A DNA stretch of 64,000 bases from Dyadobacter sp. 50-39 (GTDB taxonomy: Bacteria > Bacteroidota > Bacteroidia > Cytophagales > Spirosomataceae). Position 1 is the first letter of the stretch; every line of letters starts with the position of its first letter. The notes under the pieces are model-generated. The model saw only the letters and a list, made by a program, of their open reading frames with translations, did no database searches and had not been told where the DNA came from. Made by a program: the position numbers and the translations under genes. Location of the stretch: contig MKSR01000027.1 of the NCBI GenBank assembly GCA_001898145.1, positions 1 through 64,000 of the forward strand, written 5' to 3'. Positions 1 through 64,000 of the stretch are shown piece by piece.

Positions 1-129
1 AGTAATTTCAGAATTAAGAAAATCTTGGTGTAAGGGTATTGCAGGACTAACAAAAAGACGCGTCAAGTTTTATTAGGATTATCATCAAAAACTGTAAGGT
101 TTTTTCAGGACGACACACAGTAAGTGGAT

Positions 130-307
130 ATTCCGGACGAAAGAGAGCCACTAATTCCGTTGAACTTGAGCCAGCATTCCGGGCAAACAGAGCCACTTGA
201 AGGGCGATGTCGGATGGTGATTCCGGGCAACTTGAGCCAGTTTGTTACTGTCATTCCGGCATAATTGAGCCACTTGCTGCTATGCCGTTCCGGCGAAGAG
301 AGCCACC
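130..307 (+). repeat. IS21 left-end repeat array
   Basis: There are six related copies of a roughly 22-bp unit, starting near 130, 154, 176, 220, 253 and 287. Each begins with (A/G)TTCCG and ends with GAGCCA. They are the likely IstA binding sites. The first 129 bases of the window, outside the array, show no convincing gene. Confidence 0.8.
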
Positions 308-364
308 TCGAACTTGGTATTGAAGAACTTCAACGTCCATCTTTTGCAAAAAAACACGCAAGGG

Positions 365-1930
365 ATGGCTAACAAAGTTACTTCGATGCAAACACTACGC
401 TTAATCATACAGCTGCTTGACCGTAACATCTCAGAACGGAACATTTCCAAGCAACTCCACATATCCCGCAATACAGTTAAGTTTTACAGGGAGCGACTTC
501 AACAGAAGGTGTTTTCTTACAAGCAATTGCAGGGGCTGGATGATGATATGCTGTCCGAGATCGTTTATGCTGACTTACCTTCAACCCAGGATGAAGATGA
601 GCGCAAGCAGGATTTCCGTCAACGCGTACCTTATTTTCTTTCAGAGTTGGAGCGGACTGGCATGACGCGCCAACTACTCTGGGAGGAATATATTAACCAA
701 CATCCTGACGGTTACCGGTATTCACAGTTTTGTCACCATCTTCTCGAGTTGGGTAAGGTATTGCAGCCGAGCTTTCATGCCCGCTACAATGCCGGCGAAC
801 TGATGATGATTGATTTTGCCGGGACATTGATGTCTTATGTCGACCGGTCTACCGGCGAACAGATTAACTGCTCCGTCCTGATATGCGTTCTTCCGTTCAG
901 CAATTACACTTACGTAGAGGCGCTGCCTAATGCAAGATTGCCTGCCCTGATTGCAGCGCTCAACAACTGCTTACGCGACTTCAAAGGCGCGCCGCTGTCG
1001 TTAAAGACCGATAATATGCGACAGGTGGTGCAAAAAAGTAGCCGCTACGAACCCACGTTCACCGAGCTGATCCAGCAGTGGGCACTACATAATAATATTG
1101 CCCTGGTCGCTACCAGACCTGGTAAACCCAAGGATAAGGCACCCGTCGAAGGCCACGTCAAGATCGCCTATCAGCGTATCTATGCGCCTTTACGCGATCA
1201 GGTGTTTTTCAGTATTCAGGAGTTGAATGAAGGCATCCGCAGGCAGCTGGAAGTGCACAACAATAAGAACTTCCAGGGCAAGAGTTACAGTCGCCTCTGG
1301 CAGTTTTCCCAGCAGGAGCAGCACCTTCTGCAAGCACTGCCCGACCGGCCCTTTATGATCAAGCATAGCACTTCGGCCAAGGTGCAGAAGAACTATCACG
1401 TCACCTTAGGCGAGGACTGGCATCATTACAGCGTCCCCTTCCATCATATCGGCAAACAAGTAACTATTATTTACGATCAACAGACCGTCGAGATCTATCT
1501 GAACCACCACCGGATTGCAATCCATAAGCGCTTTTTCAATGAGCACGGCTACACAACCCTTAAAGAGCACATGCCTGAGAACCACCGTGCCTACCAGCAA
1601 CAAAAGGGTTGGGATAGCGATTACTTCCTCAGGCAGGCCCTTCAAGTCGGCCCGGCAACCCGCTCATATATAGAGGGAGTTTTGAAGGGGCGGCAGTTCA
1701 CCGAGCAAACCTTCAACTCCTGTCGTGGGATCCTGCGCTTGGGCTCCATTTATGGCAAAGAACGCCTGGAAGCTGCCTGCCAGCGAGCCACCCATGCCTG
1801 CTCTTACAGCTACAAAACACTATCGAATATCCTTGCCAATAACCTGGATAAGGCCCCCGATATGGCCCAGACCACACTATTCCAAACGCCTGATCACGAT
1901 AATATTCGCGGCGCAGCCGCATACGAGTAA
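365..1930 (+). CDS. istA: IS21-family transposase IstA
   Basis: This DDE transposase cuts and joins the element ends. The N-terminal region is helix-turn-helix-like (ISERNISKQLHISRNTVKFY). It is followed by an integrase core with the early acidic motif MMIDFAGT, then LKTDNMR and the KPKDKAPVEGHV block that carries the last catalytic acidic residue. Length (521 residues) suits the family. The ATG at 365 is preferred over an in-frame TTG at 314, which would extend the protein into sequence just after the last end repeat. It is followed directly by istB. It appears intact. Confidence 0.9.
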   Translation: MANKVTSMQTLRLIIQLLDRNISERNISKQLHISRNTVKFYRERLQQKVFSYKQLQGLDDDMLSEIVYADLPSTQDEDERKQDFRQRVPYFLSELERTGMTRQLLWEEYINQHPDGYRYSQFCHHLLELGKVLQPSFHARYNAGELMMIDFAGTLMSYVDRSTGEQINCSVLICVLPFSNYTYVEALPNARLPALIAALNNCLRDFKGAPLSLKTDNMRQVVQKSSRYEPTFTELIQQWALHNNIALVATRPGKPKDKAPVEGHVKIAYQRIYAPLRDQVFFSIQELNEGIRRQLEVHNNKNFQGKSYSRLWQFSQQEQHLLQALPDRPFMIKHSTSAKVQKNYHVTLGEDWHHYSVPFHHIGKQVTIIYDQQTVEIYLNHHRIAIHKRFFNEHGYTTLKEHMPENHRAYQQQKGWDSDYFLRQALQVGPATRSYIEGVLKGRQFTEQTFNSCRGILRLGSIYGKERLEAACQRATHACSYSYKTLSNILANNLDKAPDMAQTTLFQTPDHDNIRGAAAYE

Positions 1931-1957
1931 TGATTGTATCAATTAAACCAAGCAACA

Positions 1958-2689
1958 ATGAATACCGATCAAACTTGTCAGCAATTGACCCAACTGAAGT
2001 TGCAGGGCATGGCTTCGCGTTATGCGGCCATAACCGAGCAGCCGGTGCACCAACAGCCCGAAGCCCACGCCATGGTTGCCATGTTGGTACAGGCAGAACA
2101 CGAACAGCGCATCCTTCACAGGACTCAGCTTTATTTAAAGCTGGCAAAGTTGCGGTACACAGCATACGTCGAGCAGGTAAGCTGTAAACCTGAAAGGGGC
2201 ATCACTTCCGAACAACTCATCAGGTTAAGCGATTGTTCCTTTATTCAGAAGGGCGAGAACGTATTGATCACAGGTGCAACGGGCTGCGGAAAATCTTATC
2301 TGGCTTGCGCCTTGGGGCGGCAAGCCTGCATCAAAGGCTATAAAGTACTTTACTATCCGATGAACCGTTTTATCGAGCAATTAGCCCTGGCCAGGCTCGA
2401 TGGAACCTACATAAAATGGCTCAATCAGATCGCAAAAGCGCCCCTGCTGATCCTGGACGACTTCGGCTTACAGCCGCTCAGCCACGATACCAAAATGGCT
2501 TTGCTTCAAATATTGGAGGACCGGTACGCATCGGGCTCAACGATCATTACAGCACAGATGCCCGTGGGCAACTGGCATGAATACATCAATGACCCCAGCC
2601 TGGCGGATGCGATATGTGACAGACTGACAGCGAATGCCCACCGCATAAATCTGCAGGGAAGCTCATTGAGAAAGACAAAAACTAACTAA
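1958..2689 (+). CDS. istB: IS21-family helper ATPase IstB
   Basis: This AAA+ ATPase assists IstA in target selection. It has a Walker A motif GATGCGKS and a Walker B motif LLILDDFG, with downstream sensor-like residues, in the DnaC-like arrangement of IstB. The ATG at 1958 (MNTDQTCQQLTQLKLQGMA) fits the family start. A TTG at 1934, three bases past the istA stop, is an alternative. Length 243 residues is normal and no damage is seen, so the element could be active. Confidence 0.9.
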   Translation: MNTDQTCQQLTQLKLQGMASRYAAITEQPVHQQPEAHAMVAMLVQAEHEQRILHRTQLYLKLAKLRYTAYVEQVSCKPERGITSEQLIRLSDCSFIQKGENVLITGATGCGKSYLACALGRQACIKGYKVLYYPMNRFIEQLALARLDGTYIKWLNQIAKAPLLILDDFGLQPLSHDTKMALLQILEDRYASGSTIITAQMPVGNWHEYINDPSLADAICDRLTANAHRINLQGSSLRKTKTN

Positions 2690-2718
2690 TTTTAAACTCT
2701 TCCATACCAAGCGACCGC

Positions 2719-2760
2719 TGGCTCAAGTTCCGCGGAATGCTGGCTCTGTTTCGCCGGAAT
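2719..2760 (-). repeat. IS21 right-end repeats
   Basis: Two inverted copies (2719-2738 and 2741-2760) match the left-end unit: on the minus strand they read ATTCCGG/CG...GAGCCA. They mark the right boundary of the element, immediately before the truncated outer-membrane gene. Confidence 0.8.
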
Positions 2761-2762
2761 TT

Positions 2763-3356
2763 CCAAGTAAGGCCAATAGGGAGCGCTTTGAGGAAAGTTT
2801 CAATGGCGTGCCTTTAAAGACCTTAAAATTAGCGATCAAACATCGAAAAATTGCAGAAGTTGGCCTATCCTGGATGGGCGGGGTGTACAACAAATTCAAG
2901 GACGACGGAATTGTGTTAGATAAAAAGCGGCAAGTCAATTTTGTGGCCTTGGACATGAACTCGACGATTTTTAAGGATACTTACCTGAACGGAGAATGGG
3001 TTTGGGCCTATGCGGATGTTCCGGGTACCTATATCCAACAATTCGGAGACCGTCAGCAAGGCGGGTTTCTCGATATTGTCCAACCCATCAAGAAGGGCAA
3101 AATGCTTGGCTGGTCGGAAAGCGTATTGAACCTGGCGCTTCGGATAGAATACGCGGACTACAACGTGGGGAATTTTCAGGAGCTTGGTTTGAAGATTGCC
3201 GACCACATGTACGCGATCGTTCCGGCAATCAGTTTCAGGCCATCGTCGCAGACCGTAATCCGGGCCAACTACCGATATGAAAGGCATACGGATTTGCTCA
3301 GGAACCCTGCTTCACAGACAGCAGGATTTCAATTTGGGTTTTCAACCTATTTTTAG
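2763..3356 (+). pseudogene. 3' fragment of an outer-membrane beta-barrel (porin-like) gene
   Basis: The reading frame is open from the IS21 right end and has no start codon of its own near the junction; a GTG at 2808 is the first candidate. The product would be the C-terminal ~195 residues of a barrel protein. It has alternating aromatic/hydrophobic strands (WVWAYADVPGTY, QQGGFLDIVQPI, ALRIEYADYNVG, ISFRPSSQTVIRANYRYE) and a C-terminal Phe (FGFSTYF), as expected of an outer-membrane barrel. The 5' part is absent from the left flank of the IS. I read it as a gene broken by the insertion. The exact porin family is not recognised. Confidence 0.7.
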
Positions 3357-3371
3357 GTTTGAAAGCTTAAA

Positions 3372-3690
3372 GTGCGTATAGTGTTTTTAGAACCTTCGCT
3401 GTTGAAGGTATGCTTGAAGTTTTGATTGGATCCTTGCTGATGGATGCAGAACCAAATTGGTCACCTGTTGAAATTACACTCGCAGCTGCCTGGTTTTTGA
3501 GCTTATGGCGGATATGCTCCATTTAATTTCCATTTTGCACGTTGACCAACTATTTGGTACGAACTTGTCAACATCCACTCAGGCTCCGTCATATTCCGGT
3601 TTGATGCTGGCTACAAACGGCTGGTGATGACTGGATGGATGCTTGTATTTACTTTTATAATGGTAATTCACCCTTTGGTGGCTTAGTCAA
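3372..3690 (+). pseudogene. decayed remnant of an MFS transporter gene
   Basis: This stretch has no long reading frame but aligns by eye with the interior of the intact MFS gene near 51011-51327. Shared words include GAAGGTATGCTTG, GATGCA-AA-C-AATTGGTCACC, GTTGAAATTAC, TTTTTGAGCTT, AAACGGCTGG and TTGTATTTAC. Scattered substitutions and indels break every frame. It is therefore a diverged, non-functional copy lying at the opposite edge of the metal-resistance region from the intact gene. Nothing else is seen between 3357 and 3696. Confidence 0.75.
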
Positions 3691-3696
3691 ACTGTT

Positions 3697-4467
3697 TTAA
3701 TGGTGTTTATAAAAACCCACTCCCTGAATGTCATTCCAAGAAGTTGTTTTATGGCAAGAATAACATTGACTAACCAAAACAGCTTCGCAACAACCGTTTC
3801 CTCCCTCATTGCTCCGAGCGGCAATTTTTTTAGAAACCATTTCGAAGTGCATCATATAGTGGCTGGGCGGAGCCTGGTGGCATTGGGAACAGTTGATAGA
3901 AAGTACCGATGGGTGCTGAAACTCAGGAATAGTCCACTGGGTAGCAGCATGACAGGATGCACAGTTATCGCCCATCAAACCAAGATGCTTATCTTTTGTG
4001 CCGTGGCAGGTCGCACAATTAAGTTTTGCAATTTGATCTGAAACGAGCGGGTGGTCAGCCGGTATGATTGACTCATCTAATTGAAAAGATTTTTTTCCAT
4101 TGCCAATTAATTTTTCACCAATAACGGCCAACGCGTTGTGGTCCATTACCCGCAAATTTGCATCTATGCCCTGATGTTCAATATGGCAGGAGGAACAATT
4201 GCCGATTACACCGTGAAAAGCAGTGGGCTGCCGATCTAGTAATGCCTCGTTATCGCCATGGCAGGTAATACATTTTGCATTGTCGACACCTATTGTTGCT
4301 GTGTGGCAGGTTGCACAATTGGCCGAAAGTGTTTCATGGGCAGAAGACAATTTGCCGGGACTTGCTTGTGTTTGCCAGCTATTTTTTTCTGCAAAGTCGA
4401 AACTGCCGTAGTGAGAAACTACCGCTATATAAAATATAAGGATAAGTATGCCTAGTATTTTTTTCAT
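3697..4467 (-). CDS. periplasmic heptaheme cytochrome c
   Basis: The 256-residue protein has an N-terminal hydrophobic signal or anchor (ILGILILIFYIAVVSHYGS) and seven CxxCH heme-binding motifs: CATCH, CITCH, CSSCH, CATCH, CASCH, CSQCH and CYSCH. Extra His residues between them could be distal ligands. It should sit on the periplasmic face and pass electrons. Its start overlaps the stop of the upstream membrane cytochrome gene by four bases (ATGA), so the two are translationally coupled. With the flavoprotein further upstream it forms a probable three-component electron relay. An extra Cys pair (GCC) lies before the last heme motif. The final acceptor is unknown. Confidence 0.85.
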   Translation of the reverse strand: MKKILGILILIFYIAVVSHYGSFDFAEKNSWQTQASPGKLSSAHETLSANCATCHTATIGVDNAKCITCHGDNEALLDRQPTAFHGVIGNCSSCHIEHQGIDANLRVMDHNALAVIGEKLIGNGKKSFQLDESIIPADHPLVSDQIAKLNCATCHGTKDKHLGLMGDNCASCHAATQWTIPEFQHPSVLSINCSQCHQAPPSHYMMHFEMVSKKIAARSNEGGNGCCEAVLVSQCYSCHKTTSWNDIQGVGFYKHH

Positions 4468-5219
4468 CTAAGATATCTTAACCCAAAATAAATGGCTGAC
4501 CAAATGTGCAGTATAAGTAAAATATAAAATGCGGAAGAAGTTATGATATGAATTTTCAACCACCTGGATGTTCTTCGTTTTAGCAATTCGTGTGTTTTGA
4601 TGGCATATTCAAGGTCGGCAATCGACTCAGCCAAATGTAAAGCTTGGTGCGATAGCAGGGATTTAGGATCCGTAGCAATACTTCGGATACCGGCAAAGCT
4701 GTTGAATGCGCGGCCTATCAAATTGCTGGAAACAACATACGTCGCTTCTGGTTGCTTACTTATCTGACTAATCAATTGATTGTATTGTGTAGCCAAAAGA
4801 TTTAGTTCAGCTTGTTTTTCATTAATTTCTTTTGATGAATAACTAAGAAAATATCTGCCTGTAAAACCACTTAATACCGTAAGCATCATTATTGCGGTGA
4901 GCCATATACCGAGATTGCTTTCGAAGCGGTGACCTGTGTGGAGTATAGCAAGAATGGCACCAACAATGCTTGTATAAACATGCCAGTTAAGTAACACGCC
5001 GGTTGAAATATGCTTTGTGATTTTTTCTTTAAAATAAGGTAGTCGTTTAGTAGCGGAATATAAAAGCGGGGGCACAATCATCAGCAATGCAGCAGTAATT
5101 GCCAATATGCCACCAGTAAGGCTACCTGCAAACCGTGGAGACTGATGCACCAGAAAGCCTAACCACAAAATAAGTTGTAGTATAAGCATTGAGACCATAA
5201 TGGTGCGTTCCCGTTTCAT
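4464..5219 (-). CDS. membrane b-type cytochrome, ferric-reductase/NOX-like His spacing
   Basis: This 251-residue membrane protein has about five hydrophobic segments and a soluble central stretch (about 127-215). Two helices each carry a His pair 14 apart: His80/His94 and His224/His238. That H-x13-H pattern on two helices is how ferric reductases and NOX-type proteins bind two stacked b hemes. It lies between a flavin/2Fe-2S reductase and a heptaheme cytochrome c and overlaps the latter by ATGA. I infer that it carries electrons from the cytoplasmic to the periplasmic face. The family is assigned from topology and His spacing only. Confidence 0.65.
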   Translation of the reverse strand: MKRERTIMVSMLILQLILWLGFLVHQSPRFAGSLTGGILAITAALLMIVPPLLYSATKRLPYFKEKITKHISTGVLLNWHVYTSIVGAILAILHTGHRFESNLGIWLTAIMMLTVLSGFTGRYFLSYSSKEINEKQAELNLLATQYNQLISQISKQPEATYVVSSNLIGRAFNSFAGIRSIATDPKSLLSHQALHLAESIADLEYAIKTHELLKRRTSRWLKIHIITSSAFYILLILHIWSAIYFGLRYLR

Positions 5220-5242
5220 TTATGCATTCCCTTCGTAAAAAT

Positions 5243-7246
5243 TTAAGCATCAACTGAAACTGCTTCAGTAGCCTTTGCCTGACAAGCCAAAATTATGTTT
5301 TGTGCCTTGTCATCCTCTGTCAACGCATCTTCTACATCCATAGTTACTTTACCTGAAATCAATGTTATTTTACACACACCGCATGTTCCAACGCGGCAGG
5401 AATAATCAATGTTAATGCCGGCATCTTCCGAGGCTTCGAGTATTGATTTATCCGCCGTAAGTACTGCTGTCTTATTTGATTTGGCAAATGTGACCACCCC
5501 ACCTTCGTCTTCTTGAGGTGAAACAGTCTTTCCATTTTTTGGCATTGCCGTTTTTTCTTCTTCGGGTATGGCAACTGCTTGCCCTGCTTCATTTCCCTCT
5601 GGTGGTTTTACAGGGGCTCCGCTTGGCTGTGGTGCCGTTTTAGTTACAGGTGGCGGGCCTGCAAATACCTCTAACATTACATTTTCCTTCGGCACCTTTA
5701 AAGCATCCATCATTAGCTTTACCGCATCCATCATGGGTTTTGGTCCGCAAATGTGAATCATACGGGTTGTAATGTCGGGCACTCGTTCCATTATAATTTC
5801 TTTCGTGATGTGACCGGGGATAAAGTCAACCCCAGCTTCACCTTGTTGTTGGCTAAGTACAAAAAACACGTGTAAATTAGGGTAGCGTTTTTGCAGGTAT
5901 AATAACTCTTCCCGAAAAATGATACTGTTTTCATTTTTACAAGTCAAGAAAAAATAGATTTCGCCTTTCCATGAGCGGTCTGTCAAATAACGGACTGCAC
6001 TCATCATTGGCGTTAACCCTACGCCACCCCCAATGAATACAGCACTGTCGGCATGAGTTTCTGTAAAAGTAAATTTGCCAGAAGGGGCGGTAAACTGCAT
6101 TAATTCTCCAATATGAACTTCATTGTGCATGTAATGGGAAACAGTTCCCTTCTCTTCGTGCTTAACCGTTATTTCGCAATACTCTGTATGTGTTGGCGAC
6201 GAAGCAATCGTGTACGAACGTTTTACAGGTACACCCGCTGGATTAACGGTTACTGTAATGAATTGCCCAGGAAGAAAATTAAAGGGAATTCTTTTACCTT
6301 CTGGATCTGTAAGGCGGTAGGTTTTTACATTAGGCGTTTCTACAAAAATTCCTGCAACGAGTAAAGTTCCTGTCCATGAATTTGGTTTTGATGGTGCATT
6401 AGCAGGATTTACGACAGGTGGCGCTCCGGCTTTATCAGCAGGGCGAGTAGCTGTATTATCGACAGGCTTGTCTGAGGGAAGTGCTAAACCTGATTTTTCA
6501 GAACCAGGTGGTGGTACATTGTTTTTTGAATTGCCCGACAATTTTTCAACAAGTGCATTGGCACGTTTCATTTTATGGAAATACATCCAAACCATTGTTA
6601 CTGCAAACGCAGTGAGCAAAAACATGGTAATATAATGAAACCAGGAAAGCCCCATAAAACTGTGCTTCTTTGCATTTTCGATGGTCTTAAGATTCATTTC
6701 CCGGTTAAACCATTGTAAAGCTGTAAGGCGGGGGTCAATATTTTCTGCTAATGCCCGTTGGCCTTCCAGGCCGCTTTCCATTATCATTTGCCCGCGGCGT
6801 ATTTGTTGGTTTGCCTCTTTCATAGCTTGCAAATCCTGCAAACGGGTGGCACCTGAAAGTTGCTTTAAACCTACATTCAGCATGGCATTGCCTTCGGTAA
6901 TTTGCTTATTTGCTAACTGGTTTATTTCTCTGCGTTTTTCCGGAGTTAGCTCATTTGCCTGCATCAGAGTAGGATACATTTCCTTATTTGTAGGCTTGCC
7001 CATTTCCTTCATCATATCGCCCATACCAGCTCCCATGCCGCCAGCCATATTACCAGCACCTGTATCCTTCATTGCAGCACCTGCATCTTTTGCAGTTGCC
7101 ATTTTATTTTTTGAAGCACCAGTATCTGCTGTTGCTTTGTCGGGATGGTGGCCTGCATGCTCATCTGGAGTTTGAGCAATAGCTGAGAATGCTATTGAAA
7201 TTGTAACCAGAAATGCAACAGAATTCATAAAATAGGACAATTTCAT
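5243..7246 (-). CDS. membrane-anchored FAD/NAD(P) oxidoreductase with C-terminal 2Fe-2S ferredoxin domain
   Basis: Domain order: signal peptide (about 1-24); His/Met/Ala-rich periplasmic region with helical segments (25-200); one transmembrane helix (about 202-225); Pro-rich linker; FAD-binding domain with RSYTIASS (about 344); NAD(P) domain with FIGGGVGLTPMM (404-415) and ICGPKPMMDAV; a second Pro-rich linker; and a plant-type 2Fe-2S domain with Cys617, Cys622, Cys625 and Cys655 (SCRVGTCGVC). The topology puts the redox domains in the cytoplasm, where NAD(P)H would be oxidised. The gene is followed by the membrane cytochrome b and heptaheme cytochrome c genes. The Met-rich periplasmic part resembles the Met-rich lipoprotein encoded upstream and could sense or bind copper. 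Confidence 0.85.
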   Translation of the reverse strand: MKLSYFMNSVAFLVTISIAFSAIAQTPDEHAGHHPDKATADTGASKNKMATAKDAGAAMKDTGAGNMAGGMGAGMGDMMKEMGKPTNKEMYPTLMQANELTPEKRREINQLANKQITEGNAMLNVGLKQLSGATRLQDLQAMKEANQQIRRGQMIMESGLEGQRALAENIDPRLTALQWFNREMNLKTIENAKKHSFMGLSWFHYITMFLLTAFAVTMVWMYFHKMKRANALVEKLSGNSKNNVPPPGSEKSGLALPSDKPVDNTATRPADKAGAPPVVNPANAPSKPNSWTGTLLVAGIFVETPNVKTYRLTDPEGKRIPFNFLPGQFITVTVNPAGVPVKRSYTIASSPTHTEYCEITVKHEEKGTVSHYMHNEVHIGELMQFTAPSGKFTFTETHADSAVFIGGGVGLTPMMSAVRYLTDRSWKGEIYFFLTCKNENSIIFREELLYLQKRYPNLHVFFVLSQQQGEAGVDFIPGHITKEIIMERVPDITTRMIHICGPKPMMDAVKLMMDALKVPKENVMLEVFAGPPPVTKTAPQPSGAPVKPPEGNEAGQAVAIPEEEKTAMPKNGKTVSPQEDEGGVVTFAKSNKTAVLTADKSILEASEDAGINIDYSCRVGTCGVCKITLISGKVTMDVEDALTEDDKAQNIILACQAKATEAVSVDA

Positions 7247-7273
7247 AATTTAATATTTATACCATATTAATTA

Positions 7274-8155
7274 TTACATATCATCCATCATGGGCATTGG
7301 TTTTTTGTCTTTTTTCATCTTATCTGCACCCATCCCCATCATGTCCATACCTTTATCCATCATATCCATACCTTTATCCATCTCATCATCCATCATAGGC
7401 TTATCTGCTGGCCCCATAGCTTTGCCGGTCATATCCATGCCCATATCCATCATATCCATGCCTTTATCCATCATATCCATATCATCCGCCATGGGTTTAT
7501 TGGCCATGGTGCCGCTTACTTTTCCCATCATTTCTTTACCCATGGTAATCATGTCCATCCCTTTATTGATCATACCCATACCGGTTTGCATCATCGGCTT
7601 ATCCTTGTTTTTTTGTGCATGCTGGGTCATCATTTTGCCAGACTTTGCCACATCCAATCCCTGATGAATCATAATCATTCCGTTGTCGCTCATATCCATA
7701 TCTTTTCCTGCTGTCTTTTTTATGCTATCACCCATTGACATTTTATCATCCATGTCTTCATTGTCGTGTTCAGGATTATTTAAGGCACTTCGCCCGGCTT
7801 TTACCATTTCTATCCCTTTGTCCATTAGTGCTATCCCACTATTGGTCATTGTCCTGTCATTAGCTCTTTCTCCCTTATTTACCATATCGTTGCCGGCTTT
7901 TACCATTTCCATTCCTCTATAAATTGTATCCACACCTGTATCATCATCACTTCTCAGATTTGTTTGGGCAACAGAGTCTGTCATTTTAGCATTATCTGTG
8001 CTATCAGTACCATTGCAGCCGACAATGAAAGCAGAAGCAAATAAAATGATGAGAAAGCCAATCATTTTCGGCTTAGTTGTACTTTTATACCTTGTAAGAG
8101 GTTTGTTACCTGAAACCAAAGCTCTTTTAATAATATCCAAAACCGATATGTTCAT
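7274..8155 (-). CDS. Met-rich repeat lipoprotein, probable periplasmic metal binder
   Basis: After a basic N-terminus and hydrophobic stretch comes a lipobox (FIVGC-NGTDS, about residues 43-47), so the mature protein is probably a lipoprotein. The rest is dominated by a degenerate repeat built on MDKGMDMM, with spacing like DKPMMDDEMDKG. Met makes up a large share of the residues, accompanied by Asp, Lys and Gly. Met-rich segments bind Cu(I)/Ag(I) by thioether ligands in many copper proteins, so a copper buffer role is inferred. No conserved enzyme domain is seen. It sits immediately upstream of the electron-relay genes. A shorter start at an internal Met (about residue 31) is possible. Confidence 0.7.
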   Translation of the reverse strand: MNISVLDIIKRALVSGNKPLTRYKSTTKPKMIGFLIILFASAFIVGCNGTDSTDNAKMTDSVAQTNLRSDDDTGVDTIYRGMEMVKAGNDMVNKGERANDRTMTNSGIALMDKGIEMVKAGRSALNNPEHDNEDMDDKMSMGDSIKKTAGKDMDMSDNGMIMIHQGLDVAKSGKMMTQHAQKNKDKPMMQTGMGMINKGMDMITMGKEMMGKVSGTMANKPMADDMDMMDKGMDMMDMGMDMTGKAMGPADKPMMDDEMDKGMDMMDKGMDMMGMGADKMKKDKKPMPMMDDM

Positions 8156-8242
8156 AATGTTATGTTTTATTGATGATATTGCCTCTCTTTTGTATCTAAA
8201 ATGTTATCCCTCACTTCTATAAAGCAGGGATAACATAATCCG

Positions 8243-8701
8243 TCACTTCATTTTCATATCCTTGTGCTCGCTTTTCAGCTGAAGACAGTGCATAGCGCAG
8301 GCTCCATATTGCTTGTAATTTTCATGAACAAGAAGAACTGTTTTGCCATTTTTATCTTTGACTTCACAAATGCCATTCATGGGAATAGATACCGCTAAGC
8401 TATCAGCGGCTCCGTTTAGGACATGATAAAGGTATGTGCCATTTTTTGCAGCTTTGCCTAAGACTTTACCCGTGGCGGCATCAACAGCATTTCCCTGATC
8501 ATCGATGTGAGCAATTTTGGCTCCAGTAGCATCTTTGATTACCCCATCACTGGTGACCCAACCAATGTGCTTCCCTTTTGCATCAATAACCTTACCCTGT
8601 GCATCAATTGAGGGCTTTGGCTGTTTGTAATTTTGTGAATATACATTTCCAACTGCGAAAACAAGAAATGCCAAAAGGAAGATAAATTGTTGCTTTTTCA
8701 T
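8243..8701 (-). CDS. secreted small beta-repeat protein of the copper locus
   Basis: A 152-residue protein with a clear signal peptide (KKQQFIFLLAFLVFAVGNVYSQ) and several short repeats of the type xGKVxDAxGKxIGxVxxDG, suggesting a small all-beta fold resembling the Bacteroidota 'beta-flower' proteins. The C-terminus has CAMHCLQLKSEHKDMKMK, with Cys, His and Met that could bind metal. It is clearly related to the protein encoded at 34551-35096, which has the same repeat layout and an added CPMHP-type tail. The function is not known; periplasmic copper binding is an inference from content and location. Confidence 0.7.
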   Translation of the reverse strand: MKKQQFIFLLAFLVFAVGNVYSQNYKQPKPSIDAQGKVIDAKGKHIGWVTSDGVIKDATGAKIAHIDDQGNAVDAATGKVLGKAAKNGTYLYHVLNGAADSLAVSIPMNGICEVKDKNGKTVLLVHENYKQYGACAMHCLQLKSEHKDMKMK

Positions 8702-8724
8702 ATGATTACCGTTTTATATTTCAT

Positions 8725-8732
8725 CAAATTTA
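8725..8732 (-). promoter_or_regulatory. candidate Bacteroidota -7 box
   Basis: On the minus strand this reads TAAATTTG, a perfect TAnnTTTG, 23 bases before the ATG of the small beta-repeat protein at 8701. No strong -33 partner is seen. Confidence 0.4.
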
Positions 8733-8821
8733 ACTTTGTTAGCGGAGAGTAAACATGATGAGAGTCATGTATCCAAGTGTTTCCAGTCAGGTAAGATCGG
8801 TTTCAATTTTAGGTGGCCATT

Positions 8822-8851
8822 AAAAAAGGGTAACCACAATGATTACCCTTT
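8822..8851 (-). terminator. rho-independent terminator after the Csp-like gene
   Basis: A 9-bp perfect stem (AAAGGGTAA / TTACCCTTT) with a 9-base loop is followed on the minus strand by a T run. It lies just past the stop of the Cys-rich four-helix protein and closes the upstream copper transcription unit. Confidence 0.75.
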
Positions 8852-8878
8852 AATTATATCCTAACCCAGGATTCTCTA

Positions 8879-9223
8879 TCAAACTGGGGTTGCCATTTGT
8901 TCACACATCTGGGCACATCTACGGCAAGCTTCTGCGCACTCGCGGCAATGATCCATGCCCATTTCTGCGTGCTTTTCACATTCCTGTGCACATGCATTAC
9001 AAGCATCTGCACAAACACGGCACAGATGCGCGCTGAAACTGCTGCCAAGACTCATCACTTCGGCTGCACTCCGGCAAATGGCTGCGCACTCCAGGTCTAG
9101 CTGGATGCACTTTGCCATGTGTCCTACATGCTCTTCTTTTAAACACTCAGTTGCACAATGGCTGCAGGCAACTGCGCATGCCACACAAGCATCAATACAG
9201 TCTTTAAATTGTTGATGTGCCAT
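8879..9223 (-). CDS. four-helix-bundle Cys-rich copper-binding protein, Csp-like
   Basis: A 114-residue, all-helical, Cys-rich protein. The Cys residues recur in CxxxC/CxxC patterns on helices (DACVACAVACSHCATEC, CRVCADACNACAQEC, HCRECAEACRRCAQMC), together with several His and Met. This is the layout of copper storage proteins (DUF326/Csp), in which thiols pointing into the bundle hold many Cu(I) ions. No signal peptide is present, which points to a cytosolic form. It follows the DUF305 lipoprotein gene by 23 bases and ends at a strong terminator. Confidence 0.85.
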   Translation of the reverse strand: MAHQQFKDCIDACVACAVACSHCATECLKEEHVGHMAKCIQLDLECAAICRSAAEVMSLGSSFSAHLCRVCADACNACAQECEKHAEMGMDHCRECAEACRRCAQMCEQMATPV

Positions 9224-9246
9224 AATTTTAATGTTTGATGAAAAAA

Positions 9247-9870
9247 TTAATTATTTCTGTTAGCTAGTAAAAAAGCTTGAAAAGCTGCTATTTCTTTATT
9301 TTGCTCTTCAATAATCATGGTTGATAAGGTTTTTAGCTGAGCGCTTTTTCCCATCAACAATTGCATCTGGGCCATTTCTGTGGCACTTTGATGGTGCCCT
9401 ATCATCAATGTGGCAAAATCCTGATCGATGTTGCCGTTGATGATCTGAAGATCTGATTGTTTTTCCATACGCTCCATTCCTTCCATCATATTCATATGAA
9501 ACTCCATATTCATAGTTGTTGGCGTTGCACTTGCCAAAAATGAATCTAGAGTAGCGATCTCTTTTTGCTGAGCGTCTATAATTGCTTGGGCCATAGCTTT
9601 CATTTCAGTATTACTTCCTGATTGCAGCTCTACCTTGGCCATCTCAATAGCCCCCATATGGTGCATTTTCATCATAGTAGCATAATCTATATCAGGATCC
9701 TGGGTTACTTTCATCATGTCCATTTCGGCCATCATATCATGCATAACCGTCATCATCTGATTTTGGTCGTGTGCTTGAACCGTTATTTTATCATCGTCAT
9801 TATCGTCAGAACATGCAGTAGCCAAAGCCATTACGGCAGCAAGTCCTAACATCTTGTAGGTGGTATTCAT
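9247..9870 (-). CDS. DUF305 lipoprotein
   Basis: The protein begins with a lipoprotein signal (LGLAAVMALATAC) and has two DUF305-type halves. Each half has the MMxxHHxGAxEMAKxEL / MIGHHQSATEMAQMQL pattern, with Met and His pairs that could bind copper. DUF305 (ferritin-like four-helix) proteins commonly occur next to copper resistance genes. The protein is predicted to be periplasmic and lipid-anchored. It lies between the CopZ-like and Csp-like genes on the same strand. A hairpin separates it from the CopZ-like gene, so it may have its own promoter. Confidence 0.85.
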   Translation of the reverse strand: MNTTYKMLGLAAVMALATACSDDNDDDKITVQAHDQNQMMTVMHDMMAEMDMMKVTQDPDIDYATMMKMHHMGAIEMAKVELQSGSNTEMKAMAQAIIDAQQKEIATLDSFLASATPTTMNMEFHMNMMEGMERMEKQSDLQIINGNIDQDFATLMIGHHQSATEMAQMQLLMGKSAQLKTLSTMIIEEQNKEIAAFQAFLLANRNN

Positions 9871-9887
9871 GGGGTTGTCGTTTAATT

Positions 9888-9928
9888 AAAAAGATAAATC
9901 TGCCTGATAATCAAGCAAATTTATCTTT
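9888..9928 (-). terminator. hairpin between the CopZ-like and DUF305 genes
   Basis: A perfect 10-bp inverted repeat, AAAGATAAAT / ATTTATCTTT, with a 19-base loop is followed on the minus strand by T-rich sequence. It lies 52 bases past the stop of the CopZ-like gene. Because the stem is AT-rich it might instead be a regulatory dyad. Confidence 0.5.
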
Positions 9929-9979
9929 AAAAAACTATGCCACTAAGATGGATCTAAACAACACTAGAAGTGAGCTTAA

Positions 9980-10186
9980 CTAAACCTTCTCTATGGTAAA
10001 GCCCGCCCCCTTTACTGCTGAGATAATATTGTCCTGATTTCCGTCAACGGTTACAGTCAAAATCTTTTCTGGATTATTGATATCTACTTCCCAGTTACCT
10101 GTCCCTGCGCTTTCGTTTAAGCCAGGTGTAACTTGTGCCACACATCCACCGCATTTAATATTGGTTTTAAATTTTAGAGTTTCCAT
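9980..10186 (-). CDS. CopZ-like heavy-metal-associated (HMA) chaperone
   Basis: A 68-residue single HMA domain with the metal-binding CxxC in NIKCGGCVAQV and the usual beta-alpha-beta-beta-alpha-beta length. It lacks a signal peptide, so it should shuttle Cu(I) in the cytosol to the P-type ATPase encoded just upstream (the 3' part of copA ends 56 bases away). Because copA is interrupted by a transposon, its normal partner may be missing in this strain unless CopB substitutes. Confidence 0.8.
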   Translation of the reverse strand: METLKFKTNIKCGGCVAQVTPGLNESAGTGNWEVDINNPEKILTVTVDGNQDNIISAVKGAGFTIEKV

Positions 10187-10242
10187 TGATTTGTTTATTT
10201 GAAATTGTAGGTAATTGTACTTTTGAACCTTGCTTGTAACTA

Positions 10243-12214
10243 TTAAATCTTTGCTGTCTTTAACCTCAAACTATTGCTTACAACTGATACTGAGCTCAGT
10301 GCCATTGCCGCTCCCGCGATCATTGGATCCAGTAAGAAGCCGTTAAAAGGGTACAACAACCCTGCTGCGAGAGGTATACCGATCAGGTTGTAGATAAAAG
10401 CCCAAAACAGGTTCTGCTTTATGGTCTTGACCGTTTTAGCCGAGAGTTTTAACGCTTTGGGCACCATGTTCAAATCAGAAGTAATCAGGGTCATTTTTGC
10501 GACGTCCATGGCAATGTCTGATCCTTTACCCATCGCAATGCTTACATCGGCCTGCGCCAAGGCATGACTGTCATTGATCCCGTCCCCAACCATGGCCACA
10601 ATTTTTCCTTCTGCTTGCAGCTGTTTTACAAAGTCTGCTTTTTGTGAAGGCATCACATCTGCTTGATAGTGTTTTAAACCAACCTGCTCTGCTACCGCAG
10701 CTGCCGTTTCTTTATTGTCACCTGTAAGCATATAAACCTGGATTCCCCGGCTTTGCAGCGTCTGGATGGCCTGGCGGGAAGTAAGTTTGATTTTATCGGC
10801 AATGGCAATAATGGCCAGCACCTGCCGGGAGTTTGCGAAGAAAATCACTGTTTTGGCCTGCTGCTGCCATCCTTGTGCTTCAAGGGAAAGCCCATTGTTT
10901 ATGCTGATCGTATTGAGCTCCATGAGTTTGCGGTTGCCAATGAAATACTGGTTCCCTTCATAAAATGAGCTTACCCCCAAACCGGTTATACTTTCAAATT
11001 TATCCAGACGAACGGCCAGGGCACTTTCTTCTTTGAAACTAGTAACCACCGCTTCTGCCAATGGGTGCTCAGATTGAGCTTCCATAGTGCGCAAGATTTG
11101 CTTGTATAACCTTTGATCTTCGTTATTTACAATCCAGGAAATGTCTGTGACAACGGGTTTGCCCTCAGTAATCGTGCCTGTTTTATCCAGGATAACGGCA
11201 TTTACTTTATGGCCTAATTCAAGGCTTTCGGCATCTTTAATCAGGATGTTATTTTCTGCACCTTTTCCAATACCTACCATGATTGCCGTAGGGGTTGCAA
11301 GCCCAAGTGCGCAAGGGCACGCGATGACCAGCACCGTTACAGAAGTGAGTAGCGCGTGTGTAAAAGCGTTTTCTGATCCAACCAGCATCCAGGTTAGAAA
11401 TGTCAGCGCAGCAATGCCGATCACGACTGGCACAAAAATACCGGCTATCTTGTCTACGAGCTTCTGAACAGGCGCTTTACTTCCCTGGGCTTCTTGCACC
11501 ATTCTGATGATTTGGGCAAGGATAGTATCGCCTCCTACTTTTTGAGCTTTAAATTGAAAGCTACCCTTCTGATTGATTGTCCCTGCAAAGACTTGTTCTC
11601 CCTGGCTTTTTTCGACAGGCACAGGCTCCCCGCTGATCATGCTTTCATCCACAAATGAGCTTCCATCTGTCAGAACACCGTCAACCGGGATTTTTTCACC
11701 AGGTCTAACCAGTAAGATATCATCAGCTTTTACTGCCGCTATTGGTATTTCCTGCTCTACACCATTGACAATAGCCCTGACAGTTTTAGGCTGCAAGCCT
11801 ATCAATTTTTTGATAGCAGACGAAGTATTAGACTTTGCCTTTTCTTCCAAGAGTTTGCCCAGGGAGATAAATGCAATAACAACAGCTGCCGCTTCATAGT
11901 ATACGTGAGCATGCAAGCCCCTGTTATGCCAGAATTCGGGATATATGGTATTAAAGGCACTAAAAACAAATGCAATCCCGGTACTTAGCGCCACCAGGGT
12001 ATCCATGTTGGCTTTACCATATTTTGCCTGTTTAAGTGCATTAATAAAAAAGCCACGCCCCAGGTAAAATACAACGGGCGCTGACAATGCCATCATGATC
12101 CAATTTCCATAAGGGACTTTGTCCATAAAAAACATCCCAATGATTACAATTGGAAAAGAAAGAATGGCTGCCCAGATTGTACGTTCCTTTAACTGCTCAT
12201 ATTGTTTTAACTGT
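10243..12214 (-). pseudogene. copA: 3' fragment of the copper-exporting P1B-1 ATPase copA, split by the Tn3-family transposon
   Basis: The frame is open from the transposon end and encodes the last two thirds of a Cu(I) ATPase. It contains GEKIPVDG, a TGE-like [24 protein letters not shown], an HP (SEHPLA), [13 protein letters not shown] and the C-terminal signature [15 protein letters not shown]. The missing 5' part lies at 20994-20697. Joining the two through one copy of the ACTGT duplication gives an uninterrupted ...[18 protein letters not shown]..., so one gene was split. The first usable ATG of this fragment is at 12135, which would drop most of the first transmembrane helix. Activity is doubtful. 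Confidence 0.9.
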
Positions 12215-12252
12215 GGGGTTCCAATAGTTTTTGGACGAAATGTATCGGTAAG
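12215..12252 (+). repeat. left 38-bp terminal inverted repeat of the Tn3-family transposon
   Basis: The repeat begins GGGGTTCCAATAG and ends with GTATCGGTAAG. It matches the inverted right end (20659-20696) at 36 of 38 positions by eye. Length 38 and the GGGG start are typical of the Tn3 family. It is preceded by ACTGT (12210-12214). Confidence 0.95.
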
Positions 12253-12330
12253 AGATTTCCAAGTGATGAGCTACTCTTTGGCTAACCTGGATGTGTTTTC
12301 CTATTAATGGTATTTTTTCCTATCAGTGAA

Positions 12331-12687
12331 TCAACTATTAAAGGATAATCTATTTCCAAAAGGGTCAATTACATCCATACATAAAGTTTTTGAACTCCAA
12401 GGTGTTTTGCCCAAGCCTGGTCTATTGAATTTGTATGGTTTAGCTAATAGTTGTTTGTGGTAATCTCTAAGATTTTCAAACTTATCAATGTAAGCTCTTG
12501 CGCCCGGTGAACAGTCGCCATGATGTTCTGTCAAATGAAGAATAATGCTGTCAAGTGAGATTTGCATATAAATAGGGGCATTGTCCGGCTTATCTTCCCA
12601 GTCAATTTTAAAGCCCAGTCATCCTATATAAAATTCAACTGCCTTGTTATAATCGAAAATTCTAAAAATAGGTGTTATTGTGGCCAT
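12331..12687 (-). pseudogene. glyoxalase-superfamily (bleomycin-resistance-like) gene with an in-frame stop
   Basis: Read from the ATG at 12687, the product starts MATITPIFRIFDYNKAVEFY and continues IG-stop-LGFKIDWEDKP to SSKTLCMDVIDPFGNRLSF. This is the short glyoxalase/VOC fold with its C-terminal metal-ligand region. The TGA at 12621-12619 replaces what is almost certainly a Trp or similar codon (FYIGxLGF). The rest of the frame is intact, so a single point mutation disabled it, or the codon is read through. It lies just inside the left end of the transposon and has no evident link to mercury. Confidence 0.75.
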
Positions 12688-12787
12688 GATTGATCTTTAA
12701 AAATGATTGCGCCTGGTATAAGGATTTGTTAAAATTAATTAATGAGGTTCGCTATATCGAGTTGAAATGGAAATAAAGCGAAAAACA

Positions 12788-12829
12788 TATTTAAGTATTT
12801 GCTTAAATAAGAAATAACTATTACACTTG
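12788..12829 (+). promoter_or_regulatory. promoter and ArsR-type operator of the mercury operon
   Basis: The dyad ATTTAAGTATTTGCTTAAAT (12789-12808) overlaps a TTTG -33 box (12798-12801). After 20 bases comes TACACTTG (12822-12829), one mismatch from TAnnTTTG. The regulator ATG is at 12834, so the transcript would be nearly leaderless. A 19-base core (12788-12806) is identical to the sequence upstream of the second ArsR-MerTP cluster. Confidence 0.7.
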
Positions 12830-12833
12830 TGCT

Positions 12834-13214
12834 ATGGAAAGTAATGATACATGTATACGGGTACTGGCAGACCCTAATCAGATAAAAGAGTGTAAACAAC
12901 TATTGCAAGCGAACCAGGTCATTTTTACCGGATTAAGCAATATCCTGGCGCTTGCTGGAAATGAAGTAAGATTAAAAATACTTTTCCTTTTAGAGGAAGA
13001 AGGAGAGCTGTGCCCTTGTGACCTGGCTGATATTCTAAGCATGAGCATTCCGGCCATTTCACAACATTTGCGAAAAATGAAAGACGGTAGAATTATTAAA
13101 GCCCGTAAGGTAGCTCAAACGATATTCTACTCTATTGAGCCTAAGCATTTGGAATTATTAAAGCCTTTATTTTCACATATAACAGAGTCAAGCAAAAAAG
13201 CAGAACAGATATGA
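12834..13214 (+). CDS. ArsR/SmtB-family metal-sensing repressor of the mercury operon
   Basis: A 126-residue winged-helix regulator. The metal-site motif ELCPCDLADILSMS sits at the start of the recognition region, as in the ELCVCDL motif of ArsR/CadC proteins. It is followed by the HTH (IPAISQHLRKMKDGRIIKARK) and wing. A Cys near the N-terminus (DTCIRVL) may be an extra ligand. It is the first gene of a mer operon and overlaps merTP by ATGA. It takes the place usually held by MerR in proteobacterial mer operons. It is a close relative of the regulator at 38656-39039. Confidence 0.9.
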   Translation: MESNDTCIRVLADPNQIKECKQLLQANQVIFTGLSNILALAGNEVRLKILFLLEEEGELCPCDLADILSMSIPAISQHLRKMKDGRIIKARKVAQTIFYSIEPKHLELLKPLFSHITESSKKAEQI

Positions 13215-13828
13215 AAACAGAGAAATCAGGATTAATGGGAGCGGGATTGTTATCGGCTGTAGCAGCATCGCTTTGTTGTATAACCCCTATTTTAGCCCTT
13301 GTTACAGGAGCTTCCGGGGTAGCTTCTACCTTCTCCTGGATGGAGCCTTTCAGACCTGTATTAATTGCCCTAACCCTGGCCGTGCTTGCTTTTGCATGGT
13401 ACCGGAAATTGAAGCCTAAACCAATAAACGCCGTAGATTGTGCCTGTGAGGATGAAAAAAAACCTCCCTTCTTACAGTCTAAAAAGTTTCTTGGTATTGT
13501 TACGCTCTTTGCGGTGGCCATGCTTGCTTTTCCTTATTATGGCCATGTTTTCTATCCTTCCAAGGAGGTTCCGCAGGTGAGCACTTCGACTAATATAGTC
13601 CCCAAGAATTTTCAGCAAGTAAGTTTCAAAGTAAGGGGTATGACCTGCCAAAGTTGTGGAGAGCATATCGAGCATAGTGTTAATCAGCTGCCTGGGATAA
13701 ATCACGTAAACGCTGATTTTAAAGAAGGTACCACCGCTGTCCAATTTGACCCTGCTAAGACCAATAAAGAGCAGCTGGTACAGGCAATTAATTCGACAGG
13801 GTATAAGGTACAAACTGAAATTAAATAA
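13211..13828 (+). CDS. merTP: mercuric ion transporter MerTP (MerT membrane part fused to MerP-like HMA domain)
   Basis: The N-terminal half has three hydrophobic helices. The first carries the vicinal Cys pair of MerT (AASLCCITPILA), and a cytoplasmic loop carries another pair (DCACEDEKK). After the third helix comes an HMA domain (about 135-205) with GMTCQSCGEHIEH. Hg(II) would be bound by the HMA part outside, passed to the helix-1 Cys pair and delivered to the cytosolic reductase. The start overlaps the regulator stop by ATGA. A very similar fused protein is encoded at 39040-39651. Confidence 0.9.
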   Translation: MKTEKSGLMGAGLLSAVAASLCCITPILALVTGASGVASTFSWMEPFRPVLIALTLAVLAFAWYRKLKPKPINAVDCACEDEKKPPFLQSKKFLGIVTLFAVAMLAFPYYGHVFYPSKEVPQVSTSTNIVPKNFQQVSFKVRGMTCQSCGEHIEHSVNQLPGINHVNADFKEGTTAVQFDPAKTNKEQLVQAINSTGYKVQTEIK

Positions 13829-13843
13829 CTCTAAAAACGAAAA

Positions 13844-14181
13844 GTGATGATAAGTAAAGCAGTTTTAATAACGGTTGTTTCCGGATTATTCTTTGCCACC
13901 TCTCAAATGTGCGGTTGTGGATCATGTGAAGCAAAGGCATCAGAGACCCATGCCGATGTTCGTAAAACAGAAGTATTAGGGTTAAAGCTAACAGGTATAA
14001 CTTGCGCAGGCTGCACAAGTCACGTATCCAAAGCTTTAAAAAGTCAACTGGGCGTACTGGAACAAACGGTGGAGTATCCGGGAGATATAGCTGTAGTAAA
14101 GTATGACCCGGAAAAAACGAGCCCGGAGCAAATTATAAGTCGATAGAAAAGGCAGGCTATAAAGCTGTAACAGTTAAATAA
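13844..14181 (+). pseudogene. secreted MerP-like HMA protein with a 3' frameshift
   Basis: The protein has a signal sequence, a Cys cluster (MCGCGSCEA) and an HMA domain with GITCAGCTSHVSKAL. The zero frame ends at TAG 14144-14146 after EQIISR. Shifting by one base at the A-rich spot near 14131-14136 restores the expected HMA C-terminus, SIEKAGYKAVTVK, and a TAA at 14179-14181. One base is therefore missing, by mutation or sequencing error. The truncated product keeps the CxxC but lacks the last strand. It sits between merTP and merA. Confidence 0.75.
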
Positions 14182-14200
14182 ATCATCTTGAACTCCGATT

Positions 14201-15859
14201 ATGGAAAATAGAAAGATAGAAGTCGATATCACAGGTATGACCTGCAGGCATTGTGCTGTAAGTATCGAGAGCCTTTTGAAAAATAAGGAAGGAATAACGA
14301 TTGCCTCGGTAAACCACGAGTCCGGAAAAGGAGAAATTACCTTTGATGGGCAAATGACAACCGATGAAGACATTATCAGTACGATTAACAGTACGAAAAA
14401 GTATCAGGCTCGTGGTACAAGCTCGGTTCTTAATGCTCCTGCAGAACCTACCTTTTATGACCTGATCATTATAGGAGGTGGTTCATCAGCTTTCTCGGCT
14501 GCAATTACAGCCCATGAGCTTGGTTTATCAATTTTAATGGTAAACGCAGGATTGGCATTTGGTGGAACCTGTGTAAATGTGGGTTGCGTACCGTCTAAAT
14601 TTCTTATTCGGGCGGGAGAAACGGCTTATCATGCTTCTCATTCCAACTTTGAGGGAATCAGTCCTTACGGAGCAAGCATTGATTTTGCTAAAGTTATTCA
14701 AGAGAAAACGGAAATGGTATCCAGGATGCAGCAAAAGAAATACATGGATATCGTCAAAGACTTTGATAATTTCCGGATGGTCGAAGGATGGGCAGAATTC
14801 CTGGACACCAAAACCATTATCGTAAATGGAGAGACGAAATATTCAGCACTGAAATTTATCATTGCCACCGGCGCCACTACCAATATACCGAATATTGAAG
14901 GATTGCGGGAAGTAGGCTATTTGACGAATGTCACCTTGTTTGACCTGGAAGAAAAGCCTGAAAGCTTAACTATCATGGGTGCGGGTTATATCGGTCTTGA
15001 AATTGCGATGGCTTATTCCCGGCTGGGAGTAAAGGTTCGAATCATCGAATTTACAGATAGAGTCCTACGCTCCCAAGCTCCTGATATTAGCCAGGAACTT
15101 CAAAAGCAGATGCATCTTGAGGGTATTGCGGTTCTACCAAACGTTAGAGCGCAAAAATTCGAAAAACAGGGATCTTCAACCTTAATTCATTGTAAAGACC
15201 CGGATGGAAAAGAAATTACCCTGGTTGAACCTGGCCATATTGTAGTTTCAACCGGTATCCGACCAAATATAAGCAAGTTAGGCTTAGATAGAATTGGCTT
15301 AGAAACCACTAAGAACGGACATATTGCAGTTAATGAGTTGATGGAAACCAATGTCGCTAATATTTATGCTGTGGGGGATGTAATTAATACTCCCGCATAT
15401 GTTTATACAGCAGCAGCAGAGGGCAAGATGGCTGTAGAAAATGCTTTTAAAGGTGCAGGAAGCAAGACCGACTATTCTTCCTTACCCTGGGTAGTATTTA
15501 CCGACCCCCAAGTTGCAGGTGTTGGCCTTGATGAAGTGGAAGCAGCGGCACTGGGGCTCCCTTTTGAAGTAAGTAAGATGCCACTAACGGAGGTTCCAAG
15601 AAGTCAGGCCGCCAAAGATACACGGGGTTTTATAAAACTTATCAGGAACAAAGAAACAGATACACTGATCGGGGCACGGGTGGTAGCTCCCGAAGGCGGT
15701 GAGCTGATCATGGAGCTTACTTTAGCGGTCAAATACGGTATCACGGTCAACGATCTGGCGAAAACCTTTCACCCTTATTTAACCCTTAGCGAGGGAATCA
15801 AACTTGCAGCTATCGCTTTTGGAAAAGATATTGCAACCCTTAGTTGCTGTGCTAGCTAA
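14201..15859 (+). CDS. merA: mercuric reductase MerA
   Basis: This flavoenzyme reduces Hg(II) to volatile Hg(0) with NADPH in the cytosol. It has an N-terminal HMA domain (GMTCRHCAVSIESLL, residues ~10-60), an FAD-binding GGGSSAFSAA motif, the redox disulfide GGTCVNVGCVPSK and an NADPH-binding GAGYIGLEIA. The dimerisation domain has LPWVVFTDPQVAGVG, and the C-terminal vicinal Cys pair LSCCAS receives Hg in the partner active site. All key residues are present and length is normal for a one-HMA MerA. It is the main detoxification enzyme of the transposon. Confidence 0.97.
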   Translation: MENRKIEVDITGMTCRHCAVSIESLLKNKEGITIASVNHESGKGEITFDGQMTTDEDIISTINSTKKYQARGTSSVLNAPAEPTFYDLIIIGGGSSAFSAAITAHELGLSILMVNAGLAFGGTCVNVGCVPSKFLIRAGETAYHASHSNFEGISPYGASIDFAKVIQEKTEMVSRMQQKKYMDIVKDFDNFRMVEGWAEFLDTKTIIVNGETKYSALKFIIATGATTNIPNIEGLREVGYLTNVTLFDLEEKPESLTIMGAGYIGLEIAMAYSRLGVKVRIIEFTDRVLRSQAPDISQELQKQMHLEGIAVLPNVRAQKFEKQGSSTLIHCKDPDGKEITLVEPGHIVVSTGIRPNISKLGLDRIGLETTKNGHIAVNELMETNVANIYAVGDVINTPAYVYTAAAEGKMAVENAFKGAGSKTDYSSLPWVVFTDPQVAGVGLDEVEAAALGLPFEVSKMPLTEVPRSQAAKDTRGFIKLIRNKETDTLIGARVVAPEGGELIMELTLAVKYGITVNDLAKTFHPYLTLSEGIKLAAIAFGKDIATLSCCAS

Positions 15860-15902
15860 ATATTATTTGCAGACCACCCCCTATAGCTGTTAAACTTGCC
15901 TT

Positions 15903-16307
15903 ATGGACATGCTACCTAAAGACTTAACACGAGACGTTAAAAATAGACTGAACACAATTAAAGGACAGGTGGAAGGCATTGTCAAAATGCTGGACGAGGG
16001 TAAAGACCCCCAGCAAATCTTAAATCAATTTAAAGCAGTTACGAAAGCCCTTGAAACAGCCCAAACTCTTCTTGTAGATGAAACCTTTCGAAAATCATTA
16101 GCTTCTAAGATTTCTGAAGTGAGACAGGCCTGCCCCGGTAATTGTGGTCAGGAGCAAACGATAGAATCTTTGAGAGTTCAGTTTCCGACACTAGCTGAAG
16201 AGGAACTAACCCAAAAGATGAGGGAAATTCAATCTGCTTACGAGCTGATGAATAAATTCAAAAAAGATTTGGAGACCTCCCCGGGTACCAACCGACCTTT
16301 GATGTAG
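15903..16307 (+). CDS. DUF156/CsoR-family regulator variant with CPGNC motif
   Basis: This helical 134-residue protein matches the CsoR/FrmR core (RLNTIKGQVEGIVKML and AVTKALETAQTLLVDE). The Cys and the His/Cys pair expected for Cu(I) in CsoR are not at the usual places (KDPQQIL and DETFRKSL are found instead). A Cys pair occurs further on (ACPGNCGQE), followed by an unusual ~45-residue helical extension. The protein at 44752-45114 shares all of this. It follows merA by 43 bases and is followed at 15 bases by a thioredoxin-like gene. Hg sensing through CPGNC is an inference. Confidence 0.8.
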   Translation: MDMLPKDLTRDVKNRLNTIKGQVEGIVKMLDEGKDPQQILNQFKAVTKALETAQTLLVDETFRKSLASKISEVRQACPGNCGQEQTIESLRVQFPTLAEEELTQKMREIQSAYELMNKFKKDLETSPGTNRPLM

Positions 16308-16322
16308 ATATTTAAATGCATT

Positions 16323-16592
16323 ATGAAAAGAAAGATAGAAGTATTTACAGCAGGTTGCCCGGTTTGCAAGCCGGTAGTAGAATTGGTTCAGTCGATGGCT
16401 TGCAGTAATTGCGAGGTAGAAGTATATGATTTATCCAGGCAGACAGACCCGGAATTTTATACAGACAAGTTAAAGCAATATAAGGTAACTGTGCTTCCAA
16501 CCGTTATTGTGAATGGTGAGAAGCTAGATATAGCTGAAGGCGGAATTACCAGGGAGCAATTAAGCCAGGCAGGAGTAGGACAATCAATATAA
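16323..16592 (+). CDS. thioredoxin/glutaredoxin-like small thiol protein
   Basis: An 89-residue thioredoxin-fold protein. Its redox motif is AGCPVCKPVVELV, a second Cys pair follows (MACSNCEVEVYDL), and the cis-Pro region is VTVLPTVIVNG. No signal peptide is present. The four Cys would suit thiol exchange or Hg handling in the cytosol. It is adjacent to a DUF156 regulator here and in the second cluster (44399-44683), where the same proteins occur in the same order. This suggests a functional pair. Confidence 0.8.
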   Translation: MKRKIEVFTAGCPVCKPVVELVQSMACSNCEVEVYDLSRQTDPEFYTDKLKQYKVTVLPTVIVNGEKLDIAEGGITREQLSQAGVGQSI

Positions 16593-16598
16593 ATACAT

Positions 16599-16850
16599 AT
16601 GAAAAGAAAAGTTTTAGGATTAGTAACCGCTGTAATGTTTTTTACAGCAGGTTCAATGTATGCTTTTAGCCCCTTACAGGATAAATGCCCGGACAAAGGA
16701 ACAGCTAAGTGTAAGCTGGTAAAGAACTGCCCGGATAAGGGTACTTCGAAGTGTAAGCTTGTAGATCAGAAGAAAGTAACTCTTCCTTCTTGCTGTCAAA
16801 AATCCCAAGAGACAGCTTCCGTTAAAAAAGCTTCTTCAAAGCTTAAATAA
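16599..16850 (+). CDS. small secreted Cys-rich repeat protein
   Basis: An 83-residue protein with a signal peptide (VLGLVTAVMFFTAGSMYA). After it come two copies of CPDKGTxKCKLV and a CC pair (LPSCCQKS). The family is not recognised. The paired Cys and the position as last gene of the mer operon, six bases after the thioredoxin-like gene and before a terminator, suggest a periplasmic metal binder. It has no counterpart in the second mercury-type cluster. Confidence 0.65.
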   Translation: MKRKVLGLVTAVMFFTAGSMYAFSPLQDKCPDKGTAKCKLVKNCPDKGTSKCKLVDQKKVTLPSCCQKSQETASVKKASSKLK

Positions 16851-16874
16851 GGGAGGCAAAACCCTTTTGAGATA

Positions 16875-16908
16875 TAGCCCGGAAAAAACTTTTTTCGGGC
16901 TATTTTCA
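16875..16908 (+). terminator. rho-independent terminator of the mer operon
   Basis: A long GC-then-A stem (TAGCCCGgAAAAAA / TTTTTTCGGGCTA) is followed by ATTTTC. It lies 25 bases after the last mer gene and separates the cargo from the transposition genes. Confidence 0.85.
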
Positions 16909-16984
16909 TCATCAGTTGATGAGAGTAAAACGGTCGTTAAAGTATACCTATAGAAGGGAACCGGAAATTTTCAATAAAACCCTT

Positions 16985-17078
16985 TGAAAGGCAAAATTTA
17001 AAAGAATCGGCTCTTCTTCGTAAGTATAAAATATTAGTATATTTAATTAATATACCGTTAAGACGTTTTATTAAACTT
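16985..17078 (+). promoter_or_regulatory. putative res site and tnpR-tnpA promoter
   Basis: This AT-rich region directly before the resolvase contains the near-perfect dyad GTATATTTAATTAATATAC (17037-17055), with further partial copies around it. Tn3-family res sites lie at this position and bind resolvase dimers at imperfect dyads. Exact subsites were not resolved. Confidence 0.5.
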
Positions 17079-17681
17079 ATGATGATCGGCTATGCCCGGG
17101 TTTCGACCCAAGACCAGAACCTAGACCTCCAGCTCGATGCCCTCAAAAAAGCAGGTTGCGAAAAGATTTATCAGGAGCAGTTGAGTGCATCAATTGAAGA
17201 ACGCCCCAAATTATCAGAAATGGTTTCCAACTTAAGAAAGGGGGATACTGTTGTCGTATGGAAACTTGACCGTTTGGCCAGATCCCTAAAACACTTGCTT
17301 ACGTTGGTATCGGATTTCAAAATAGCAGGCATAGGATTTCTTAGCCTTCAAGACCAGATCAATACCACTACAGCCCAAGGCCGTTTGATTTTTAATATGT
17401 TCGCTTCGCTTTCTGAATTTGAAAGAGAAATAATCAAAGAACGGACGCTTGCCGGACTAGCGGCAGCACGGAACCGTGGAAGGGTCGGTGGCAGAAAGAA
17501 AGGCCTGACCAAAGAGGCAAAGGTAAAAGCAGCTGCCGTAAAGCATTTGTACCTCGATGAAAAAAAATCCATAAATGAAATTTGTGAGGCAGTAAGCATC
17601 AGCAGGGCCACGGTTTACCACTACCTTGATTATTTAAACGTAGACCGGGCCGTCAGAAAGCCCAAGGCAAAACAAGAATAA
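17079..17681 (+). CDS. tnpR: Tn3-family serine resolvase TnpR
   Basis: This serine recombinase resolves cointegrates at res. The catalytic Ser is in IGYARVSTQDQNLDLQ, followed by the conserved KAGCEKI, VVWKLDRLARS and EREIIKERTLAGLAAARNRGR motifs. The C-terminal HTH is SINEICEAVSISRATVYHY. Two ATG codons are adjacent at the start (17079 and 17082). At 200 residues it is complete. It precedes tnpA by 15 bases on the same strand. A related lone resolvase is encoded at 51728-52357. Confidence 0.93.
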   Translation: MMIGYARVSTQDQNLDLQLDALKKAGCEKIYQEQLSASIEERPKLSEMVSNLRKGDTVVVWKLDRLARSLKHLLTLVSDFKIAGIGFLSLQDQINTTTAQGRLIFNMFASLSEFEREIIKERTLAGLAAARNRGRVGGRKKGLTKEAKVKAAAVKHLYLDEKKSINEICEAVSISRATVYHYLDYLNVDRAVRKPKAKQE

Positions 17682-17696
17682 TTAATCAATGATCCT

Positions 17697-20663
17697 ATGG
17701 CCGGCCAGTTCCTTACACATACAGAAAGAGAACGCTATGAGTACGTGCCTTCTTCCATTTCTCCGGAAGATCTGAACCGGTACTTTTATTTATCAGATAG
17801 CGATATTGCCTTAATCAAAGAACAGCGGGGAAATGAACAAAGGCTGGGCTTCGCTTGTCAGCTCTGTCTGATCCGCTTTATGGGCTTCCTTATTGATGAG
17901 TGGGAAAAGAGTATACCTAAACTTGTTTTGGAATGTTTGTCCGGACAACTTCAGGCCCTGCCATCAGACCTGAAAAACTATAGTGCCAGGCGTAACACCC
18001 GTGCAGATCACCTCCAATCTATATTAAAACACCTCCATTTTTCAAGATTTGCGCCCATGGATGCCGTTCAGCTGGAGGCCTGGCTTCTGGAACGTTCGCT
18101 GGAACATGATAAGCCGACCCTGCTTTTGGATCTGGCCTGCGAGAAGCTTATCCAAAACCGGATATTGAGGCCTGCGATCGGAACCCTTGAAAGAATGGTG
18201 GTCTCGGTACGTGCCCAGGCATATACCGAAACTTACAGGAGGCTATCCTTAATTTTAAACAATGAACTTAAAATACGGCTAGATGCCTTGCTCATTGTTG
18301 AAGAGGGAAATACTTTTACCCGTTTTGGCTGGCTAAAAGAATCTCCTAGTTCCAATACACCGTCTACCTTAAACAATGCGTTGACGAAATATCAGTACCT
18401 TATTGATATCGGTATAACAGAATGGGATTTAACGGTACTAAACCCCAATCGTAAAAAGTTTCTTTCCCAAAAAGCCCGCAGGTCTACCAATCAGGAAATC
18501 CAGCGGATGAACCCTGAAAAAAGGTATCCGATACTTATTGCATTTCTTGCCCAGAACCTCATCGACGTTACAGATTCGGTTTTAGATATGTTTGAAGCCT
18601 ATCTCAATGACGTTTTTCATAAATGCAGAAGGTCACTTGAAATCTATCAACAAGAGACCGTGAACGCCAAAGACAATGCGATGGCTACCCTAAGCTTCGT
18701 AGCGACAATGGTTGCCGACGAAAAAATCCCTCCGGAACAAATCAGGACAAAAGTATTTAGCAATATCTCAAAAACCGAGCTGAACGAAGCAATCTCGGTT
18801 ACCAAAGAAATTTTAAAACCTGCCAGGAACAATTTCCTGTCCTTTCTAGACAACCACTTCAATCGGCTCCGGCAGTTCAGCGGCAATTTCCTTAAAACGC
18901 TGACTTTCTTTTCTGGAATCCAGGACGATAACTTCTTGTATGCTATTGAGATTGTATTAGGGCTTCAGAACGGTTCCCGTAAGAAAATCCCTGATGACGC
19001 CCCCTTAGATTTCATAACCCCCACGTGGTCAAAATATGTTTTTAACGAGGAAGGAGAAGGAATCAAACAATCATACGAATGGTGCGTGCTTTTTAAGCTA
19101 AAAGACAAACTCAACTCGGGCGACATCTTTGTTGCCAATTCCCGCAGGTATGCTGATCTTGATGGGTACCTGATCCCAAAAGAACAATGGAAAATCAAGA
19201 AAGAGGAGATCTGCAGCCAGCTTTATATTTCACCAGATGCGTTGACGCATATAAACGGTAAAATCAAAGAACTCGAAGATTTGCTGCCTTTGGTAAATGA
19301 CCTGTTGGTCGGAACCGATGAAGTACGCCTGGAAGATGGGATATTGGTAGTCCCCCGGTTGCAGGCACAGGAACTTCCGGATTCCGTATATGAACTTGAA
19401 AACGCTATTTCTTCCCGTTTGCCACTTGTAGACCTTCCAGAGATTTTGATGGAAGTCAATTCATGGACAAATTTTACAAATCACCTTACTTCGATACATG
19501 ATGGAAAGTGTCCGGAAACTGGTCAGATCCACCGTGTTTATGCCTCGCTTTTAAGCAATGCCTGTAACATACCTTGGGTGGATATGGCCCGGAGTGCCAA
19601 CATCGAATACTATGATCTGTTATGGTCGATCCGAAGTTATCATAGAGAAGACACGTTAAAGCTTGCCAATAACCATTTAGTGAACTATCACCACAAACAA
19701 TGGCTTTCTAATCTTTGGGGAGGCGGTACCCTTTCTTCTTCAGATGGACAGCGTTTCCCGGTAAGCGGTAAAATAAGAAATGCAAAAGCCCAACTGAAAT
19801 ATTTTGGGTATGGCAAGGGGGTCACGTTTTATACGCACACCGCTGACCAATACTCCCAGTTCGGAAGTAAAGTTATCGCCTCGACTGAAAGAGATGCTAT
19901 GTATGTACTGGATGAAATCCTAAATAATGAAACTGAACTAAATATTTTGGAGCATACTACAGATACATCCGGCTATACAGACTTGGTATTTGGGTTGTTC
20001 GATTTATTGGGAATGCAGTTTTCACCCAGGCTAAGGGATATCAAAGATCAAAAACTTTCTAAGATCAAAGGCAAGGATTTCGAATATCCCTCCTTGAAAT
20101 TTACCGGTGTCATAAATCCAGATTATATCGCAGGCAGATGGGACGACTTATTGAGATTGGCCGGTTCGATGAAATCGGGATATGTTACCTCTTCATTGTT
20201 TATTGGCAAGCTGCAGTCTTATCCAAGGCAAAACAATTTAACGTATGTCCTGCAGGAATACGGCAGGCTTATTAAAACTATTTTCATTCTGAAATATCTG
20301 TTAAGCCAGACGTTGAGGCGAAAAATCAACACGCAACTGAATAAAGGCGAAGCACTTCATTCTCTCCGGAATTTCCTCTGGTTTGGAGGGGACGGCAAAA
20401 TTAGGAAGAAACAAGAAGAACAACAGCAAGAACAGGCGTTATGCTTGAATGTAGCAACCAATAGTGTTATACTTTGGAATACAATTTACATGCAGGAGGT
20501 CTTGAATGAATTACGGAAAGAAGGGTATATTGTAAACCAAGATGATATCGTTCATTTGTCCCCAGCAAGGTTCTCTCATATCAACAGGCTAGGAAAATAC
20601 TTCTTTGATTTTGATGAAAATGGGTTGAATGGGAACTTAAGGCAATTAAGGGTAAATGCTTAG
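17697..20663 (+). CDS. tnpA: Tn3-family transposase TnpA
   Basis: A 988-residue DDE transposase of normal family length. The N-terminal DUF4158-type region (FLTHTERERYEYVP, LGFACQLCLIRFMGFL) is followed by the conserved C-terminal catalytic block (HTTDTSGYTDLVFG, FSPRLRDIKDQKL, SQTLRRKINTQLNKGEALHSLR, and near the end NEGYI-like VLNELRKEGY). The stop codon (20661-20663) lies inside the right terminal repeat. No frameshift is seen, so the transposon is probably competent to move. Confidence 0.95.
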   Translation: MAGQFLTHTERERYEYVPSSISPEDLNRYFYLSDSDIALIKEQRGNEQRLGFACQLCLIRFMGFLIDEWEKSIPKLVLECLSGQLQALPSDLKNYSARRNTRADHLQSILKHLHFSRFAPMDAVQLEAWLLERSLEHDKPTLLLDLACEKLIQNRILRPAIGTLERMVVSVRAQAYTETYRRLSLILNNELKIRLDALLIVEEGNTFTRFGWLKESPSSNTPSTLNNALTKYQYLIDIGITEWDLTVLNPNRKKFLSQKARRSTNQEIQRMNPEKRYPILIAFLAQNLIDVTDSVLDMFEAYLNDVFHKCRRSLEIYQQETVNAKDNAMATLSFVATMVADEKIPPEQIRTKVFSNISKTELNEAISVTKEILKPARNNFLSFLDNHFNRLRQFSGNFLKTLTFFSGIQDDNFLYAIEIVLGLQNGSRKKIPDDAPLDFITPTWSKYVFNEEGEGIKQSYEWCVLFKLKDKLNSGDIFVANSRRYADLDGYLIPKEQWKIKKEEICSQLYISPDALTHINGKIKELEDLLPLVNDLLVGTDEVRLEDGILVVPRLQAQELPDSVYELENAISSRLPLVDLPEILMEVNSWTNFTNHLTSIHDGKCPETGQIHRVYASLLSNACNIPWVDMARSANIEYYDLLWSIRSYHREDTLKLANNHLVNYHHKQWLSNLWGGGTLSSSDGQRFPVSGKIRNAKAQLKYFGYGKGVTFYTHTADQYSQFGSKVIASTERDAMYVLDEILNNETELNILEHTTDTSGYTDLVFGLFDLLGMQFSPRLRDIKDQKLSKIKGKDFEYPSLKFTGVINPDYIAGRWDDLLRLAGSMKSGYVTSSLFIGKLQSYPRQNNLTYVLQEYGRLIKTIFILKYLLSQTLRRKINTQLNKGEALHSLRNFLWFGGDGKIRKKQEEQQQEQALCLNVATNSVILWNTIYMQEVLNELRKEGYIVNQDDIVHLSPARFSHINRLGKYFFDFDENGLNGNLRQLRVNA

Positions 20664-20696
20664 CGATACATTTCGTCCAAATACTATTGGAACCCC
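20659..20696 (-). repeat. right 38-bp terminal inverted repeat of the Tn3-family transposon
   Basis: On the minus strand it begins GGGGTTCCAATAG and ends with GTATCGCTAAG, matching the left end at 36 of 38 bases. It is followed by the ACTGT duplication (20697-20701). Confidence 0.95.
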
Positions 20697-20994
20697 ACTG
20701 TGCCTGCTGCTGCTCCTGTTGCGGATCGTCAGAATCAACAATCAGATCATAGCCCACAGAGCGGATTAAATTCTGTAAGTCGACTGGTTTAACGGTCTGC
20801 TCATATTCAGCCCAAGCTGTTTGATTGGCATAGTTTACGCCGGCATCGTGGACACCTTTTGCTGATTTAAGTATGCTTTCCACGCTTACCGCACAGGCTG
20901 CACAGGTCATGCCCAAGACTGGGAAAGTCTTCTTAATATATTTATTTTTTGATTCCTTTTTAGCGATTACTTTATCTGAAACGAGTGCTTCCAT
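20697..20994 (-). pseudogene. copA: 5' fragment of copA encoding the N-terminal HMA domain
   Basis: The ATG at 20994 opens a frame encoding a basic leader and one HMA domain (PVLGMTCAACAVSVESILKS) up to ...DDPQQEQQQAQ. There the transposon interrupts it. Read onward, the frame runs about 38 foreign residues into the antisense of tnpA and stops at 20581. The remaining ATPase lies at 12214-10243. A stray soluble HMA fragment may be produced. The native promoter (21013-21020) stays with this piece, so the 3' piece has lost it. Confidence 0.93.
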
Positions 20995-21012
20995 AGTTTT
21001 TTAGGCTTTATA

Positions 21013-21020
21013 CAAAGTTA
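21013..21020 (-). promoter_or_regulatory. candidate -7 box of copA
   Basis: On the minus strand this reads TAACTTTG, a perfect TAnnTTTG, 18 bases before the copA ATG at 20994. The -33 partner is weak. Confidence 0.45.
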
Positions 21021-21135
21021 AGCCAGGGCACATAATGCCTTATTACACAATTAGCTACCAGATGTGCATAGTTTTTAGAATTTAGTAATGAAGCCGTTCT
21101 TACAGCAATTAAGGATGATGGTACTAATCACGATT

Positions 21136-21300
21136 TTACCGCTTTCGTTTATTGCGGTACATGATGTGGGACGAGTTTGGCTTTTTATTTTCATGTCTAT
21201 CCAGCCGGTCACATAAATCAAGCCAATCCCTTCGCTGGTAAGCAGGCTGGAATGTCTCCAACCTGCGCTTAATTATTTCGTCGAAACGCTGATTTGTCAT
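21136..21300 (-). CDS. small hypothetical protein (54 residues)
   Basis: An uninterrupted frame between copB and copA encodes a charged peptide beginning MTNQRFDEIIKRRLETF and ending in a basic tail. The first part (FDEIIKRRLETFQPAYQRRDW) resembles the amphipathic N-terminal helix of Bacteroidota cytoplasmic/anti-sigma-like membrane proteins, without the membrane part. It starts 81 bases after... upstream of the copA leader and only 11 bases past the copB stop lies its own stop side, so a shared transcript with copB is plausible. It may be a remnant; no function is assigned. Confidence 0.35.
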   Translation of the reverse strand: MTNQRFDEIIKRRLETFQPAYQRRDWLDLCDRLDRHENKKPNSSHIMYRNKRKR

Positions 21301-21311
21301 CACTGAGCCAG

Positions 21312-23381
21312 TTAATTTACCCTGAGCAGCTTTGCATTAATGGCAACAACAATGGTGGAAGCGCTCATAAGAACTGCACCCATCGCCGGGCTCAGCATAA
21401 AAGTAGGGTACAGAACGCCGGCCGCTAATGGAATCGCTATCACATTATAACCTATGGCCCAGGCCAGGTTTTGCACCATTTTTCGGTATGTAGCCCTGCC
21501 GAATGTGATCATTTGCACCACATCCATCGGGTCACTGTTTACCAGGATGATATCGGCTGTCTCAGCTGCTACATCAGTCCCGGAACCGACCGCAATGCCT
21601 ACGTCTGCCTGAGCGAGTGCGGGCGCGTCATTTACCCCGTCGCCCGTCATAGCGACAATCTCTCCTTTATTTTGGAACTCCTTGACTTTGTCCTGCTTTT
21701 CATGGGGAAGCACATTAGCCAGGTATCCATCCATATTGAGCTTTGTACTGACGGCTTCTGCTATATTATCATTGTCCCCTGTCAATAAGAATGATTTGAT
21801 GTTCATCTTTTTCAATTCCGCAATAGCCTGGGCTGCATTCTCCCGAATGCTGTCAGCAAAGGTGATTAAGCCCACCAGCTTGCCGTCAACAAGTATAAAG
21901 TTCACCGTGTCGGTGGCCTGATCAACCTGGTCGGGAATAATAGGCACCGGTTTGTTTTCTTGCTTGAAATAATTTGGTCCGGCTGCTACCACTTTCTTGC
22001 CATCTACGATACCGGTTACACCAATGCCTTGCATATAATTGAAATCAGTTGACTTCCAGAGCTGCAAGCCTTGTTCTTTTAATTTTCTGATGACACCGTG
22101 TGCAATATGATGCTCCGAGTTTTGTTGTACTGCGGCAGCAAACTGCAAAATCTGGTCTGATGATAACTGATCGTCAATAGGTATAATCTGTTGTACTTCA
22201 TGAGAGCCTTTGGTCAGCGTGCCGGTTTTATCGAAAATGATGGTAGTCAAATTACGGGCATTTTCAAAGGCGGTACGGTTCCGGATTAAAAGCCCATGCG
22301 TTGCCGAAAGCGTTGTTGAAATAGCAATGACCAGGGGAATAGCGACCCCAAGCGCATGCGGGCAAGATGTTACCATCACCGTAACCATTCTCTCCAGGGC
22401 AAATGCCAGATCTTGGCCACCCGTATACCAGACAATGAAAGTCACTACCCCAACCGTAATTGAAATCAGCGTCAGCCAACCGGCCACCTTATCTGCCAGA
22501 TTCTGTGTATTTGATTTAGCGCCTTGGGCAGTCTTGACCATATTGATAACCTTACTGAGATAACTCTCATCGCCTGCGCCGGTAACCTGGACTTTTAAAA
22601 CACCATCGCCGTTGATGGCCCCGCCAATTACTTTATCGTCTTTCTGCTTTTGGACGGGCACGCTTTCGCCGGTAAGCATGCTTTCGTTGACGTAAGAATT
22701 GCCTTCCAGTATCAAACCATCTGCTGGAACCTTCTCTCCGGGTTTAACCAGCAATCTATCACCTGTACGAAGGTCTTTTAAGGGAATATCCGTTACCTGA
22801 TTATCCTTTTCTACATGAACCATCGATGGAAGTAGGGCAACCAGGGATTCCAAGGCTTGTGAGGCAGCCATCTGCGATTTCATTTCCAGCCAATGCCCGA
22901 TGAGCATAATATCAATCAAAGTGGCAAGCTCCCAAAAGAAGTCCATACCTTCAAGCCCAAACACCACGGCAACACTGTATATATAGGCCGTCGTGATAGC
23001 AACTGCCACCAGGGTCATCATCCCCAGGGTCTTGCTTTTCAGCTCTCTGACAAGGCCCGTAAGAAACGGCCAGCCCCCATAAAAGTAGATGATCGTACTT
23101 AGTGCTAAAAGCACATATTGGTCTCCTGCAAACGTCCAGTTAAATCCTGCCCACTGCTGGATCATGTGTGATAGCAAAAGGATCGGCACGGTAATGACAA
23201 GACAAATCCAGAAGCGCCTAAGAAAATCTTCGGTGTGATGTCCTGCATGCTTGTCATGTCCACTATGCTCATCAGCCTGCGCAGTGGGTGCGTGGTGCTC
23301 ATGAGAAGATCCAGTCATAGAAGGCATGCTTTCCGCTGGCTTTTTGGGATGATGCTCGTCGTGGTGGTGGTGATTTTCCAT
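21312..23381 (-). CDS. copB: CopB-type (P1B-3) copper/silver-translocating ATPase
   Basis: A 689-residue P-type ATPase with a His-rich cytosolic N-terminus (ENHHHHDEHHPKK, further His/Asp clusters to about residue 50) in place of HMA domains. It carries the CPH variant of the membrane metal motif (TSCPHALGVAIPL), which marks the CopB subgroup. Also present are LTGES, DKTGTLTKG, SEHHIA, MTGDGVNDAPALAQADVG and the C-terminal helices. It exports Cu or Ag ions from the cytosol using ATP. It is intact and may partly cover for the disrupted copA next to it. The oxidase-barrel gene precedes it in the operon. Confidence 0.92.
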   Translation of the reverse strand: MENHHHHDEHHPKKPAESMPSMTGSSHEHHAPTAQADEHSGHDKHAGHHTEDFLRRFWICLVITVPILLLSHMIQQWAGFNWTFAGDQYVLLALSTIIYFYGGWPFLTGLVRELKSKTLGMMTLVAVAITTAYIYSVAVVFGLEGMDFFWELATLIDIMLIGHWLEMKSQMAASQALESLVALLPSMVHVEKDNQVTDIPLKDLRTGDRLLVKPGEKVPADGLILEGNSYVNESMLTGESVPVQKQKDDKVIGGAINGDGVLKVQVTGAGDESYLSKVINMVKTAQGAKSNTQNLADKVAGWLTLISITVGVVTFIVWYTGGQDLAFALERMVTVMVTSCPHALGVAIPLVIAISTTLSATHGLLIRNRTAFENARNLTTIIFDKTGTLTKGSHEVQQIIPIDDQLSSDQILQFAAAVQQNSEHHIAHGVIRKLKEQGLQLWKSTDFNYMQGIGVTGIVDGKKVVAAGPNYFKQENKPVPIIPDQVDQATDTVNFILVDGKLVGLITFADSIRENAAQAIAELKKMNIKSFLLTGDNDNIAEAVSTKLNMDGYLANVLPHEKQDKVKEFQNKGEIVAMTGDGVNDAPALAQADVGIAVGSGTDVAAETADIILVNSDPMDVVQMITFGRATYRKMVQNLAWAIGYNVIAIPLAAGVLYPTFMLSPAMGAVLMSASTIVVAINAKLLRVN

Positions 23382-23529
23382 TGATTTGATTTTGTTAAAA
23401 ACTGGAACCTTAAACGCACTTAGAGCATCAACCGCAGCAGCTCTTTGGTCAGCCCGTTAAACCTTGTTATCACTGACAGATTCTCACTTAATGGGAAAAT
23501 CCTGGCGCATCGTTAAGAAATCACCGTTG

Positions 23530-26166
23530 TTAGAACCTTACTAATAAGCCCCCACCCAGTTTGTACCTGGAATCATAGCCCCCTGATAGGGAAATGTATT
23601 TACCAAGCATATATTCCACGTCCAGATGGTATTCTTTATCGGTGTTGATACGCCAGTTGAAAAACAATTTAGGCAGCAGCCATTCTTCTCCTTCCAAAGC
23701 AAACCGAACCCGGCCATTTGAATTGACACGCAGATCAGCATCGATGAAAAAAGGAAGGGTATACCGGACTCCTATTACCGGCAAGTCAAAATCCTGCTCG
23801 AAGGTTTGTTCCCCGTTGAATATATTATAGTAACGCTGTTTTACAGCACCAAAGCCTATATAGGGGCGCAGCCAGTCTCCGATGTATCTTTCATAACTGA
23901 TATTGGCCTCATATTGAGAACCGTAGTTATAGTTTCCTTCGAACCGGATTGCATTGCTTCTGTTAATAAAGTTGGCCTTCGCTTCTGCCATATGTGATTT
24001 GGCGGCAATGCTGCCGTAAAAAAACCACATCTTATCCTCTTTCAACAGATTCCTTAGAGGATATCTGGCCAGTGAAGTATCACGGCTACTGCCTTGATAC
24101 TCGACAATGCGGGCCATCCCGCTCATCATATGATAAAGTACATGGCAATGAAAAAACCAATCTTTTTCTTCCGTTGCATCGAACTCAATAGTAATGCTCG
24201 TCATTGGAGGCACATCCAGGGTGTGTTTTAAGGGAGAGAAGTCCCCGTTTTTATTAAGCACCCTAAAATAATGGCCATGCAAGTGCATAGGGTGGTTCAT
24301 CATCGTGGTGTTTTCAAGCTCAAACCTGACAACTTCCCCCTTTTTAATACTGATTTTATCCGCTTGGGAGAGCACCTTATTATTGATAGACCAAACATAA
24401 CGGTACATGCTTCCAGTGAGCTTTAAATGGACAGTTCTGACAGGTTTCGAGCTATCAAAGGTTGTTTTCTGTTGAGCACTTAATAAATCATAATTGAATA
24501 TGGTTAGCGAGTCGGTTTTACCCATCTGCATTCCATCCATATTCATTTTACTGTGATCCATTTTACCCATGTCCATACCTTCATGCCCTTTTTCAGGTTT
24601 GCCAGCAGGCTGCTTTTTCTCGGCGGGTCCCATGTCCATTTTACTATGATCCATTTTGTCCATATCCATACCCTCATGGCCTTTTTCAGGTTTGCCAGCA
24701 GGCTGTTTTTTCTGGGAGGGCTCCATGTTCATTTTGCTATGATCCATTTTGTCCATTTCCATGCCTTCATGCCCCTTTTCGGGTTTGCCAGCAGGCTGCT
24801 TTTTCTGGGAGGGCTCCATGTTCATTTTGCTATGATCCATTTTGTCCATTTCCATGCCTTCATCCCCCTTTTCAGGTTTGCCAGCAGGCTGCTTTTTCTC
24901 GGCGGGTTCCATGTTCATTTTGCTATGGTCCATTTTGTCCATGTCCATACCTTCATGCCCGTTTTCAGGCTTGCCTGCAGACTGCTCCATGTTCATTTTG
25001 CTATGGTCCATTTTACCCATACCCATTGCTGAATGGTTCATCCTATCTGGGAAATTAACAGCCATGCCCATCATCATCTCATCCATATTCCAAACGTTTG
25101 GCTTGGGAATGGGTACGGCAGAGAGGGTATCGCCTTTTCCCAGGTATAGGGATGCAAACCCTGAGACGTCTTGGGCTGTTGCCCTGAACTCCATGGTTTT
25201 ATCCTTTGGCACAGTCAACAGAAAATCATAGGTTTCAGCAATCCCCATCAGTAGCCGATCTATTTTGATTGGCTTTACGTCGATCCCATCTGATGATATT
25301 AATTCCAGCTTACCTGCCCCGCTATGCAGATAGAAATAGGTGGAAGCCGAGCCATTAATGACACGTAACCGTACTTTATCGCCCGGCTTTAAATCCGGAA
25401 TACTTTCTTTGCGTTTCCCATTAGCCAGAAATGCTGCATAGTAAACATCGGACAGGTCCATCGGCGGCATACGTTTCCAGCCATTTTTAAGCCTGTTGCC
25501 CAATCCTTTATGCTGTATTAATTTATCCAGGCTTTGGGCATAACCTTTTTTAATGGAATACCACTCGCTTGCAGGATCATTCCTTTTTAGCGCATTCAGC
25601 ACACGCCCGGGGTTCTCATCGGTCCAGTCTGATAATAACAGCACGAACTCCTTATCAACTTCATAGGTTTTCTTTCTGGGTTGGATGACGATCGAACCAT
25701 ACAAACCGCTTTGCTCCTGGAACATAGTATGGGAATGATACCAGAACGTGCCGCTTTGAATAAGCGGAAAGGTAAACGTATACTGTCCTCCTGGCTCGAC
25801 CGGGGCTGTAGTCAGATAAGGAACACCGTCTTCCTTATTGGGTAAAAGAAGGCCGTGCCAATGGATTGAAGTTTCATGGTGCATCAGATTATGGACATGG
25901 ATCACAGCGGTGTCTCCCTCTGTAAAATAGAGGGTCGGAGCAGGGATCTGACCATTCATAGCAAGTGCAGAGACCTTTCGTTTGCCACTGATGTTAGCTA
26001 ATGTGTCATTTACATACAGATGATATTCGACCTTGCCACCTTTCGAATTTTCTAAAAAAGGTTTTTTTGCATGTGCCGGTGCTGCGGATACAGTCCCATG
26101 CTGATGTTGCCCGAAAACATGCACAACGGGCAGCAATAATAGTAGTAGTATAGTGGCTAGTTTCAT
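23530..26166 (-). CDS. multicopper oxidase (CopA/PcoA-like) fused to an outer-membrane barrel (PcoB/CopB-like)
   Basis: After a signal peptide come three cupredoxin domains with copper ligands IHWHG (101-105), WYHSHTMF (142-149), HPMHLHGHYF and FHCHVLYHMMSGM. This matches a periplasmic oxidase that detoxifies Cu(I). Inserted at about 366-560 is a Met/His region with 31-residue repeats. The last ~180 residues (about 700-878) are a separate beta-strand-rich domain. It has alternating strands and a C-terminal Phe (GGGLLVRF), resembling PcoB/CopB, which is normally a separate gene. The fusion would tether oxidase to the outer membrane. Length 878 exceeds a normal PcoA (about 600-650) by the added domain and repeats. 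Confidence 0.88.
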   Translation of the reverse strand: MKLATILLLLLLPVVHVFGQHQHGTVSAAPAHAKKPFLENSKGGKVEYHLYVNDTLANISGKRKVSALAMNGQIPAPTLYFTEGDTAVIHVHNLMHHETSIHWHGLLLPNKEDGVPYLTTAPVEPGGQYTFTFPLIQSGTFWYHSHTMFQEQSGLYGSIVIQPRKKTYEVDKEFVLLLSDWTDENPGRVLNALKRNDPASEWYSIKKGYAQSLDKLIQHKGLGNRLKNGWKRMPPMDLSDVYYAAFLANGKRKESIPDLKPGDKVRLRVINGSASTYFYLHSGAGKLELISSDGIDVKPIKIDRLLMGIAETYDFLLTVPKDKTMEFRATAQDVSGFASLYLGKGDTLSAVPIPKPNVWNMDEMMMGMAVNFPDRMNHSAMGMGKMDHSKMNMEQSAGKPENGHEGMDMDKMDHSKMNMEPAEKKQPAGKPEKGDEGMEMDKMDHSKMNMEPSQKKQPAGKPEKGHEGMEMDKMDHSKMNMEPSQKKQPAGKPEKGHEGMDMDKMDHSKMDMGPAEKKQPAGKPEKGHEGMDMGKMDHSKMNMDGMQMGKTDSLTIFNYDLLSAQQKTTFDSSKPVRTVHLKLTGSMYRYVWSINNKVLSQADKISIKKGEVVRFELENTTMMNHPMHLHGHYFRVLNKNGDFSPLKHTLDVPPMTSITIEFDATEEKDWFFHCHVLYHMMSGMARIVEYQGSSRDTSLARYPLRNLLKEDKMWFFYGSIAAKSHMAEAKANFINRSNAIRFEGNYNYGSQYEANISYERYIGDWLRPYIGFGAVKQRYYNIFNGEQTFEQDFDLPVIGVRYTLPFFIDADLRVNSNGRVRFALEGEEWLLPKLFFNWRINTDKEYHLDVEYMLGKYISLSGGYDSRYKLGGGLLVRF
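24547..24996 (-). repeat. 93-bp tandem repeats in the oxidase-barrel gene
   Basis: The stretch encodes residues 391-540: one 26-residue and four 31-residue units. Each runs MNMEP-x-KKQPAGKPEKG to EGMDMDKMDHSK. Units are nearly identical at the DNA level, so copy number may vary by slippage or recombination. The Met and His residues would bind Cu(I). Confidence 0.9.
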
Positions 26167-26230
26167 CAGATGTGTTGTTGAGTGTTGCTGAATATTGATT
26201 CAGAGCATGCCCTGAATCAATATGTGCCAG

Positions 26231-26794
26231 TTAATTTATTGTCTCCTTAACCTGTCCGCAGGAAATCATTTTATTCCCCATGTATGGATTTTTGATCTCT
26301 TTTTGCCCGGAAAGCCAATAACCGCCTTTATCCTTGTTTGCCATAGGACAAAAATCAACATACAATTCACCACTGCTCAACCCGGCTTTTTTTACCAGGG
26401 GTATAAACTCATCGCTTAATTCAGAATACAGGGACCTTTGGGACTCAATGTCTTTGGCTTCTGTGATTTGCGCAGCTGTTTTAGCGCCCCGAGATCCTTG
26501 TGACACCTGGCCTAAACCCGCTTCTATGGCACTGGAAGCAATTTTTGCTTCTGCTGTATCTGAATTGATTAACGCCGTGGTCAAATGGATATAATGTTGA
26601 TAGACTGCATTAAGCTTATCATCTTTCAGCGTGACTTTACCTGTTTCTTTGTCACCCATATCCATGCCTTCATGATGCTGGTGAGCTGTCGAATCCTGAT
26701 GGGAACCGGTGCTTCCTTCTTCATTTTTGCTGTCGCAAGCTGAGAGAAATACTATCATTGCCACCGGCAGCGCCCATTTGGTTACTTTTTTCAT
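26231..26794 (-). CDS. DUF3347 lipoprotein
   Basis: A lipoprotein signal (WALPVAMIVFLSAC) precedes a His/Met-rich linker (HQHHEGMDMGD). After it comes a helical domain ending VDFCPMANKDKGGYWLS-x-NPYMGNKMISCG. That Cys/Met/His-rich tail is typical of DUF3347 proteins found with CusB/CusA systems in Bacteroidota. The ATG at 26794 is preferred because an upstream ATG at 26830 overlaps the cusB stop and adds residues before the signal peptide. Predicted to be a periplasmic copper-binding accessory of the efflux pump. Confidence 0.8.
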   Translation of the reverse strand: MKKVTKWALPVAMIVFLSACDSKNEEGSTGSHQDSTAHQHHEGMDMGDKETGKVTLKDDKLNAVYQHYIHLTTALINSDTAEAKIASSAIEAGLGQVSQGSRGAKTAAQITEAKDIESQRSLYSELSDEFIPLVKKAGLSSGELYVDFCPMANKDKGGYWLSGQKEIKNPYMGNKMISCGQVKETIN

Positions 26795-26822
26795 CTTATT
26801 AAAAATTATGGTTAAAAATTGG

Positions 26823-28040
26823 TTATTCATGTTGATGCAGTGCCATGGGGTCAGATCCCTTTTTCAGTACATATTCACTGTATAAAAGATAAGCACCTGT
26901 AACAACCACTTTCTCGTCCTTGGCAATTCCTTCCTTAACTTCTACCAGGTCAGCATTTTGCATACCGATCGATACCATGCGAGCCTTGAAGGTTCCGGGC
27001 TTCGTTTCAATCCACACGTGCGCCCCATTTGCGTCACGGATCACTGCATCGACAGGTAAAGTCATTGCATTTATCGTACCAGTAACCGGTAACATCAAAT
27101 TGGCTTGTAATCCTGGCTGCCACCGGCTGCCTGGGTTTGGGATAGTTCCCCGGACCTGCATCAGCTGGCTGCCAGTCTGAATTGCCGGTATAACAAAATC
27201 GATGCGCATTGGCTGGGGTTTATCTTCCCAGCCAGCGACTTGTACCTGTACCTTTTGCCCGGTGCGGATGCTGGCCGCTTCTGCTGGATAGATATCGGCT
27301 TCAACCCATAAAGATGAGTAGTCTTCAAGGCGTAGTACTGCGCTCCCCTCCGATACATATTGGCCTTCTGTTACTGACAGCTCAGATACGGTGCCGCTGA
27401 TCGGCGCGCGGTAAGTAATGTATGGCTCCTGCTTCTGGCTTGCCGTTAAGCCGTTTATATCTTCTTCACTTTGATCATACAAACGCAGCTTTTGACGGGC
27501 GGCCTTTTCAATGGCTCCAAAGCGCGCGTCGGAAGGGAACTGCTTTGCTTGTGCGTATGCCAATAAATATTCCTGCTGCAGGGCGGAAAGCTGTTCAGAG
27601 TATATTTTATAAAGCGCCTGTCCTTTCTTTACCGGCACACCCGTTTCTTTGATGAATAGCACCTGAATACGCCCTGCGACACGGCTGGATACAACCGCAG
27701 TCTGGTCAGGGTTAACAGCAAGCCGGCCATTAAGTCTTTTAGAGTTAGACAAAAGGCCGTTTCCTACTACCATGGTAGTAATATTGGCCAGTGCTATTTG
27801 GCTTTCGCCCAATGTAATAGAGGCATCTTTACTACTTTTATCGAAGATGACCAGATCCATGCCACATATCGGACAACTACCTGGTTTGTCCTGGACTATC
27901 TGTGGATGCATAGGGCAGGTGTAAGTCTTCTGACCGGCCTGTGCAGCTTGTTTTTTTTGATCATCTTTACAAGCAATCAAAAGCATCCCGGGGGCAAAAG
28001 ATGCAAAAGTGGCGAGCCTCAAAAATGCGATTCTTTTCAT
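26823..28040 (-). CDS. cusB: CusB-like RND periplasmic adaptor with N-terminal heavy-metal-binding domain
   Basis: A signal/lipobox region (PGMLLIAC) is followed by a CPMHP...CPICGMDL metal-binding (YHS-like) segment. Then come the adaptor hairpin and barrel-sandwich domains (RVAGRIQVLFIKETG, YRAPISGTVSELSV). It should bridge the CusA pump and the TolC-type channel and hand Cu/Ag to the pump. It is the second of two adjacent CusB-like genes (the other is at 28044-29369, four bases upstream). Paired adaptors with different hairpins may form a mixed ring. Confidence 0.88.
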   Translation of the reverse strand: MKRIAFLRLATFASFAPGMLLIACKDDQKKQAAQAGQKTYTCPMHPQIVQDKPGSCPICGMDLVIFDKSSKDASITLGESQIALANITTMVVGNGLLSNSKRLNGRLAVNPDQTAVVSSRVAGRIQVLFIKETGVPVKKGQALYKIYSEQLSALQQEYLLAYAQAKQFPSDARFGAIEKAARQKLRLYDQSEEDINGLTASQKQEPYITYRAPISGTVSELSVTEGQYVSEGSAVLRLEDYSSLWVEADIYPAEAASIRTGQKVQVQVAGWEDKPQPMRIDFVIPAIQTGSQLMQVRGTIPNPGSRWQPGLQANLMLPVTGTINAMTLPVDAVIRDANGAHVWIETKPGTFKARMVSIGMQNADLVEVKEGIAKDEKVVVTGAYLLYSEYVLKKGSDPMALHQHE

Positions 28041-28043
28041 ATT

Positions 28044-29369
28044 TTAATTTTCAACGATACTGTTACCCTTAATAAAGCTCTCACTGTCGATCAAATAAGA
28101 TGCATTTGATGCTACTTTCCACTCCTTGATATTTGATAATATTTGCACCATCCCATCTACAACTGCCCCAGCCTTCACTTGCATGGGTATAAGCACTTCA
28201 CCTTGCCTCTTAAAGACAATAGACTTGCTACCGGTCTGCCAGACCGCTTTTTTATCCAGCCATAACCCTTTCTGAAAAACAATGGGAATGCTTGCTGTCA
28301 GCAGTTGTCCCGGCGTCAGGTTTTTTCCCGTAAGATAGACCCTGGCCAAGGTAAAACTCTCGCCGCTTCGAAAGACAGGTTGGATTAGTCCAATCTTGCC
28401 ACTAACCATATTTTCCTTGTCATTGCCCACATAAAAGAGCAGCTTTTGTTGTGGTTTGATCTGGGAAGATATAGCTGGCGATAGCGCGAATTCAGCGATC
28501 AGGCCCTGGGACGTATAAATTGTAAACAAAGTTTGACCGGCGGTAACATATTGCCCAGTACGCAGTAGCACGGGTGAAGCCGCAGCCGATGGTTCAGTAG
28601 TTGAACTTACCGATGCAGTTGAGCTGCCACCCATTTCATCCATTGCCCCGCTACCACTGCTGGGCAGTGCGGGCATCGGCGAGCTTGCCGCAGGCACGCT
28701 CGCCGATTGTTCCAGGATGTATCCATTCGCAGGGCTGTACACCGGCACTTTGTAAAGGATTTTCCCTGAATTGATAATGTCCTGAATTTGCACGGGATTC
28801 ATTCCCAGTAGCATCAGGCGCTGTTTTGCCTTTGTTAGTAGATCTGGGCTGTTTGAATCGTTACTAAGCACCAATAGTTCCCTTTGAGCTGATGCAAGAT
28901 CGGGGGAATAAATTTCCATCACCAACTGCCCTTTTCGCACTGGCTGGTAGTTGTATTTAATCAGCAGCCTTTCTATACGGCCACCTACTTTGGATGCAAG
29001 TGAAACCTGCCTGCGGCTGTCATAAGTTACAACCCCTTGTGCCTGAGCTGAAAAGATACGCATCCCGCTTTCAGCATTGATAAGTGGGATGTTGGCAACC
29101 ACCTGGGCATTCACCGGCTTCAACAAAGCATTGAAGCTGCTATCAACAATTAGCTCATTATTTGTTTCTTTGGCTACCAGGTCCATGCCACAGACCGGGC
29201 ACTTGCCTGGCTTGTCCTGGATTACCTGCGGATGCATCGGGCAGGTATACTGCTCTGATTCCCCATGAGCCGTATGCCCATCTTTTGGGGTTTTACTGTC
29301 ACAAGCGGTTAAAAACACGGTAGCCAGTAATAGCACTATTAGCTGGCTAACGATATAGTTCTTTTTCAT
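28044..29369 (-). CDS. CusB-like RND periplasmic adaptor (second copy)
   Basis: It has the same layout as its neighbour: lipobox (LATVFLTAC), CPMHP...CPVCGMDL metal-binding segment, hairpin and sandwich domains. A Ser/Ala/Pro/Met-rich insert (about residues 225-265) lies inside the sandwich domain. The ATG at 29369 (MKKNYIV) gives a normal signal; the longer start at 29378 is possible. The 5' end overlaps the TolC-like gene end by 23 bases. Sequence differs clearly from the neighbour, so this is an old duplication. Confidence 0.85.
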   Translation of the reverse strand: MKKNYIVSQLIVLLLATVFLTACDSKTPKDGHTAHGESEQYTCPMHPQVIQDKPGKCPVCGMDLVAKETNNELIVDSSFNALLKPVNAQVVANIPLINAESGMRIFSAQAQGVVTYDSRRQVSLASKVGGRIERLLIKYNYQPVRKGQLVMEIYSPDLASAQRELLVLSNDSNSPDLLTKAKQRLMLLGMNPVQIQDIINSGKILYKVPVYSPANGYILEQSASVPAASSPMPALPSSGSGAMDEMGGSSTASVSSTTEPSAAASPVLLRTGQYVTAGQTLFTIYTSQGLIAEFALSPAISSQIKPQQKLLFYVGNDKENMVSGKIGLIQPVFRSGESFTLARVYLTGKNLTPGQLLTASIPIVFQKGLWLDKKAVWQTGSKSIVFKRQGEVLIPMQVKAGAVVDGMVQILSNIKEWKVASNASYLIDSESFIKGNSIVEN

Positions 29370-30600
29370 AATCCACAATCATTTCATAGAGTTTTAATTT
29401 CTCGTCGAGCACATTCATTTGCATCATCGTCAAAGCTTCCCAGGCATCTATTACAACAGGTAGCTGCGCTTTGTTTTCCTGATAATTGGCAAAGTAGGCG
29501 TCCATTGCTTTTTGAAGTGCCGGAAGTATTTTATCCTGCATGGTGCCAACCCTTGTCTGCATGGACTCGATCTCCGACTGCATACCATAAAGCATGCCCT
29601 GGGTTTCTACGAGCATGGCAGAACGCTCCTTTTGCATCCCCTGAATATTGAACTGCATAGCCTTAATATCCGACTTATACATTTTCGAGGACCAGGGAGC
29701 GATCGGGATACTGAGCATGCCCATTACGCTATAAGCATTTGGCATCATTGCGTCCAATGGGTACATGTGGTCAAACCGGATTTTGAAATCCGGTTTTTTC
29801 TGCTGCTTCATACTTTCGATATTAAGCTGCATAGACCGGATACTTTCATTCATTTTAGCAACATCCATTCTGGCATCGGCCAGCGCAGCAGTATCGTAAT
29901 GCATGGCTGACTGAAAAGAAGGCCTGTATGTAGTATCAATTTCAAAATCCTGGTTGCCCGCAACATTCATCAGGCTATTGAGCCATCCTTTTGCCTTCCC
30001 AATAGTGCCTTCCTGCATACGGACCATATTCTTGTTTTCCAGGATTTTCGATTCAGCCCGGTAAACCCCGCCCAGTTGTGACTGATTGTAAGGGTAGCGG
30101 ACCTTCTCGATTTCCTTCATCATGACCATAATTTTTTCATTCTCTTCAAGTATCACCACACGCTGCCTGGCTATGAGCCAGTTGACATAAAGTCTTTTTG
30201 CCTGTGCCTTATACGTATTCAGGGTTATATCACGGTTAACCCTTTCAATATTTCCTTGTGAGGCGATATACCTTCTTTTCGCATTCAGTTTTGCAGGATT
30301 TGGAATATCCTGTTCGATTTGCAGCATCAGGTTGCCCTTATCCCGGGATTCCATAATCATTTGATTGGGATAAGGGGTCATGAAAGTTCCCAGGCCAACC
30401 ATAGGCGGCATCCATGCTGTGGCTGCATCACCACTATGTTTATAACTGTCTGCTTTAAGCCCGTAGGACTGCAGCAGCAAGTTGTTGTTATCAATTCGTT
30501 GTAAAATAGTATCTAGCGTAAACACCGGCTTCTGCGCCCAGCTTGCCAGGGGCAGCAGAAACAGGATGAGCCATTTTACATAACTAGTGTTTTGTATCAT
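29347..30600 (-). CDS. cusC: TolC/CusC-family outer-membrane efflux protein
   Basis: A signal peptide (WLILFLLPLASWAQ) is followed by long amphipathic helices with heptad character typical of the TolC periplasmic tunnel. Two repeats are seen, and Met content is high in the middle (MYPLDAMMPNAYSVMGML). The ATG at 30600 is chosen; an upstream alternative at 30633 would lie before the signal. The start overlaps the end of the CusA C-terminal half by 17 bases, so translation is coupled. It forms the outer-membrane exit of the Cus pump. Confidence 0.82.
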   Translation of the reverse strand: MIQNTSYVKWLILFLLPLASWAQKPVFTLDTILQRIDNNNLLLQSYGLKADSYKHSGDAATAWMPPMVGLGTFMTPYPNQMIMESRDKGNLMLQIEQDIPNPAKLNAKRRYIASQGNIERVNRDITLNTYKAQAKRLYVNWLIARQRVVILEENEKIMVMMKEIEKVRYPYNQSQLGGVYRAESKILENKNMVRMQEGTIGKAKGWLNSLMNVAGNQDFEIDTTYRPSFQSAMHYDTAALADARMDVAKMNESIRSMQLNIESMKQQKKPDFKIRFDHMYPLDAMMPNAYSVMGMLSIPIAPWSSKMYKSDIKAMQFNIQGMQKERSAMLVETQGMLYGMQSEIESMQTRVGTMQDKILPALQKAMDAYFANYQENKAQLPVVIDAWEALTMMQMNVLDEKLKLYEMIVDYEKELYR

Positions 30601-32518
30601 GGATTTGCAGTTTTCCGTATTTTCGTAGCTCATACTCTTTTGTCATTAAAAAAATCAGTGGTGTGACCAGCAGAATGTGCGTTGATGATGTAAGTACACC
30701 GCCGATCATCGGCAGTACAATAGGCTGCATCACATCCGTTCCTACCCCGTTGGCCCAAAGGACCGGCACCAATCCAAATAGCGAGACGCACACAGTCATC
30801 AGCTTGGGGCGCAGACGTTTTACCGCCCCATGGATTACGTATTCGCGCAGGTCATCTCCGGTTATTGACTGAGCAGAATTCCCCTTTTTAGTGACCAGCT
30901 GCTGCATGGCATCATTCAAATAGATGACCATTACGATACCGGTTTCTACGGCAATACCAAACAAGGCAATGAAGCCCACAGCTACTGCGACCGAGAGGTT
31001 AACACCCCAGAAATAGATCATATACGCCCCACCGATTAAAGCAAAGGGTACTGTGATTAGGCTTAAAAACGCCTCCCGAAGTGAATGAAAAGCGAAATAC
31101 AGTGAAAAGAAAATAATCAGCAGCACGACCGGGGCAATCCACAGAAGCGTCTGTTGCCCGCGGATCAGATTTTCGTATTGCCCGCTCCATTCCAGGTAAT
31201 AACCCGGCGGAAGTACACCATTTGATTTACTGATCTTTTCGATGGCTTCCTGGACGGTTCCACCTAGGTCACGGCCGCGAACATTGAACAATACCGCGCC
31301 ACGTAGCATGGCATTCTCGGAGGCAATCATCGGTGGACCATTCTCAAAGACAACGTCAGCTACTGCTGATAAGGGCACTTCACCCATTGATGCAGACATT
31401 AACGGTAATCTCTTGATGGTTTCCACGCTGTTTCGGTAATTTTGCGCGAGCCTGACGCTGATTGAAAACCGTTTTCTGCCTTCGATGGTATTTCCTATCG
31501 GCGCACCTCCCAGTGCAAATTCTACTGCTTGGTTTACATCATCGACATTGAGCCCATAACGGCTTAAATCTTCCCTTCTTGGGTTGATGGACAAATACTT
31601 TCCCCCTGTCACGGGTTCTACATAAAGATCACTTATACCTGCCGTGCCTTCGAGCGTTCGCTTGACCCTTTCAGATACATTGGCGATGGTATCCAAATTT
31701 TGTCCATACACCTTAATGCCAACATCCGTGCGGATCCCGGTCGAAAGCATGTTGATCCTGTTGACGATCGGCTGGGTCCAACCATTGATCACACCTGGTA
31801 TCTGAAGTTTGGCGTCGAGCTCGGTGATAATATCTTTCTTAGTGATTCCAGTCCGCCACTCGGACTTAGGTTTCAATTTGATAATCGTCTCAATCATACT
31901 AATCGGGGAGTTATCCGTAGCAGTACTTGCCCTCCCGGCTTTTCCCAGCACCTTATCAACCTCAGGAACTGATTTAATAATTTTGTCCTGTACCTGCAGA
32001 ATTCGTTTAGCTTCCGAATTCGATATGTCGGGCAGCGTCACGGGCATAAATAGAATGCTTTGTTCATCCAGCGGCGGCATGAATTCCGAACCAAGGCTGG
32101 CTAACAGCGGAATGGTAATTAAAAGCGCAATGATGTTGATGGACAGTGTCGTCTTGCGCCATTTTAAGACCCCTCTTATAACCGGCTCATAAACACGTTC
32201 AAGGACCCTGTTGACAGGATTGGCGTGGTCGGGCCGGAACTTGCCTTTCATGATAAAAGATATTAGTACTGGTGCCAGTGTAATGACAAGCAGCGCGTCC
32301 ACGATCAAAATGAACGTTTTTGTATAAGCCAAAGGGTGAAACAGCTTGCCTTCCTGTCCCGTGAGCATGAACACGGGAAGAAAAGATGTAATAATGATGA
32401 CTGTTGCAAAGAACACCCCCCGGGATACCTGTTTGCTTGATTTTTCAATGACGGCCAGGCGTTCCTGTTCAGAGATCCACTGGGGCTGTTTATTTTTTCT
32501 TTTCTTAAACCATTTCAT
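30584..32518 (-). CDS. cusA: C-terminal half of CusA-type RND copper/silver pump (split gene)
   Basis: The product (about 644 residues from ATG 32518) begins MKWFKKRKNKQPQW, in the cytoplasmic loop between TM4 and TM5 of CusA. It then runs through TM5-6, the second periplasmic porter region, and TM7-12 (including FIALFGIAVETGIVMVIY). The start ATG overlaps the TGA of the N-terminal half as ATGA, so translational coupling could supply both halves. This might be a genuine split, or a frameshift relative to a one-gene ancestor of about 1,040 residues. Function as a two-chain pump is inferred. Confidence 0.8.
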   Translation of the reverse strand: MKWFKKRKNKQPQWISEQERLAVIEKSSKQVSRGVFFATVIIITSFLPVFMLTGQEGKLFHPLAYTKTFILIVDALLVITLAPVLISFIMKGKFRPDHANPVNRVLERVYEPVIRGVLKWRKTTLSINIIALLITIPLLASLGSEFMPPLDEQSILFMPVTLPDISNSEAKRILQVQDKIIKSVPEVDKVLGKAGRASTATDNSPISMIETIIKLKPKSEWRTGITKKDIITELDAKLQIPGVINGWTQPIVNRINMLSTGIRTDVGIKVYGQNLDTIANVSERVKRTLEGTAGISDLYVEPVTGGKYLSINPRREDLSRYGLNVDDVNQAVEFALGGAPIGNTIEGRKRFSISVRLAQNYRNSVETIKRLPLMSASMGEVPLSAVADVVFENGPPMIASENAMLRGAVLFNVRGRDLGGTVQEAIEKISKSNGVLPPGYYLEWSGQYENLIRGQQTLLWIAPVVLLIIFFSLYFAFHSLREAFLSLITVPFALIGGAYMIYFWGVNLSVAVAVGFIALFGIAVETGIVMVIYLNDAMQQLVTKKGNSAQSITGDDLREYVIHGAVKRLRPKLMTVCVSLFGLVPVLWANGVGTDVMQPIVLPMIGGVLTSSTHILLVTPLIFLMTKEYELRKYGKLQIHDTKH

Positions 32519-33810
32519 AATAATGTCGTTTTCTGCTGATCCTGCCACTGCTCATACCGCTCAGAAAGATGCTTGTAGGCATTTTCACTCATAATAATGC
32601 CGTTGTCAACAATTACGCCGATAGCAAGGGCGATACCGGTTAGGGACATGATGTTGGATGAGATCCCAAAGGCATTCAGTAAAATGAAGCTGGCGGCAAG
32701 GGTAATGGGAATCTGGATGATAATACTTAGCGCACTTCGCCAGTGAAAAAGAAAGATGATCACCACCAGTGAGACTACGATCATTTCTTCAATTAAGGTA
32801 TGCTTGATTGAGTCAACAGATTCCTGGATCAACTCGCCGCGGTCATAGACTATATCGAATTTAACGCCCTTGGGAAAGCCCTTGGCAGCTTCGCTCATTT
32901 TTGCCTTTACCTTTTCAATAACAGCAGCAGCATTCTCTCCGTATCGCATGACTACAATCCCTCCAACCCGCTCGCCTTTCCCGTCCTGATCAAAAATACC
33001 CAGCCGGGTTTCACCTGTCATTTGCACGGAAGCTATATCTGAAACCTTGATGGGGATACTGGCCTGGTTTTTGACTGGTATATTTTCAATTTCCTCGATG
33101 GATTGAAGATAGCCTGACGTCTTGATAATGTAGCCAATATCACTTAATTCGAATTTCCTTCCTCCGGATTCATTGTTATTTAAGCGGATTGCGCTCATAA
33201 CCTCTGGCACAGACAAGCGGTAATAAAGCAGCTTATTAGGATCTATGGTAATTTGATATTGCTTTTGGAAACCACCAAAGGAAGCAATTTCACTAACCCC
33301 TTCCACATTCTGCAAAGCGAACTTGATATACCAGTCCTGCAAAGCCCTTTGTTCCCCCAGATCCATTTCAGGTGCGTCCAGTGTATACCAAAGTATATGT
33401 CCGACCCCAGTTCCATCAGGGCCGAGCTGTGGGCTGACCCCGGTTGGCAGCGATCGGGATACTGTACTTAATCGTTCCAGAACCCTCTCACGTCCCCAAT
33501 ATACGTCAACATCATCATTGAAGATGACATAAATGAAGCTCATCCCGAACATGGATGTCCCTCGTACATATTTGATCTTGGGAAGCCCCTGAAGGTTGGT
33601 AACCAGAGGGTAGGTAATCTGGTCTTCAATTAACTGGGGACCCCGGCCCATCCACTCGGTAAAAACAATGACCTGGTTCTCCGATAAATCCGGAATGGCA
33701 TCAATGGGATTTTTCTTAACGGCAAATATGCCCCATACGAGCAATGCCGCCGATAAGACCAGTACAATGAACCGGTTTTGCAATGACCATTCTATAATAC
33801 GATGTACCAT
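32515..33810 (-). CDS. cusA: N-terminal half of CusA-type RND copper/silver pump (split gene)
   Basis: From MVHRIIEWSLQNRF this ~431-residue protein holds TM1, the first periplasmic porter domain (MGRGPQLIEDQITYPL, FGMSFIYVIFNDD) and TM2-4. It ends LSERYEQWQDQQKTTLL in the cytoplasmic loop where CusA crosses to TM5. The proton-relay region IALAIGVIVDNGIIMSENAYKHL is intact. The stop TGA overlaps the next ATG (ATGA). A TTG at 33828 would add six residues. The other half is encoded by the following gene. Confidence 0.82.
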   Translation of the reverse strand: MVHRIIEWSLQNRFIVLVLSAALLVWGIFAVKKNPIDAIPDLSENQVIVFTEWMGRGPQLIEDQITYPLVTNLQGLPKIKYVRGTSMFGMSFIYVIFNDDVDVYWGRERVLERLSTVSRSLPTGVSPQLGPDGTGVGHILWYTLDAPEMDLGEQRALQDWYIKFALQNVEGVSEIASFGGFQKQYQITIDPNKLLYYRLSVPEVMSAIRLNNNESGGRKFELSDIGYIIKTSGYLQSIEEIENIPVKNQASIPIKVSDIASVQMTGETRLGIFDQDGKGERVGGIVVMRYGENAAAVIEKVKAKMSEAAKGFPKGVKFDIVYDRGELIQESVDSIKHTLIEEMIVVSLVVIIFLFHWRSALSIIIQIPITLAASFILLNAFGISSNIMSLTGIALAIGVIVDNGIIMSENAYKHLSERYEQWQDQQKTTLL

Positions 33811-33851
33811 ACTTAATTCTGTAACCAACCTTCAACAGGTCCCGGTATTTA

Positions 33852-34517
33852 TTAATGATGATGTTGTTCCAGTAAATAACCTTTTGCCCCGACGCCATGC
33901 TTGTGGACCAGTTCTGCGCCATGATGCCCCGTATAAGCCACAAAGAATGCGGCCGCACTCATGACGATAGCCACGGAAGCGTTAACCCAAACATTTCTTT
34001 TCAGGAAAAACAAATTAACCGATTGTACCAGTAATGCTATCCCTGATAGCCATTGTGTATAAGATGCATACTTTTCATGCTCTTCAAGTACAGCTTGGAT
34101 CGCCGGTGCCAATTCCGAGGTATGCGCGTGGAACCAAGTGGATGACGCGTAAGCACCGACAAAACCCAGTAGTAGGAGTACCCACGCAACAATGGTTATT
34201 TCTTTTTTGTATACAAACAATCCAACCCACTGAAGAAGCGCTGCAATGATCAATAGGACAATTGGAAAGTGCACAACCAAGGGATGTAGTGTGGGAAACT
34301 CACCAAGACCGTGCTCGTGATCACCATCCGGGCTCATAGCCGCTTGCATGGCTGTACTATCATGCCCGCCATGCTGGTGCTGGCTAGCAGGCGAAACTAC
34401 CTGGACCGAGTCGATTTTAGCTTTACCGTGCTTTTTCCCATTATGTGCAAATAGGGTTGCACCTGTCAGCAGTAACATGCATGTCAATAAAAGGAATATG
34501 TTGCTCAATAATTTCAT
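33852..34517 (-). CDS. DUF2231-like membrane protein with His-rich ends
   Basis: A signal or first helix is followed by a His-rich periplasmic stretch (SQHQHGGHDSTAM, DGDHEHGLGE). The motif LHPLVVHFPIVLL, characteristic of DUF2231 membrane proteins, comes next with four further hydrophobic helices. The tail is His-rich (VHKHGVGAKGYLLEQHHH). The His clusters suggest metal binding on the periplasmic side. It precedes the CusA halves in the operon; 41 bases separate it from cusA. The biochemical role is not known. Confidence 0.7.
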   Translation of the reverse strand: MKLLSNIFLLLTCMLLLTGATLFAHNGKKHGKAKIDSVQVVSPASQHQHGGHDSTAMQAAMSPDGDHEHGLGEFPTLHPLVVHFPIVLLIIAALLQWVGLFVYKKEITIVAWVLLLLGFVGAYASSTWFHAHTSELAPAIQAVLEEHEKYASYTQWLSGIALLVQSVNLFFLKRNVWVNASVAIVMSAAAFFVAYTGHHGAELVHKHGVGAKGYLLEQHHH

Positions 34518-34550
34518 TGGGATAATCTGTTAAAGTGAATGTATTTGACC

Positions 34551-35096
34551 CTATTTTTTGACCAGCTTCATATGACATTTTGAGCAGCTATCTCCCTTTT
34601 TTCCTGTAATCTCAGGATGCATCGGACATGCATATACGTCGGCAACAGCGGGCTTCTGATGAGTGGCTTGATCCAATCCATTTTCGAAACAATGAAGCGA
34701 GCAAGCAACCCCCTTTAGACTGGAATGGACGTTTCCGATCTTTTTGCCTGAGCTGTCAAAAATATCACAGGTCTCTCCGTTGTCCTTTACTGTTAAATAT
34801 ACTTCGCCATTGGCATTGTAATAGGTTTTGCCGTCTTTGGCCACCCTGCCCATCTTCTTGTTGGTTTTGGCGTCAACTAAATTGCCTTCACCGTCGACGA
34901 ATCCAATTTTATGGCCGTGGTGGTCACTTATAATTTTGTCTTTGGATACTGAGCCGACAACAACACCTGCCGCGTCGGTTACCTTGCCGTCCTTGGCAAT
35001 GTTCATGGGCTGTTTATAGTTAGTCTGGGCAAACAGGATTGTAGGGATCATCAATACAATCAATAACAGTAGGTTTTTAATGCGGGTGGTTTTCAT
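34551..35096 (-). CDS. secreted beta-repeat protein with CPMHP metal-binding tail
   Basis: Signal peptide (LLLLIVLMIPTILFAQ) and repeats like DGKVTDAAGVVVGSVSKDK and DGEGNLVDAKTNKKMGRVAKDG match the protein at 8243-8701. The C-terminus adds VYACPMHPEITGKKGDSC-x-KCHMKLVKK, the heavy-metal-binding (YHS-like) module also present on both CusB proteins. Combining the two modules suggests a periplasmic copper carrier or donor to the Cus pump. No enzyme motif is present. Confidence 0.75.
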   Translation of the reverse strand: MKTTRIKNLLLLIVLMIPTILFAQTNYKQPMNIAKDGKVTDAAGVVVGSVSKDKIISDHHGHKIGFVDGEGNLVDAKTNKKMGRVAKDGKTYYNANGEVYLTVKDNGETCDIFDSSGKKIGNVHSSLKGVACSLHCFENGLDQATHQKPAVADVYACPMHPEITGKKGDSCSKCHMKLVKK

Positions 35097-35133
35097 GATT
35101 CTGGTAGATATTGGGTGAATAAATTGGTTTAAA

Positions 35134-36201
35134 TTATTGCTTCAGCACGATGCCGTTTGGCTTCTTGCCGACAGGAATATCTTTGATTTTCGAATGATTT
35201 GACACACTAATGACCGATACGCTTTGCGCCATCTGATTGGTCACATAAGCGGTGGTGCCATCTGTTGTAAAGCCGACCGCGTGTGCACCTGCTGCCGCCT
35301 GAAAGACGCCTCCATGCATCCAGTCCTGCATTGCCGCATCCCAGGTCCAATAGTGAACTTTGCCGTCTTCCGGATCGGTCACCCACAACTCTTTTTTACT
35401 GGGGTTATGTGCAACGCTGCCGGGCATAAATCCGAGCAGGATGGTCTGCACAACTTTATCAGAAGCGACATCAATAACGCTAACCGACTTGCCATCTTCG
35501 TTGTCCACATACATTTTTCCGTCCGATCCCACCCAGGCAGCAACCGGATTGTCACCAACAGCAATGGTTTTGATGACGGCTTTGGTTGCCGGATTGATGA
35601 CAGAAACATTATCATCTCCGCCGTTTGCTACATAGACCTTCGATCCATCGGCTGAAAATGTTACTTCGGCAGGCTCCATCCCGACAGCGATCGTGTTTTT
35701 TAATTGGTAAGTGGATGCGTCATAAACCAATACTTTGCCGTCCATTTCCATCTGGGAAGTCCAGATTTCTTTTCCGTCGGGAGAGAAGACTGCATTATGG
35801 TTCATAGCCGGAACTTCCAAGTCCTTGATGACAGTCCCCTTTATCGCGTCCAGGACAAGGACTTTTCCTTTCATTCCAGCCATCCCTCCCGCATGGCCTT
35901 CACTCAAATCCATACCTGGGACAGCGACGGTTAACCGGTGCTCGCCCAAACTTTGCAAGTGATAGATGTGATGTGGCCACATGACCATGCTTGTCGATGT
36001 GCCCATCAGTTCGATTGTTTCCGAAACCGTATTGTCAGAGAGTCGTACTACTGACACTGTTGCGTCCTCACCGTTGACTACATAAGCAGCGGGGTAATCG
36101 ATATTTTTTTCCATAGGCATATCGTCCATGACATGTTTACGACAGGCAGAAAACGAAGTAATGGCAAGCAGCAGAAATGCGCCATAGCTAATGCGTAGCA
36201 T
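35134..36201 (-). CDS. YncE-like YVTN beta-propeller lipoprotein
   Basis: A lipobox (LAITSFSAC) is followed by about seven propeller blades of the YVTN type (KVYVANGGDDNVSVINPAT, MYVDNEDGKSVSVIDVAS, TAYVTNQMAQSVSVISVS). A His/Met-containing loop (HAGGMAGMKGK) is present. Such propellers occur in copper loci of Bacteroidota, but the ligand is unknown. It is near the head of the copper transcription unit, 37 bases before the next gene. No -7 box was found upstream. Confidence 0.78.
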   Translation of the reverse strand: MLRISYGAFLLLAITSFSACRKHVMDDMPMEKNIDYPAAYVVNGEDATVSVVRLSDNTVSETIELMGTSTSMVMWPHHIYHLQSLGEHRLTVAVPGMDLSEGHAGGMAGMKGKVLVLDAIKGTVIKDLEVPAMNHNAVFSPDGKEIWTSQMEMDGKVLVYDASTYQLKNTIAVGMEPAEVTFSADGSKVYVANGGDDNVSVINPATKAVIKTIAVGDNPVAAWVGSDGKMYVDNEDGKSVSVIDVASDKVVQTILLGFMPGSVAHNPSKKELWVTDPEDGKVHYWTWDAAMQDWMHGGVFQAAAGAHAVGFTTDGTTAYVTNQMAQSVSVISVSNHSKIKDIPVGKKPNGIVLKQ

Positions 36202-36306
36202 AATTTTGTGTGTTAAAAAGTTGAAAGAAAGATTGATCAGTGCTGACAGGAATGTAGCACAAAGAGCCAGGCAAGTACATTGCTGGCGAGGAAAGGATGT
36301 AAAATT

Positions 36307-36708
36307 TTAAATCAGGTAACTGCAGTGCAGGATATAAACCGGAACTGGTTTACTTCGGGGAGGAGCATTACTTTGATTGCTCGTCTCTAAAATATTCGGG
36401 TAAGAGGCTGCTAGAAAATCATACGTTACCCCGTCATTTAACACTGCCACTGATAGCAATGGGTTACTGAAAGTGTCTTCCGTCAGCTTTCGGGAATCGT
36501 CCGTCTTTACCTTTTTAAACTCGTCTTTACAGCAACCATTTTTTGTGGACTGGCTTTTATCCATCCCACAATTATCACAACGTTCGCTGCTTGCCTCTGT
36601 AACCTCCCAATTGACCACCTCTCCCATACAGTAATGCAGATGTAATGTAACACCGGTTGCAGTACCTAGGTATAGAAAGGTCAGGAAAAGTACAGAAAGC
36701 TTTCTCAT
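36307..36708 (-). CDS. HYC_CC_PP-type Cys-rich protein
   Basis: A 133-residue protein with an N-terminal hydrophobic signal and the ordered motifs HYC (LHLHYCMGE), CDNCGMD, GCC and PP (APPRSKPVPVYILHCSYLI). The name of the family describes these motifs. Cys, His and Met spacing suggests a metal- or redox-active secreted protein, often near metal genes in Bacteroidota. Function is not established. It lies 105 bases upstream of the propeller gene on the same strand. Confidence 0.72.
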   Translation of the reverse strand: MRKLSVLFLTFLYLGTATGVTLHLHYCMGEVVNWEVTEASSERCDNCGMDKSQSTKNGCCKDEFKKVKTDDSRKLTEDTFSNPLLSVAVLNDGVTYDFLAASYPNILETSNQSNAPPRSKPVPVYILHCSYLI

Positions 36709-36886
36709 TATGAGCTAAAATGCAAAGATCATAAAACAATAGTTGTAGTTATTATACAATTATGGATCACGCTTACATAATTTTTGGATTGTGGAACATT
36801 GGCCATCTAAATCCAAAAAACAATACTAAGTTAGTGGAATTAAGGCAATTCATCCTAAGAAACGGGGCCATTTTACATTTTTATCT

Positions 36887-37986
36887 ATGATAAATATTTT
36901 TTTAGCAAAGCTTGGACTTTTGATTGCCCTTCCTGTCTTTTTGCTTTCTCAGGCAGGTCTGCCCAAGCCAGGCCACGAGAATTCTGAATATAAGCTGGGA
37001 ACGGGCAGCCAACCTGAAATCGCTATTGATCAGAAAGGAGTAGTCCGGATTGTATATGGGGTTAAAAATGGCGATCAGAGGGACTTGTATTTTGTATCCT
37101 CAAATGATGGGGGAGATCCTTTTCCAAGCCTTACCTCTTAGGCAACTTTTCAAAAATGGGCCTTGGTATGGGCCGCGGGCCGCAAATTGTAACAACAGCA
37201 GCGTATACAGTTGTCACAGTAGGTGACCATCATGGCGATTTGTTTTCGATGCGGCTTACGAATGCACACAATCAATGGTCTGCCCCTGTGAAGGTCAATG
37301 ATACAGATTCGACTGCCAAAGAAGCACTGTCCGGCCTTGGTGACGGGAAAGGCAACGATGTATATACTGTTTGGCTTGACACCCGCCTGGGAAACAATAA
37401 TCTATATGGGTCACTTTCAAAAGATGGCGGATTGACTTGGGAGAAAAATCAATTGATATATAAAGGCGAGCAAAAAGGTATCTGTGACTGTTGTAAGCCT
37501 TCTGTTTCTTTTGATCAAAGCGGCAGTATGCATGTTATGTTTCGAAACAAGCTTGATGGGGCTCGCAACATGTACCTGATCAGCTCCAAGGACAATGGCA
37601 AACATTTTGGCCAAGCTCAAAAACTTGGAAAAGGGGATTTTATGATTGATGGCTGCCCTATGGATGGCGGTGATTTGGCAGCCGATGAAAACGGAAAAAT
37701 TACCACAGTCTGGCGGCGCCAACTGGAAGTCTATGTTGCCGAGCCTGGAAAGCCGGAAATAAGACTGGGAGCTGGCCGTACCCCTGTAATTTTGCAAACT
37801 GGCAAGGGGCCTGCAATTGCCTGGCAACAGGATGGAGTGATTCAATTTCGCAGCCCTAACGGGCAGAAAACTGTTTCCTTAGGGAACGGCCAATATCCCA
37901 AGCTTGCCATGATGGCTGATAACAAAACGGCTCTTTGTGTTTTTGAACGTGATGGGCAAATATTGGTGAAACCCATTGTATTTTAA
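36887..37986 (+). pseudogene. BNR/sialidase-like secreted protein with a frameshift
   Basis: The first part (36887-37141) encodes a signal peptide and the first blade, ending NDGGDPFPSLTS-stop. Shifting by one base near the G run at about 37109-37113 continues as PFSKPYLLGNFSKMGLGMGRGPQIV into the second frame (37156-37986), which has more blades (WLDTRLGNNNLYGSLSKDGG, MYLISSKDNGKHF). Asp-box-like S-x-DGG-x-TW motifs (LSKDGGLTW) mark a BNR/exo-sialidase-type propeller. It is therefore one gene broken by a single indel (or read error). A CDCC cluster (GICDCCKP) may bind metal. Confidence 0.7.
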
Positions 37987-38062
37987 ACTTTTCTTGCAAT
38001 AAGGAACAATGGCACACTTATTGATCGGAATTATCATTATTCAACTTTAACCACCGAAAACA

Positions 38063-38404
38063 ATGAAAAAGTTGCTGGCTTTAATGGTTGCAATCCTTTT
38101 TTCCCTTAGTGTGTATGCACAGGATAAAGAAAAGAAAATGGACAAAATGCATGCATCTATGAAAGATTGTGTGATGATGCATGATGGAAAGATGATGGTC
38201 ATGAAAGATGGTAAGATGACAGCTATGACCGAAGATATCACGTTGAAAAACGGGACGATGGTAATGAAAGATGGCACGGTAATGATGAAAGACGGCACTA
38301 ACAAGCGTCTTAAAGAGGGAGAAGGGGTCTATATGGACGGTAAAATGGGTAAGATGGATATGGAAATGAAAAAACACAAGGCAAAAAAATCTGATACCAG
38401 ATAA
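38063..38404 (+). CDS. DUF6799-like Met-rich secreted protein
   Basis: A 113-residue protein with a signal peptide (LLALMVAILFSLSVYA). It is followed by strands of the type DGKMMVMKDGKMTAMTEDITLKNG (first copy truncated here to its core) and DGTVMMKDG, ending in a Lys/Met-rich tail. Met is frequent, consistent with copper binding, which is inferred. It is flanked by a strong terminator and precedes the second ArsR-MerTP cluster. Confidence 0.75.
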   Translation: MKKLLALMVAILFSLSVYAQDKEKKMDKMHASMKDCVMMHDGKMMVMKDGKMTAMTEDITLKNGTMVMKDGTVMMKDGTNKRLKEGEGVYMDGKMGKMDMEMKKHKAKKSDTR

Positions 38405-38426
38405 AAACCTGTTCCTTTAAATGGCT

Positions 38427-38471
38427 CCCCGTTATATACTTTGTTAACAGTATGTAACGGGGATATTTTTT
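38427..38471 (+). terminator. rho-independent terminator
   Basis: An 8-bp stem, CCCCGTTA / TAACGGGG (38427-38434 and 38455-38462), is followed by ATATTTTTTT. It closes the DUF6799-like gene. Confidence 0.85.
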
Positions 38472-38594
38472 TGCAATTTGCTCATGATCTTGTGATTGTT
38501 ACCGAATTTACAAATAGAACACGCATTGTTTTCTTAGCTCTTTTCTTGCGACATGTAATGCTCAATAACTTTATCAAGTTAAATATAATTTTTG

Positions 38595-38637
38595 TATTTA
38601 AGTATTTGCTTAATAACTTAAAAACTCTGTATCTTTA
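38595..38637 (+). promoter_or_regulatory. promoter and ArsR-type operator of the second mercury-like cluster
   Basis: TATTTAAGTATTTGCTTAA (38595-38613) is identical over 19 bases to 12788-12806. It covers a TTTG -33 box (38605-38608). After 21 bases comes TATCTTTA (38630-38637), a TAnnTTTG-like -7 box. Repressor binding here would block RNA polymerase. Confidence 0.72.
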
Positions 38638-38655
38638 TGCCATAATTTAATTAAG

Positions 38656-39039
38656 ATGAGTGATCAACAAAGTTGTATTCGGGTATTTGAGGACCAAGAA
38701 AAGATTAAGCACTACACAGAAAAAATAAATGAATTTCAGCCCTTTTTTGGGCGTATGGCTCAGATTCTGGATTTAGCAGGAAATGAGAACCGTTTAAAAA
38801 TCATTTATCTGTTGCGGGAAGAAAATAATTTATGCGTTTGTGACTTATCTGATATTCTAAGCATGAGTATTCCGGCAGTTTCTCAACATCTACGGAAACT
38901 TAAAGATGCCCAATTAATCCAGGCCAAAAAAGTTGGTCAAACCGTGTTTTACTCGCTACGTGAGGATTCCACAGATATTTTGCACTTGCTCTTAGGTCAT
39001 CTCACAACTTTACAAAATGCGCACGCGTTGGTAGCTTAA
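38656..39039 (+). CDS. ArsR/SmtB-family metal-sensing repressor
   Basis: A 127-residue paralogue of the regulator at 12834. The metal motif is NLCVCDLSDILSMS, the HTH is IPAVSQHLRKLKDAQLIQAKK, and an N-terminal Cys (SCIRVFED) is present. It starts an operon with merTP, whose ATG directly follows its stop. Operator identity with the transposon copy suggests the two repressors could cross-regulate. The likely ligand is Hg(II), by association with MerTP; other thiophilic metals are possible. Confidence 0.9.
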   Translation: MSDQQSCIRVFEDQEKIKHYTEKINEFQPFFGRMAQILDLAGNENRLKIIYLLREENNLCVCDLSDILSMSIPAVSQHLRKLKDAQLIQAKKVGQTVFYSLREDSTDILHLLLGHLTTLQNAHALVA

Positions 39040-39651
39040 ATGGCTGATAAAGATACAACTATGAAAACTACGGGATTTATTGGGCTATTTACTGCCTTTG
39101 TTTCTTCGCTATGTTGTACTGTTCCGCTGTTGGCGGTGGTAATCGGCACTTCAGGATCAGCAGGTGGGTTAGTTTGGTTTGAATCTTTCCGTCCATATAG
39201 TATTGCTCTCACTTTGGGAGCATTAGGCTGGGCATGGTATGAACAATTAAAAACAAAAAAAATGATAGACTGCGCATGTGAGACAAAGAAGCCATCTTTT
39301 TGGCAGACAAAGGGGTTTTTAAGTATGGTTACGGCAGTTGCATTGCTACTATTGACTTTTCCGTCTTACTCAAAATTATTGTACGGCGAGAAGAAACAAG
39401 AAGTTGTACAATCTGCTCAGACGGCATCACAAAAAGTCGCCTATGTGACTATCAAGGGGATGTCCTGTGAAAGCTGTGAACATCATATCAAAAAGGAAGT
39501 TAATAAGTTAAAGGGAGTTTCCGCAGTTGACGTATCTTACCAAAAAGGATCGGCAACCATAAAATTTGATAGCAAGAAAACCTCGATTGCCGATATCAAG
39601 AAAGCAGTCGATGCGACTGGGTATAAAGTTACCAGCACAAAAACATTGTAA
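39040..39651 (+). CDS. merTP: MerTP-like mercuric transporter (MerT-MerP fusion)
   Basis: Three hydrophobic helices with the vicinal Cys pair SSLCCTVPLLAV, a loop pair (DCACETKK), and a C-terminal HMA domain with GMSCESCEHHIKKEV. Overall it resembles the transposon MerTP closely in layout. The ATG at 39040 abuts the regulator stop; an ATG at 39061 is an alternative. No merA follows in this cluster, so imported Hg would depend on the MerA of the transposon, or the protein serves another role. Confidence 0.88.
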   Translation: MADKDTTMKTTGFIGLFTAFVSSLCCTVPLLAVVIGTSGSAGGLVWFESFRPYSIALTLGALGWAWYEQLKTKKMIDCACETKKPSFWQTKGFLSMVTAVALLLLTFPSYSKLLYGEKKQEVVQSAQTASQKVAYVTIKGMSCESCEHHIKKEVNKLKGVSAVDVSYQKGSATIKFDSKKTSIADIKKAVDATGYKVTSTKTL

Positions 39652-39654
39652 ACA

Positions 39655-39864
39655 ATGACAGTGCTAACTGAATCCGTCATCACCTGCCCAAAATGCGGGC
39701 ATAAGCAGGCAGAAACTATGCCGACTGATGCTTGTACATTTTTTTATGAGTGCATTTCTTGTCAAGTCCTTTTAAGGCCTCTTGCTGGGGACTGCTGTGT
39801 ATTTTGTTCTTATGGATCTGTGAAATGCCCCCCTATTCAAGAGCAAAAAAGCTGTTGTAGTTAA
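39655..39864 (+). CDS. GDCCVxC-domain small Cys-rich protein
   Basis: A 69-residue protein with a zinc-ribbon-like TCPKCGHKQ, ECISCQVLL, and then GDCCVFCSYGSVKCPP, the motif that names the GDCCVxC family, plus a CC tail. Ten Cys in 69 residues indicate metal binding. It starts four bases after merTP and is probably co-translated with it. Members occur with mercury genes, but no activity is known to me. Confidence 0.8.
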   Translation: MTVLTESVITCPKCGHKQAETMPTDACTFFYECISCQVLLRPLAGDCCVFCSYGSVKCPPIQEQKSCCS

Positions 39865-39873
39865 GCCTTTGCA

Positions 39874-40611
39874 ATGAACCATATCGACACACGAGACCCC
39901 CTTGCTATTGCAGTAGTTAACGCTATTCAGAAAGGTCATACTCTCGAACTAACCCGTTTATTAGCCGAAAATCCTGAACTGTCCCAGGCAAGGCTTGGCG
40001 ATAATGACCTGTGCGGTATGTCTCGAACCTTGCTGCACGTTGCAACGGACTGGCCGGGTCACTTTCCTAATGTAGCACAAACAATCAAAACACTTATTGA
40101 AGCTGGCGCAGATGTAAATGCTCAGTTCTGTGGGCCGCATATTGAAACGCCACTACATTGGGCTGCTAGTAGCGATGATATTGAAGCGCTTGATGCTTTG
40201 ATTGATTTGGGCGCAAATATAGAAGCCGAAGGCGCGGTCATTGCCGGGGGTACCCCACTCACCGACGCAAGGGCTTTTGGTCAATGGAAAGCCGCACACC
40301 GGCTTGTGGAGCTTGGCGCTAGCACTAATCTAACGGATGTTGCTACTCTTGGCCTGATGGATAGGCTGAAAAATTATTTCACAGAAGATTTAACACCAGA
40401 AGCCCAAGAGATTGATCGGGCTTTTTGGGGCTCCTGTCATGGCGGGCAAAAAATAGTAGCAGCTTTCTTAAATGCACACGGAGCAAACATAAATTGGCTA
40501 CCAGATTGGGAAAATTTGTCGCCCTTGGACGCTGCACAGCGAGAAGGGGCAACAGAGCTGGTTGAATGGTTACTTAGCTTGGGAGCCAAATCAGCAACGG
40601 AGTTAGTATGA
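39874..40611 (+). CDS. ankyrin-repeat protein
   Basis: A 245-residue cytosolic protein with four or five ankyrin repeats (TLLHVATDWPGHFPNVAQTI, TPLHWAASSDDIEALDALID, TPLTDARAFGQWKAAHRLVE, SPLDAAQREGATELVEWLLS). Ankyrin repeats bind other proteins; the partner is unknown. It is the last gene of the cluster, nine bases after the GDCCVxC gene. It has no signal peptide or metal motif, so its place in a metal operon is unexplained. Confidence 0.82.
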   Translation: MNHIDTRDPLAIAVVNAIQKGHTLELTRLLAENPELSQARLGDNDLCGMSRTLLHVATDWPGHFPNVAQTIKTLIEAGADVNAQFCGPHIETPLHWAASSDDIEALDALIDLGANIEAEGAVIAGGTPLTDARAFGQWKAAHRLVELGASTNLTDVATLGLMDRLKNYFTEDLTPEAQEIDRAFWGSCHGGQKIVAAFLNAHGANINWLPDWENLSPLDAAQREGATELVEWLLSLGAKSATELV

Positions 40612-40889
40612 TTTCAGGTTAGTCGCACAGTATTGTAACAGCTTTGTGCCGTCTAAATATTCGGTCGCATTTCTTTAAGGTAACAAACGCCCGCCATTTC
40701 TCATTTTTTGTGCTTTCAATGGTTATATGCCCGACTTCTAGTTCAATATATGTTGGTTAACCTACCTTTAAGTTATTTTGAAATTATTGACCGTTTGACC
40801 TGTTTTTGACAGGGCTTCTATTTGTTTTAGGAGCGAAACACAAAAATTAGGTGGGGGAGGGAGTCAAGCGTTATTATCGAAGTGGAAAT
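40612..40889. other. intergenic region without a recognised gene
   Basis: This 278-base stretch lies between the convergent ankyrin and CcdA-like genes. No coding frame, strong terminator or RNA gene was found. Confidence 0.6.
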
Positions 40890-41576
40890 TTAGGATAGAT
40901 TTATAAAAACCATTGTGTAATAATAACTTACAAATAGCAGAGCTAATGCGCTTAGGGTCTGGATACTTCTTCTAAGCCAGGTAAGCTGCGCAAATTTGCT
41001 AACAGCCCCTGCAAAAGTGCTGACAATAAGGAATGGCAATCCCCTTCCAATGCCAAAGGATAAAGCAAGTAAAAATCCATAAAACGCATCAGCATTACCT
41101 GCGGCGACGGAAAGTAGCAACAAAAGTGGCGCTGCCGAAGTCCCCAAACTAAATATCAAGCCATAAGTAAAGGAACCACCGATACCTGGTCTGCGTAATG
41201 CCGCCAACCGGTTTACATTTAACCTGGGGCCCAAAAAAGCAGCTATGGCAGCAACGGCAGAGATTAATGCCATTGACAAAGCCCAGTATTTACCAAAGGA
41301 TTCAGTAAGAAAAACCCCTAGCTTTCCAGCCAATGCTCCCAGGGTAGCAAGGCAAACAACAATTCCACAAAAGAATGCGAACGCAATCTGATACCCCCTA
41401 TTTGAGCTTTGGTCTGAATTACTACTTACAAGACCTGCAATCCCTAGCCCAACAGGTAGTGTACAGGGGCACACGCCTGTTGAGATGATCCCTGCAAGTG
41501 CCGATATTAATAAGCCCAGAAAAGATCCTCCGGCCAAAGCGTTGCTAAACTCTTCGATAAATTGCTCAAGTCTCAT
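40890..41576 (-). CDS. CcdA/DsbD-like membrane protein
   Basis: A 228-residue protein with six hydrophobic helices. The first core helix has GVCPCTLPVGLGIAG, matching the conserved Cys-Pro region of the CcdA/DsbD transmembrane domain, which moves reducing equivalents across the membrane. Only one clear Cys pair is seen. Its stop side adjoins the intergenic region and its start overlaps the HMA lipoprotein stop by ATGA. It may reduce periplasmic thiols of the HMA proteins or act as a transporter; the family is assigned from motif and topology. Confidence 0.65.
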   Translation of the reverse strand: MRLEQFIEEFSNALAGGSFLGLLISALAGIISTGVCPCTLPVGLGIAGLVSSNSDQSSNRGYQIAFAFFCGIVVCLATLGALAGKLGVFLTESFGKYWALSMALISAVAAIAAFLGPRLNVNRLAALRRPGIGGSFTYGLIFSLGTSAAPLLLLLSVAAGNADAFYGFLLALSFGIGRGLPFLIVSTFAGAVSKFAQLTWLRRSIQTLSALALLFVSYYYTMVFINLS

Positions 41577-41938
41577 TGGCTTATCTTCTGAATTTTTCCC
41601 GCTGTATAACCTTTGTCATTTACCGCTTTCTGTATTTGTTCGGGTTTAATCTTCGCGGGATCATAAAGGAAATAAGCATATTTTTTTTCAAGGCTCACTT
41701 CCACCTCTGAGATCCCATCTAGCGATTTCATTGTATTTTTTACATTGGACTGGCATGCGCTACATACCATGCCACTAACGGGCATGCTTACCTTTTTCAT
41801 TGCTGTTGTTTTCGATTGTTGTTGGATTTCTTTGCTTTCTTCTTTCTTCTGCTGCTGAGCGCATGAAGTAATTGAAAGTGCAACAACCAAGATGCAAGAC
41901 ATATATACTTTTGCGAAAAGCGGTTTTACTGTTAACAT
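41573..41938 (-). CDS. HMA-domain lipoprotein
   Basis: A lipobox (VVALSITSC-AQQQ) precedes a Gln/Lys-rich linker and one HMA domain with SGMVCSACQSNVKNTMKSL. The protein would be lipid-anchored in the periplasm and bind a soft metal by its CxxC. It is placed between a P-type ATPase and a CcdA-like protein, overlapping the latter by ATGA, which suggests that the two proteins cooperate. An internal Met at residue 13 is an alternative start. Confidence 0.82.
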   Translation of the reverse strand: MLTVKPLFAKVYMSCILVVALSITSCAQQQKKEESKEIQQQSKTTAMKKVSMPVSGMVCSACQSNVKNTMKSLDGISEVEVSLEKKYAYFLYDPAKIKPEQIQKAVNDKGYTAGKIQKISQ

Positions 41939-41957
41939 AACTTAAATGTTTATGGAT

Positions 41958-44351
41958 TTATAATTGAACTGCGTTAAACCCTTCTTTCTCAAGGGCAACT
42001 CTTATTTCATCCCTGCTGGTCAATTCCGGATAGAAGTTTACCTGTACTTGTTTCTGGATTACCTTAGGCTTTACCTCTTTTACTCCTGGCAAAGCGGACA
42101 GGGTCGTTGTGATCTTTTCTGCACAACCTTCACAAACCATATTTGGAACTTTGAATCCGGTTTCTGTCAATGCAGACTGTGTCGGAGCGGAAACACTTTC
42201 TAATCTCAGCGTTCTAATCCGGAGCGTATTGACCAGGATAGCAAAAATGCTGACAATCATTACCGCAATGGCCAGCATCGGTGTAATTAATCCTATCGTA
42301 GCAAGTATCATCCCTACAATATTGAATAACACGGCAACAATAACATTGCCTGTCATGGTTTTGTAGCTTGACTTACCTAGAATGACTGCGTTCAATACAT
42401 CAATTAATTTGTCTCCTATTAATATTACCCCAGCTGCTTCTATGGCAACATCGGTCCCAGCGCCAATTGCAATGCCTACATCGGATTGTGCCAGTGCGGG
42501 TGCATCATTGATTCCGTCCCCCACCATAGCAACTACGGAACCTTTCCTTTGAAGCGTTTCAATTGCTTCGGCTTTTTCAGAAGGCAACAATTCAGCATAT
42601 ACTTCATCCACTCCAAGTGCTTTTGCAATAGGATCGGCTACCTGTTTTGAATCTCCGGTCAGCATTACTGTTCTAATACCTCTTTGTTTGATTTTGGAGA
42701 TCACCTGATCTGCAGATATCCGGGCAGTATCCTGGAGAGCTATGATGCCCAGCACAGTTGCATCCTTGCAAATAAGAACTGCTGTCTTGCCTTGCTGGCC
42801 ATAGGTATTTATCTGATCCTTGAAATCTGTGATATCAATTCCATTCTCCTGAATAAAAGAAGGCTTTCCTGCCAGCAATTGGCTTGCATTCATACTGGCA
42901 GTAACCCCCTTCCCAGCGGTGGCTTTGAAATTAGAGATTTGTACAGCCGGCGCGTTTTCTTTCTTAGCGTAAAAGGTAATAGCTTGTCCAATCGGGTGTT
43001 CAGATTTGCTTTCCAGCGCATGGGCAATAGATAACAAATCACTGTCATTCCCGTTTGCTGCATTTACATCGGTAACTGTGGGTTTACCATAAGTGAGGGT
43101 CCCGGTTTTATCGAAGACAATGGTATCAACCTTGGATAATCCATAAAAAACCTCACTGGCTTTTACTAAAAGACCGATTGAAATTCCTTTGCCTCCTGCA
43201 ATAGCAGCCAGCATAGGCGTCGTGATGCCTAAGGCACACGGATAACCCATGATGATTGTTGTGAGCATCACCAAAGTTGCCTGTACATAATTGCCCGTAA
43301 CCAAACCCCAGGCTAGAAAAGCAATGGCCGCTACAATAAATACCACCGGGCCATAATAATTCATCAGTTTATCCGCCAGCAGCTCAATAGGAGGCTTTTT
43401 TTCCGCGATGCGGCTCATTAAACTAACTATTTGACTTAAAAAGCTATCACTGCCTATTTTTGAAACCTTTATTTGCAGTGCACCATCGAGATTTAAAGTC
43501 CCTCCAATTACGGAAGACCCTACTTCCTTATAAACAGGAGTACTTTCTCCTGTAAAACTGGCTTCATCCACGCTTGCGCAACCCTGGATAACTACCCCAT
43601 CTAAGGCGATTCGTTCACCGGGACGGATTTCAACCACTTCGCCTACCAAGACATCCTGCGTTAGTACTTCGCTTAACTGCTGACCTCTGTGAACCCTTGT
43701 TTTAGCGGGTTGGAGGTTAATCAGCTTACGAACGGCATCGGAAGCTTTTTTGCGGGTATCCAGTTTGAAATAGCCAAAAAACAAATGCAAGGACATTAGC
43801 CAGGTAGCCACGGGTAAAAAGTTTGGAAGGCCTGGATTAAAAAGAGAAAAGATGCCTACAAGAAACGCTCCCCAGGCACCTGCTGAAAGTAGAACATTAG
43901 CATTGATCACCCGTTGACTTATTGCCATGATGGTCTTGCGTAAAATCGGATATCCTACCCATAACAAGACAAAAGAAGCGACGGCCAGACTAAACCAGGA
44001 TCGAGTTTGAGCGGGCAACCCAAAAAGGTTTACCGGGTCAACAAGTAGATCGATGATTGAAACCGCCATTCCGATCGTACCACGTTGTTTAATGAGGTTG
44101 AATAAATCTTCATCGGATTTATACTGTTGAACTTCGGTTGCCGATACACTATATCCCAGCTTTTCCACAGCCCTTGTCAGTTCCTCTCGTTTAATCTGGC
44201 TCGTATCTGCTTCAATTAATACAATACCATGAACCAGGTTGACAAGAACACTTTTGACACCGGGATACCGTTTAAGGGCTGTCTCTACACTCATCGTGCA
44301 AAAGGAACACATCAGCCCAGAGACTTTCATTTGAACACTTTCTGTTGCCAT
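41958..44351 (-). CDS. heavy-metal P-type ATPase with YPC motif and HMA domains at both ends
   Basis: A 797-residue P1B-type ATPase. The N-terminal HMA has LMCSFCTMSVETAL; the C-terminal HMA has NMVCEGCAEKITTTL. The membrane metal motif reads GYPCALGITTP, so the first Cys of CPC is replaced by Tyr. Also present are FTGES, DKTGTLTYG, SEHPIG, MLTGDSKQ and [19 protein letters not shown] second HMA at the C-terminus and the YPC motif are unusual. Location in a mercury-type cluster hints at a soft metal, but the substrate is not known. It lies between the thioredoxin-like and HMA lipoprotein genes. Confidence 0.88.
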   Translation of the reverse strand: MATESVQMKVSGLMCSFCTMSVETALKRYPGVKSVLVNLVHGIVLIEADTSQIKREELTRAVEKLGYSVSATEVQQYKSDEDLFNLIKQRGTIGMAVSIIDLLVDPVNLFGLPAQTRSWFSLAVASFVLLWVGYPILRKTIMAISQRVINANVLLSAGAWGAFLVGIFSLFNPGLPNFLPVATWLMSLHLFFGYFKLDTRKKASDAVRKLINLQPAKTRVHRGQQLSEVLTQDVLVGEVVEIRPGERIALDGVVIQGCASVDEASFTGESTPVYKEVGSSVIGGTLNLDGALQIKVSKIGSDSFLSQIVSLMSRIAEKKPPIELLADKLMNYYGPVVFIVAAIAFLAWGLVTGNYVQATLVMLTTIIMGYPCALGITTPMLAAIAGGKGISIGLLVKASEVFYGLSKVDTIVFDKTGTLTYGKPTVTDVNAANGNDSDLLSIAHALESKSEHPIGQAITFYAKKENAPAVQISNFKATAGKGVTASMNASQLLAGKPSFIQENGIDITDFKDQINTYGQQGKTAVLICKDATVLGIIALQDTARISADQVISKIKQRGIRTVMLTGDSKQVADPIAKALGVDEVYAELLPSEKAEAIETLQRKGSVVAMVGDGINDAPALAQSDVGIAIGAGTDVAIEAAGVILIGDKLIDVLNAVILGKSSYKTMTGNVIVAVLFNIVGMILATIGLITPMLAIAVMIVSIFAILVNTLRIRTLRLESVSAPTQSALTETGFKVPNMVCEGCAEKITTTLSALPGVKEVKPKVIQKQVQVNFYPELTSRDEIRVALEKEGFNAVQL

Positions 44352-44398
44352 ATTAATTGAGATTATTGAGGTTAACTTTATCTGAAATCACTCAGGCA

Positions 44399-44683
44399 TT
44401 AAGCTGCCTGGCCAATTCCAGCGTTTTTAAGTGCTTCCATAGAAATCTCTTTATTTTGGCAACAAGAAAGCAAGCTCCCGTTTACAGCAATGGCAGGTAA
44501 TGCCTTAATACCGTATTCTTGCAGCTTTTCAAGGCACTCTTTCATATCACAAGGCTGTGATAGGTTATAAATAATAACTTCGCACGAGCTGCAAGCCATG
44601 GATTTTACCATTTCAACCATTGGCTCACAAACGCTGCACCCGGCAGTAAATACTTCTATTTTTCTTTTGTTTTGGTTTTGCAT
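44399..44683 (-). CDS. thioredoxin/glutaredoxin-like small thiol protein (second copy)
   Basis: A 94-residue thioredoxin-fold protein closely resembling the one at 16323. It has TAGCSVCEPMVEMVKSMACSSCEV and the cis-Pro region IKALPAIAVNG, then an extra CC (LLSCCQNKE). The ATG at 44683 (MQNQNKRKIEVF) is preferred over a longer start at 44716. It follows the DUF156 regulator by 68 bases and precedes the YPC ATPase, so the module seen after merA is repeated here. Confidence 0.78.
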   Translation of the reverse strand: MQNQNKRKIEVFTAGCSVCEPMVEMVKSMACSSCEVIIYNLSQPCDMKECLEKLQEYGIKALPAIAVNGSLLSCCQNKEISMEALKNAGIGQAA

Positions 44684-44751
44684 GACCTTATAGTTTTTAT
44701 TCAAAACAAAGGTCACTTAGCAGTGGGGGTGCTCGCCAAATCTTTTTTAAT

Positions 44752-45114
44752 TTATTTTTTATTATGTGCTTCCAAGCGCTTGTCAATGGCATTGATTTCT
44801 TTGATGTTGGATGTTAGCTGGTCCAGTTCAAGTTTAGGAAATTGTTCTCTGATGTATTCTATTTTTTCAGCATCCTGACAATTTCCGGGACACGCGTTCA
44901 TAACCTGGACCAGCTTTAAAGCCAGGCTTTTTCTAAAAACTTCGTCTAACAGCAAGTAATGCGCTTTTTGAAGGCCTTGGTCGGCAGCTTTAAACTGGTT
45001 CGAAATTTGGTCAGGATCTTTATCACCTTCCAGCATTTTAATTATGCCTTCAATCTGCCCTTTTATGACAGAAAGCCGTTTAGTAAGGTCGGTTGTAAGT
45101 TCTTTTGGTAACAT
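44752..45114 (-). CDS. DUF156/CsoR-family regulator variant with CPGNC motif (second copy)
   Basis: A 120-residue helical protein (ATG 45114). The CsoR core is RLSVIKGQIEGIIKMLEG-x-KDPDQISNQFKAADQGL, and the usual Cys/His ligands are absent. The motif NACPGNCQDAEKI is followed by a helical tail, as in the protein at 15903. A longer start at 45150 would add 12 residues not seen in the paralogue. As first gene of the minus-strand unit it may control the thioredoxin-like, YPC-ATPase, HMA and CcdA-like genes. Confidence 0.78.
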   Translation of the reverse strand: MLPKELTTDLTKRLSVIKGQIEGIIKMLEGDKDPDQISNQFKAADQGLQKAHYLLLDEVFRKSLALKLVQVMNACPGNCQDAEKIEYIREQFPKLELDQLTSNIKEINAIDKRLEAHNKK

Positions 45115-45231
45115 TTTAGAAAAGGTTAAAATGTGAAGGCAAAGCGCCAATTCAGTATTTTAGAATGTGCTGATAACTGATTTGCGGTTCATTGGCTATA
45201 TATTACCTTCTCTGAACCAGCGGTTAATTGC

Positions 45232-45936
45232 CTATTGAATTTTTACTTTTGAAAAAACATACAATGTCTCTGTTGCAATCTGCTTGCAACGCTCGTCATA
45301 TTTCGCTGTTTCCTGCGCGGTACCATCAAAGGCTTTCGGGTCATCATAAGGGACTGCAACCCGTGCAGCAGCACCTTTCACAACCGGGCAAGCTTCATCA
45401 GCCTGGGAACAGGTCATGACTGCACAGAAATTGCTTTGGGGGTTGCTGGCGTCATCATACTTCTTTGAGAATGCTTTCAAAGGTTCAGCTCCCGTCCCGT
45501 AGCTCACAGCATAGACCGGATTTTTGCCTTCTGAGGTTTTTGTGATGTCAAAGCCGGCCCTCTCGCAGGCAGCGACCGCTCTTTCATTGAACGCACTGGC
45601 CTCTGTGCCGCCAGAGTATGTTTTTACCTTGGGTATATTATAGTATGCAGCAGCAGTTGCTCCCCAGATTTGCCCGAAGTGACTGCGTCTGGAATTGTGG
45701 GTACAGATGTATGTGAGCTGCACAGGCTGCCCAGCTTTAACTTGCTTTTGGATAAATGCAGCAATCTTGTCAAGCTCTTCCACACGGTCCTGGGGTATTT
45801 TTGAGAAGTCTTCTTTAATCGTGTTGATGTAAGAAGTCAGCTCTGGATTAAGCGCTTTCTTATCATCGTGATTGTTAATAGGCATAATTGCAACAGTAGT
45901 TATCAAGGTCATAATTATCAAGTTGATCAGGTTCAT
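45232..45936 (-). CDS. arsC: ArsC-like arsenate reductase / low-molecular-weight phosphatase-fold protein
   Basis: The catalytic P-loop CTHNSRR (CxxxxxR) with downstream AVMTCSQADEACP, containing further Cys, fits thiol-linked arsenate reductases of the LMW-phosphatase fold. The acidic DDP (VPYDDPKAFDG) loop is present. The N-terminus (NLINLIIMTLITTVAIMPI) is hydrophobic and could be a signal peptide, which would place the enzyme in the periplasm; this is unusual. The gene is divergent from arsR, and ATCGTA operator sites lie between them. Confidence 0.8.
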   Translation of the reverse strand: MNLINLIIMTLITTVAIMPINNHDDKKALNPELTSYINTIKEDFSKIPQDRVEELDKIAAFIQKQVKAGQPVQLTYICTHNSRRSHFGQIWGATAAAYYNIPKVKTYSGGTEASAFNERAVAACERAGFDITKTSEGKNPVYAVSYGTGAEPLKAFSKKYDDASNPQSNFCAVMTCSQADEACPVVKGAAARVAVPYDDPKAFDGTAQETAKYDERCKQIATETLYVFSKVKIQ

Positions 45937-45968
45937 ATTTATTAAAGTCAGTTAAAGTTTAAAGATTG

Positions 45969-45984
45969 ATCGTAAAGATACGAT
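45969..45984. promoter_or_regulatory. ArsR operator, perfect dyad
   Basis: ATCGTA-AAGA-TACGAT is a perfect 6-4-6 inverted repeat between arsC and arsR. ATCGTA recurs at 46010-46015 and 46411-46416. Confidence 0.65.
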
Positions 45985-46009
45985 TCATTTTATCAGACAA
46001 AAAAATTAT

Positions 46010-46048
46010 ATCGTAATATTGCAATTAATAAATCGCCCGTTATATTTG
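46010..46048 (+). promoter_or_regulatory. arsR promoter with operator half-site
   Basis: ATCGTA (46010) overlaps ATTG (-33-like, 46018-46021). After 19 bases comes TATATTTG (46041-46048), a perfect -7 box. The arsR ATG is at 46053, only four bases downstream, which implies a leaderless transcript. Confidence 0.65.
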
Positions 46049-46052
46049 CAGC

Positions 46053-46385
46053 ATGGGAGTTACAAAAACCGAAATATTTACTGAGCAGCAAAACCGTATT
46101 GCGGATCTGGCCAAAGCGTTCTCACACCCGGCCAGGGTAGCGATTTTGCAACTGCTAATCGCCAGAAAGTCCTGTGTATGTGGAGACCTAGTCGATGAGC
46201 TCGAACTTGCCCAAGCCACAGTTTCCCAACACTTGAAAGAGCTGAAAAGAATCGGTATCATTCACGGTGAAATCAATCCACCGCGGGTTTGCTATTGTAT
46301 TAATCCAATCGTCTGGTCGGAAGCACAAGAAACATTTGGGGCATTGCTGGATACCTTTACACTTACCGAATCCTGCTGTAACTAG
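46053..46385 (+). CDS. arsR: ArsR-family arsenic-responsive repressor
   Basis: A 110-residue winged-helix protein with the arsenic-type motif KSCVCGDLVDELELAQATVSQHL and C-terminal Cys (VCYCINP, ESCCN). It probably senses As(III)/Sb(III) and represses its own operon and the divergent arsC. It differs from the two mercury-type regulators at 12834 and 38656, which are longer and use a different operator. It is first of an eight-gene plus-strand unit. Confidence 0.92.
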   Translation: MGVTKTEIFTEQQNRIADLAKAFSHPARVAILQLLIARKSCVCGDLVDELELAQATVSQHLKELKRIGIIHGEINPPRVCYCINPIVWSEAQETFGALLDTFTLTESCCN

Positions 46386-46410
46386 ACAGGGTATTTTTTT
46401 AAGAAAATTG

Positions 46411-46426
46411 ATCGTAATAATACATT
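46411..46426 (+). promoter_or_regulatory. additional ArsR operator-like site
   Basis: ATCGTA-ATAA-TACATT repeats the 45969-45984 pattern with two mismatches in the right arm. It lies between arsR and the DUF6428 gene. Confidence 0.45.
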
Positions 46427-46441
46427 TAACCAATAGAAACC

Positions 46442-47014
46442 ATGAGCCAATCGAATCCAACCGCCCGCGGCCCGATGACCTGGGGTGATTTCAAAGAAAC
46501 ACTCGAACAAAATCCAGATTTACACCTCCAATTTCAATACGAAGAAGGCAAGTTTGTCGATAGCTCTTATCACATCACCGAAATTAAGCAAGCGCCGATT
46601 GTATCTGTGGACTGCGGCGGGCAAATGAATAGCTGGACAGAAGTAATTGTGCAGCTCTGGGAGCCTTCGGTGAAAGAAGTAGACCGTTCCATGAGGGTAG
46701 ATAAGGCACTAAAAATCGTGAACCTGGTGGAAAAAACATTGCCTTTGAACCCGAATGCAACTGTTAAGATTGAATTTGGCAATTCAAAGTTCGATGCACG
46801 CCAGATGTACCCAGGTGAGTTTGTTACCGATGGTGAAGCATTCACGGTTAACCTGGTTCCGGATTTCACCCAGTGCAAGGCGCTCACCCGCAACCAAAGC
46901 TGCGGTACGTCACCCGCAGAAGCTTCATGCTGCGCGCCTGCCCCTGTTAAGCAAGAACTGGAATTGGTTACCTCGGATGGAGCCAGCTGCCAGCCTGGTT
47001 CTGGATGCTGCTAA
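46442..47014 (+). CDS. DUF6428-like protein of the arsenic operon
   Basis: A 190-residue cytosolic protein with the conserved start MTWGDFKETLEQNPDLHLQF and a Cys-rich tail (QSCGTSPAEASCCAPAP, ASCQPGSGCC). The tail could bind As(III). DUF6428-type proteins occur in arsenic operons of Bacteroidota, but no reaction is known to me. It precedes the ArsN2-like acetyltransferase by 13 bases. Confidence 0.75.
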   Translation: MSQSNPTARGPMTWGDFKETLEQNPDLHLQFQYEEGKFVDSSYHITEIKQAPIVSVDCGGQMNSWTEVIVQLWEPSVKEVDRSMRVDKALKIVNLVEKTLPLNPNATVKIEFGNSKFDARQMYPGEFVTDGEAFTVNLVPDFTQCKALTRNQSCGTSPAEASCCAPAPVKQELELVTSDGASCQPGSGCC

Positions 47015-47027
47015 TCAAACAAGAAAC

Positions 47028-47480
47028 ATGATGACACTACAAATTGATAACGCAACGCCTGAAGAAAAAGAGTTGTTGGTCAGCTTGCTTAACAAAGCTG
47101 ACCTTCTTACCGAAGACCTGCCAGAAGGACTATCTAATTTCCTTTTAGCCAAAGAGGGCGATGAACTTGTTGGTGTGGCCGGTCTCGAACTGTTCGGGTC
47201 AGTTGGCTTGCTGCGCTCAGTCGCTGTCAGTCCTGCTCATCAAGGCCAAGGTATCGCCGGCCAAATGGTTGAACATCTTCTAGCCAATGCTGACAAGCAG
47301 AAATTACAAGCCATTTATCTGATCACAACCACAGCGGATCGTTACTTCGACCGGTATGGCTTCACAGCTGTAGACCGTCAGCAGGTTCCGGAAGCAATTC
47401 AGCAAACCAGGCAGTTTAGCGGCCTTTGCCCTTCATCAGCTGTTGTCATGAAAAGGAATTTAAAGCATCAAACCGCATGA
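47028..47480 (+). CDS. arsN2: ArsN2-like GNAT acetyltransferase
   Basis: A 150-residue GNAT protein with the acetyl-CoA loop [15 protein letters not shown] and the short C-terminal half ([12 protein letters not shown]). A stand-alone small GNAT in this operon position matches the arsenic-associated ArsN2 group. Whether it acts on an arsenical is not known. Two ATGs (47028, 47031) are possible. Its stop overlaps the acr3 start (ATGA). Confidence 0.75.
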
Positions 47481-48511
47481 ATAACCCACGTCTTTCTTTT
47501 TTAGACCGCTATCTGACCTTGTGGATCTTTCTGGCCATGCTGATCGGTGTGTCAATCGGCTATTTTTTACCCAGGACACCTGACTTTATCAATCAGTTTA
47601 ATTCTGGGTCAACTAACGTTCCACTAGCCATTGGCTTGGTGCTAATGATGTACCCACCTTTGGCCAAAGTGCGTTATGCGGAGCTTCCAAAAGTGTTTAA
47701 TAATACTAAAATCCTGGGGCTATCGCTGCTTCAAAACTGGATAATCGGCCCGCTGCTGATGTTTGGCCTGGCCGTAATATTTTTACCAGATAAGCCAGAA
47801 TACATGACGGGCTTGATCATGATCGGCGTTGCCCGTTGCATTGCGATGGTCATTGTCTGGAATGACCTGGCGAATGGCGACCGCCTGTACGCGGCAGGAC
47901 TTGTTGCTTTCAACAGCATTTTTCAAGTCTTGTTTTATTCTGTATACGCCTACGTGTTTGTAACGGTTTTGCCGCCGCTTTTCGGACTGAAAGGTTTTGA
48001 AGTTGATATTACCATCGGTCAGGTTGCTCAAAGCGTTTTCATCTATCTGGGAATACCATTTCTTGCTGGAATCATTTCCAGAATTGTATTAACCAAGCTG
48101 TTTAGCAAAGAATGGTACGAAAAGAAATTCCTTCCGGCCATCAGCCCGATTACTTTGATTGCCTTGCTCTTTACAATTGTGGTCATGTTCAGTTTGAAAG
48201 GGCAGCTGATTGTAAGTATCCCCTTTGACGTCCTGCGGATTGCGCTGCCGCTGACGATCTATTTTGCGATCATGTTTTTCTCTGCTTTCTATCTGTCCAA
48301 GAGAGCAGGCGCGGATTATGCCAAATCGACTTCCCTGGCCTTCACTGCCGCAGGTAACAATTTTGAGTTGGGGATTGCGGTCGCTATCGCCGTATTCGGG
48401 ATTGATTCCGGGGCAGCATTCGCTGCGGTGATCGGCCCTTTGATCGAAGTGCCGGTATTGATCCTGATGGTCAATTTTGCACTCAAACAACAGCACAAAT
48501 TTTCCAATTAA
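47477..48511 (+). CDS. acr3: Acr3-type arsenite efflux permease
   Basis: A 344-residue membrane protein with ten hydrophobic helices. It has the Acr3 motif [19 protein letters not shown], with the conserved Cys in TM4 that is essential for As(III) transport in family members, and a late [20 protein letters not shown] motif. It exports arsenite using the proton motive force. The ATG at 47477 overlaps the arsN2 stop. Intact and typical in length. Confidence 0.95.
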
Positions 48512-48522
48512 CTACGTATTAA

Positions 48523-49299
48523 ATGAGAATTGCCCTTTTTTCCGACATTCACGCCAACCTTCCGGCATTGGAGGCGTTTTTTGAAGATGTTGAAACCAGA
48601 GATACGGATGCTATTTATTGTTTGGGTGATCTGGTAGGTTATAACATTTGGCCTAATGAAGTTATAGACCAGATTAGAAAGCGGAGCATCCCTACCATTG
48701 CCGGCAATTACGACTTCGGGATCGGAAGAAGCAGCGACGACTGTGGCTGCGCTTACAAAACGGATGATGAAAAGAAAAACGGTAAGGTATCCATTGCCTT
48801 TACAAATGAGATTGTCAGGGACGCGCAGCGGGCTTATTTAAGAACGCTGCCGGCACACATTCGTCTGGACTTTCAGTTAAATGACAAACCACTTTCGGTG
48901 CTTCTTGTGCATGGCAGCCCGCGCCGGATCAACGAATACCTATTTGAAGACCGCGATGAAAAAAGTATGCTGCGGATCATGGAGCAGGCCAGTGCAGATG
49001 TGATTCTTTTTGGTCATACCCACAAACCTTATCACCGGACACTCGATTCAACGCAAGCCGACGGCACCGATCATTTCCGTCACGCAATCAACATTGGATC
49101 GGTAGGCAAGCCAAAGGATGGAGATCCAAGAGGTGGTTATGTGATCCTTGATATTAATGCAGATACATCCATATCAAGTAGAGAAAGTATTACGGTTGAG
49201 TTTATACGCTTTGACTATGATGTCCAAAAAGCAGCCAAAGCCGTAGAAGACAGTATTCTTCCTGATGCATATGCGGAATCATTACGTCTGGCGAAATGA
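48523..49299 (+). CDS. calcineurin-like metallophosphoesterase, first of a tandem pair (variant GNY motif)
   Basis: A 258-residue YfcE-type phosphoesterase with DIHAN (motif I), GDLVGY, HGSPRRINEY and GHTHKPYH. Where the family has GNH(D/E) this copy has GNYD, so a metal or phosphate ligand His is replaced by Tyr. An inserted Cys pair (SDDCGCAYK) follows. The neighbour at 49296 retains GNHD. The start overlaps nothing; the end overlaps the neighbour by ATGA. Substrate is unknown; association with arsenic operons is seen in several Bacteroidota. Confidence 0.82.
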   Translation: MRIALFSDIHANLPALEAFFEDVETRDTDAIYCLGDLVGYNIWPNEVIDQIRKRSIPTIAGNYDFGIGRSSDDCGCAYKTDDEKKNGKVSIAFTNEIVRDAQRAYLRTLPAHIRLDFQLNDKPLSVLLVHGSPRRINEYLFEDRDEKSMLRIMEQASADVILFGHTHKPYHRTLDSTQADGTDHFRHAINIGSVGKPKDGDPRGGYVILDINADTSISSRESITVEFIRFDYDVQKAAKAVEDSILPDAYAESLRLAK

Positions 49300-50045
49300 A
49301 AATAGCACTACTATCTGATATCCATGCGAACCTTCCCGCTTTTGAAGCGGTGTTGGAAGATCTTGAAAAACAACAGCCTGATGCGGTTTACTGCCTGGGC
49401 GATCTGATCGGCTACAACGTATGGCCTAATCAGGTAATTGGTCTGGTCCGAAAATATGGTATTGCGACCATTGCAGGAAACCATGACCTGAAAGTTTCAA
49501 AAATACTACCGTCCGCAGGCGAATGCAGCAAGGAAGAAAACAGTGAGTATGCCTACAAGCTGGTAGGAAGCAAAGAAAGGGATTACCTGTTAACACTTCC
49601 CAGGCATCTCAGGTTAGAATTTCAGCTTAATGATCAGCAACTCAATATGCTGCTGGTCCATGGAAGCCCGCGAAGCATAAACGAATATCTGTTGCAGGAG
49701 CTACCAGAGCAGTATATGCTGGAACTGGTCAAGGAATTTGAAGCCGATATCCTTTGCTTTGGGCACTCTCACAAGCCTTATCACCTGGTTATTAATTCGG
49801 GTGAGAATGGCATTGACCATTTTCATCACCTGGTTAATACGGGTTCTGTCGGTAAACCCAAGGATGGTGATGCGCGCGCTTGTTATGTACTTATCACGAT
49901 TGATCAGACAGCCGGTATCAAAATCCAGGATGCTGTTCAGGTTGAATTTGTAAGGGTTAAATACGATGTCGAAAAAGCAGCGCAGGCCGTAGAGCTGAGC
50001 CTTCTTCCTAATGCATTTGCAGATAATCTAAGGAAAGCATATTAA
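49296..50045 (+). CDS. calcineurin-like metallophosphoesterase, second of a tandem pair
   Basis: A 249-residue protein with the full motif set: DIHAN, GDLIGY, GNHD, VHGSPRSINEY and GHSHKPYH. It is clearly a duplicate of the preceding gene, with conserved layout to the C-terminus. It begins within the upstream stop (ATGA) and so is coupled. It is likely the catalytically normal copy of the pair. Confidence 0.85.
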   Translation: MKIALLSDIHANLPAFEAVLEDLEKQQPDAVYCLGDLIGYNVWPNQVIGLVRKYGIATIAGNHDLKVSKILPSAGECSKEENSEYAYKLVGSKERDYLLTLPRHLRLEFQLNDQQLNMLLVHGSPRSINEYLLQELPEQYMLELVKEFEADILCFGHSHKPYHLVINSGENGIDHFHHLVNTGSVGKPKDGDARACYVLITIDQTAGIKIQDAVQVEFVRVKYDVEKAAQAVELSLLPNAFADNLRKAY

Positions 50046-50056
50046 CCTTTATCGAA

Positions 50057-50389
50057 ATGAAAGGTTTGATGATTTTGTTTCCGGTCTTCTTTACCACTGT
50101 GGCAACTTGCTCTCCTCTTTCGGTTTGCGAAAAGCCGCATGAAATAGGCAATCAATTATCTTCCCTTATTGATTATCCTGCTGTTCTTGGGGCAAATGGC
50201 GGAATAGTTGTGATACAATTTTCTATCGGTGAAGGTAGCGCCATAGGAAAAGTGAAAGTATTTACCAGTGATGATGAGCTCAATAATGATCTAATTCGCC
50301 AGCTGACTGGCAAGAGGGTACATTTGCCCGATTATCATCACCCGGCTGAAAGCTATATAGTTAAATTAAGGTTTGTCAGGGCTAAATAA
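50057..50389 (+). CDS. small secreted hypothetical protein
   Basis: A 110-residue protein with a signal peptide (LMILFPVFFTTVATC, possible lipobox). The second half (GGIVVIQFSIGEGSAIGKVKVFTSDDELNND) looks like the TonB C-terminal or related strand-helix-strand pattern. The family is not recognised. It sits 11 bases after the phosphoesterase pair and so is likely in the arsenic operon. Confidence 0.6.
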   Translation: MKGLMILFPVFFTTVATCSPLSVCEKPHEIGNQLSSLIDYPAVLGANGGIVVIQFSIGEGSAIGKVKVFTSDDELNNDLIRQLTGKRVHLPDYHHPAESYIVKLRFVRAK

Positions 50390-50425
50390 AACGATCAGAG
50401 AAGGGTGCAGAAGCATATTAGAGAA

Positions 50426-51538
50426 ATGAAATTGCCCATGTATGCGTCTTTCAGCCTGACGTTCGCTTTGATGGGGGATGCATTTCTGTATTCATTTCTA
50501 CCGATAAACGCTTCCAGCATTCAAGTTCCAATCATTTGGATAGGAACCATCTTGTCAATCAACCGCTTTACACGCATTCTGCTAAATCCGCTGATCCTGC
50601 GCGTTTTTGCTCGTTTGGGTTTTCGTCTACCGGTGATTGTTTCGGCTACTATTTCTGTATTTGCCACAGCTGGCTACGGTGCAGGTTTTGGCATTATAAC
50701 GCTGTTAATGCTCAGGATCTTATGGGGGATATCGTATTCTGTCCTTCGCGTCGGGGCAATTACCTACGCGATGGACTATCCCAAAAAAGGCCTGGCCCTG
50801 GGAGTGAGCCAAAGTATCGTCGAGTCCGGGCCGCTGCTGGCACTATTGACCGGCCCATTGCTTTTTGAAGTAATTAATCCCAGGTCGATATTTTTAGTGA
50901 TTGCGCTCCTTTCGACGCCAGGAATTTATTTTGCCTTCAAACTCAAAGAAAGGAACCGGTCGCCAGCTCGAAAATTCAGCTTCAAAGTATCATTTCCTTC
51001 GATTTTTAACCGGTTAGCGTTTTTAGGGGCATTTGCAGTGGAAGGTATGCTTGTGGTTTTGATCGGAGCCCTGCTGTTGGATGCAAAACCCAATTGGTCA
51101 CCGGTTGAAATTACTGCCGCTGCTGCTGGATTTTTGAGCTTTCGACGGATTTGTTCCCTTTTAATTTCACCTTTTGCAGGTTGGTCAGCTGATCGATATG
51201 GACTTCCCAATATCTACTCAGCCTCTATTCTACTAATTTGTCTAGGTTTGCTCCTGGCAGCAAACGGCTGGGTGGTCGCAGGATTGATCGTTGTATTTAC
51301 ATTTTATAATATCAATTCATCCCTTGCAGCTGGTGCAGCGTCTGAAAGAATGTCTGATGTAACACAGGCGGTATCCAATAATGCTACGTTTAGGGATGCT
51401 GGTTCAGCTTTCGGCGCTTTAATTGGTGGATTTTTACTGACTAATGATCACATGAGCCTAATATTCACATCAAACACTTTACTTCTTATATTTCTTACCT
51501 GGGTATATCATAGAGAATCGAAGGCCTTCTTTGCTTAA
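50426..51538 (+). CDS. MFS transporter of the arsenic operon
   Basis: About 370 residues with twelve hydrophobic helices and loop motifs typical of MFS carriers (ARLGFRLPV after TM2, GWSADRYGLPN in the second half). The ATG at 50426 is chosen; a GTG at 50405 would add seven residues. It is 36 bases after the preceding gene. A decayed relative of its middle part lies at 3372-3690. Substrate unknown; the position suggests an arsenical or related toxicant. Confidence 0.78.
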   Translation: MKLPMYASFSLTFALMGDAFLYSFLPINASSIQVPIIWIGTILSINRFTRILLNPLILRVFARLGFRLPVIVSATISVFATAGYGAGFGIITLLMLRILWGISYSVLRVGAITYAMDYPKKGLALGVSQSIVESGPLLALLTGPLLFEVINPRSIFLVIALLSTPGIYFAFKLKERNRSPARKFSFKVSFPSIFNRLAFLGAFAVEGMLVVLIGALLLDAKPNWSPVEITAAAAGFLSFRRICSLLISPFAGWSADRYGLPNIYSASILLICLGLLLAANGWVVAGLIVVFTFYNINSSLAAGAASERMSDVTQAVSNNATFRDAGSAFGALIGGFLLTNDHMSLIFTSNTLLLIFLTWVYHRESKAFFA

Positions 51539-51727
51539 TCGCTGCATTATAGATATTGTCGATATTGGATACCCTCTAAATTAATCGGTCGTTTTTCTGT
51601 ACTCTGCTGGCCCTGCTTGACTAGATTGCTGTTCTCACCGAATGAGCCCTAAAAGAGTTCAATTTAGTGGTACATGAAATCTAATTACAGTATATTGCGA
51701 ACATATGGGTTAAAATGTACTTTGAGG

Positions 51728-52357
51728 ATGATTTTTGGCTACGTACGGGTGTCAAAGAATGAACAGAATCAAGATCTGCAATTCGATGCCCTCCGAAAGG
51801 CAGGCTGCGAGAAGATTTTTCATGAGAAGGTGTCAGGTGCATCGAAGGATCGTCCCGAGTATGCCAAGATGGTTTCGGAGCTGCGGAAGGGAGATGTAAT
51901 TGTGGTCTGGAGAATCGATCGTCTAGGGCGGGCCACCTATGAGCTGATCAAACTGATGGTCGAGTGGAAGGAGATGGGCGTTGACTTCCGTAGTATCTCG
52001 GAGGGTATCGACACGTCAACCAAGATGGGCCGTTTGTGGTACATGCTCAGTTCCGTCTTTGCGGAGAATGAAAGAGAAATATTAATGGAGCGAACCCTAG
52101 CAGGTTTGGAGGCAGCCCGAGCAAGAGGCCGAGTAGGTGGAAGACCACGAGGCCTCACAAAAAAATCGAAAGAACTAGCGAGTTTGGCAGCCACGCTATA
52201 CCAGAGTAGAAAATATTCAACAAAGCAAATTTGTGAGCAGCTCAAAATTGGAAGCAAAACTACTCTTTACAACTATCTTCGACATGAGGGACTTAAAATT
52301 GAAGGTTGGACGAAGGTCAACAATTCCCGAAAAGAAGTAAGGAAAGTGGTGGATTAG
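51728..52357 (+). CDS. orphan serine resolvase/invertase
   Basis: A 209-residue serine recombinase with the catalytic Ser in IFGYVRVSKNEQN, plus VVWRIDRLGRATYE, NEREILMERTLAGLEAARARGR and a C-terminal HTH (STKQICEQLKIGSKTTLYNY). It is related to TnpR at 17079 but clearly divergent. No transposase or inverted ends were found around it. It may be a relic, or act on its own target. A longer start at 51674 is less likely. Confidence 0.88.
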   Translation: MIFGYVRVSKNEQNQDLQFDALRKAGCEKIFHEKVSGASKDRPEYAKMVSELRKGDVIVVWRIDRLGRATYELIKLMVEWKEMGVDFRSISEGIDTSTKMGRLWYMLSSVFAENEREILMERTLAGLEAARARGRVGGRPRGLTKKSKELASLAATLYQSRKYSTKQICEQLKIGSKTTLYNYLRHEGLKIEGWTKVNNSRKEVRKVVD

Positions 52358-52424
52358 CAAGCATCAATTATTAAATTTAACGCCACTATGCTTTTGACGA
52401 AAAGCCTCAATTCACATTTTCCAA

Positions 52425-53417
52425 ATGAAGATCCTTGAATACGTTTCTTTTGAAGAGAAGAGTAAAGTTTACGCTCATGCCGATCTTGGGCTAAAGATCA
52501 ATACTCACCTTCTCATAGAAGACCTTGAGAAATCCGCATTAAGCGGTCATTATATATATCGAGGAGTCTCTGAGGCCAAGTTTAAAATGTATAACTCTGC
52601 CCAACGCTATTGGTTGGAAAATGAATTGTATTATCAATCTTTGATGAATGACCAAGTTGGTTATCAAGACTGCTATAACTCATTCATTGACAGCATGATT
52701 AATACCGCTCGCTGTTGGAATGGCGGAACAATAGCTGAATTGTTTTCTAAAATGGGAATTTCAAGTGAAAATTCACTTGCATATCTAAGTTTTATGCAAC
52801 ATTACGGAATTCCATCACCACTTCTCGACTTTTCGTTCGATCCATTCATAGCATTATTTTTTGCAATTCAGAATGTTTCTTTATCCGCATCTTCTAAGCA
52901 AATAGAAAATTATTTTTCTCTGTATTGCATCAACACTGAAAATCCAATGGTTGGAATCTGGAAAGAACATTTCAATAGTAATATGTTAGTTGAAAACAAG
53001 TTTGATTTTTCATACTCCAAAATTGCATCAAACATCCTGCCATTAGTCATTATCCCCTCGGATGACTCTATCTATCAAACAACTAATAATGTTAACATTA
53101 TTAATCAAAAAGGAGTCTTTGTATACAATAATCATGCAACACAGCCGCTCGGAGAAGTGTTTTTCGATTTCTTTAATGCGTTAAATGATGTGTATGGTTT
53201 TCAAAACTCTACTGAAAATGGTGAGCTATTCTGTATGTGTTATAATATTCATAAATCGCTGATACCTGAAATTGTCGAAGTTTTGAATTCGAAAGGAATA
53301 ACTCACGCTAGAATGTTTCCAGATTTTTATCAAATTAAAGACTTTGCTTGTTACGAAGCGACTCGACATATCATTAAAATTAAAAATTCGGCCTATAGGC
53401 CACAATCTAAACAATAA
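52425..53417 (+). CDS. FRG-domain protein
   Basis: A 330-residue protein with the FRG hallmarks: YIYRGVSEAKFKMYNSAQRY near residue 45 and LSFMQHYGIPSPLLDFSFDPFIALFFA near residue 130. FRG domains are widespread in accessory regions, including defence loci, but their activity is not established. It has no signal peptide. It follows an orphan resolvase and is convergent with a membrane beta-helix protein. The low GC of this region compared with its surroundings suggests separate acquisition. Confidence 0.8.
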   Translation: MKILEYVSFEEKSKVYAHADLGLKINTHLLIEDLEKSALSGHYIYRGVSEAKFKMYNSAQRYWLENELYYQSLMNDQVGYQDCYNSFIDSMINTARCWNGGTIAELFSKMGISSENSLAYLSFMQHYGIPSPLLDFSFDPFIALFFAIQNVSLSASSKQIENYFSLYCINTENPMVGIWKEHFNSNMLVENKFDFSYSKIASNILPLVIIPSDDSIYQTTNNVNIINQKGVFVYNNHATQPLGEVFFDFFNALNDVYGFQNSTENGELFCMCYNIHKSLIPEIVEVLNSKGITHARMFPDFYQIKDFACYEATRHIIKIKNSAYRPQSKQ

Positions 53418-53513
53418 TTATTATGCTGATTTTTGACAACGTAAATGACTAAGAGCTTGGAAAAGTGCTAGCGATTCTGCGAGAGTAGGTGTAGATCGAT
53501 GGCTACTCTTCAT

Positions 53514-54833
53514 TTATTGATAGAATTTTCTAGTTGCTCTAAGCAAGTTATAAATGAAAAATCCTGAGTTGACTCTAAACGCTAGATCGAGTAATCCATG
53601 GTTGTCTAGAGACAGGTCTCTGAATGGCAGAATTAGAAACCAGAAAACTGAAAAACCCTCCCAGAAGACCTTCCATGAACCATCGGTACATGACAAATAA
53701 TAGCCTTTTGGATTTGAAAAACAAAAATATATAGAAAATAGAAGCAGGTGAATGATAATTACATGGAAGACAATTGGTCTGAACAGGCTCTGCCCAAAGT
53801 TACTAGACCACTTGCTTAACCATAGAATCAGCCAATCAGAACATTTTGTTTCCATCTCGAGGTATTCGCACATTTCCATTGCATGAAATCTTTTTTCATT
53901 TACGGTGTCACCAATATTTTGAGCACTAATTTTCATTTGTTTATAATTCTCCCTTCTGAACATTTTGATATCTCTTATTTCCTTATTTTCAAGGTCTTTA
54001 AGTCCTATTGATAGCTCTAAAATTCTTGCTTCCATATTTGAAATGCTCGGGTCATCAGGTATTTTTTCTCTTAGTGCATCTGCGTGGTTTTTTATAACTT
54101 CAATTTCTGATTTCAGTTGTTCATAGGCATTCCTGGACAGACCCCTTCCAACCTGAGCGCCAATGCCTTTTTTGAGGTGACATGTTATGAATTTTGTTTG
54201 GCCAATAAAGCTTTGTCGGATATTAAATTGCGTGAAACTATCAAAGTCGACGCCAAAGAATACGGATTCACCAAGAGTTGAATGTTGTACATTAAATTCA
54301 GAATTTTTTTCTGGAACTTTTAAGGATTTTATATTGAATAGACGAATTGGGATGTTGGTATGGAGGTGGGAAATGTTGAATAAATTTGCGGTTATGTCTT
54401 GTATTGTTAAAAAAGTATTTTGATTTTCTCCACAAATATAGACACTCTCTATCATTGCCCTAGATAAATGAATGGTGCCGGAGCACTCACTGATATTTGC
54501 AATGTTTACTTCTTTTATTGATGAGAAATTTCCCCAGTAGCCTAGAATGAATCGCTTAAAATTTCCTCCCTGTATTTGTAGACGTTGGAGCTCCCGTATT
54601 CCAAGAGTAACATCACCATGGAATATGCCGGACTCAAAAATTAACTTCGCTTTGGTTAGGAACGAGCAATCTATGAATTCTACATTTTCAATGACTTCTA
54701 TATTGTATAATGTTACGTCATATTTAAACTTGCATCGCGTGAATTTTATAGAATGAAAGTGGCCGAATAGTAATGACGGACTTTCAATTAGTAAGTCTTC
54801 TAAGTCAATTACTCGATTTTTTTGTTCTGTCAC
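53514..54833 (-). CDS. beta-helix protein with C-terminal membrane anchor
   Basis: A 439-residue protein. Residues 1-220 are rich in short strands with turns, resembling a pentapeptide-like or right-handed beta helix (FTRCKFKYDVTLYNI, VEFIDCSFLTKAKLIF). Then comes a coiled-coil-like helical region (SEIEVIKNHADALREKI..., MEARILELSIGLKDLENKEI). Last are two or three transmembrane helices (VFHVIIIHLLLFSIYFCF; VFWFLILPF) with a short cytosolic tail. This order recalls membrane-anchored pentapeptide proteins of Bacteroidota. Function unknown. It has low GC like the FRG gene. Confidence 0.6.
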   Translation of the reverse strand: MTEQKNRVIDLEDLLIESPSLLFGHFHSIKFTRCKFKYDVTLYNIEVIENVEFIDCSFLTKAKLIFESGIFHGDVTLGIRELQRLQIQGGNFKRFILGYWGNFSSIKEVNIANISECSGTIHLSRAMIESVYICGENQNTFLTIQDITANLFNISHLHTNIPIRLFNIKSLKVPEKNSEFNVQHSTLGESVFFGVDFDSFTQFNIRQSFIGQTKFITCHLKKGIGAQVGRGLSRNAYEQLKSEIEVIKNHADALREKIPDDPSISNMEARILELSIGLKDLENKEIRDIKMFRRENYKQMKISAQNIGDTVNEKRFHAMEMCEYLEMETKCSDWLILWLSKWSSNFGQSLFRPIVFHVIIIHLLLFSIYFCFSNPKGYYLSCTDGSWKVFWEGFSVFWFLILPFRDLSLDNHGLLDLAFRVNSGFFIYNLLRATRKFYQ

Positions 54834-54920
54834 CGTTGGAAGGCTGTTTTAATGTTAGTTTCTCGGAAATTGTGTTATATTCTGTATTTTGCTGTTCTGT
54901 GTCTGAATGAGAATAGTTTC

Positions 54921-55745
54921 CTAAAAGAGGTTTATTTGCGCCTGAAATGGCGTATCATCACCCAGCGGCGGTAAATTTTCATAGCGCCAAAACTCATATT
55001 TGGGCTTTCCGTCCGGTCGCGGCTTTGTGCCCCTAATGCTGAAGACGGTCCGATGATCCAGCGCCTCCGATGGCAACATGAAATCAAACACAGCTTTTAT
55101 ATCGGCATCGTTGAAATGCTCTGAGAGCCAAAACTCTTCGAGCTCAGGTGTCAGAAACAGCGGCATCCGGTTCCGGAACTCTCCGTCATTGTGAATGTTT
55201 GCCATCAGCTCATTAGCCGTCCGTGTCAGCATACCGAAGCTTCTGCTTTGTCTTTTTTCACCAGCTGGTCCAATCGACTCTATGACTTGGAACAGCCCAG
55301 GAAGAAACTGCATCTTTCGGTCTTTGGGCCAGATGTAGTAGGGGACTTTCTTTGCCCATCCCTGGATCGCACGATGCTCATAAGTACCTGTTACAGGTAT
55401 TAGACACCGGTTTTGCCGGATTCGATGCGCGTAGGAGCGGGTATCCCCCAGCACCCGTTCAGATTGGATGTCCGCCATCTTGGTACGGCGCTTCCGGCGC
55501 TCGACCGGGTTTTTCTCGTAAACAGGATCCAGCGACCATTCCATTTCGGAAAGGACCAGCTCGGTGCCCTGGCGGGTGATCACCGGATATTCTGGAAAGG
55601 CAAACGAGCTGATGTGGTCGTAGACTGGCGAGTCCTGGATAATACGCTTGTCTTTGATTTTGGGAAAAACCTCCTTGGTCAGCTCAATGTCGCTGTGAAG
55701 GGATATGTCGTAACAAAGCTGACGGCGAAACAGTAAGGAAATCAT
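54921..55745 (-). CDS. SRAP (HMCES/YedK-like) protein, N-terminus atypical
   Basis: A 274-residue protein with SRAP blocks: CYDISLHSDIEL, RCLIPVTGTYEHR, and NIHNDGEFRNRMPLFLTPE, carrying the Glu and His expected at the active site. SRAP proteins bind abasic sites in single-stranded DNA through a Cys at position 2, after Met removal. Here the Cys is residue 11, after MISLLFRRQL, and the codon before it is CTT, so no normal start exists. Maturation by cleavage, or loss of activity, must be considered. It is the last gene of the imuA-imuB-dnaE2 operon. Confidence 0.85.
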   Translation of the reverse strand: MISLLFRRQLCYDISLHSDIELTKEVFPKIKDKRIIQDSPVYDHISSFAFPEYPVITRQGTELVLSEMEWSLDPVYEKNPVERRKRRTKMADIQSERVLGDTRSYAHRIRQNRCLIPVTGTYEHRAIQGWAKKVPYYIWPKDRKMQFLPGLFQVIESIGPAGEKRQSRSFGMLTRTANELMANIHNDGEFRNRMPLFLTPELEEFWLSEHFNDADIKAVFDFMLPSEALDHRTVFSIRGTKPRPDGKPKYEFWRYENLPPLGDDTPFQAQINLF

Positions 55746-55758
55746 ATAAAAGGGGTGC

Positions 55759-56235
55759 TTATTTTATCATTTCATACAGGTCAAACTCGTGCTCGGGCCC
55801 GTTGGCTGTGACCGTCGCTTTGAGCCTGCCGAATTTCAAATCCATCTGGATAACGATCGCATCGTTGGAAGTGACCGGCATGTGGCCTTTGATGTAAGAT
55901 ATCATATTCCGCTGATATAATTTGATCATTTTCTTGTTCCAGGACTCTTCCCGGAAAGTGCAAAGGAACAGGCTGTATCTCGGGTCGTTGATCAAGGCCG
56001 TGATCTTTTCGATATCAGCCGAGAGGCTCAGCAGCTTGCCTTCCTTGCCCGAGAGCTGCGCCGCATGCGCCATCCCCGATTTCTCATCCTTATAGGGCGT
56101 AGCCATAAACCCGAAGCCTTCCTTGATCCCCGGCCAGTTGAAGCGTTGCAGCACAATAAAGTGGTTACCGTGCTGGGTGATACGCCGGATCATAGGCAGG
56201 TTCAGGATTTCGAAAGGGTTATATGCGGCTACCAT
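55759..56235 (-). CDS. unknown protein of the mutagenic-repair operon
   Basis: A 158-residue protein with no recognised domain. It starts MVAAYNPFEILNLPMIRRI and has mixed helix/strand character and no signal peptide. It lies 15 bases after dnaE2 and 13 bases before SRAP, so it is almost certainly co-expressed with them. By guilt of association it may act in damage tolerance; no reaction is proposed. Confidence 0.7.
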   Translation of the reverse strand: MVAAYNPFEILNLPMIRRITQHGNHFIVLQRFNWPGIKEGFGFMATPYKDEKSGMAHAAQLSGKEGKLLSLSADIEKITALINDPRYSLFLCTFREESWNKKMIKLYQRNMISYIKGHMPVTSNDAIVIQMDLKFGRLKATVTANGPEHEFDLYEMIK

Positions 56236-56250
56236 GGAGGAAAGTACTGG

Positions 56251-59200
56251 TTATCGGAAGTTACGGCCGGAAGGGAATATTTCCAATTGCACAGCTTTCT
56301 TTCTGATTTGGGTTTTGCGGTTAACAGCCTGGGATACATATTCATCTTTTTCATCGGCGCGTGAGAGCGTCATCACATCAGGATCTTCGTCTTTCTGGTT
56401 GAGCTGACGCAGCAGCGGGGACATATCATAGCAGCGCCTGACGACCACGTGGATTACTTCCCCTTCGATTTGCAGCTTTCCTTCTACCATCAAAAGCCGG
56501 GAGCGCAAGATTTCCTTACGGTATTTTTCGAATAAGCTCTGAAAAACGACCAGGTTGGCCACGCCTGATTCGTCTTCGATGGTGATAAAGCAAACGCCGC
56601 CGGCAGTGCCTGGGCGCTGCCGCACGAGCACCAGGCCCGCAACCCGGACAAACTGCTTGTCCCGCAATCCCGCAAGATCAGCAGTCTTGATCACCCGTTT
56701 CGCTGCCAGATCTTCGCGCACAAAGCTAACCGGATGTGCTTTGAGCGAAAGCGAGGTAGACATATAATCCTGAACGACATGTTCGGAAAGAGAAAGTTTG
56801 GGAAGCTCGACGGGCGCTTCAAACTCGCTGGCTGACTTGTGGCCCGCAAAAGCTCCCATCGGCCGGTCGGAGAGGGCAGAGGCCTCCCACATCGCCTGAC
56901 GCCGGTCCATATCCATGGATCGGAAGGCGTCCGCATCAGCGAGCTTTTCCAGCGCTTCCTGGGAGACGCCGGCATCACGCATCAAATGGATCGCCTTGTA
57001 AGGTTCTGCGCGCCCGGCGATCAAAGCCAACGCGTCCTTTTCCGCGAGCCCCTTCACCTGGCGGAAACCAAGCCTGATAGCCCTATATTTCCCTTCTGGC
57101 TCCTCCAATGTGTTATCCCAGCTGGAAATGTTCACATCCACCGGCCGGACCTTCACCTCATGCTTTTGGGCATCGATCACAAGCTGGGATGGCTGGTAAA
57201 AACCCATGGGCTGGCTATTTAATAGCGCAGTGGTGAAAACATCCGGATAGTAGCACTTCATCCAGCAGGAGACATAGACCAAGAGCGCGAAGCTGGCCGC
57301 GTGGCTTTCGGGAAACCCGTAGCTACCGAACCCTTCCAGTTGCTTGAAAATCCGGCGCGCATACTCTTCCGTATAGCCGCGACCGGTCATCCCGTCAATC
57401 AGCTTTTTTTCAAACTGGGTGACAAGACCGTTCAGCTTAAAGGTCGCCATGCTGCGACGGAGCTTGTCGGCTTCGGCAGGGGTGAAGCCGGCCGCAACGA
57501 TCGCGATCTTCATCGCCTGCTCCTGGAACAGGGGTACGCCCAGCGTACGGCCTAAAATATCTTCCAGCTCCTTGGAAGGATATTCCACCGGCTCTTCGCC
57601 ATTGCGGCGGCGCAAGTACGGGTGCACCATATCCCCCTGGATCGGGCCCGGCCGGACGATGGCGACCTCGATTACCAGGTCATAGAAGTTTTCCGGCCTG
57701 AGCCTGGGCAGCATCGACTGCTGCGCCCGGCTTTCGATTTGGAATACCCCGATCGTATCGGCATGCGAGATCATCTCATACACTTTCGGATCATCCTGCG
57801 GCACAGTGGCCAGCGTGTAGGTCTTACCATAATGGTTTTTTAAAAGGTCAAAGCCTTTCCGGATACAGGTAAGCATACCCAGGGCGAGTACATCGATTTT
57901 CAGAAAGCCCAGCGTATCGATATCGTCTTTGTTCCATTCGATATTGGTGCGGTCTTCCATCCTGGCGTTAATGATCGGGCATAGGTCAGTGATCTTGCCT
58001 TGGGTGATCACAAACCCGCCCGTATGCTGGCCGAGCTGGCGCGGAAAGCCCATAAACTGCTTGGTCAGATCGAGCACTTTCAACAGGTGCGGGTCACTAG
58101 CGTTAAATCCTTCGGCCGAAATTCGTTTTCCTTCAAACCACTCATCGGTAAACTCCCAGATCGAGCTGGATAGTTTGCCTATCGCATCGACTGACATTCC
58201 CATCGCTTTGGCCACATCCCGCACCGCGCCTTTCTGGTGCAGCTGGGTGACGGTGGCCACGATCGCTGACCGGTCACGGCCGTACTTCTGGTAGATGTAC
58301 TGGATCACTTCTTCCCGGCGCTCATGTTCAAAGTCCACGTCGATATCCGGCGGCTCGTTACGCGCTGATGAGATAAACCGTTCAAATAGCAAGTCAAACT
58401 TGGTCGGATCAACGCTGGTGATCCCAAGGCAGAAGCAGACGGTCGAGTTCGCCGCTGAGCCGCGCCCCTGGCACAAGATGCCGCGCTCACGGGCGAACTT
58501 AACGATGTCATAAACCGTCAGAAAGTACGCGGCATAGTCCATTTCAGCCACGAATTTAAGCTCGTGCTCGATGGCGCTTGCTACTTTCTCAGGCACCGGC
58601 TCCCCGTAAAAATCCCTGGCACCCTTCCAGGCCAGGTAAGTCAGCTCTTCTTGCGGGCTGCGGTCTCCACCGGTGATCTCTTCGGGGTACACGTATTGCA
58701 AGGTGTCAAGCGAGAAGGTGCAGGCATCGGCAATCTCTTGCGTACGCCTGATCGCGTCCGGATAACCGCGAAAGATCCGAAGCATTTCTGCCTGGTCTTT
58801 CAGGTAGCGCTCCGCATTCTGGTGAAGCCGGAAGCCGGCATTGTAGATCGTGCATTTCTCGCGCACGCAGGTGACGATGTCTTGTAGCTGACGCCTGTCT
58901 GGGTGATGGTAATGCACATCATTGGTGGCCACCAGCGGCACTTCCAGGCGTTTGGAGATTTCAGAGAGCCGGAAGAACTTTTTGACATCGCTTTCCACGT
59001 AGGAGCGGGTAGCAGCAAGGTAAAGCTCACTGCCCAGCTCGCTTCTGTATTCACGCAGCGCCCTTTCAAAGCCCGGCTCAAATTCAAAGGATGCATTCAG
59101 CGTCATGGGCGCTACGGCAATGAACTTCATTCCTTCGGCATGCTCATACACGTCCCTTCGGTACAGGTCGCATTTCCCTTTCTCAGTCCTTCGGTTGCCC

Positions 59201-59481
59201 AGGGAGAGCAGCGCCGACAGCCGCGCGTAAGCGGGCTTATCAGTAGGGTAGGCCAGAATGCTTGGCCCATCGATCAGATCCAGCCGCGCGGCTGGGATAA
59301 TCTCAAAGCCTTTGCCACGTGCGGCCGAATGCGCGCGCACGATCCCTGCCAGCGTGTTACGATCGGTGATGGCTATTTTCTTGTAACCGTAGTGGATCGC
59401 CTGGTCAACAAGCTCTTCGGGGTGCGAAGCGCCTCGAAGAAAGCTAAAATTGCTGGTTACCTGTAATTCGGTGTATTGCAT
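56251..59481 (-). CDS. dnaE2: error-prone DNA polymerase DnaE2 (ImuC)
   Basis: A 1,076-residue C-family polymerase. The N-terminal PHP domain is FSFLRGASHPEELV with NDVHYHHPDR; the palm has GRGSAANSTVCFCLGIT and the catalytic PDIDVDFEHERREEV. Then come the fingers (FQIESRAQQSMLPRLRP) and OB fold (VRVAGLVLVRQRPGTAGGVCFIT). The length is typical of DnaE2. With ImuA and ImuB it performs translesion synthesis and causes damage-induced mutation. The order imuA-imuB-dnaE2 with 14-15 base gaps is the standard ImuABC cassette. Confidence 0.96.
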   Translation of the reverse strand: MQYTELQVTSNFSFLRGASHPEELVDQAIHYGYKKIAITDRNTLAGIVRAHSAARGKGFEIIPAARLDLIDGPSILAYPTDKPAYARLSALLSLGNRRTEKGKCDLYRRDVYEHAEGMKFIAVAPMTLNASFEFEPGFERALREYRSELGSELYLAATRSYVESDVKKFFRLSEISKRLEVPLVATNDVHYHHPDRRQLQDIVTCVREKCTIYNAGFRLHQNAERYLKDQAEMLRIFRGYPDAIRRTQEIADACTFSLDTLQYVYPEEITGGDRSPQEELTYLAWKGARDFYGEPVPEKVASAIEHELKFVAEMDYAAYFLTVYDIVKFARERGILCQGRGSAANSTVCFCLGITSVDPTKFDLLFERFISSARNEPPDIDVDFEHERREEVIQYIYQKYGRDRSAIVATVTQLHQKGAVRDVAKAMGMSVDAIGKLSSSIWEFTDEWFEGKRISAEGFNASDPHLLKVLDLTKQFMGFPRQLGQHTGGFVITQGKITDLCPIINARMEDRTNIEWNKDDIDTLGFLKIDVLALGMLTCIRKGFDLLKNHYGKTYTLATVPQDDPKVYEMISHADTIGVFQIESRAQQSMLPRLRPENFYDLVIEVAIVRPGPIQGDMVHPYLRRRNGEEPVEYPSKELEDILGRTLGVPLFQEQAMKIAIVAAGFTPAEADKLRRSMATFKLNGLVTQFEKKLIDGMTGRGYTEEYARRIFKQLEGFGSYGFPESHAASFALLVYVSCWMKCYYPDVFTTALLNSQPMGFYQPSQLVIDAQKHEVKVRPVDVNISSWDNTLEEPEGKYRAIRLGFRQVKGLAEKDALALIAGRAEPYKAIHLMRDAGVSQEALEKLADADAFRSMDMDRRQAMWEASALSDRPMGAFAGHKSASEFEAPVELPKLSLSEHVVQDYMSTSLSLKAHPVSFVREDLAAKRVIKTADLAGLRDKQFVRVAGLVLVRQRPGTAGGVCFITIEDESGVANLVVFQSLFEKYRKEILRSRLLMVEGKLQIEGEVIHVVVRRCYDMSPLLRQLNQKDEDPDVMTLSRADEKDEYVSQAVNRKTQIRKKAVQLEIFPSGRNFR

Positions 59482-59496
59482 GGCGATAGGGAGGTT

Positions 59497-60996
59497 TTAT
59501 GCGAAGAAGCCGTGGATGAACCACTCGGCGGTTAGCTCTTCATTGTAGTGCCCAAGCCGGAAGATCCAGTACCGGCCTCCCTGCTCGTCTTCGACAGCGT
59601 AATAGTCGCGGTGCATGCCATCTGATATCCACCATTCCTGCTCGATCCGGTTAGGCCCATCTGCTTTCTTGACGCGGTGGATATCCCCTTTATAGCGGAA
59701 GAGCATAGGTGGGTAATCCGGTACCGGGGCAGAGACGATGATGCGCTCCGGCTCTGCCAGCAGCTGCACCGGCCGGTGCTGGTCGGTCCGCCATTCTATT
59801 TCCGGCTGATCGGTCAGGGTGACCGCCTCAGTAATTGCCCGCTCTGGCCAGTGGTGCTGGGCAGGAAGATAGCGGTGGATGACACCCGTGCCCGCGCGGG
59901 CGCTGAGCCGGTCGATCAGCTCTGCGATTCGCGTGATCTTATTGCCGCTGCTTAAATCCCAGAGCGCTTCCTGCGCGTTTGCCAGCGGCTCTGTGACCGG
60001 AGCTTCCATGACAAAAAGCTCAATGCCCAGGGCAGGCTCGATGCTGGATATTTTCAGCTCGAAAAGCTTAAACATATGCGAGGCGCTGCATGAGGGGCCG
60101 CTGGTGCCGATCTGGACCTGCTGGATCTCGCCGTCGATCCGGTAGCAGCGCAGCACGGCCAGCCTTGCCCCGTTGCCGTCTTTAACTAGCCTTTCGCAGA
60201 GTTTTTCCAGTAGCTTCTGGATCGCGATCTCGATGCCGGCAGCTGTCTGGATCGGTTCCAGGCTTGAAAGCCGCTCTTGATAAGGCTCACAAGGCTGTAC
60301 AGGCTCAAAGGCCTCATGGGCAGTACCGAGTGCTTTTCCGATCTGGTCGAGCGTCGCCTGACCAAACCTGCGGCGAAGCACCGATGGCGGCATGTAGATA
60401 AAGCTTTTGATCTGGTAAAGCCCCAGCTTCTGCATTTTCTCAATAACCGCAGCTTCCAGCCGCAATGCATGTGGCGGCAGCTGCAAGAGCGCTGACAGCT
60501 GCTCTCCCGGCTGGATGATCGGGAAAGCACGCGAGTAGCGCGAAACCGCCCAGGCCGCCCCGATCGTGTCGGCCATCGCGGTCCGGACATCATAGCCTGA
60601 GGCTTTGAGCCGGGTTGCAATATCTTTCAAATATGCAGCTTCTGATCCCCAAAGGTGCGCACAGCCAGTTGCGTCCAGGATCAATCCGTCGGGCAGGTCA
60701 ATGGCTACCAGCGGTGAGTAGCGGATCGCCCATTCGGCCAGAGCGTGCAGCAGCTTTTCGGGTAAGCTAGGATCGTAATCCAGCACTTCCAGCTCAGGCT
60801 GTACTGCGCGCGCGTCGGCGAGCACCATGCCCACTTCAATTCCCAATTTCAAAGCATTTCGGCTGGATGCTTTCACCACCATCCGGTTACGCTCTTTTGT
60901 GGCAAGCACAAAGGGGTTGCCATCCAGTTCGGGCCGGATGAGCAGCACGCGGTCAACCAGAAGGTGCCTAAGCCATATCGCCACATATCTTTTCAT
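59497..60996 (-). CDS. imuB: ImuB, Y-family polymerase-like mutasome scaffold
   Basis: A 499-residue DinB/UmuC-related protein (MKRYVAIWLRHL, PFVLATKERNRMVVKASS, VAIDLPDGLILDATGCAHLWG, HHH region ALRLEAAVIEKMQKLGLYQI). The catalytic acidic residues of active Y-family enzymes are not seen at the usual SIDE motif (VAIDLPDG), as expected for ImuB, which acts as an adaptor between DnaE2 and the sliding clamp. The C-terminus ends in a compact WF-rich segment (EWFIHGFFA). Confidence 0.92.
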   Translation of the reverse strand: MKRYVAIWLRHLLVDRVLLIRPELDGNPFVLATKERNRMVVKASSRNALKLGIEVGMVLADARAVQPELEVLDYDPSLPEKLLHALAEWAIRYSPLVAIDLPDGLILDATGCAHLWGSEAAYLKDIATRLKASGYDVRTAMADTIGAAWAVSRYSRAFPIIQPGEQLSALLQLPPHALRLEAAVIEKMQKLGLYQIKSFIYMPPSVLRRRFGQATLDQIGKALGTAHEAFEPVQPCEPYQERLSSLEPIQTAAGIEIAIQKLLEKLCERLVKDGNGARLAVLRCYRIDGEIQQVQIGTSGPSCSASHMFKLFELKISSIEPALGIELFVMEAPVTEPLANAQEALWDLSSGNKITRIAELIDRLSARAGTGVIHRYLPAQHHWPERAITEAVTLTDQPEIEWRTDQHRPVQLLAEPERIIVSAPVPDYPPMLFRYKGDIHRVKKADGPNRIEQEWWISDGMHRDYYAVEDEQGGRYWIFRLGHYNEELTAEWFIHGFFA

Positions 60997-61010
60997 CTTC
61001 CCAAGCAGCT

Positions 61011-61748
61011 TTATCCGGCCTTTGATATGTACTGGTGAAAAGAAACAGATTCGTCTATCAGCTCAAATCTGCCATCACGGAATTCGAGCGGCCAGGTGCC
61101 TGGCTCTCCGTTACGTACTTTCTCGACCTGTACTTGCCAGCGTGGAAACCCGATGCCGGGAAGCACATCGTCGGTTACGCCTGGAAGCGGGCTGATCCGC
61201 CAGCGGCAGACCGCGGCAACCGGATTGGAAAGGCGAGGGGAGACGCGGTGTAAAAGGCCGGTCACCTTACTTTCTTCGACAGTCAGCTGTAACCTTCGCG
61301 ACTCCGTCAGGTTGAGCTCTTTGATCTCGCCTACGACCGCTGATAGCGCGTCGCATTTAAGCGCTTCCTCGATCGCCCATAAGAGATCTTTGTCTTTTTT
61401 CAGATCGACAAAGATCACCCGGTCCGGTGAGACACCGAACTGGCTCAACCCAAATGGGTAGACGGTGCGGCGCGTGCCCACCCAGACGCAGAGCCCGTCC
61501 TGTTTCATCATCTTACCGGCCAAGGCGGCCATAAAGCCGGATGTGGCTGCGGTCTGCTCGGCGGACTGGCTTATAAACTCGTGCATCCCCACGCGGGGGA
61601 AAACGCCCTGCGGGAAGGCTTTCATCACTGGTCCGAGGCCAAAGTCGTCGTGTTTTACGCCCAACGCTGGCGCACGGAAGCCCTGCAAAGCGGCGATATC
61701 GCTTCTGAGCCTGGCAACTAGCTCACTTTTTTTCAATGCAGTTTCCAT
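61011..61748 (-). CDS. imuA: ImuA, RecA-like partner of the mutasome
   Basis: A 245-residue protein with a RecA-fold core (GVFPRVGMHEFISQSAEQTAATSGF, CVWVGTRRTVYPFGL, DLLWAIEEALKCDALSAVVGEI). A complete Walker A is not evident, as is typical for ImuA-like proteins. It is the first gene of the five-gene operon, 69 bases from the divergent regulator; a 17-bp palindrome lies between the two starts. Confidence 0.88.
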   Translation of the reverse strand: METALKKSELVARLRSDIAALQGFRAPALGVKHDDFGLGPVMKAFPQGVFPRVGMHEFISQSAEQTAATSGFMAALAGKMMKQDGLCVWVGTRRTVYPFGLSQFGVSPDRVIFVDLKKDKDLLWAIEEALKCDALSAVVGEIKELNLTESRRLQLTVEESKVTGLLHRVSPRLSNPVAAVCRWRISPLPGVTDDVLPGIGFPRWQVQVEKVRNGEPGTWPLEFRDGRFELIDESVSFHQYISKAG

Positions 61749-61770
61749 AGTATGAATGTTTTATTATCTT

Positions 61771-61787
61771 TGGTATTATTAGTACCA
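61771..61787. promoter_or_regulatory. operator-like palindrome between imuA and the LexA-like regulator
   Basis: TGGTATTATTAGTACCA is a near-perfect dyad of the form TGGTAnTAnTAnTACCA (the centre base cannot pair). A second dyad, ATTGA-N7-TCAAT, follows at 61787-61803. It is likely the binding site of the regulator. Confidence 0.65.
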
Positions 61788-61817
61788 TTGATGTGATTTC
61801 AATAATAACATTATGCC

Positions 61818-62657
61818 ATGACAAGCACAAGACTTTTTTTTGGTAGCAACATCCGGTTTCTCAGAGAGCGCAGAAAGCTTACCCAGGAAGATTTCGCCGA
61901 GCAGCTGGGCGTCACTCGTGTCAAACTCGCTGCCATAGAGGCCGGAAGGACGGAAAACCCATCGGCGGTAGACCTGATCAAATTCTCGGATTTTTTCGGG
62001 CTTTCGATTGACAATCTTTTTCGAATTGATCTGCGCGGGGTAGGGGAGCTGCCACTGCGCGAGCTGGAAGCGGGGAATGAGCTCTACATGAAAGGGACCA
62101 ACCTTCGGGTGCTGGCCATCTCGACAGACAAGGCCAATAAAGAGAATGTCGAGTATGTGCCGATCAAGGCCAAGGCAGGTTACCGGAGCGGGTATGCCAA
62201 CCCGGAATTCATCGCATCGCTGCCCAAGTTTTCAGTGCCGGGCCTTCCGCAGACAGGAACGTTCCGGATGTTTCCGACGACAGGCGACTCGATGCTACCG
62301 GTGCCCGAGGGCGCGGACGTGATCTGCCGGTATGTCGAGGATTGGACGGCCTTGAAGCCTGGAACGCTGTGCATCGTAATCCTGGATGGCGAGCAGGACT
62401 TTGTCTTTAAGAAATTGACGGTTTTACCAGAAGGGAACAAGATACTGCTGGAATCGCTGAACCGGGCGTATGAGCCATATGAGATCAGCGCAGGCGACGT
62501 GATAGAAATCTGGAAGTTTCACAGCTACTTTTCCAAGGATGTGCCGGAAAGGGTGTCGGAGGTGCAGCATATTTCGCAGACGATGGAAACGGTGTTAAAG
62601 CAATTAAAAGAGATTCAAGAGAAAATTGGTATAAGGACCGACAATGCGACTGCCTAA
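61818..62657 (+). CDS. XRE/LexA-like regulator with S24 peptidase domain
   Basis: A 279-residue protein. The N-terminal HTH_XRE is FLRERRKLTQEDFAEQLGVTRVKLAAIEAGR. A C-terminal S24/LexA-type domain has the catalytic Ser in PTTGDSMLPVPEGADV and the Lys in FVFKKLTV. This layout is common in phage CI-like and Bacteroidota SOS-like regulators divergent from imuA. A canonical Ala-Gly cleavage bond is not obvious; KAGYRSGYA (about 115-123) is a candidate. I infer DNA-damage-induced derepression of the imu operon. Confidence 0.88.
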   Translation: MTSTRLFFGSNIRFLRERRKLTQEDFAEQLGVTRVKLAAIEAGRTENPSAVDLIKFSDFFGLSIDNLFRIDLRGVGELPLRELEAGNELYMKGTNLRVLAISTDKANKENVEYVPIKAKAGYRSGYANPEFIASLPKFSVPGLPQTGTFRMFPTTGDSMLPVPEGADVICRYVEDWTALKPGTLCIVILDGEQDFVFKKLTVLPEGNKILLESLNRAYEPYEISAGDVIEIWKFHSYFSKDVPERVSEVQHISQTMETVLKQLKEIQEKIGIRTDNATA

Positions 62658-62781
62658 GCATTTATGTGAGGATTTCAAACGGTGTGGGATTGTGGTAGAT
62701 AGCTTTCCGTTTGAATTGGATTAAATATTTTTCTTGAAAAAGAATATTCTTAATTTGTCCAAAACCTTATCCTCAAAATTC

Positions 62782-63657
62782 ATGAACAACTTTGGCGGTG
62801 ACTGGACCGAGTCAAAAATCGAAATACTAGTTGAGTATGCAAAGGCATATCTTACAATAATGAATATTTATGCCCACCGATATGATTGGAAATTGCTCTA
62901 TTTTGATGGGTTTGCGGGATCTGGATCGATCAAAAAGGGAAATGAGCAAGATGAGAAGATTATCATCGGAGCGGCGGCAAGAATACTAGAAATAGACGAT
63001 CCAAGGAGTTTTGATATGTATTATTTCGTTGAAAAGGAGCCTAATGCTAAAAGGCTACTTGAAACTAGTACGAAGCTGAAATTTCCTCAAAAGAACGTTT
63101 ACATCGCCAATGAGGACTGTAATGACAAAATCCATGCAATGAAGGATTTTTTAATCAGCAAGAACGGAAGGAAGTACAAAGCCTTGGCATATATAGACCC
63201 ATGCGGAATGCAGCTCAATTGGAGTACGCTTGTGGCTTTGCAAAAATTGTCAGTTGATGCCTGGATTCTTGTTCCTACGGGCATGGGCGTGAATAGGTTA
63301 CTGAAATCTGACGGGCGGATATCAGACGCGTGGCTACAAAAGCTTGAAAACTTTCTAGGTATGGAGAAACGGGACATTCTAAGTCAATTTTACGTGGAAA
63401 AGGAAGTTTATACTTTGTTTGGAACCGAAACCGTAACTACCAAAAAGGAAAGTGCTATTGAGCAATCGGCAAACCTATATATGCAAAGGCTCGGAGAAAT
63501 ATTTAAATATGTATCAAAGCCTTACGTGTTAAGAAATAGAATGAATTCCACTATGTTCCACTTCTTTATGGTGTCGAACAATAGAGAAGCAGTCAAAATT
63601 GCGAACGAAATCGTCGCTAAATATAATAATCGGACAAATGGCACAGTCAAGTATTGA
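62782..63657 (+). CDS. tcmP: three-Cys-motif partner protein TcmP-like
   Basis: A 291-residue protein starting MNNFGGDWTESKIEIL, with YFDGFAGSGSI (an SAM/nucleotide-binding-like Gly loop), FVEKEPNAKRLLET, YIDPCGMQLNWSTLVAL and WILVPTGMGVNRLL. These resemble the TcmP family, a methyltransferase-like fold found next to a three-Cys protein. A TTG at 62734 would add 16 residues. The end overlaps the next gene by 20 bases. The pair is coupled. Activity is not established. Confidence 0.8.
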   Translation: MNNFGGDWTESKIEILVEYAKAYLTIMNIYAHRYDWKLLYFDGFAGSGSIKKGNEQDEKIIIGAAARILEIDDPRSFDMYYFVEKEPNAKRLLETSTKLKFPQKNVYIANEDCNDKIHAMKDFLISKNGRKYKALAYIDPCGMQLNWSTLVALQKLSVDAWILVPTGMGVNRLLKSDGRISDAWLQKLENFLGMEKRDILSQFYVEKEVYTLFGTETVTTKKESAIEQSANLYMQRLGEIFKYVSKPYVLRNRMNSTMFHFFMVSNNREAVKIANEIVAKYNNRTNGTVKY

Positions 63658-64000
63658 ATGGACAGAAATGACCTGGAATCCCACAACAGGATGCACCAAG
63701 GTATCGTCAGGGTGTAAGTTCTGTTACGCGGAGATTATGTCAAGAAGGCTTCATGCGATGGGGGTGGAGAAATACAGGGACAATTTCGCGCTGCGAACAC
63801 ATAATGATGCTCTGGAAGCCCCATATAGCTGGAAAAAGTCTAAAATCGTCTTTGTCAATTCAATGAGCGACCTTTTTCACCCAGAAGTGCCACTTGCATT
63901 CATAAAAGAAGTTTTCAGGGTTATGAATGATAATCCGCATCATATTTTTCAGGTACTTACCAAGCGCTCAGAGCGACTTTTGGAGCTTAGTTCCGAATTT
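63638..64000 (+). CDS. DUF5131 (phage Gp37/Gp68-like) three-Cys protein, partial
   Basis: From ATG 63638 the frame runs open to the window end. It starts MAQSSIEWTEMTWNPTTGC and continues TKVSSGCKFCYAE, the three-Cys motif, then MSDLFHPEVPLAFI and HHIFQVLTKRSERLLELS. Spacing of the three Cys recalls radical-SAM-like Fe-S sites. The protein is truncated only by the window. Together with TcmP it forms the known but uncharacterised three-Cys/TcmP pair. Confidence 0.82.
   Translation, partial: MAQSSIEWTEMTWNPTTGCTKVSSGCKFCYAEIMSRRLHAMGVEKYRDNFALRTHNDALEAPYSWKKSKIVFVNSMSDLFHPEVPLAFIKEVFRVMNDNPHHIFQVLTKRSERLLELSSEF

Follow-up and report, generated by a model that had tools for sequence, protein, structure and literature searches.

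A Tn3-family mercury transposon splits a copA-type gene in Dyadobacter sp. 50-39, whose genome holds a second, intact CopA

Introduction

Transposons of the Tn3 family typically end in terminal inverted repeats of about 38 bp that begin with GGGG. The solved transposase of one such element, Tn4430 (7QD4), is homologous along its length to the transposase (TnpA) of the element described here, but the two elements are distant from one another, and Tn4430 also differs in host and cargo. The nearest full-length TnpA found is that of an element on plasmid pA27BH1 of Pedobacter sp. ANT_H27B (NZ_MN657144.1), which is 71.9% identical over its full length. The pA27BH1 element has 38-bp ends of the same type, ATATA on both sides, a resolvase adjoining TnpA and metal-resistance cargo. 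Unlike the present element, it is approximately 14.6 kb long, genes annotated within it encode, among others, chromate resistance and an ABC transporter, and it occupies a plasmid site with no copA in the stretch shown. Mercury resistance (mer) operons in which an ArsR-type regulator replaces MerR and is accompanied by MerA are already known from Bacteroidetes (Boyd and Barkay 2012; PMC3466566). The present cluster is borne on a Tn3 element, and the CsoR-like, thioredoxin-like and Cys-rich genes that follow merA may set it apart from those operons.

The DNA analysed here, referred to as the window, is a stretch of 64,000 nucleotides from Dyadobacter sp. 50-39 (contig MKSR01000027.1, positions 1 to 64,000). 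It contains a mercury transposon lying inside a copA-type gene for a P1B ATPase. Very probably, judging from the sequences compared below, a Tn3-family mer element recently inserted into an accessory copA and inactivated that copy, so that Hg(II) resistance would have been gained at little copper cost. An interrupted copA need not equal lost copper export, given the intact CopA that remains in the genome. The element adds a Bacteroidota lineage to the Tn3 family whose members carry differing metal cargoes, mercury resistance here and chromate resistance on pA27BH1. This lineage is undescribed as far as a limited literature search goes: no description of the element or of a comparable copA interruption was found in the titles and abstract openings covered.

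The insertion and its empty site

The insertion and the copper genes that surround it comprise the following features.

10243..12214, minus strand: C part of copA, P1B core with CPC and DKTGT, left of the element
12210..12214: target-site duplication ACTGT, left copy
12215..20696, plus strand: Tn3-family mercury transposon, whole (8,482 bp; 41.5% GC vs 44.8% for the window)
12215..12252, plus strand: left terminal inverted repeat, 38 bp (36/38 vs the right end)
20659..20696, minus strand: right terminal inverted repeat, 38 bp (36/38 vs the left end)
20697..20701: target-site duplication ACTGT, right copy
20698..20994, minus strand: N part of copA, 99 codons, HMA domain, right of the element
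21312..23381, minus strand: intact copB-like P1B ATPase gene adjoining copA, matching full-length profiles

The inverted repeats read GGGG...TAAG and are equal at 36/38 positions. This 36 is also the top 38-mer match between the 150-bp end pieces, whereas shuffled pieces (n = 40) gave at most 23. The original prediction of a structurally complete mercury transposon of the Tn3 family was borne out, as ends, duplication, TnpA, resolvase and mer genes were all found; the 36/38 match of the 38-bp ends and the exact ACTGT duplication were recovered as claimed. The predicted span of 12210..20701 had the right location but counted both ACTGT copies, and the element proper runs from 12215 to 20696. 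With a Tn3-type DDE transposase, GGGG ends of about 38 bp and a 5-bp target duplication, it is an additional member of the already known Tn3 family, and it also carries a resolvase gene. The full-length element is single-copy in the host genome (7.72 Mb) and was found in none of the 47 other genus genomes in a search of 48 genomes including its own, in which six candidates per genome were scored. The longer matches (>300 bases) in those 47 genomes were 65-70% identical.

The prediction that a copA-type gene has been split, with the P1B core and the HMA part on either side of the element, likewise held. The C part scores 608.7 bits against TIGR01511 (cut-off 397). The insertion point lies between the HMA domain and the membrane core; in the window the HMA domain is off the core's polypeptide, and in relatives it is continuous with the core. 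The N part ends ...QQQAQ, with the Q of the duplicated ACTGT stretch common to both parts, and its open reading frame extends to 20581, adding 38 residues from the end of the element. The frames of the two halves agree, and removal of the element rejoins them in frame, as had been proposed.

Comparison with related genomes gave the uninterrupted counterpart. In 12/12 relatives' loci examined (L017-L028), the sequences matching the two flanks adjoin with exactly the 5-base overlap of an empty site. These 12 come from 29 aligned relatives' loci, the other 17 being more diverged from the copA of the window, and in 11 of the 12 the junction was placed by gap-free extrapolation over at most 34 bases at one or both ends. 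At locus L021 (genome G022), the alignments reach within one base of the junction, and this locus, with CCAGT at the site, is the closest to the predicted empty site. In all six copA-nearest relatives the N and C parts form one gene in one frame, and the order copB-copA is retained. The insertion is real and clean.

Genes carried by the transposon

The element carries the following genes.

12334..12687, minus strand: glyoxalase-superfamily (PF19581) passenger pseudogene with an in-frame stop (post-stop piece E 5.1e-26)
12834..13214, plus strand: ArsR/SmtB-family regulator at the head of the mer cluster (profile match)
13211..13828, plus strand: MerTP fusion, mercuric transport (NF033556, 267.7 bits vs cut-off 180)
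13844..14146, plus strand: MerP-like HMA protein with an early frame end; the HMA reading continues in another frame
14201..15859, plus strand: MerA mercuric reductase with an N-terminal HMA domain (TIGR02053, 501.2 bits vs cut-off 454.45)
15903..16307, plus strand: CsoR/FrmR-type metal-sensing repressor (profile match)
16323..16592, plus strand: thioredoxin-like protein (PF13192)
16599..16850, plus strand: small Cys-rich repeat protein (open reading frame; no match in Pfam)
17079..17681, plus strand: TnpR serine resolvase (profile match)
17697..20663, plus strand: TnpA, Tn3-family transposase, 988 aa (PF01526, NF033527)

TnpA covers PF01526 completely (1-389/389) and scores 869.8 bits against NF033527 (cut-off 500). 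Its residues 10-986 align with the Tn4430 transposase, and the two share acidic residues within the motifs SSSDG, TDT.GYTD and LNKGEA, which we take to be catalytic. MerA and MerTP exceed their NCBIfam equivalog cut-offs, and the mer regulator is of the ArsR/SmtB family rather than of the classical MerR type. The cargo is not fully intact, since the reading frame of the MerP-like gene is broken close to its end. The glyoxalase-superfamily pseudogene is oriented toward the C part of copA.

Related elements and transfer

Apart from pA27BH1, a close sequence is a remnant in Pedobacter antarcticus ATCC 51969 (NZ_FONS01000014.1), in which 965 bp of the right end, including the end repeat, are 100% identical to the element. 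Unlike the element, the remnant has neither the left part nor any identical mer cargo, keeps only the last third of tnpA and has other flanks. The same contig holds an ArsR-MerTP stretch of 73% identity about 25 kb from the remnant. P. antarcticus would lie outside the order of the host: its RpoB is 72.9% identical to that of the host, as against 79.6-82.0% for members of the same order (n = 3), 84.6-86.5% for the same family (n = 2) and 97.0-97.7% for the same genus (n = 2). An identical stretch of 965 bp in so distant a Pedobacter therefore points to recent transfer of this stretch across that distance.

TnpA of the element's type is uncommon. A TnpA search of genome contigs gave nine loci. 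Eight of them are 28-65% identical (best segment), which leaves the P. antarcticus fragment as the sole near match. Matches with E <= 1e-100 occurred in 4/395 genomes of the class and 20/222 genomes of the family, the host's own being included in both and two and three candidates per genome, respectively, being scored. The best full-length non-self TnpA in these two sets is about 51% identical. No relative of TnpA was found in viral contigs. Megablast of the element and of window positions 1-12209 and 20702-45000 against plasmids gave a single match, between the query 1-12209 and 132 bases of a Persicobacter plasmid.

More distant Tn3 TnpA genes with similar neighbours are present within the genus. 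Those of genomes G001, G007 and G022 resemble that of the element in being close to ArsR and MerTP genes; they differ in that this TnpA is only 49-50% identical to that of the element and the resolvase about 34%. Among six genus relatives chosen for having matches to the element, four (L097, L111, L112 and L113) have ArsR-MerTP near a more distant Tn3 TnpA, although at L113 the TnpA runs into the contig end. L098 has TnpA with no mer matches in the stretch, and L114 has mer genes with no TnpA. The proximity of mer genes and a Tn3 transposase thus recurs in the genus.

On the G007 contig (19.9 kb), a Tn3 TnpA with resolvase, ArsR and MerTP is present in two copies that share one orientation and are separated by about 14.2 kb (L111, 64-3030 and 14303-17269). 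This arrangement resembles a tandem duplication, a cointegrate or the overlap of a circular assembly.

Function of the split gene and copper export

A replicative Tn3-family transposon with a Bacteroidota-type mer cluster would recently have entered an accessory copA within a copper-resistance island, moving by means of TnpA and TnpR through formation of a cointegrate and its subsequent resolution. With its HMA domain, and probably its promoter, severed from a core that has no usual start before the first helix, this copA copy would have been inactivated by the insertion. The strain would acquire ArsR-controlled uptake and reduction of Hg(II) at little cost, since the other CopA would keep exporting Cu(I), beside copB and a Cus pump.

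The most serious alternative is that the split gene works as two pieces, a soluble HMA copper chaperone and an HMA-less pump that is started inside the core. We consider this unlikely. It gains some plausibility from the position of the break between HMA and core, and most CopA1-type ATPases are described as not requiring their N-terminal metal sites (PMC8475189). The C part is also possibly transcribed from the element, in which a -7-type motif, TAAGTTTG, lies at 12484 on the minus strand and is directed at it, and no terminator-like site was found within 12100-12900. Three minus-strand sigma-70-like matches lie near TAAGTTTG, and both strands together give 5 vs 3.3 +/- 1.8 expected. However, the Bacteroidota promoter pattern has two parts, and its upstream part was not found at TAAGTTTG. 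It was equally missing at the native start, where another -7-type motif, TAACTTTG, which we take to be of the Bacteroidota type, begins 26 bases 5' of the ATG of copA and has remained on the N-part side; motifs of the -7 type occur in the window at 0.41 per kb and strand. The original prediction that the native copA promoter remains with the N part only is weakly supported by this lone -7 motif.

The reading frame of the C part also argues against two working pieces. No ATG, GTG or TTG is found in this frame from the element's last stop up to 12135, and the first, at 12135, falls within the first helix predicted by a simple hydropathy scan. The C-part product would therefore be without part of this helix, unless another start is used; unusual starts or readthrough may yield a near-complete ATPase core.

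Neither part of copA shows clear coding decay, which is consistent with a recent insertion. For the C part, dN/dS against six relatives is 0.07-0.08, compared with 0.06-0.10 for whole intact genes (six pairs). N-part values span 0.053-0.139, compared with 0.042-0.128 when intact N parts are paired with each other (14 pairs, not counting an identical one), and two of the six window values (0.129 and 0.139) are slightly over the intact range. The lack of clear relaxation would suit two functioning pieces, but a young insertion explains it equally; low dN/dS is as compatible with a product still in use as with recency and does not prove continued function.

The inactivation of an accessory copy at little copper cost leans on the second CopA, which was found by searching the host's own genome with the C part of copA. 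It lies on another contig (C24), is 742 aa long in a frame of 744 codons and is 66% identical over the part compared. It is intact, with HMA, E1-E2 and hydrolase domains and the CPC and DKTGT motifs, and its gene is near phosphofructokinase-like and TonB-receptor-like genes (names by sequence reading). In a tree of 32 rows, which took in only part of the genus CopA matches, this protein falls in a 14-row clade with 97/100 support, apart from the window copy. The latter groups with G001, G010, G009 and G027, then with G022 and G007 (98/99). All six copA-nearest relatives hold both kinds of CopA, the second kind having 63-67% identity with the query. Of 37 genus genomes (own included), 31 have a match at 63-70%, the range of the second CopA, although two of these have it only in pieces; the remaining six have a match of 75-80% instead.

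The insertion had been predicted to cost the strain its main Cu(I) exporter, copper tolerance being traded for mercury tolerance. The gene is indeed split with its promoter-like -7 motif kept by the N fragment, and induction could be stronger for the island copy than for the other. Nevertheless, loss of a "main exporter" is unsupported because the genome has an intact second CopA; its separate clade, the full-length profile matches of copB and the presence of both CopA kinds in the six nearest relatives weigh in the same direction. We regard such a trade-off as improbable, and the picture of a host deprived of its main copper exporter was rejected on the second CopA. Compensation by copB, also proposed, is possible, but the second CopA is the nearer backup.

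Slightly less credible again is a further scenario, in which the copA promoter would drive a 137-residue soluble HMA protein (99 CopA and 38 element residues) that buffers copper or ferries it to the second CopA, while a copper-induced antisense transcript into tnpA would link transposon activity to copper. Finally, the host assembly is a 48-contig draft, but the exact 5-bp duplication flanking matched 38-bp ends and the in-frame empty site in relatives make a mis-assembly that fused two regions very unlikely indeed, and an assembly artefact was ruled out on this evidence.

Contig setting and other metal loci

The contig that carries the island (C27, 120,985 bp) has ParA-like, Toprim-like and MobA/VirD2-type relaxase genes near its far end (L088, 6461-14167, at about 108-116 kb). 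This suggests that the metal island is on a mobilizable replicon or an integrated element, to judge by gene content; the far end also has ordinary-looking genes.

A second mercury/heavy-metal cluster is present in the window at 38656-39651 (plus strand) and 41958-45150 (minus strand). It comprises ArsR, a MerTP fusion and a heavy-metal P1B ATPase with two HMA matches, and the adjacent CsoR-like and thioredoxin-like genes are about 51% identical to those of the transposon. A multicopper oxidase at 23530-26166 (minus strand) contains a long repeated Met/His-rich insert (MDKMDHSKMNM), and its alignment to relatives varies from 878 to 943 columns (five loci).

The two-gene CusA/CzcA pump

The CusA/CzcA heavy-metal RND pump in the window is encoded by two genes, at 30584-32518 and 32515-33828 (both minus strand), that overlap as ATGA. 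The N gene covers TIGR00914 1-429, with about four predicted helices, and the C gene covers 419-1037; the break is read at the TM4-TM5 loop. A strain-specific frameshift in cusA was considered and rejected, as the same two-gene form is present in 5/5 island relatives. No literature on a split RND permease was found in a limited search. The split form is conserved over many Bacteroidia families and may deserve a study of its own.

Within the genus, the split-pump lineage is present in 9/48 genomes (own included) at 88-100% identity, with open frames of 649-655 aa. Among 395 class genomes, 55 have a match with E <= 1e-150, a threshold biased towards the split-pump lineage, with three candidates per genome scored. 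The 64 matches listed include 56 with open frames of 631-728 aa and eight with frames longer than 900 aa. When 39 pump loci were examined (own included; loci from L126-L169), 33 were split, three were fused and three were without an N match. In 28 of the split loci the genes are -23 to +71 bases apart, and in the other five the N stop lies 251-755 bases upstream.
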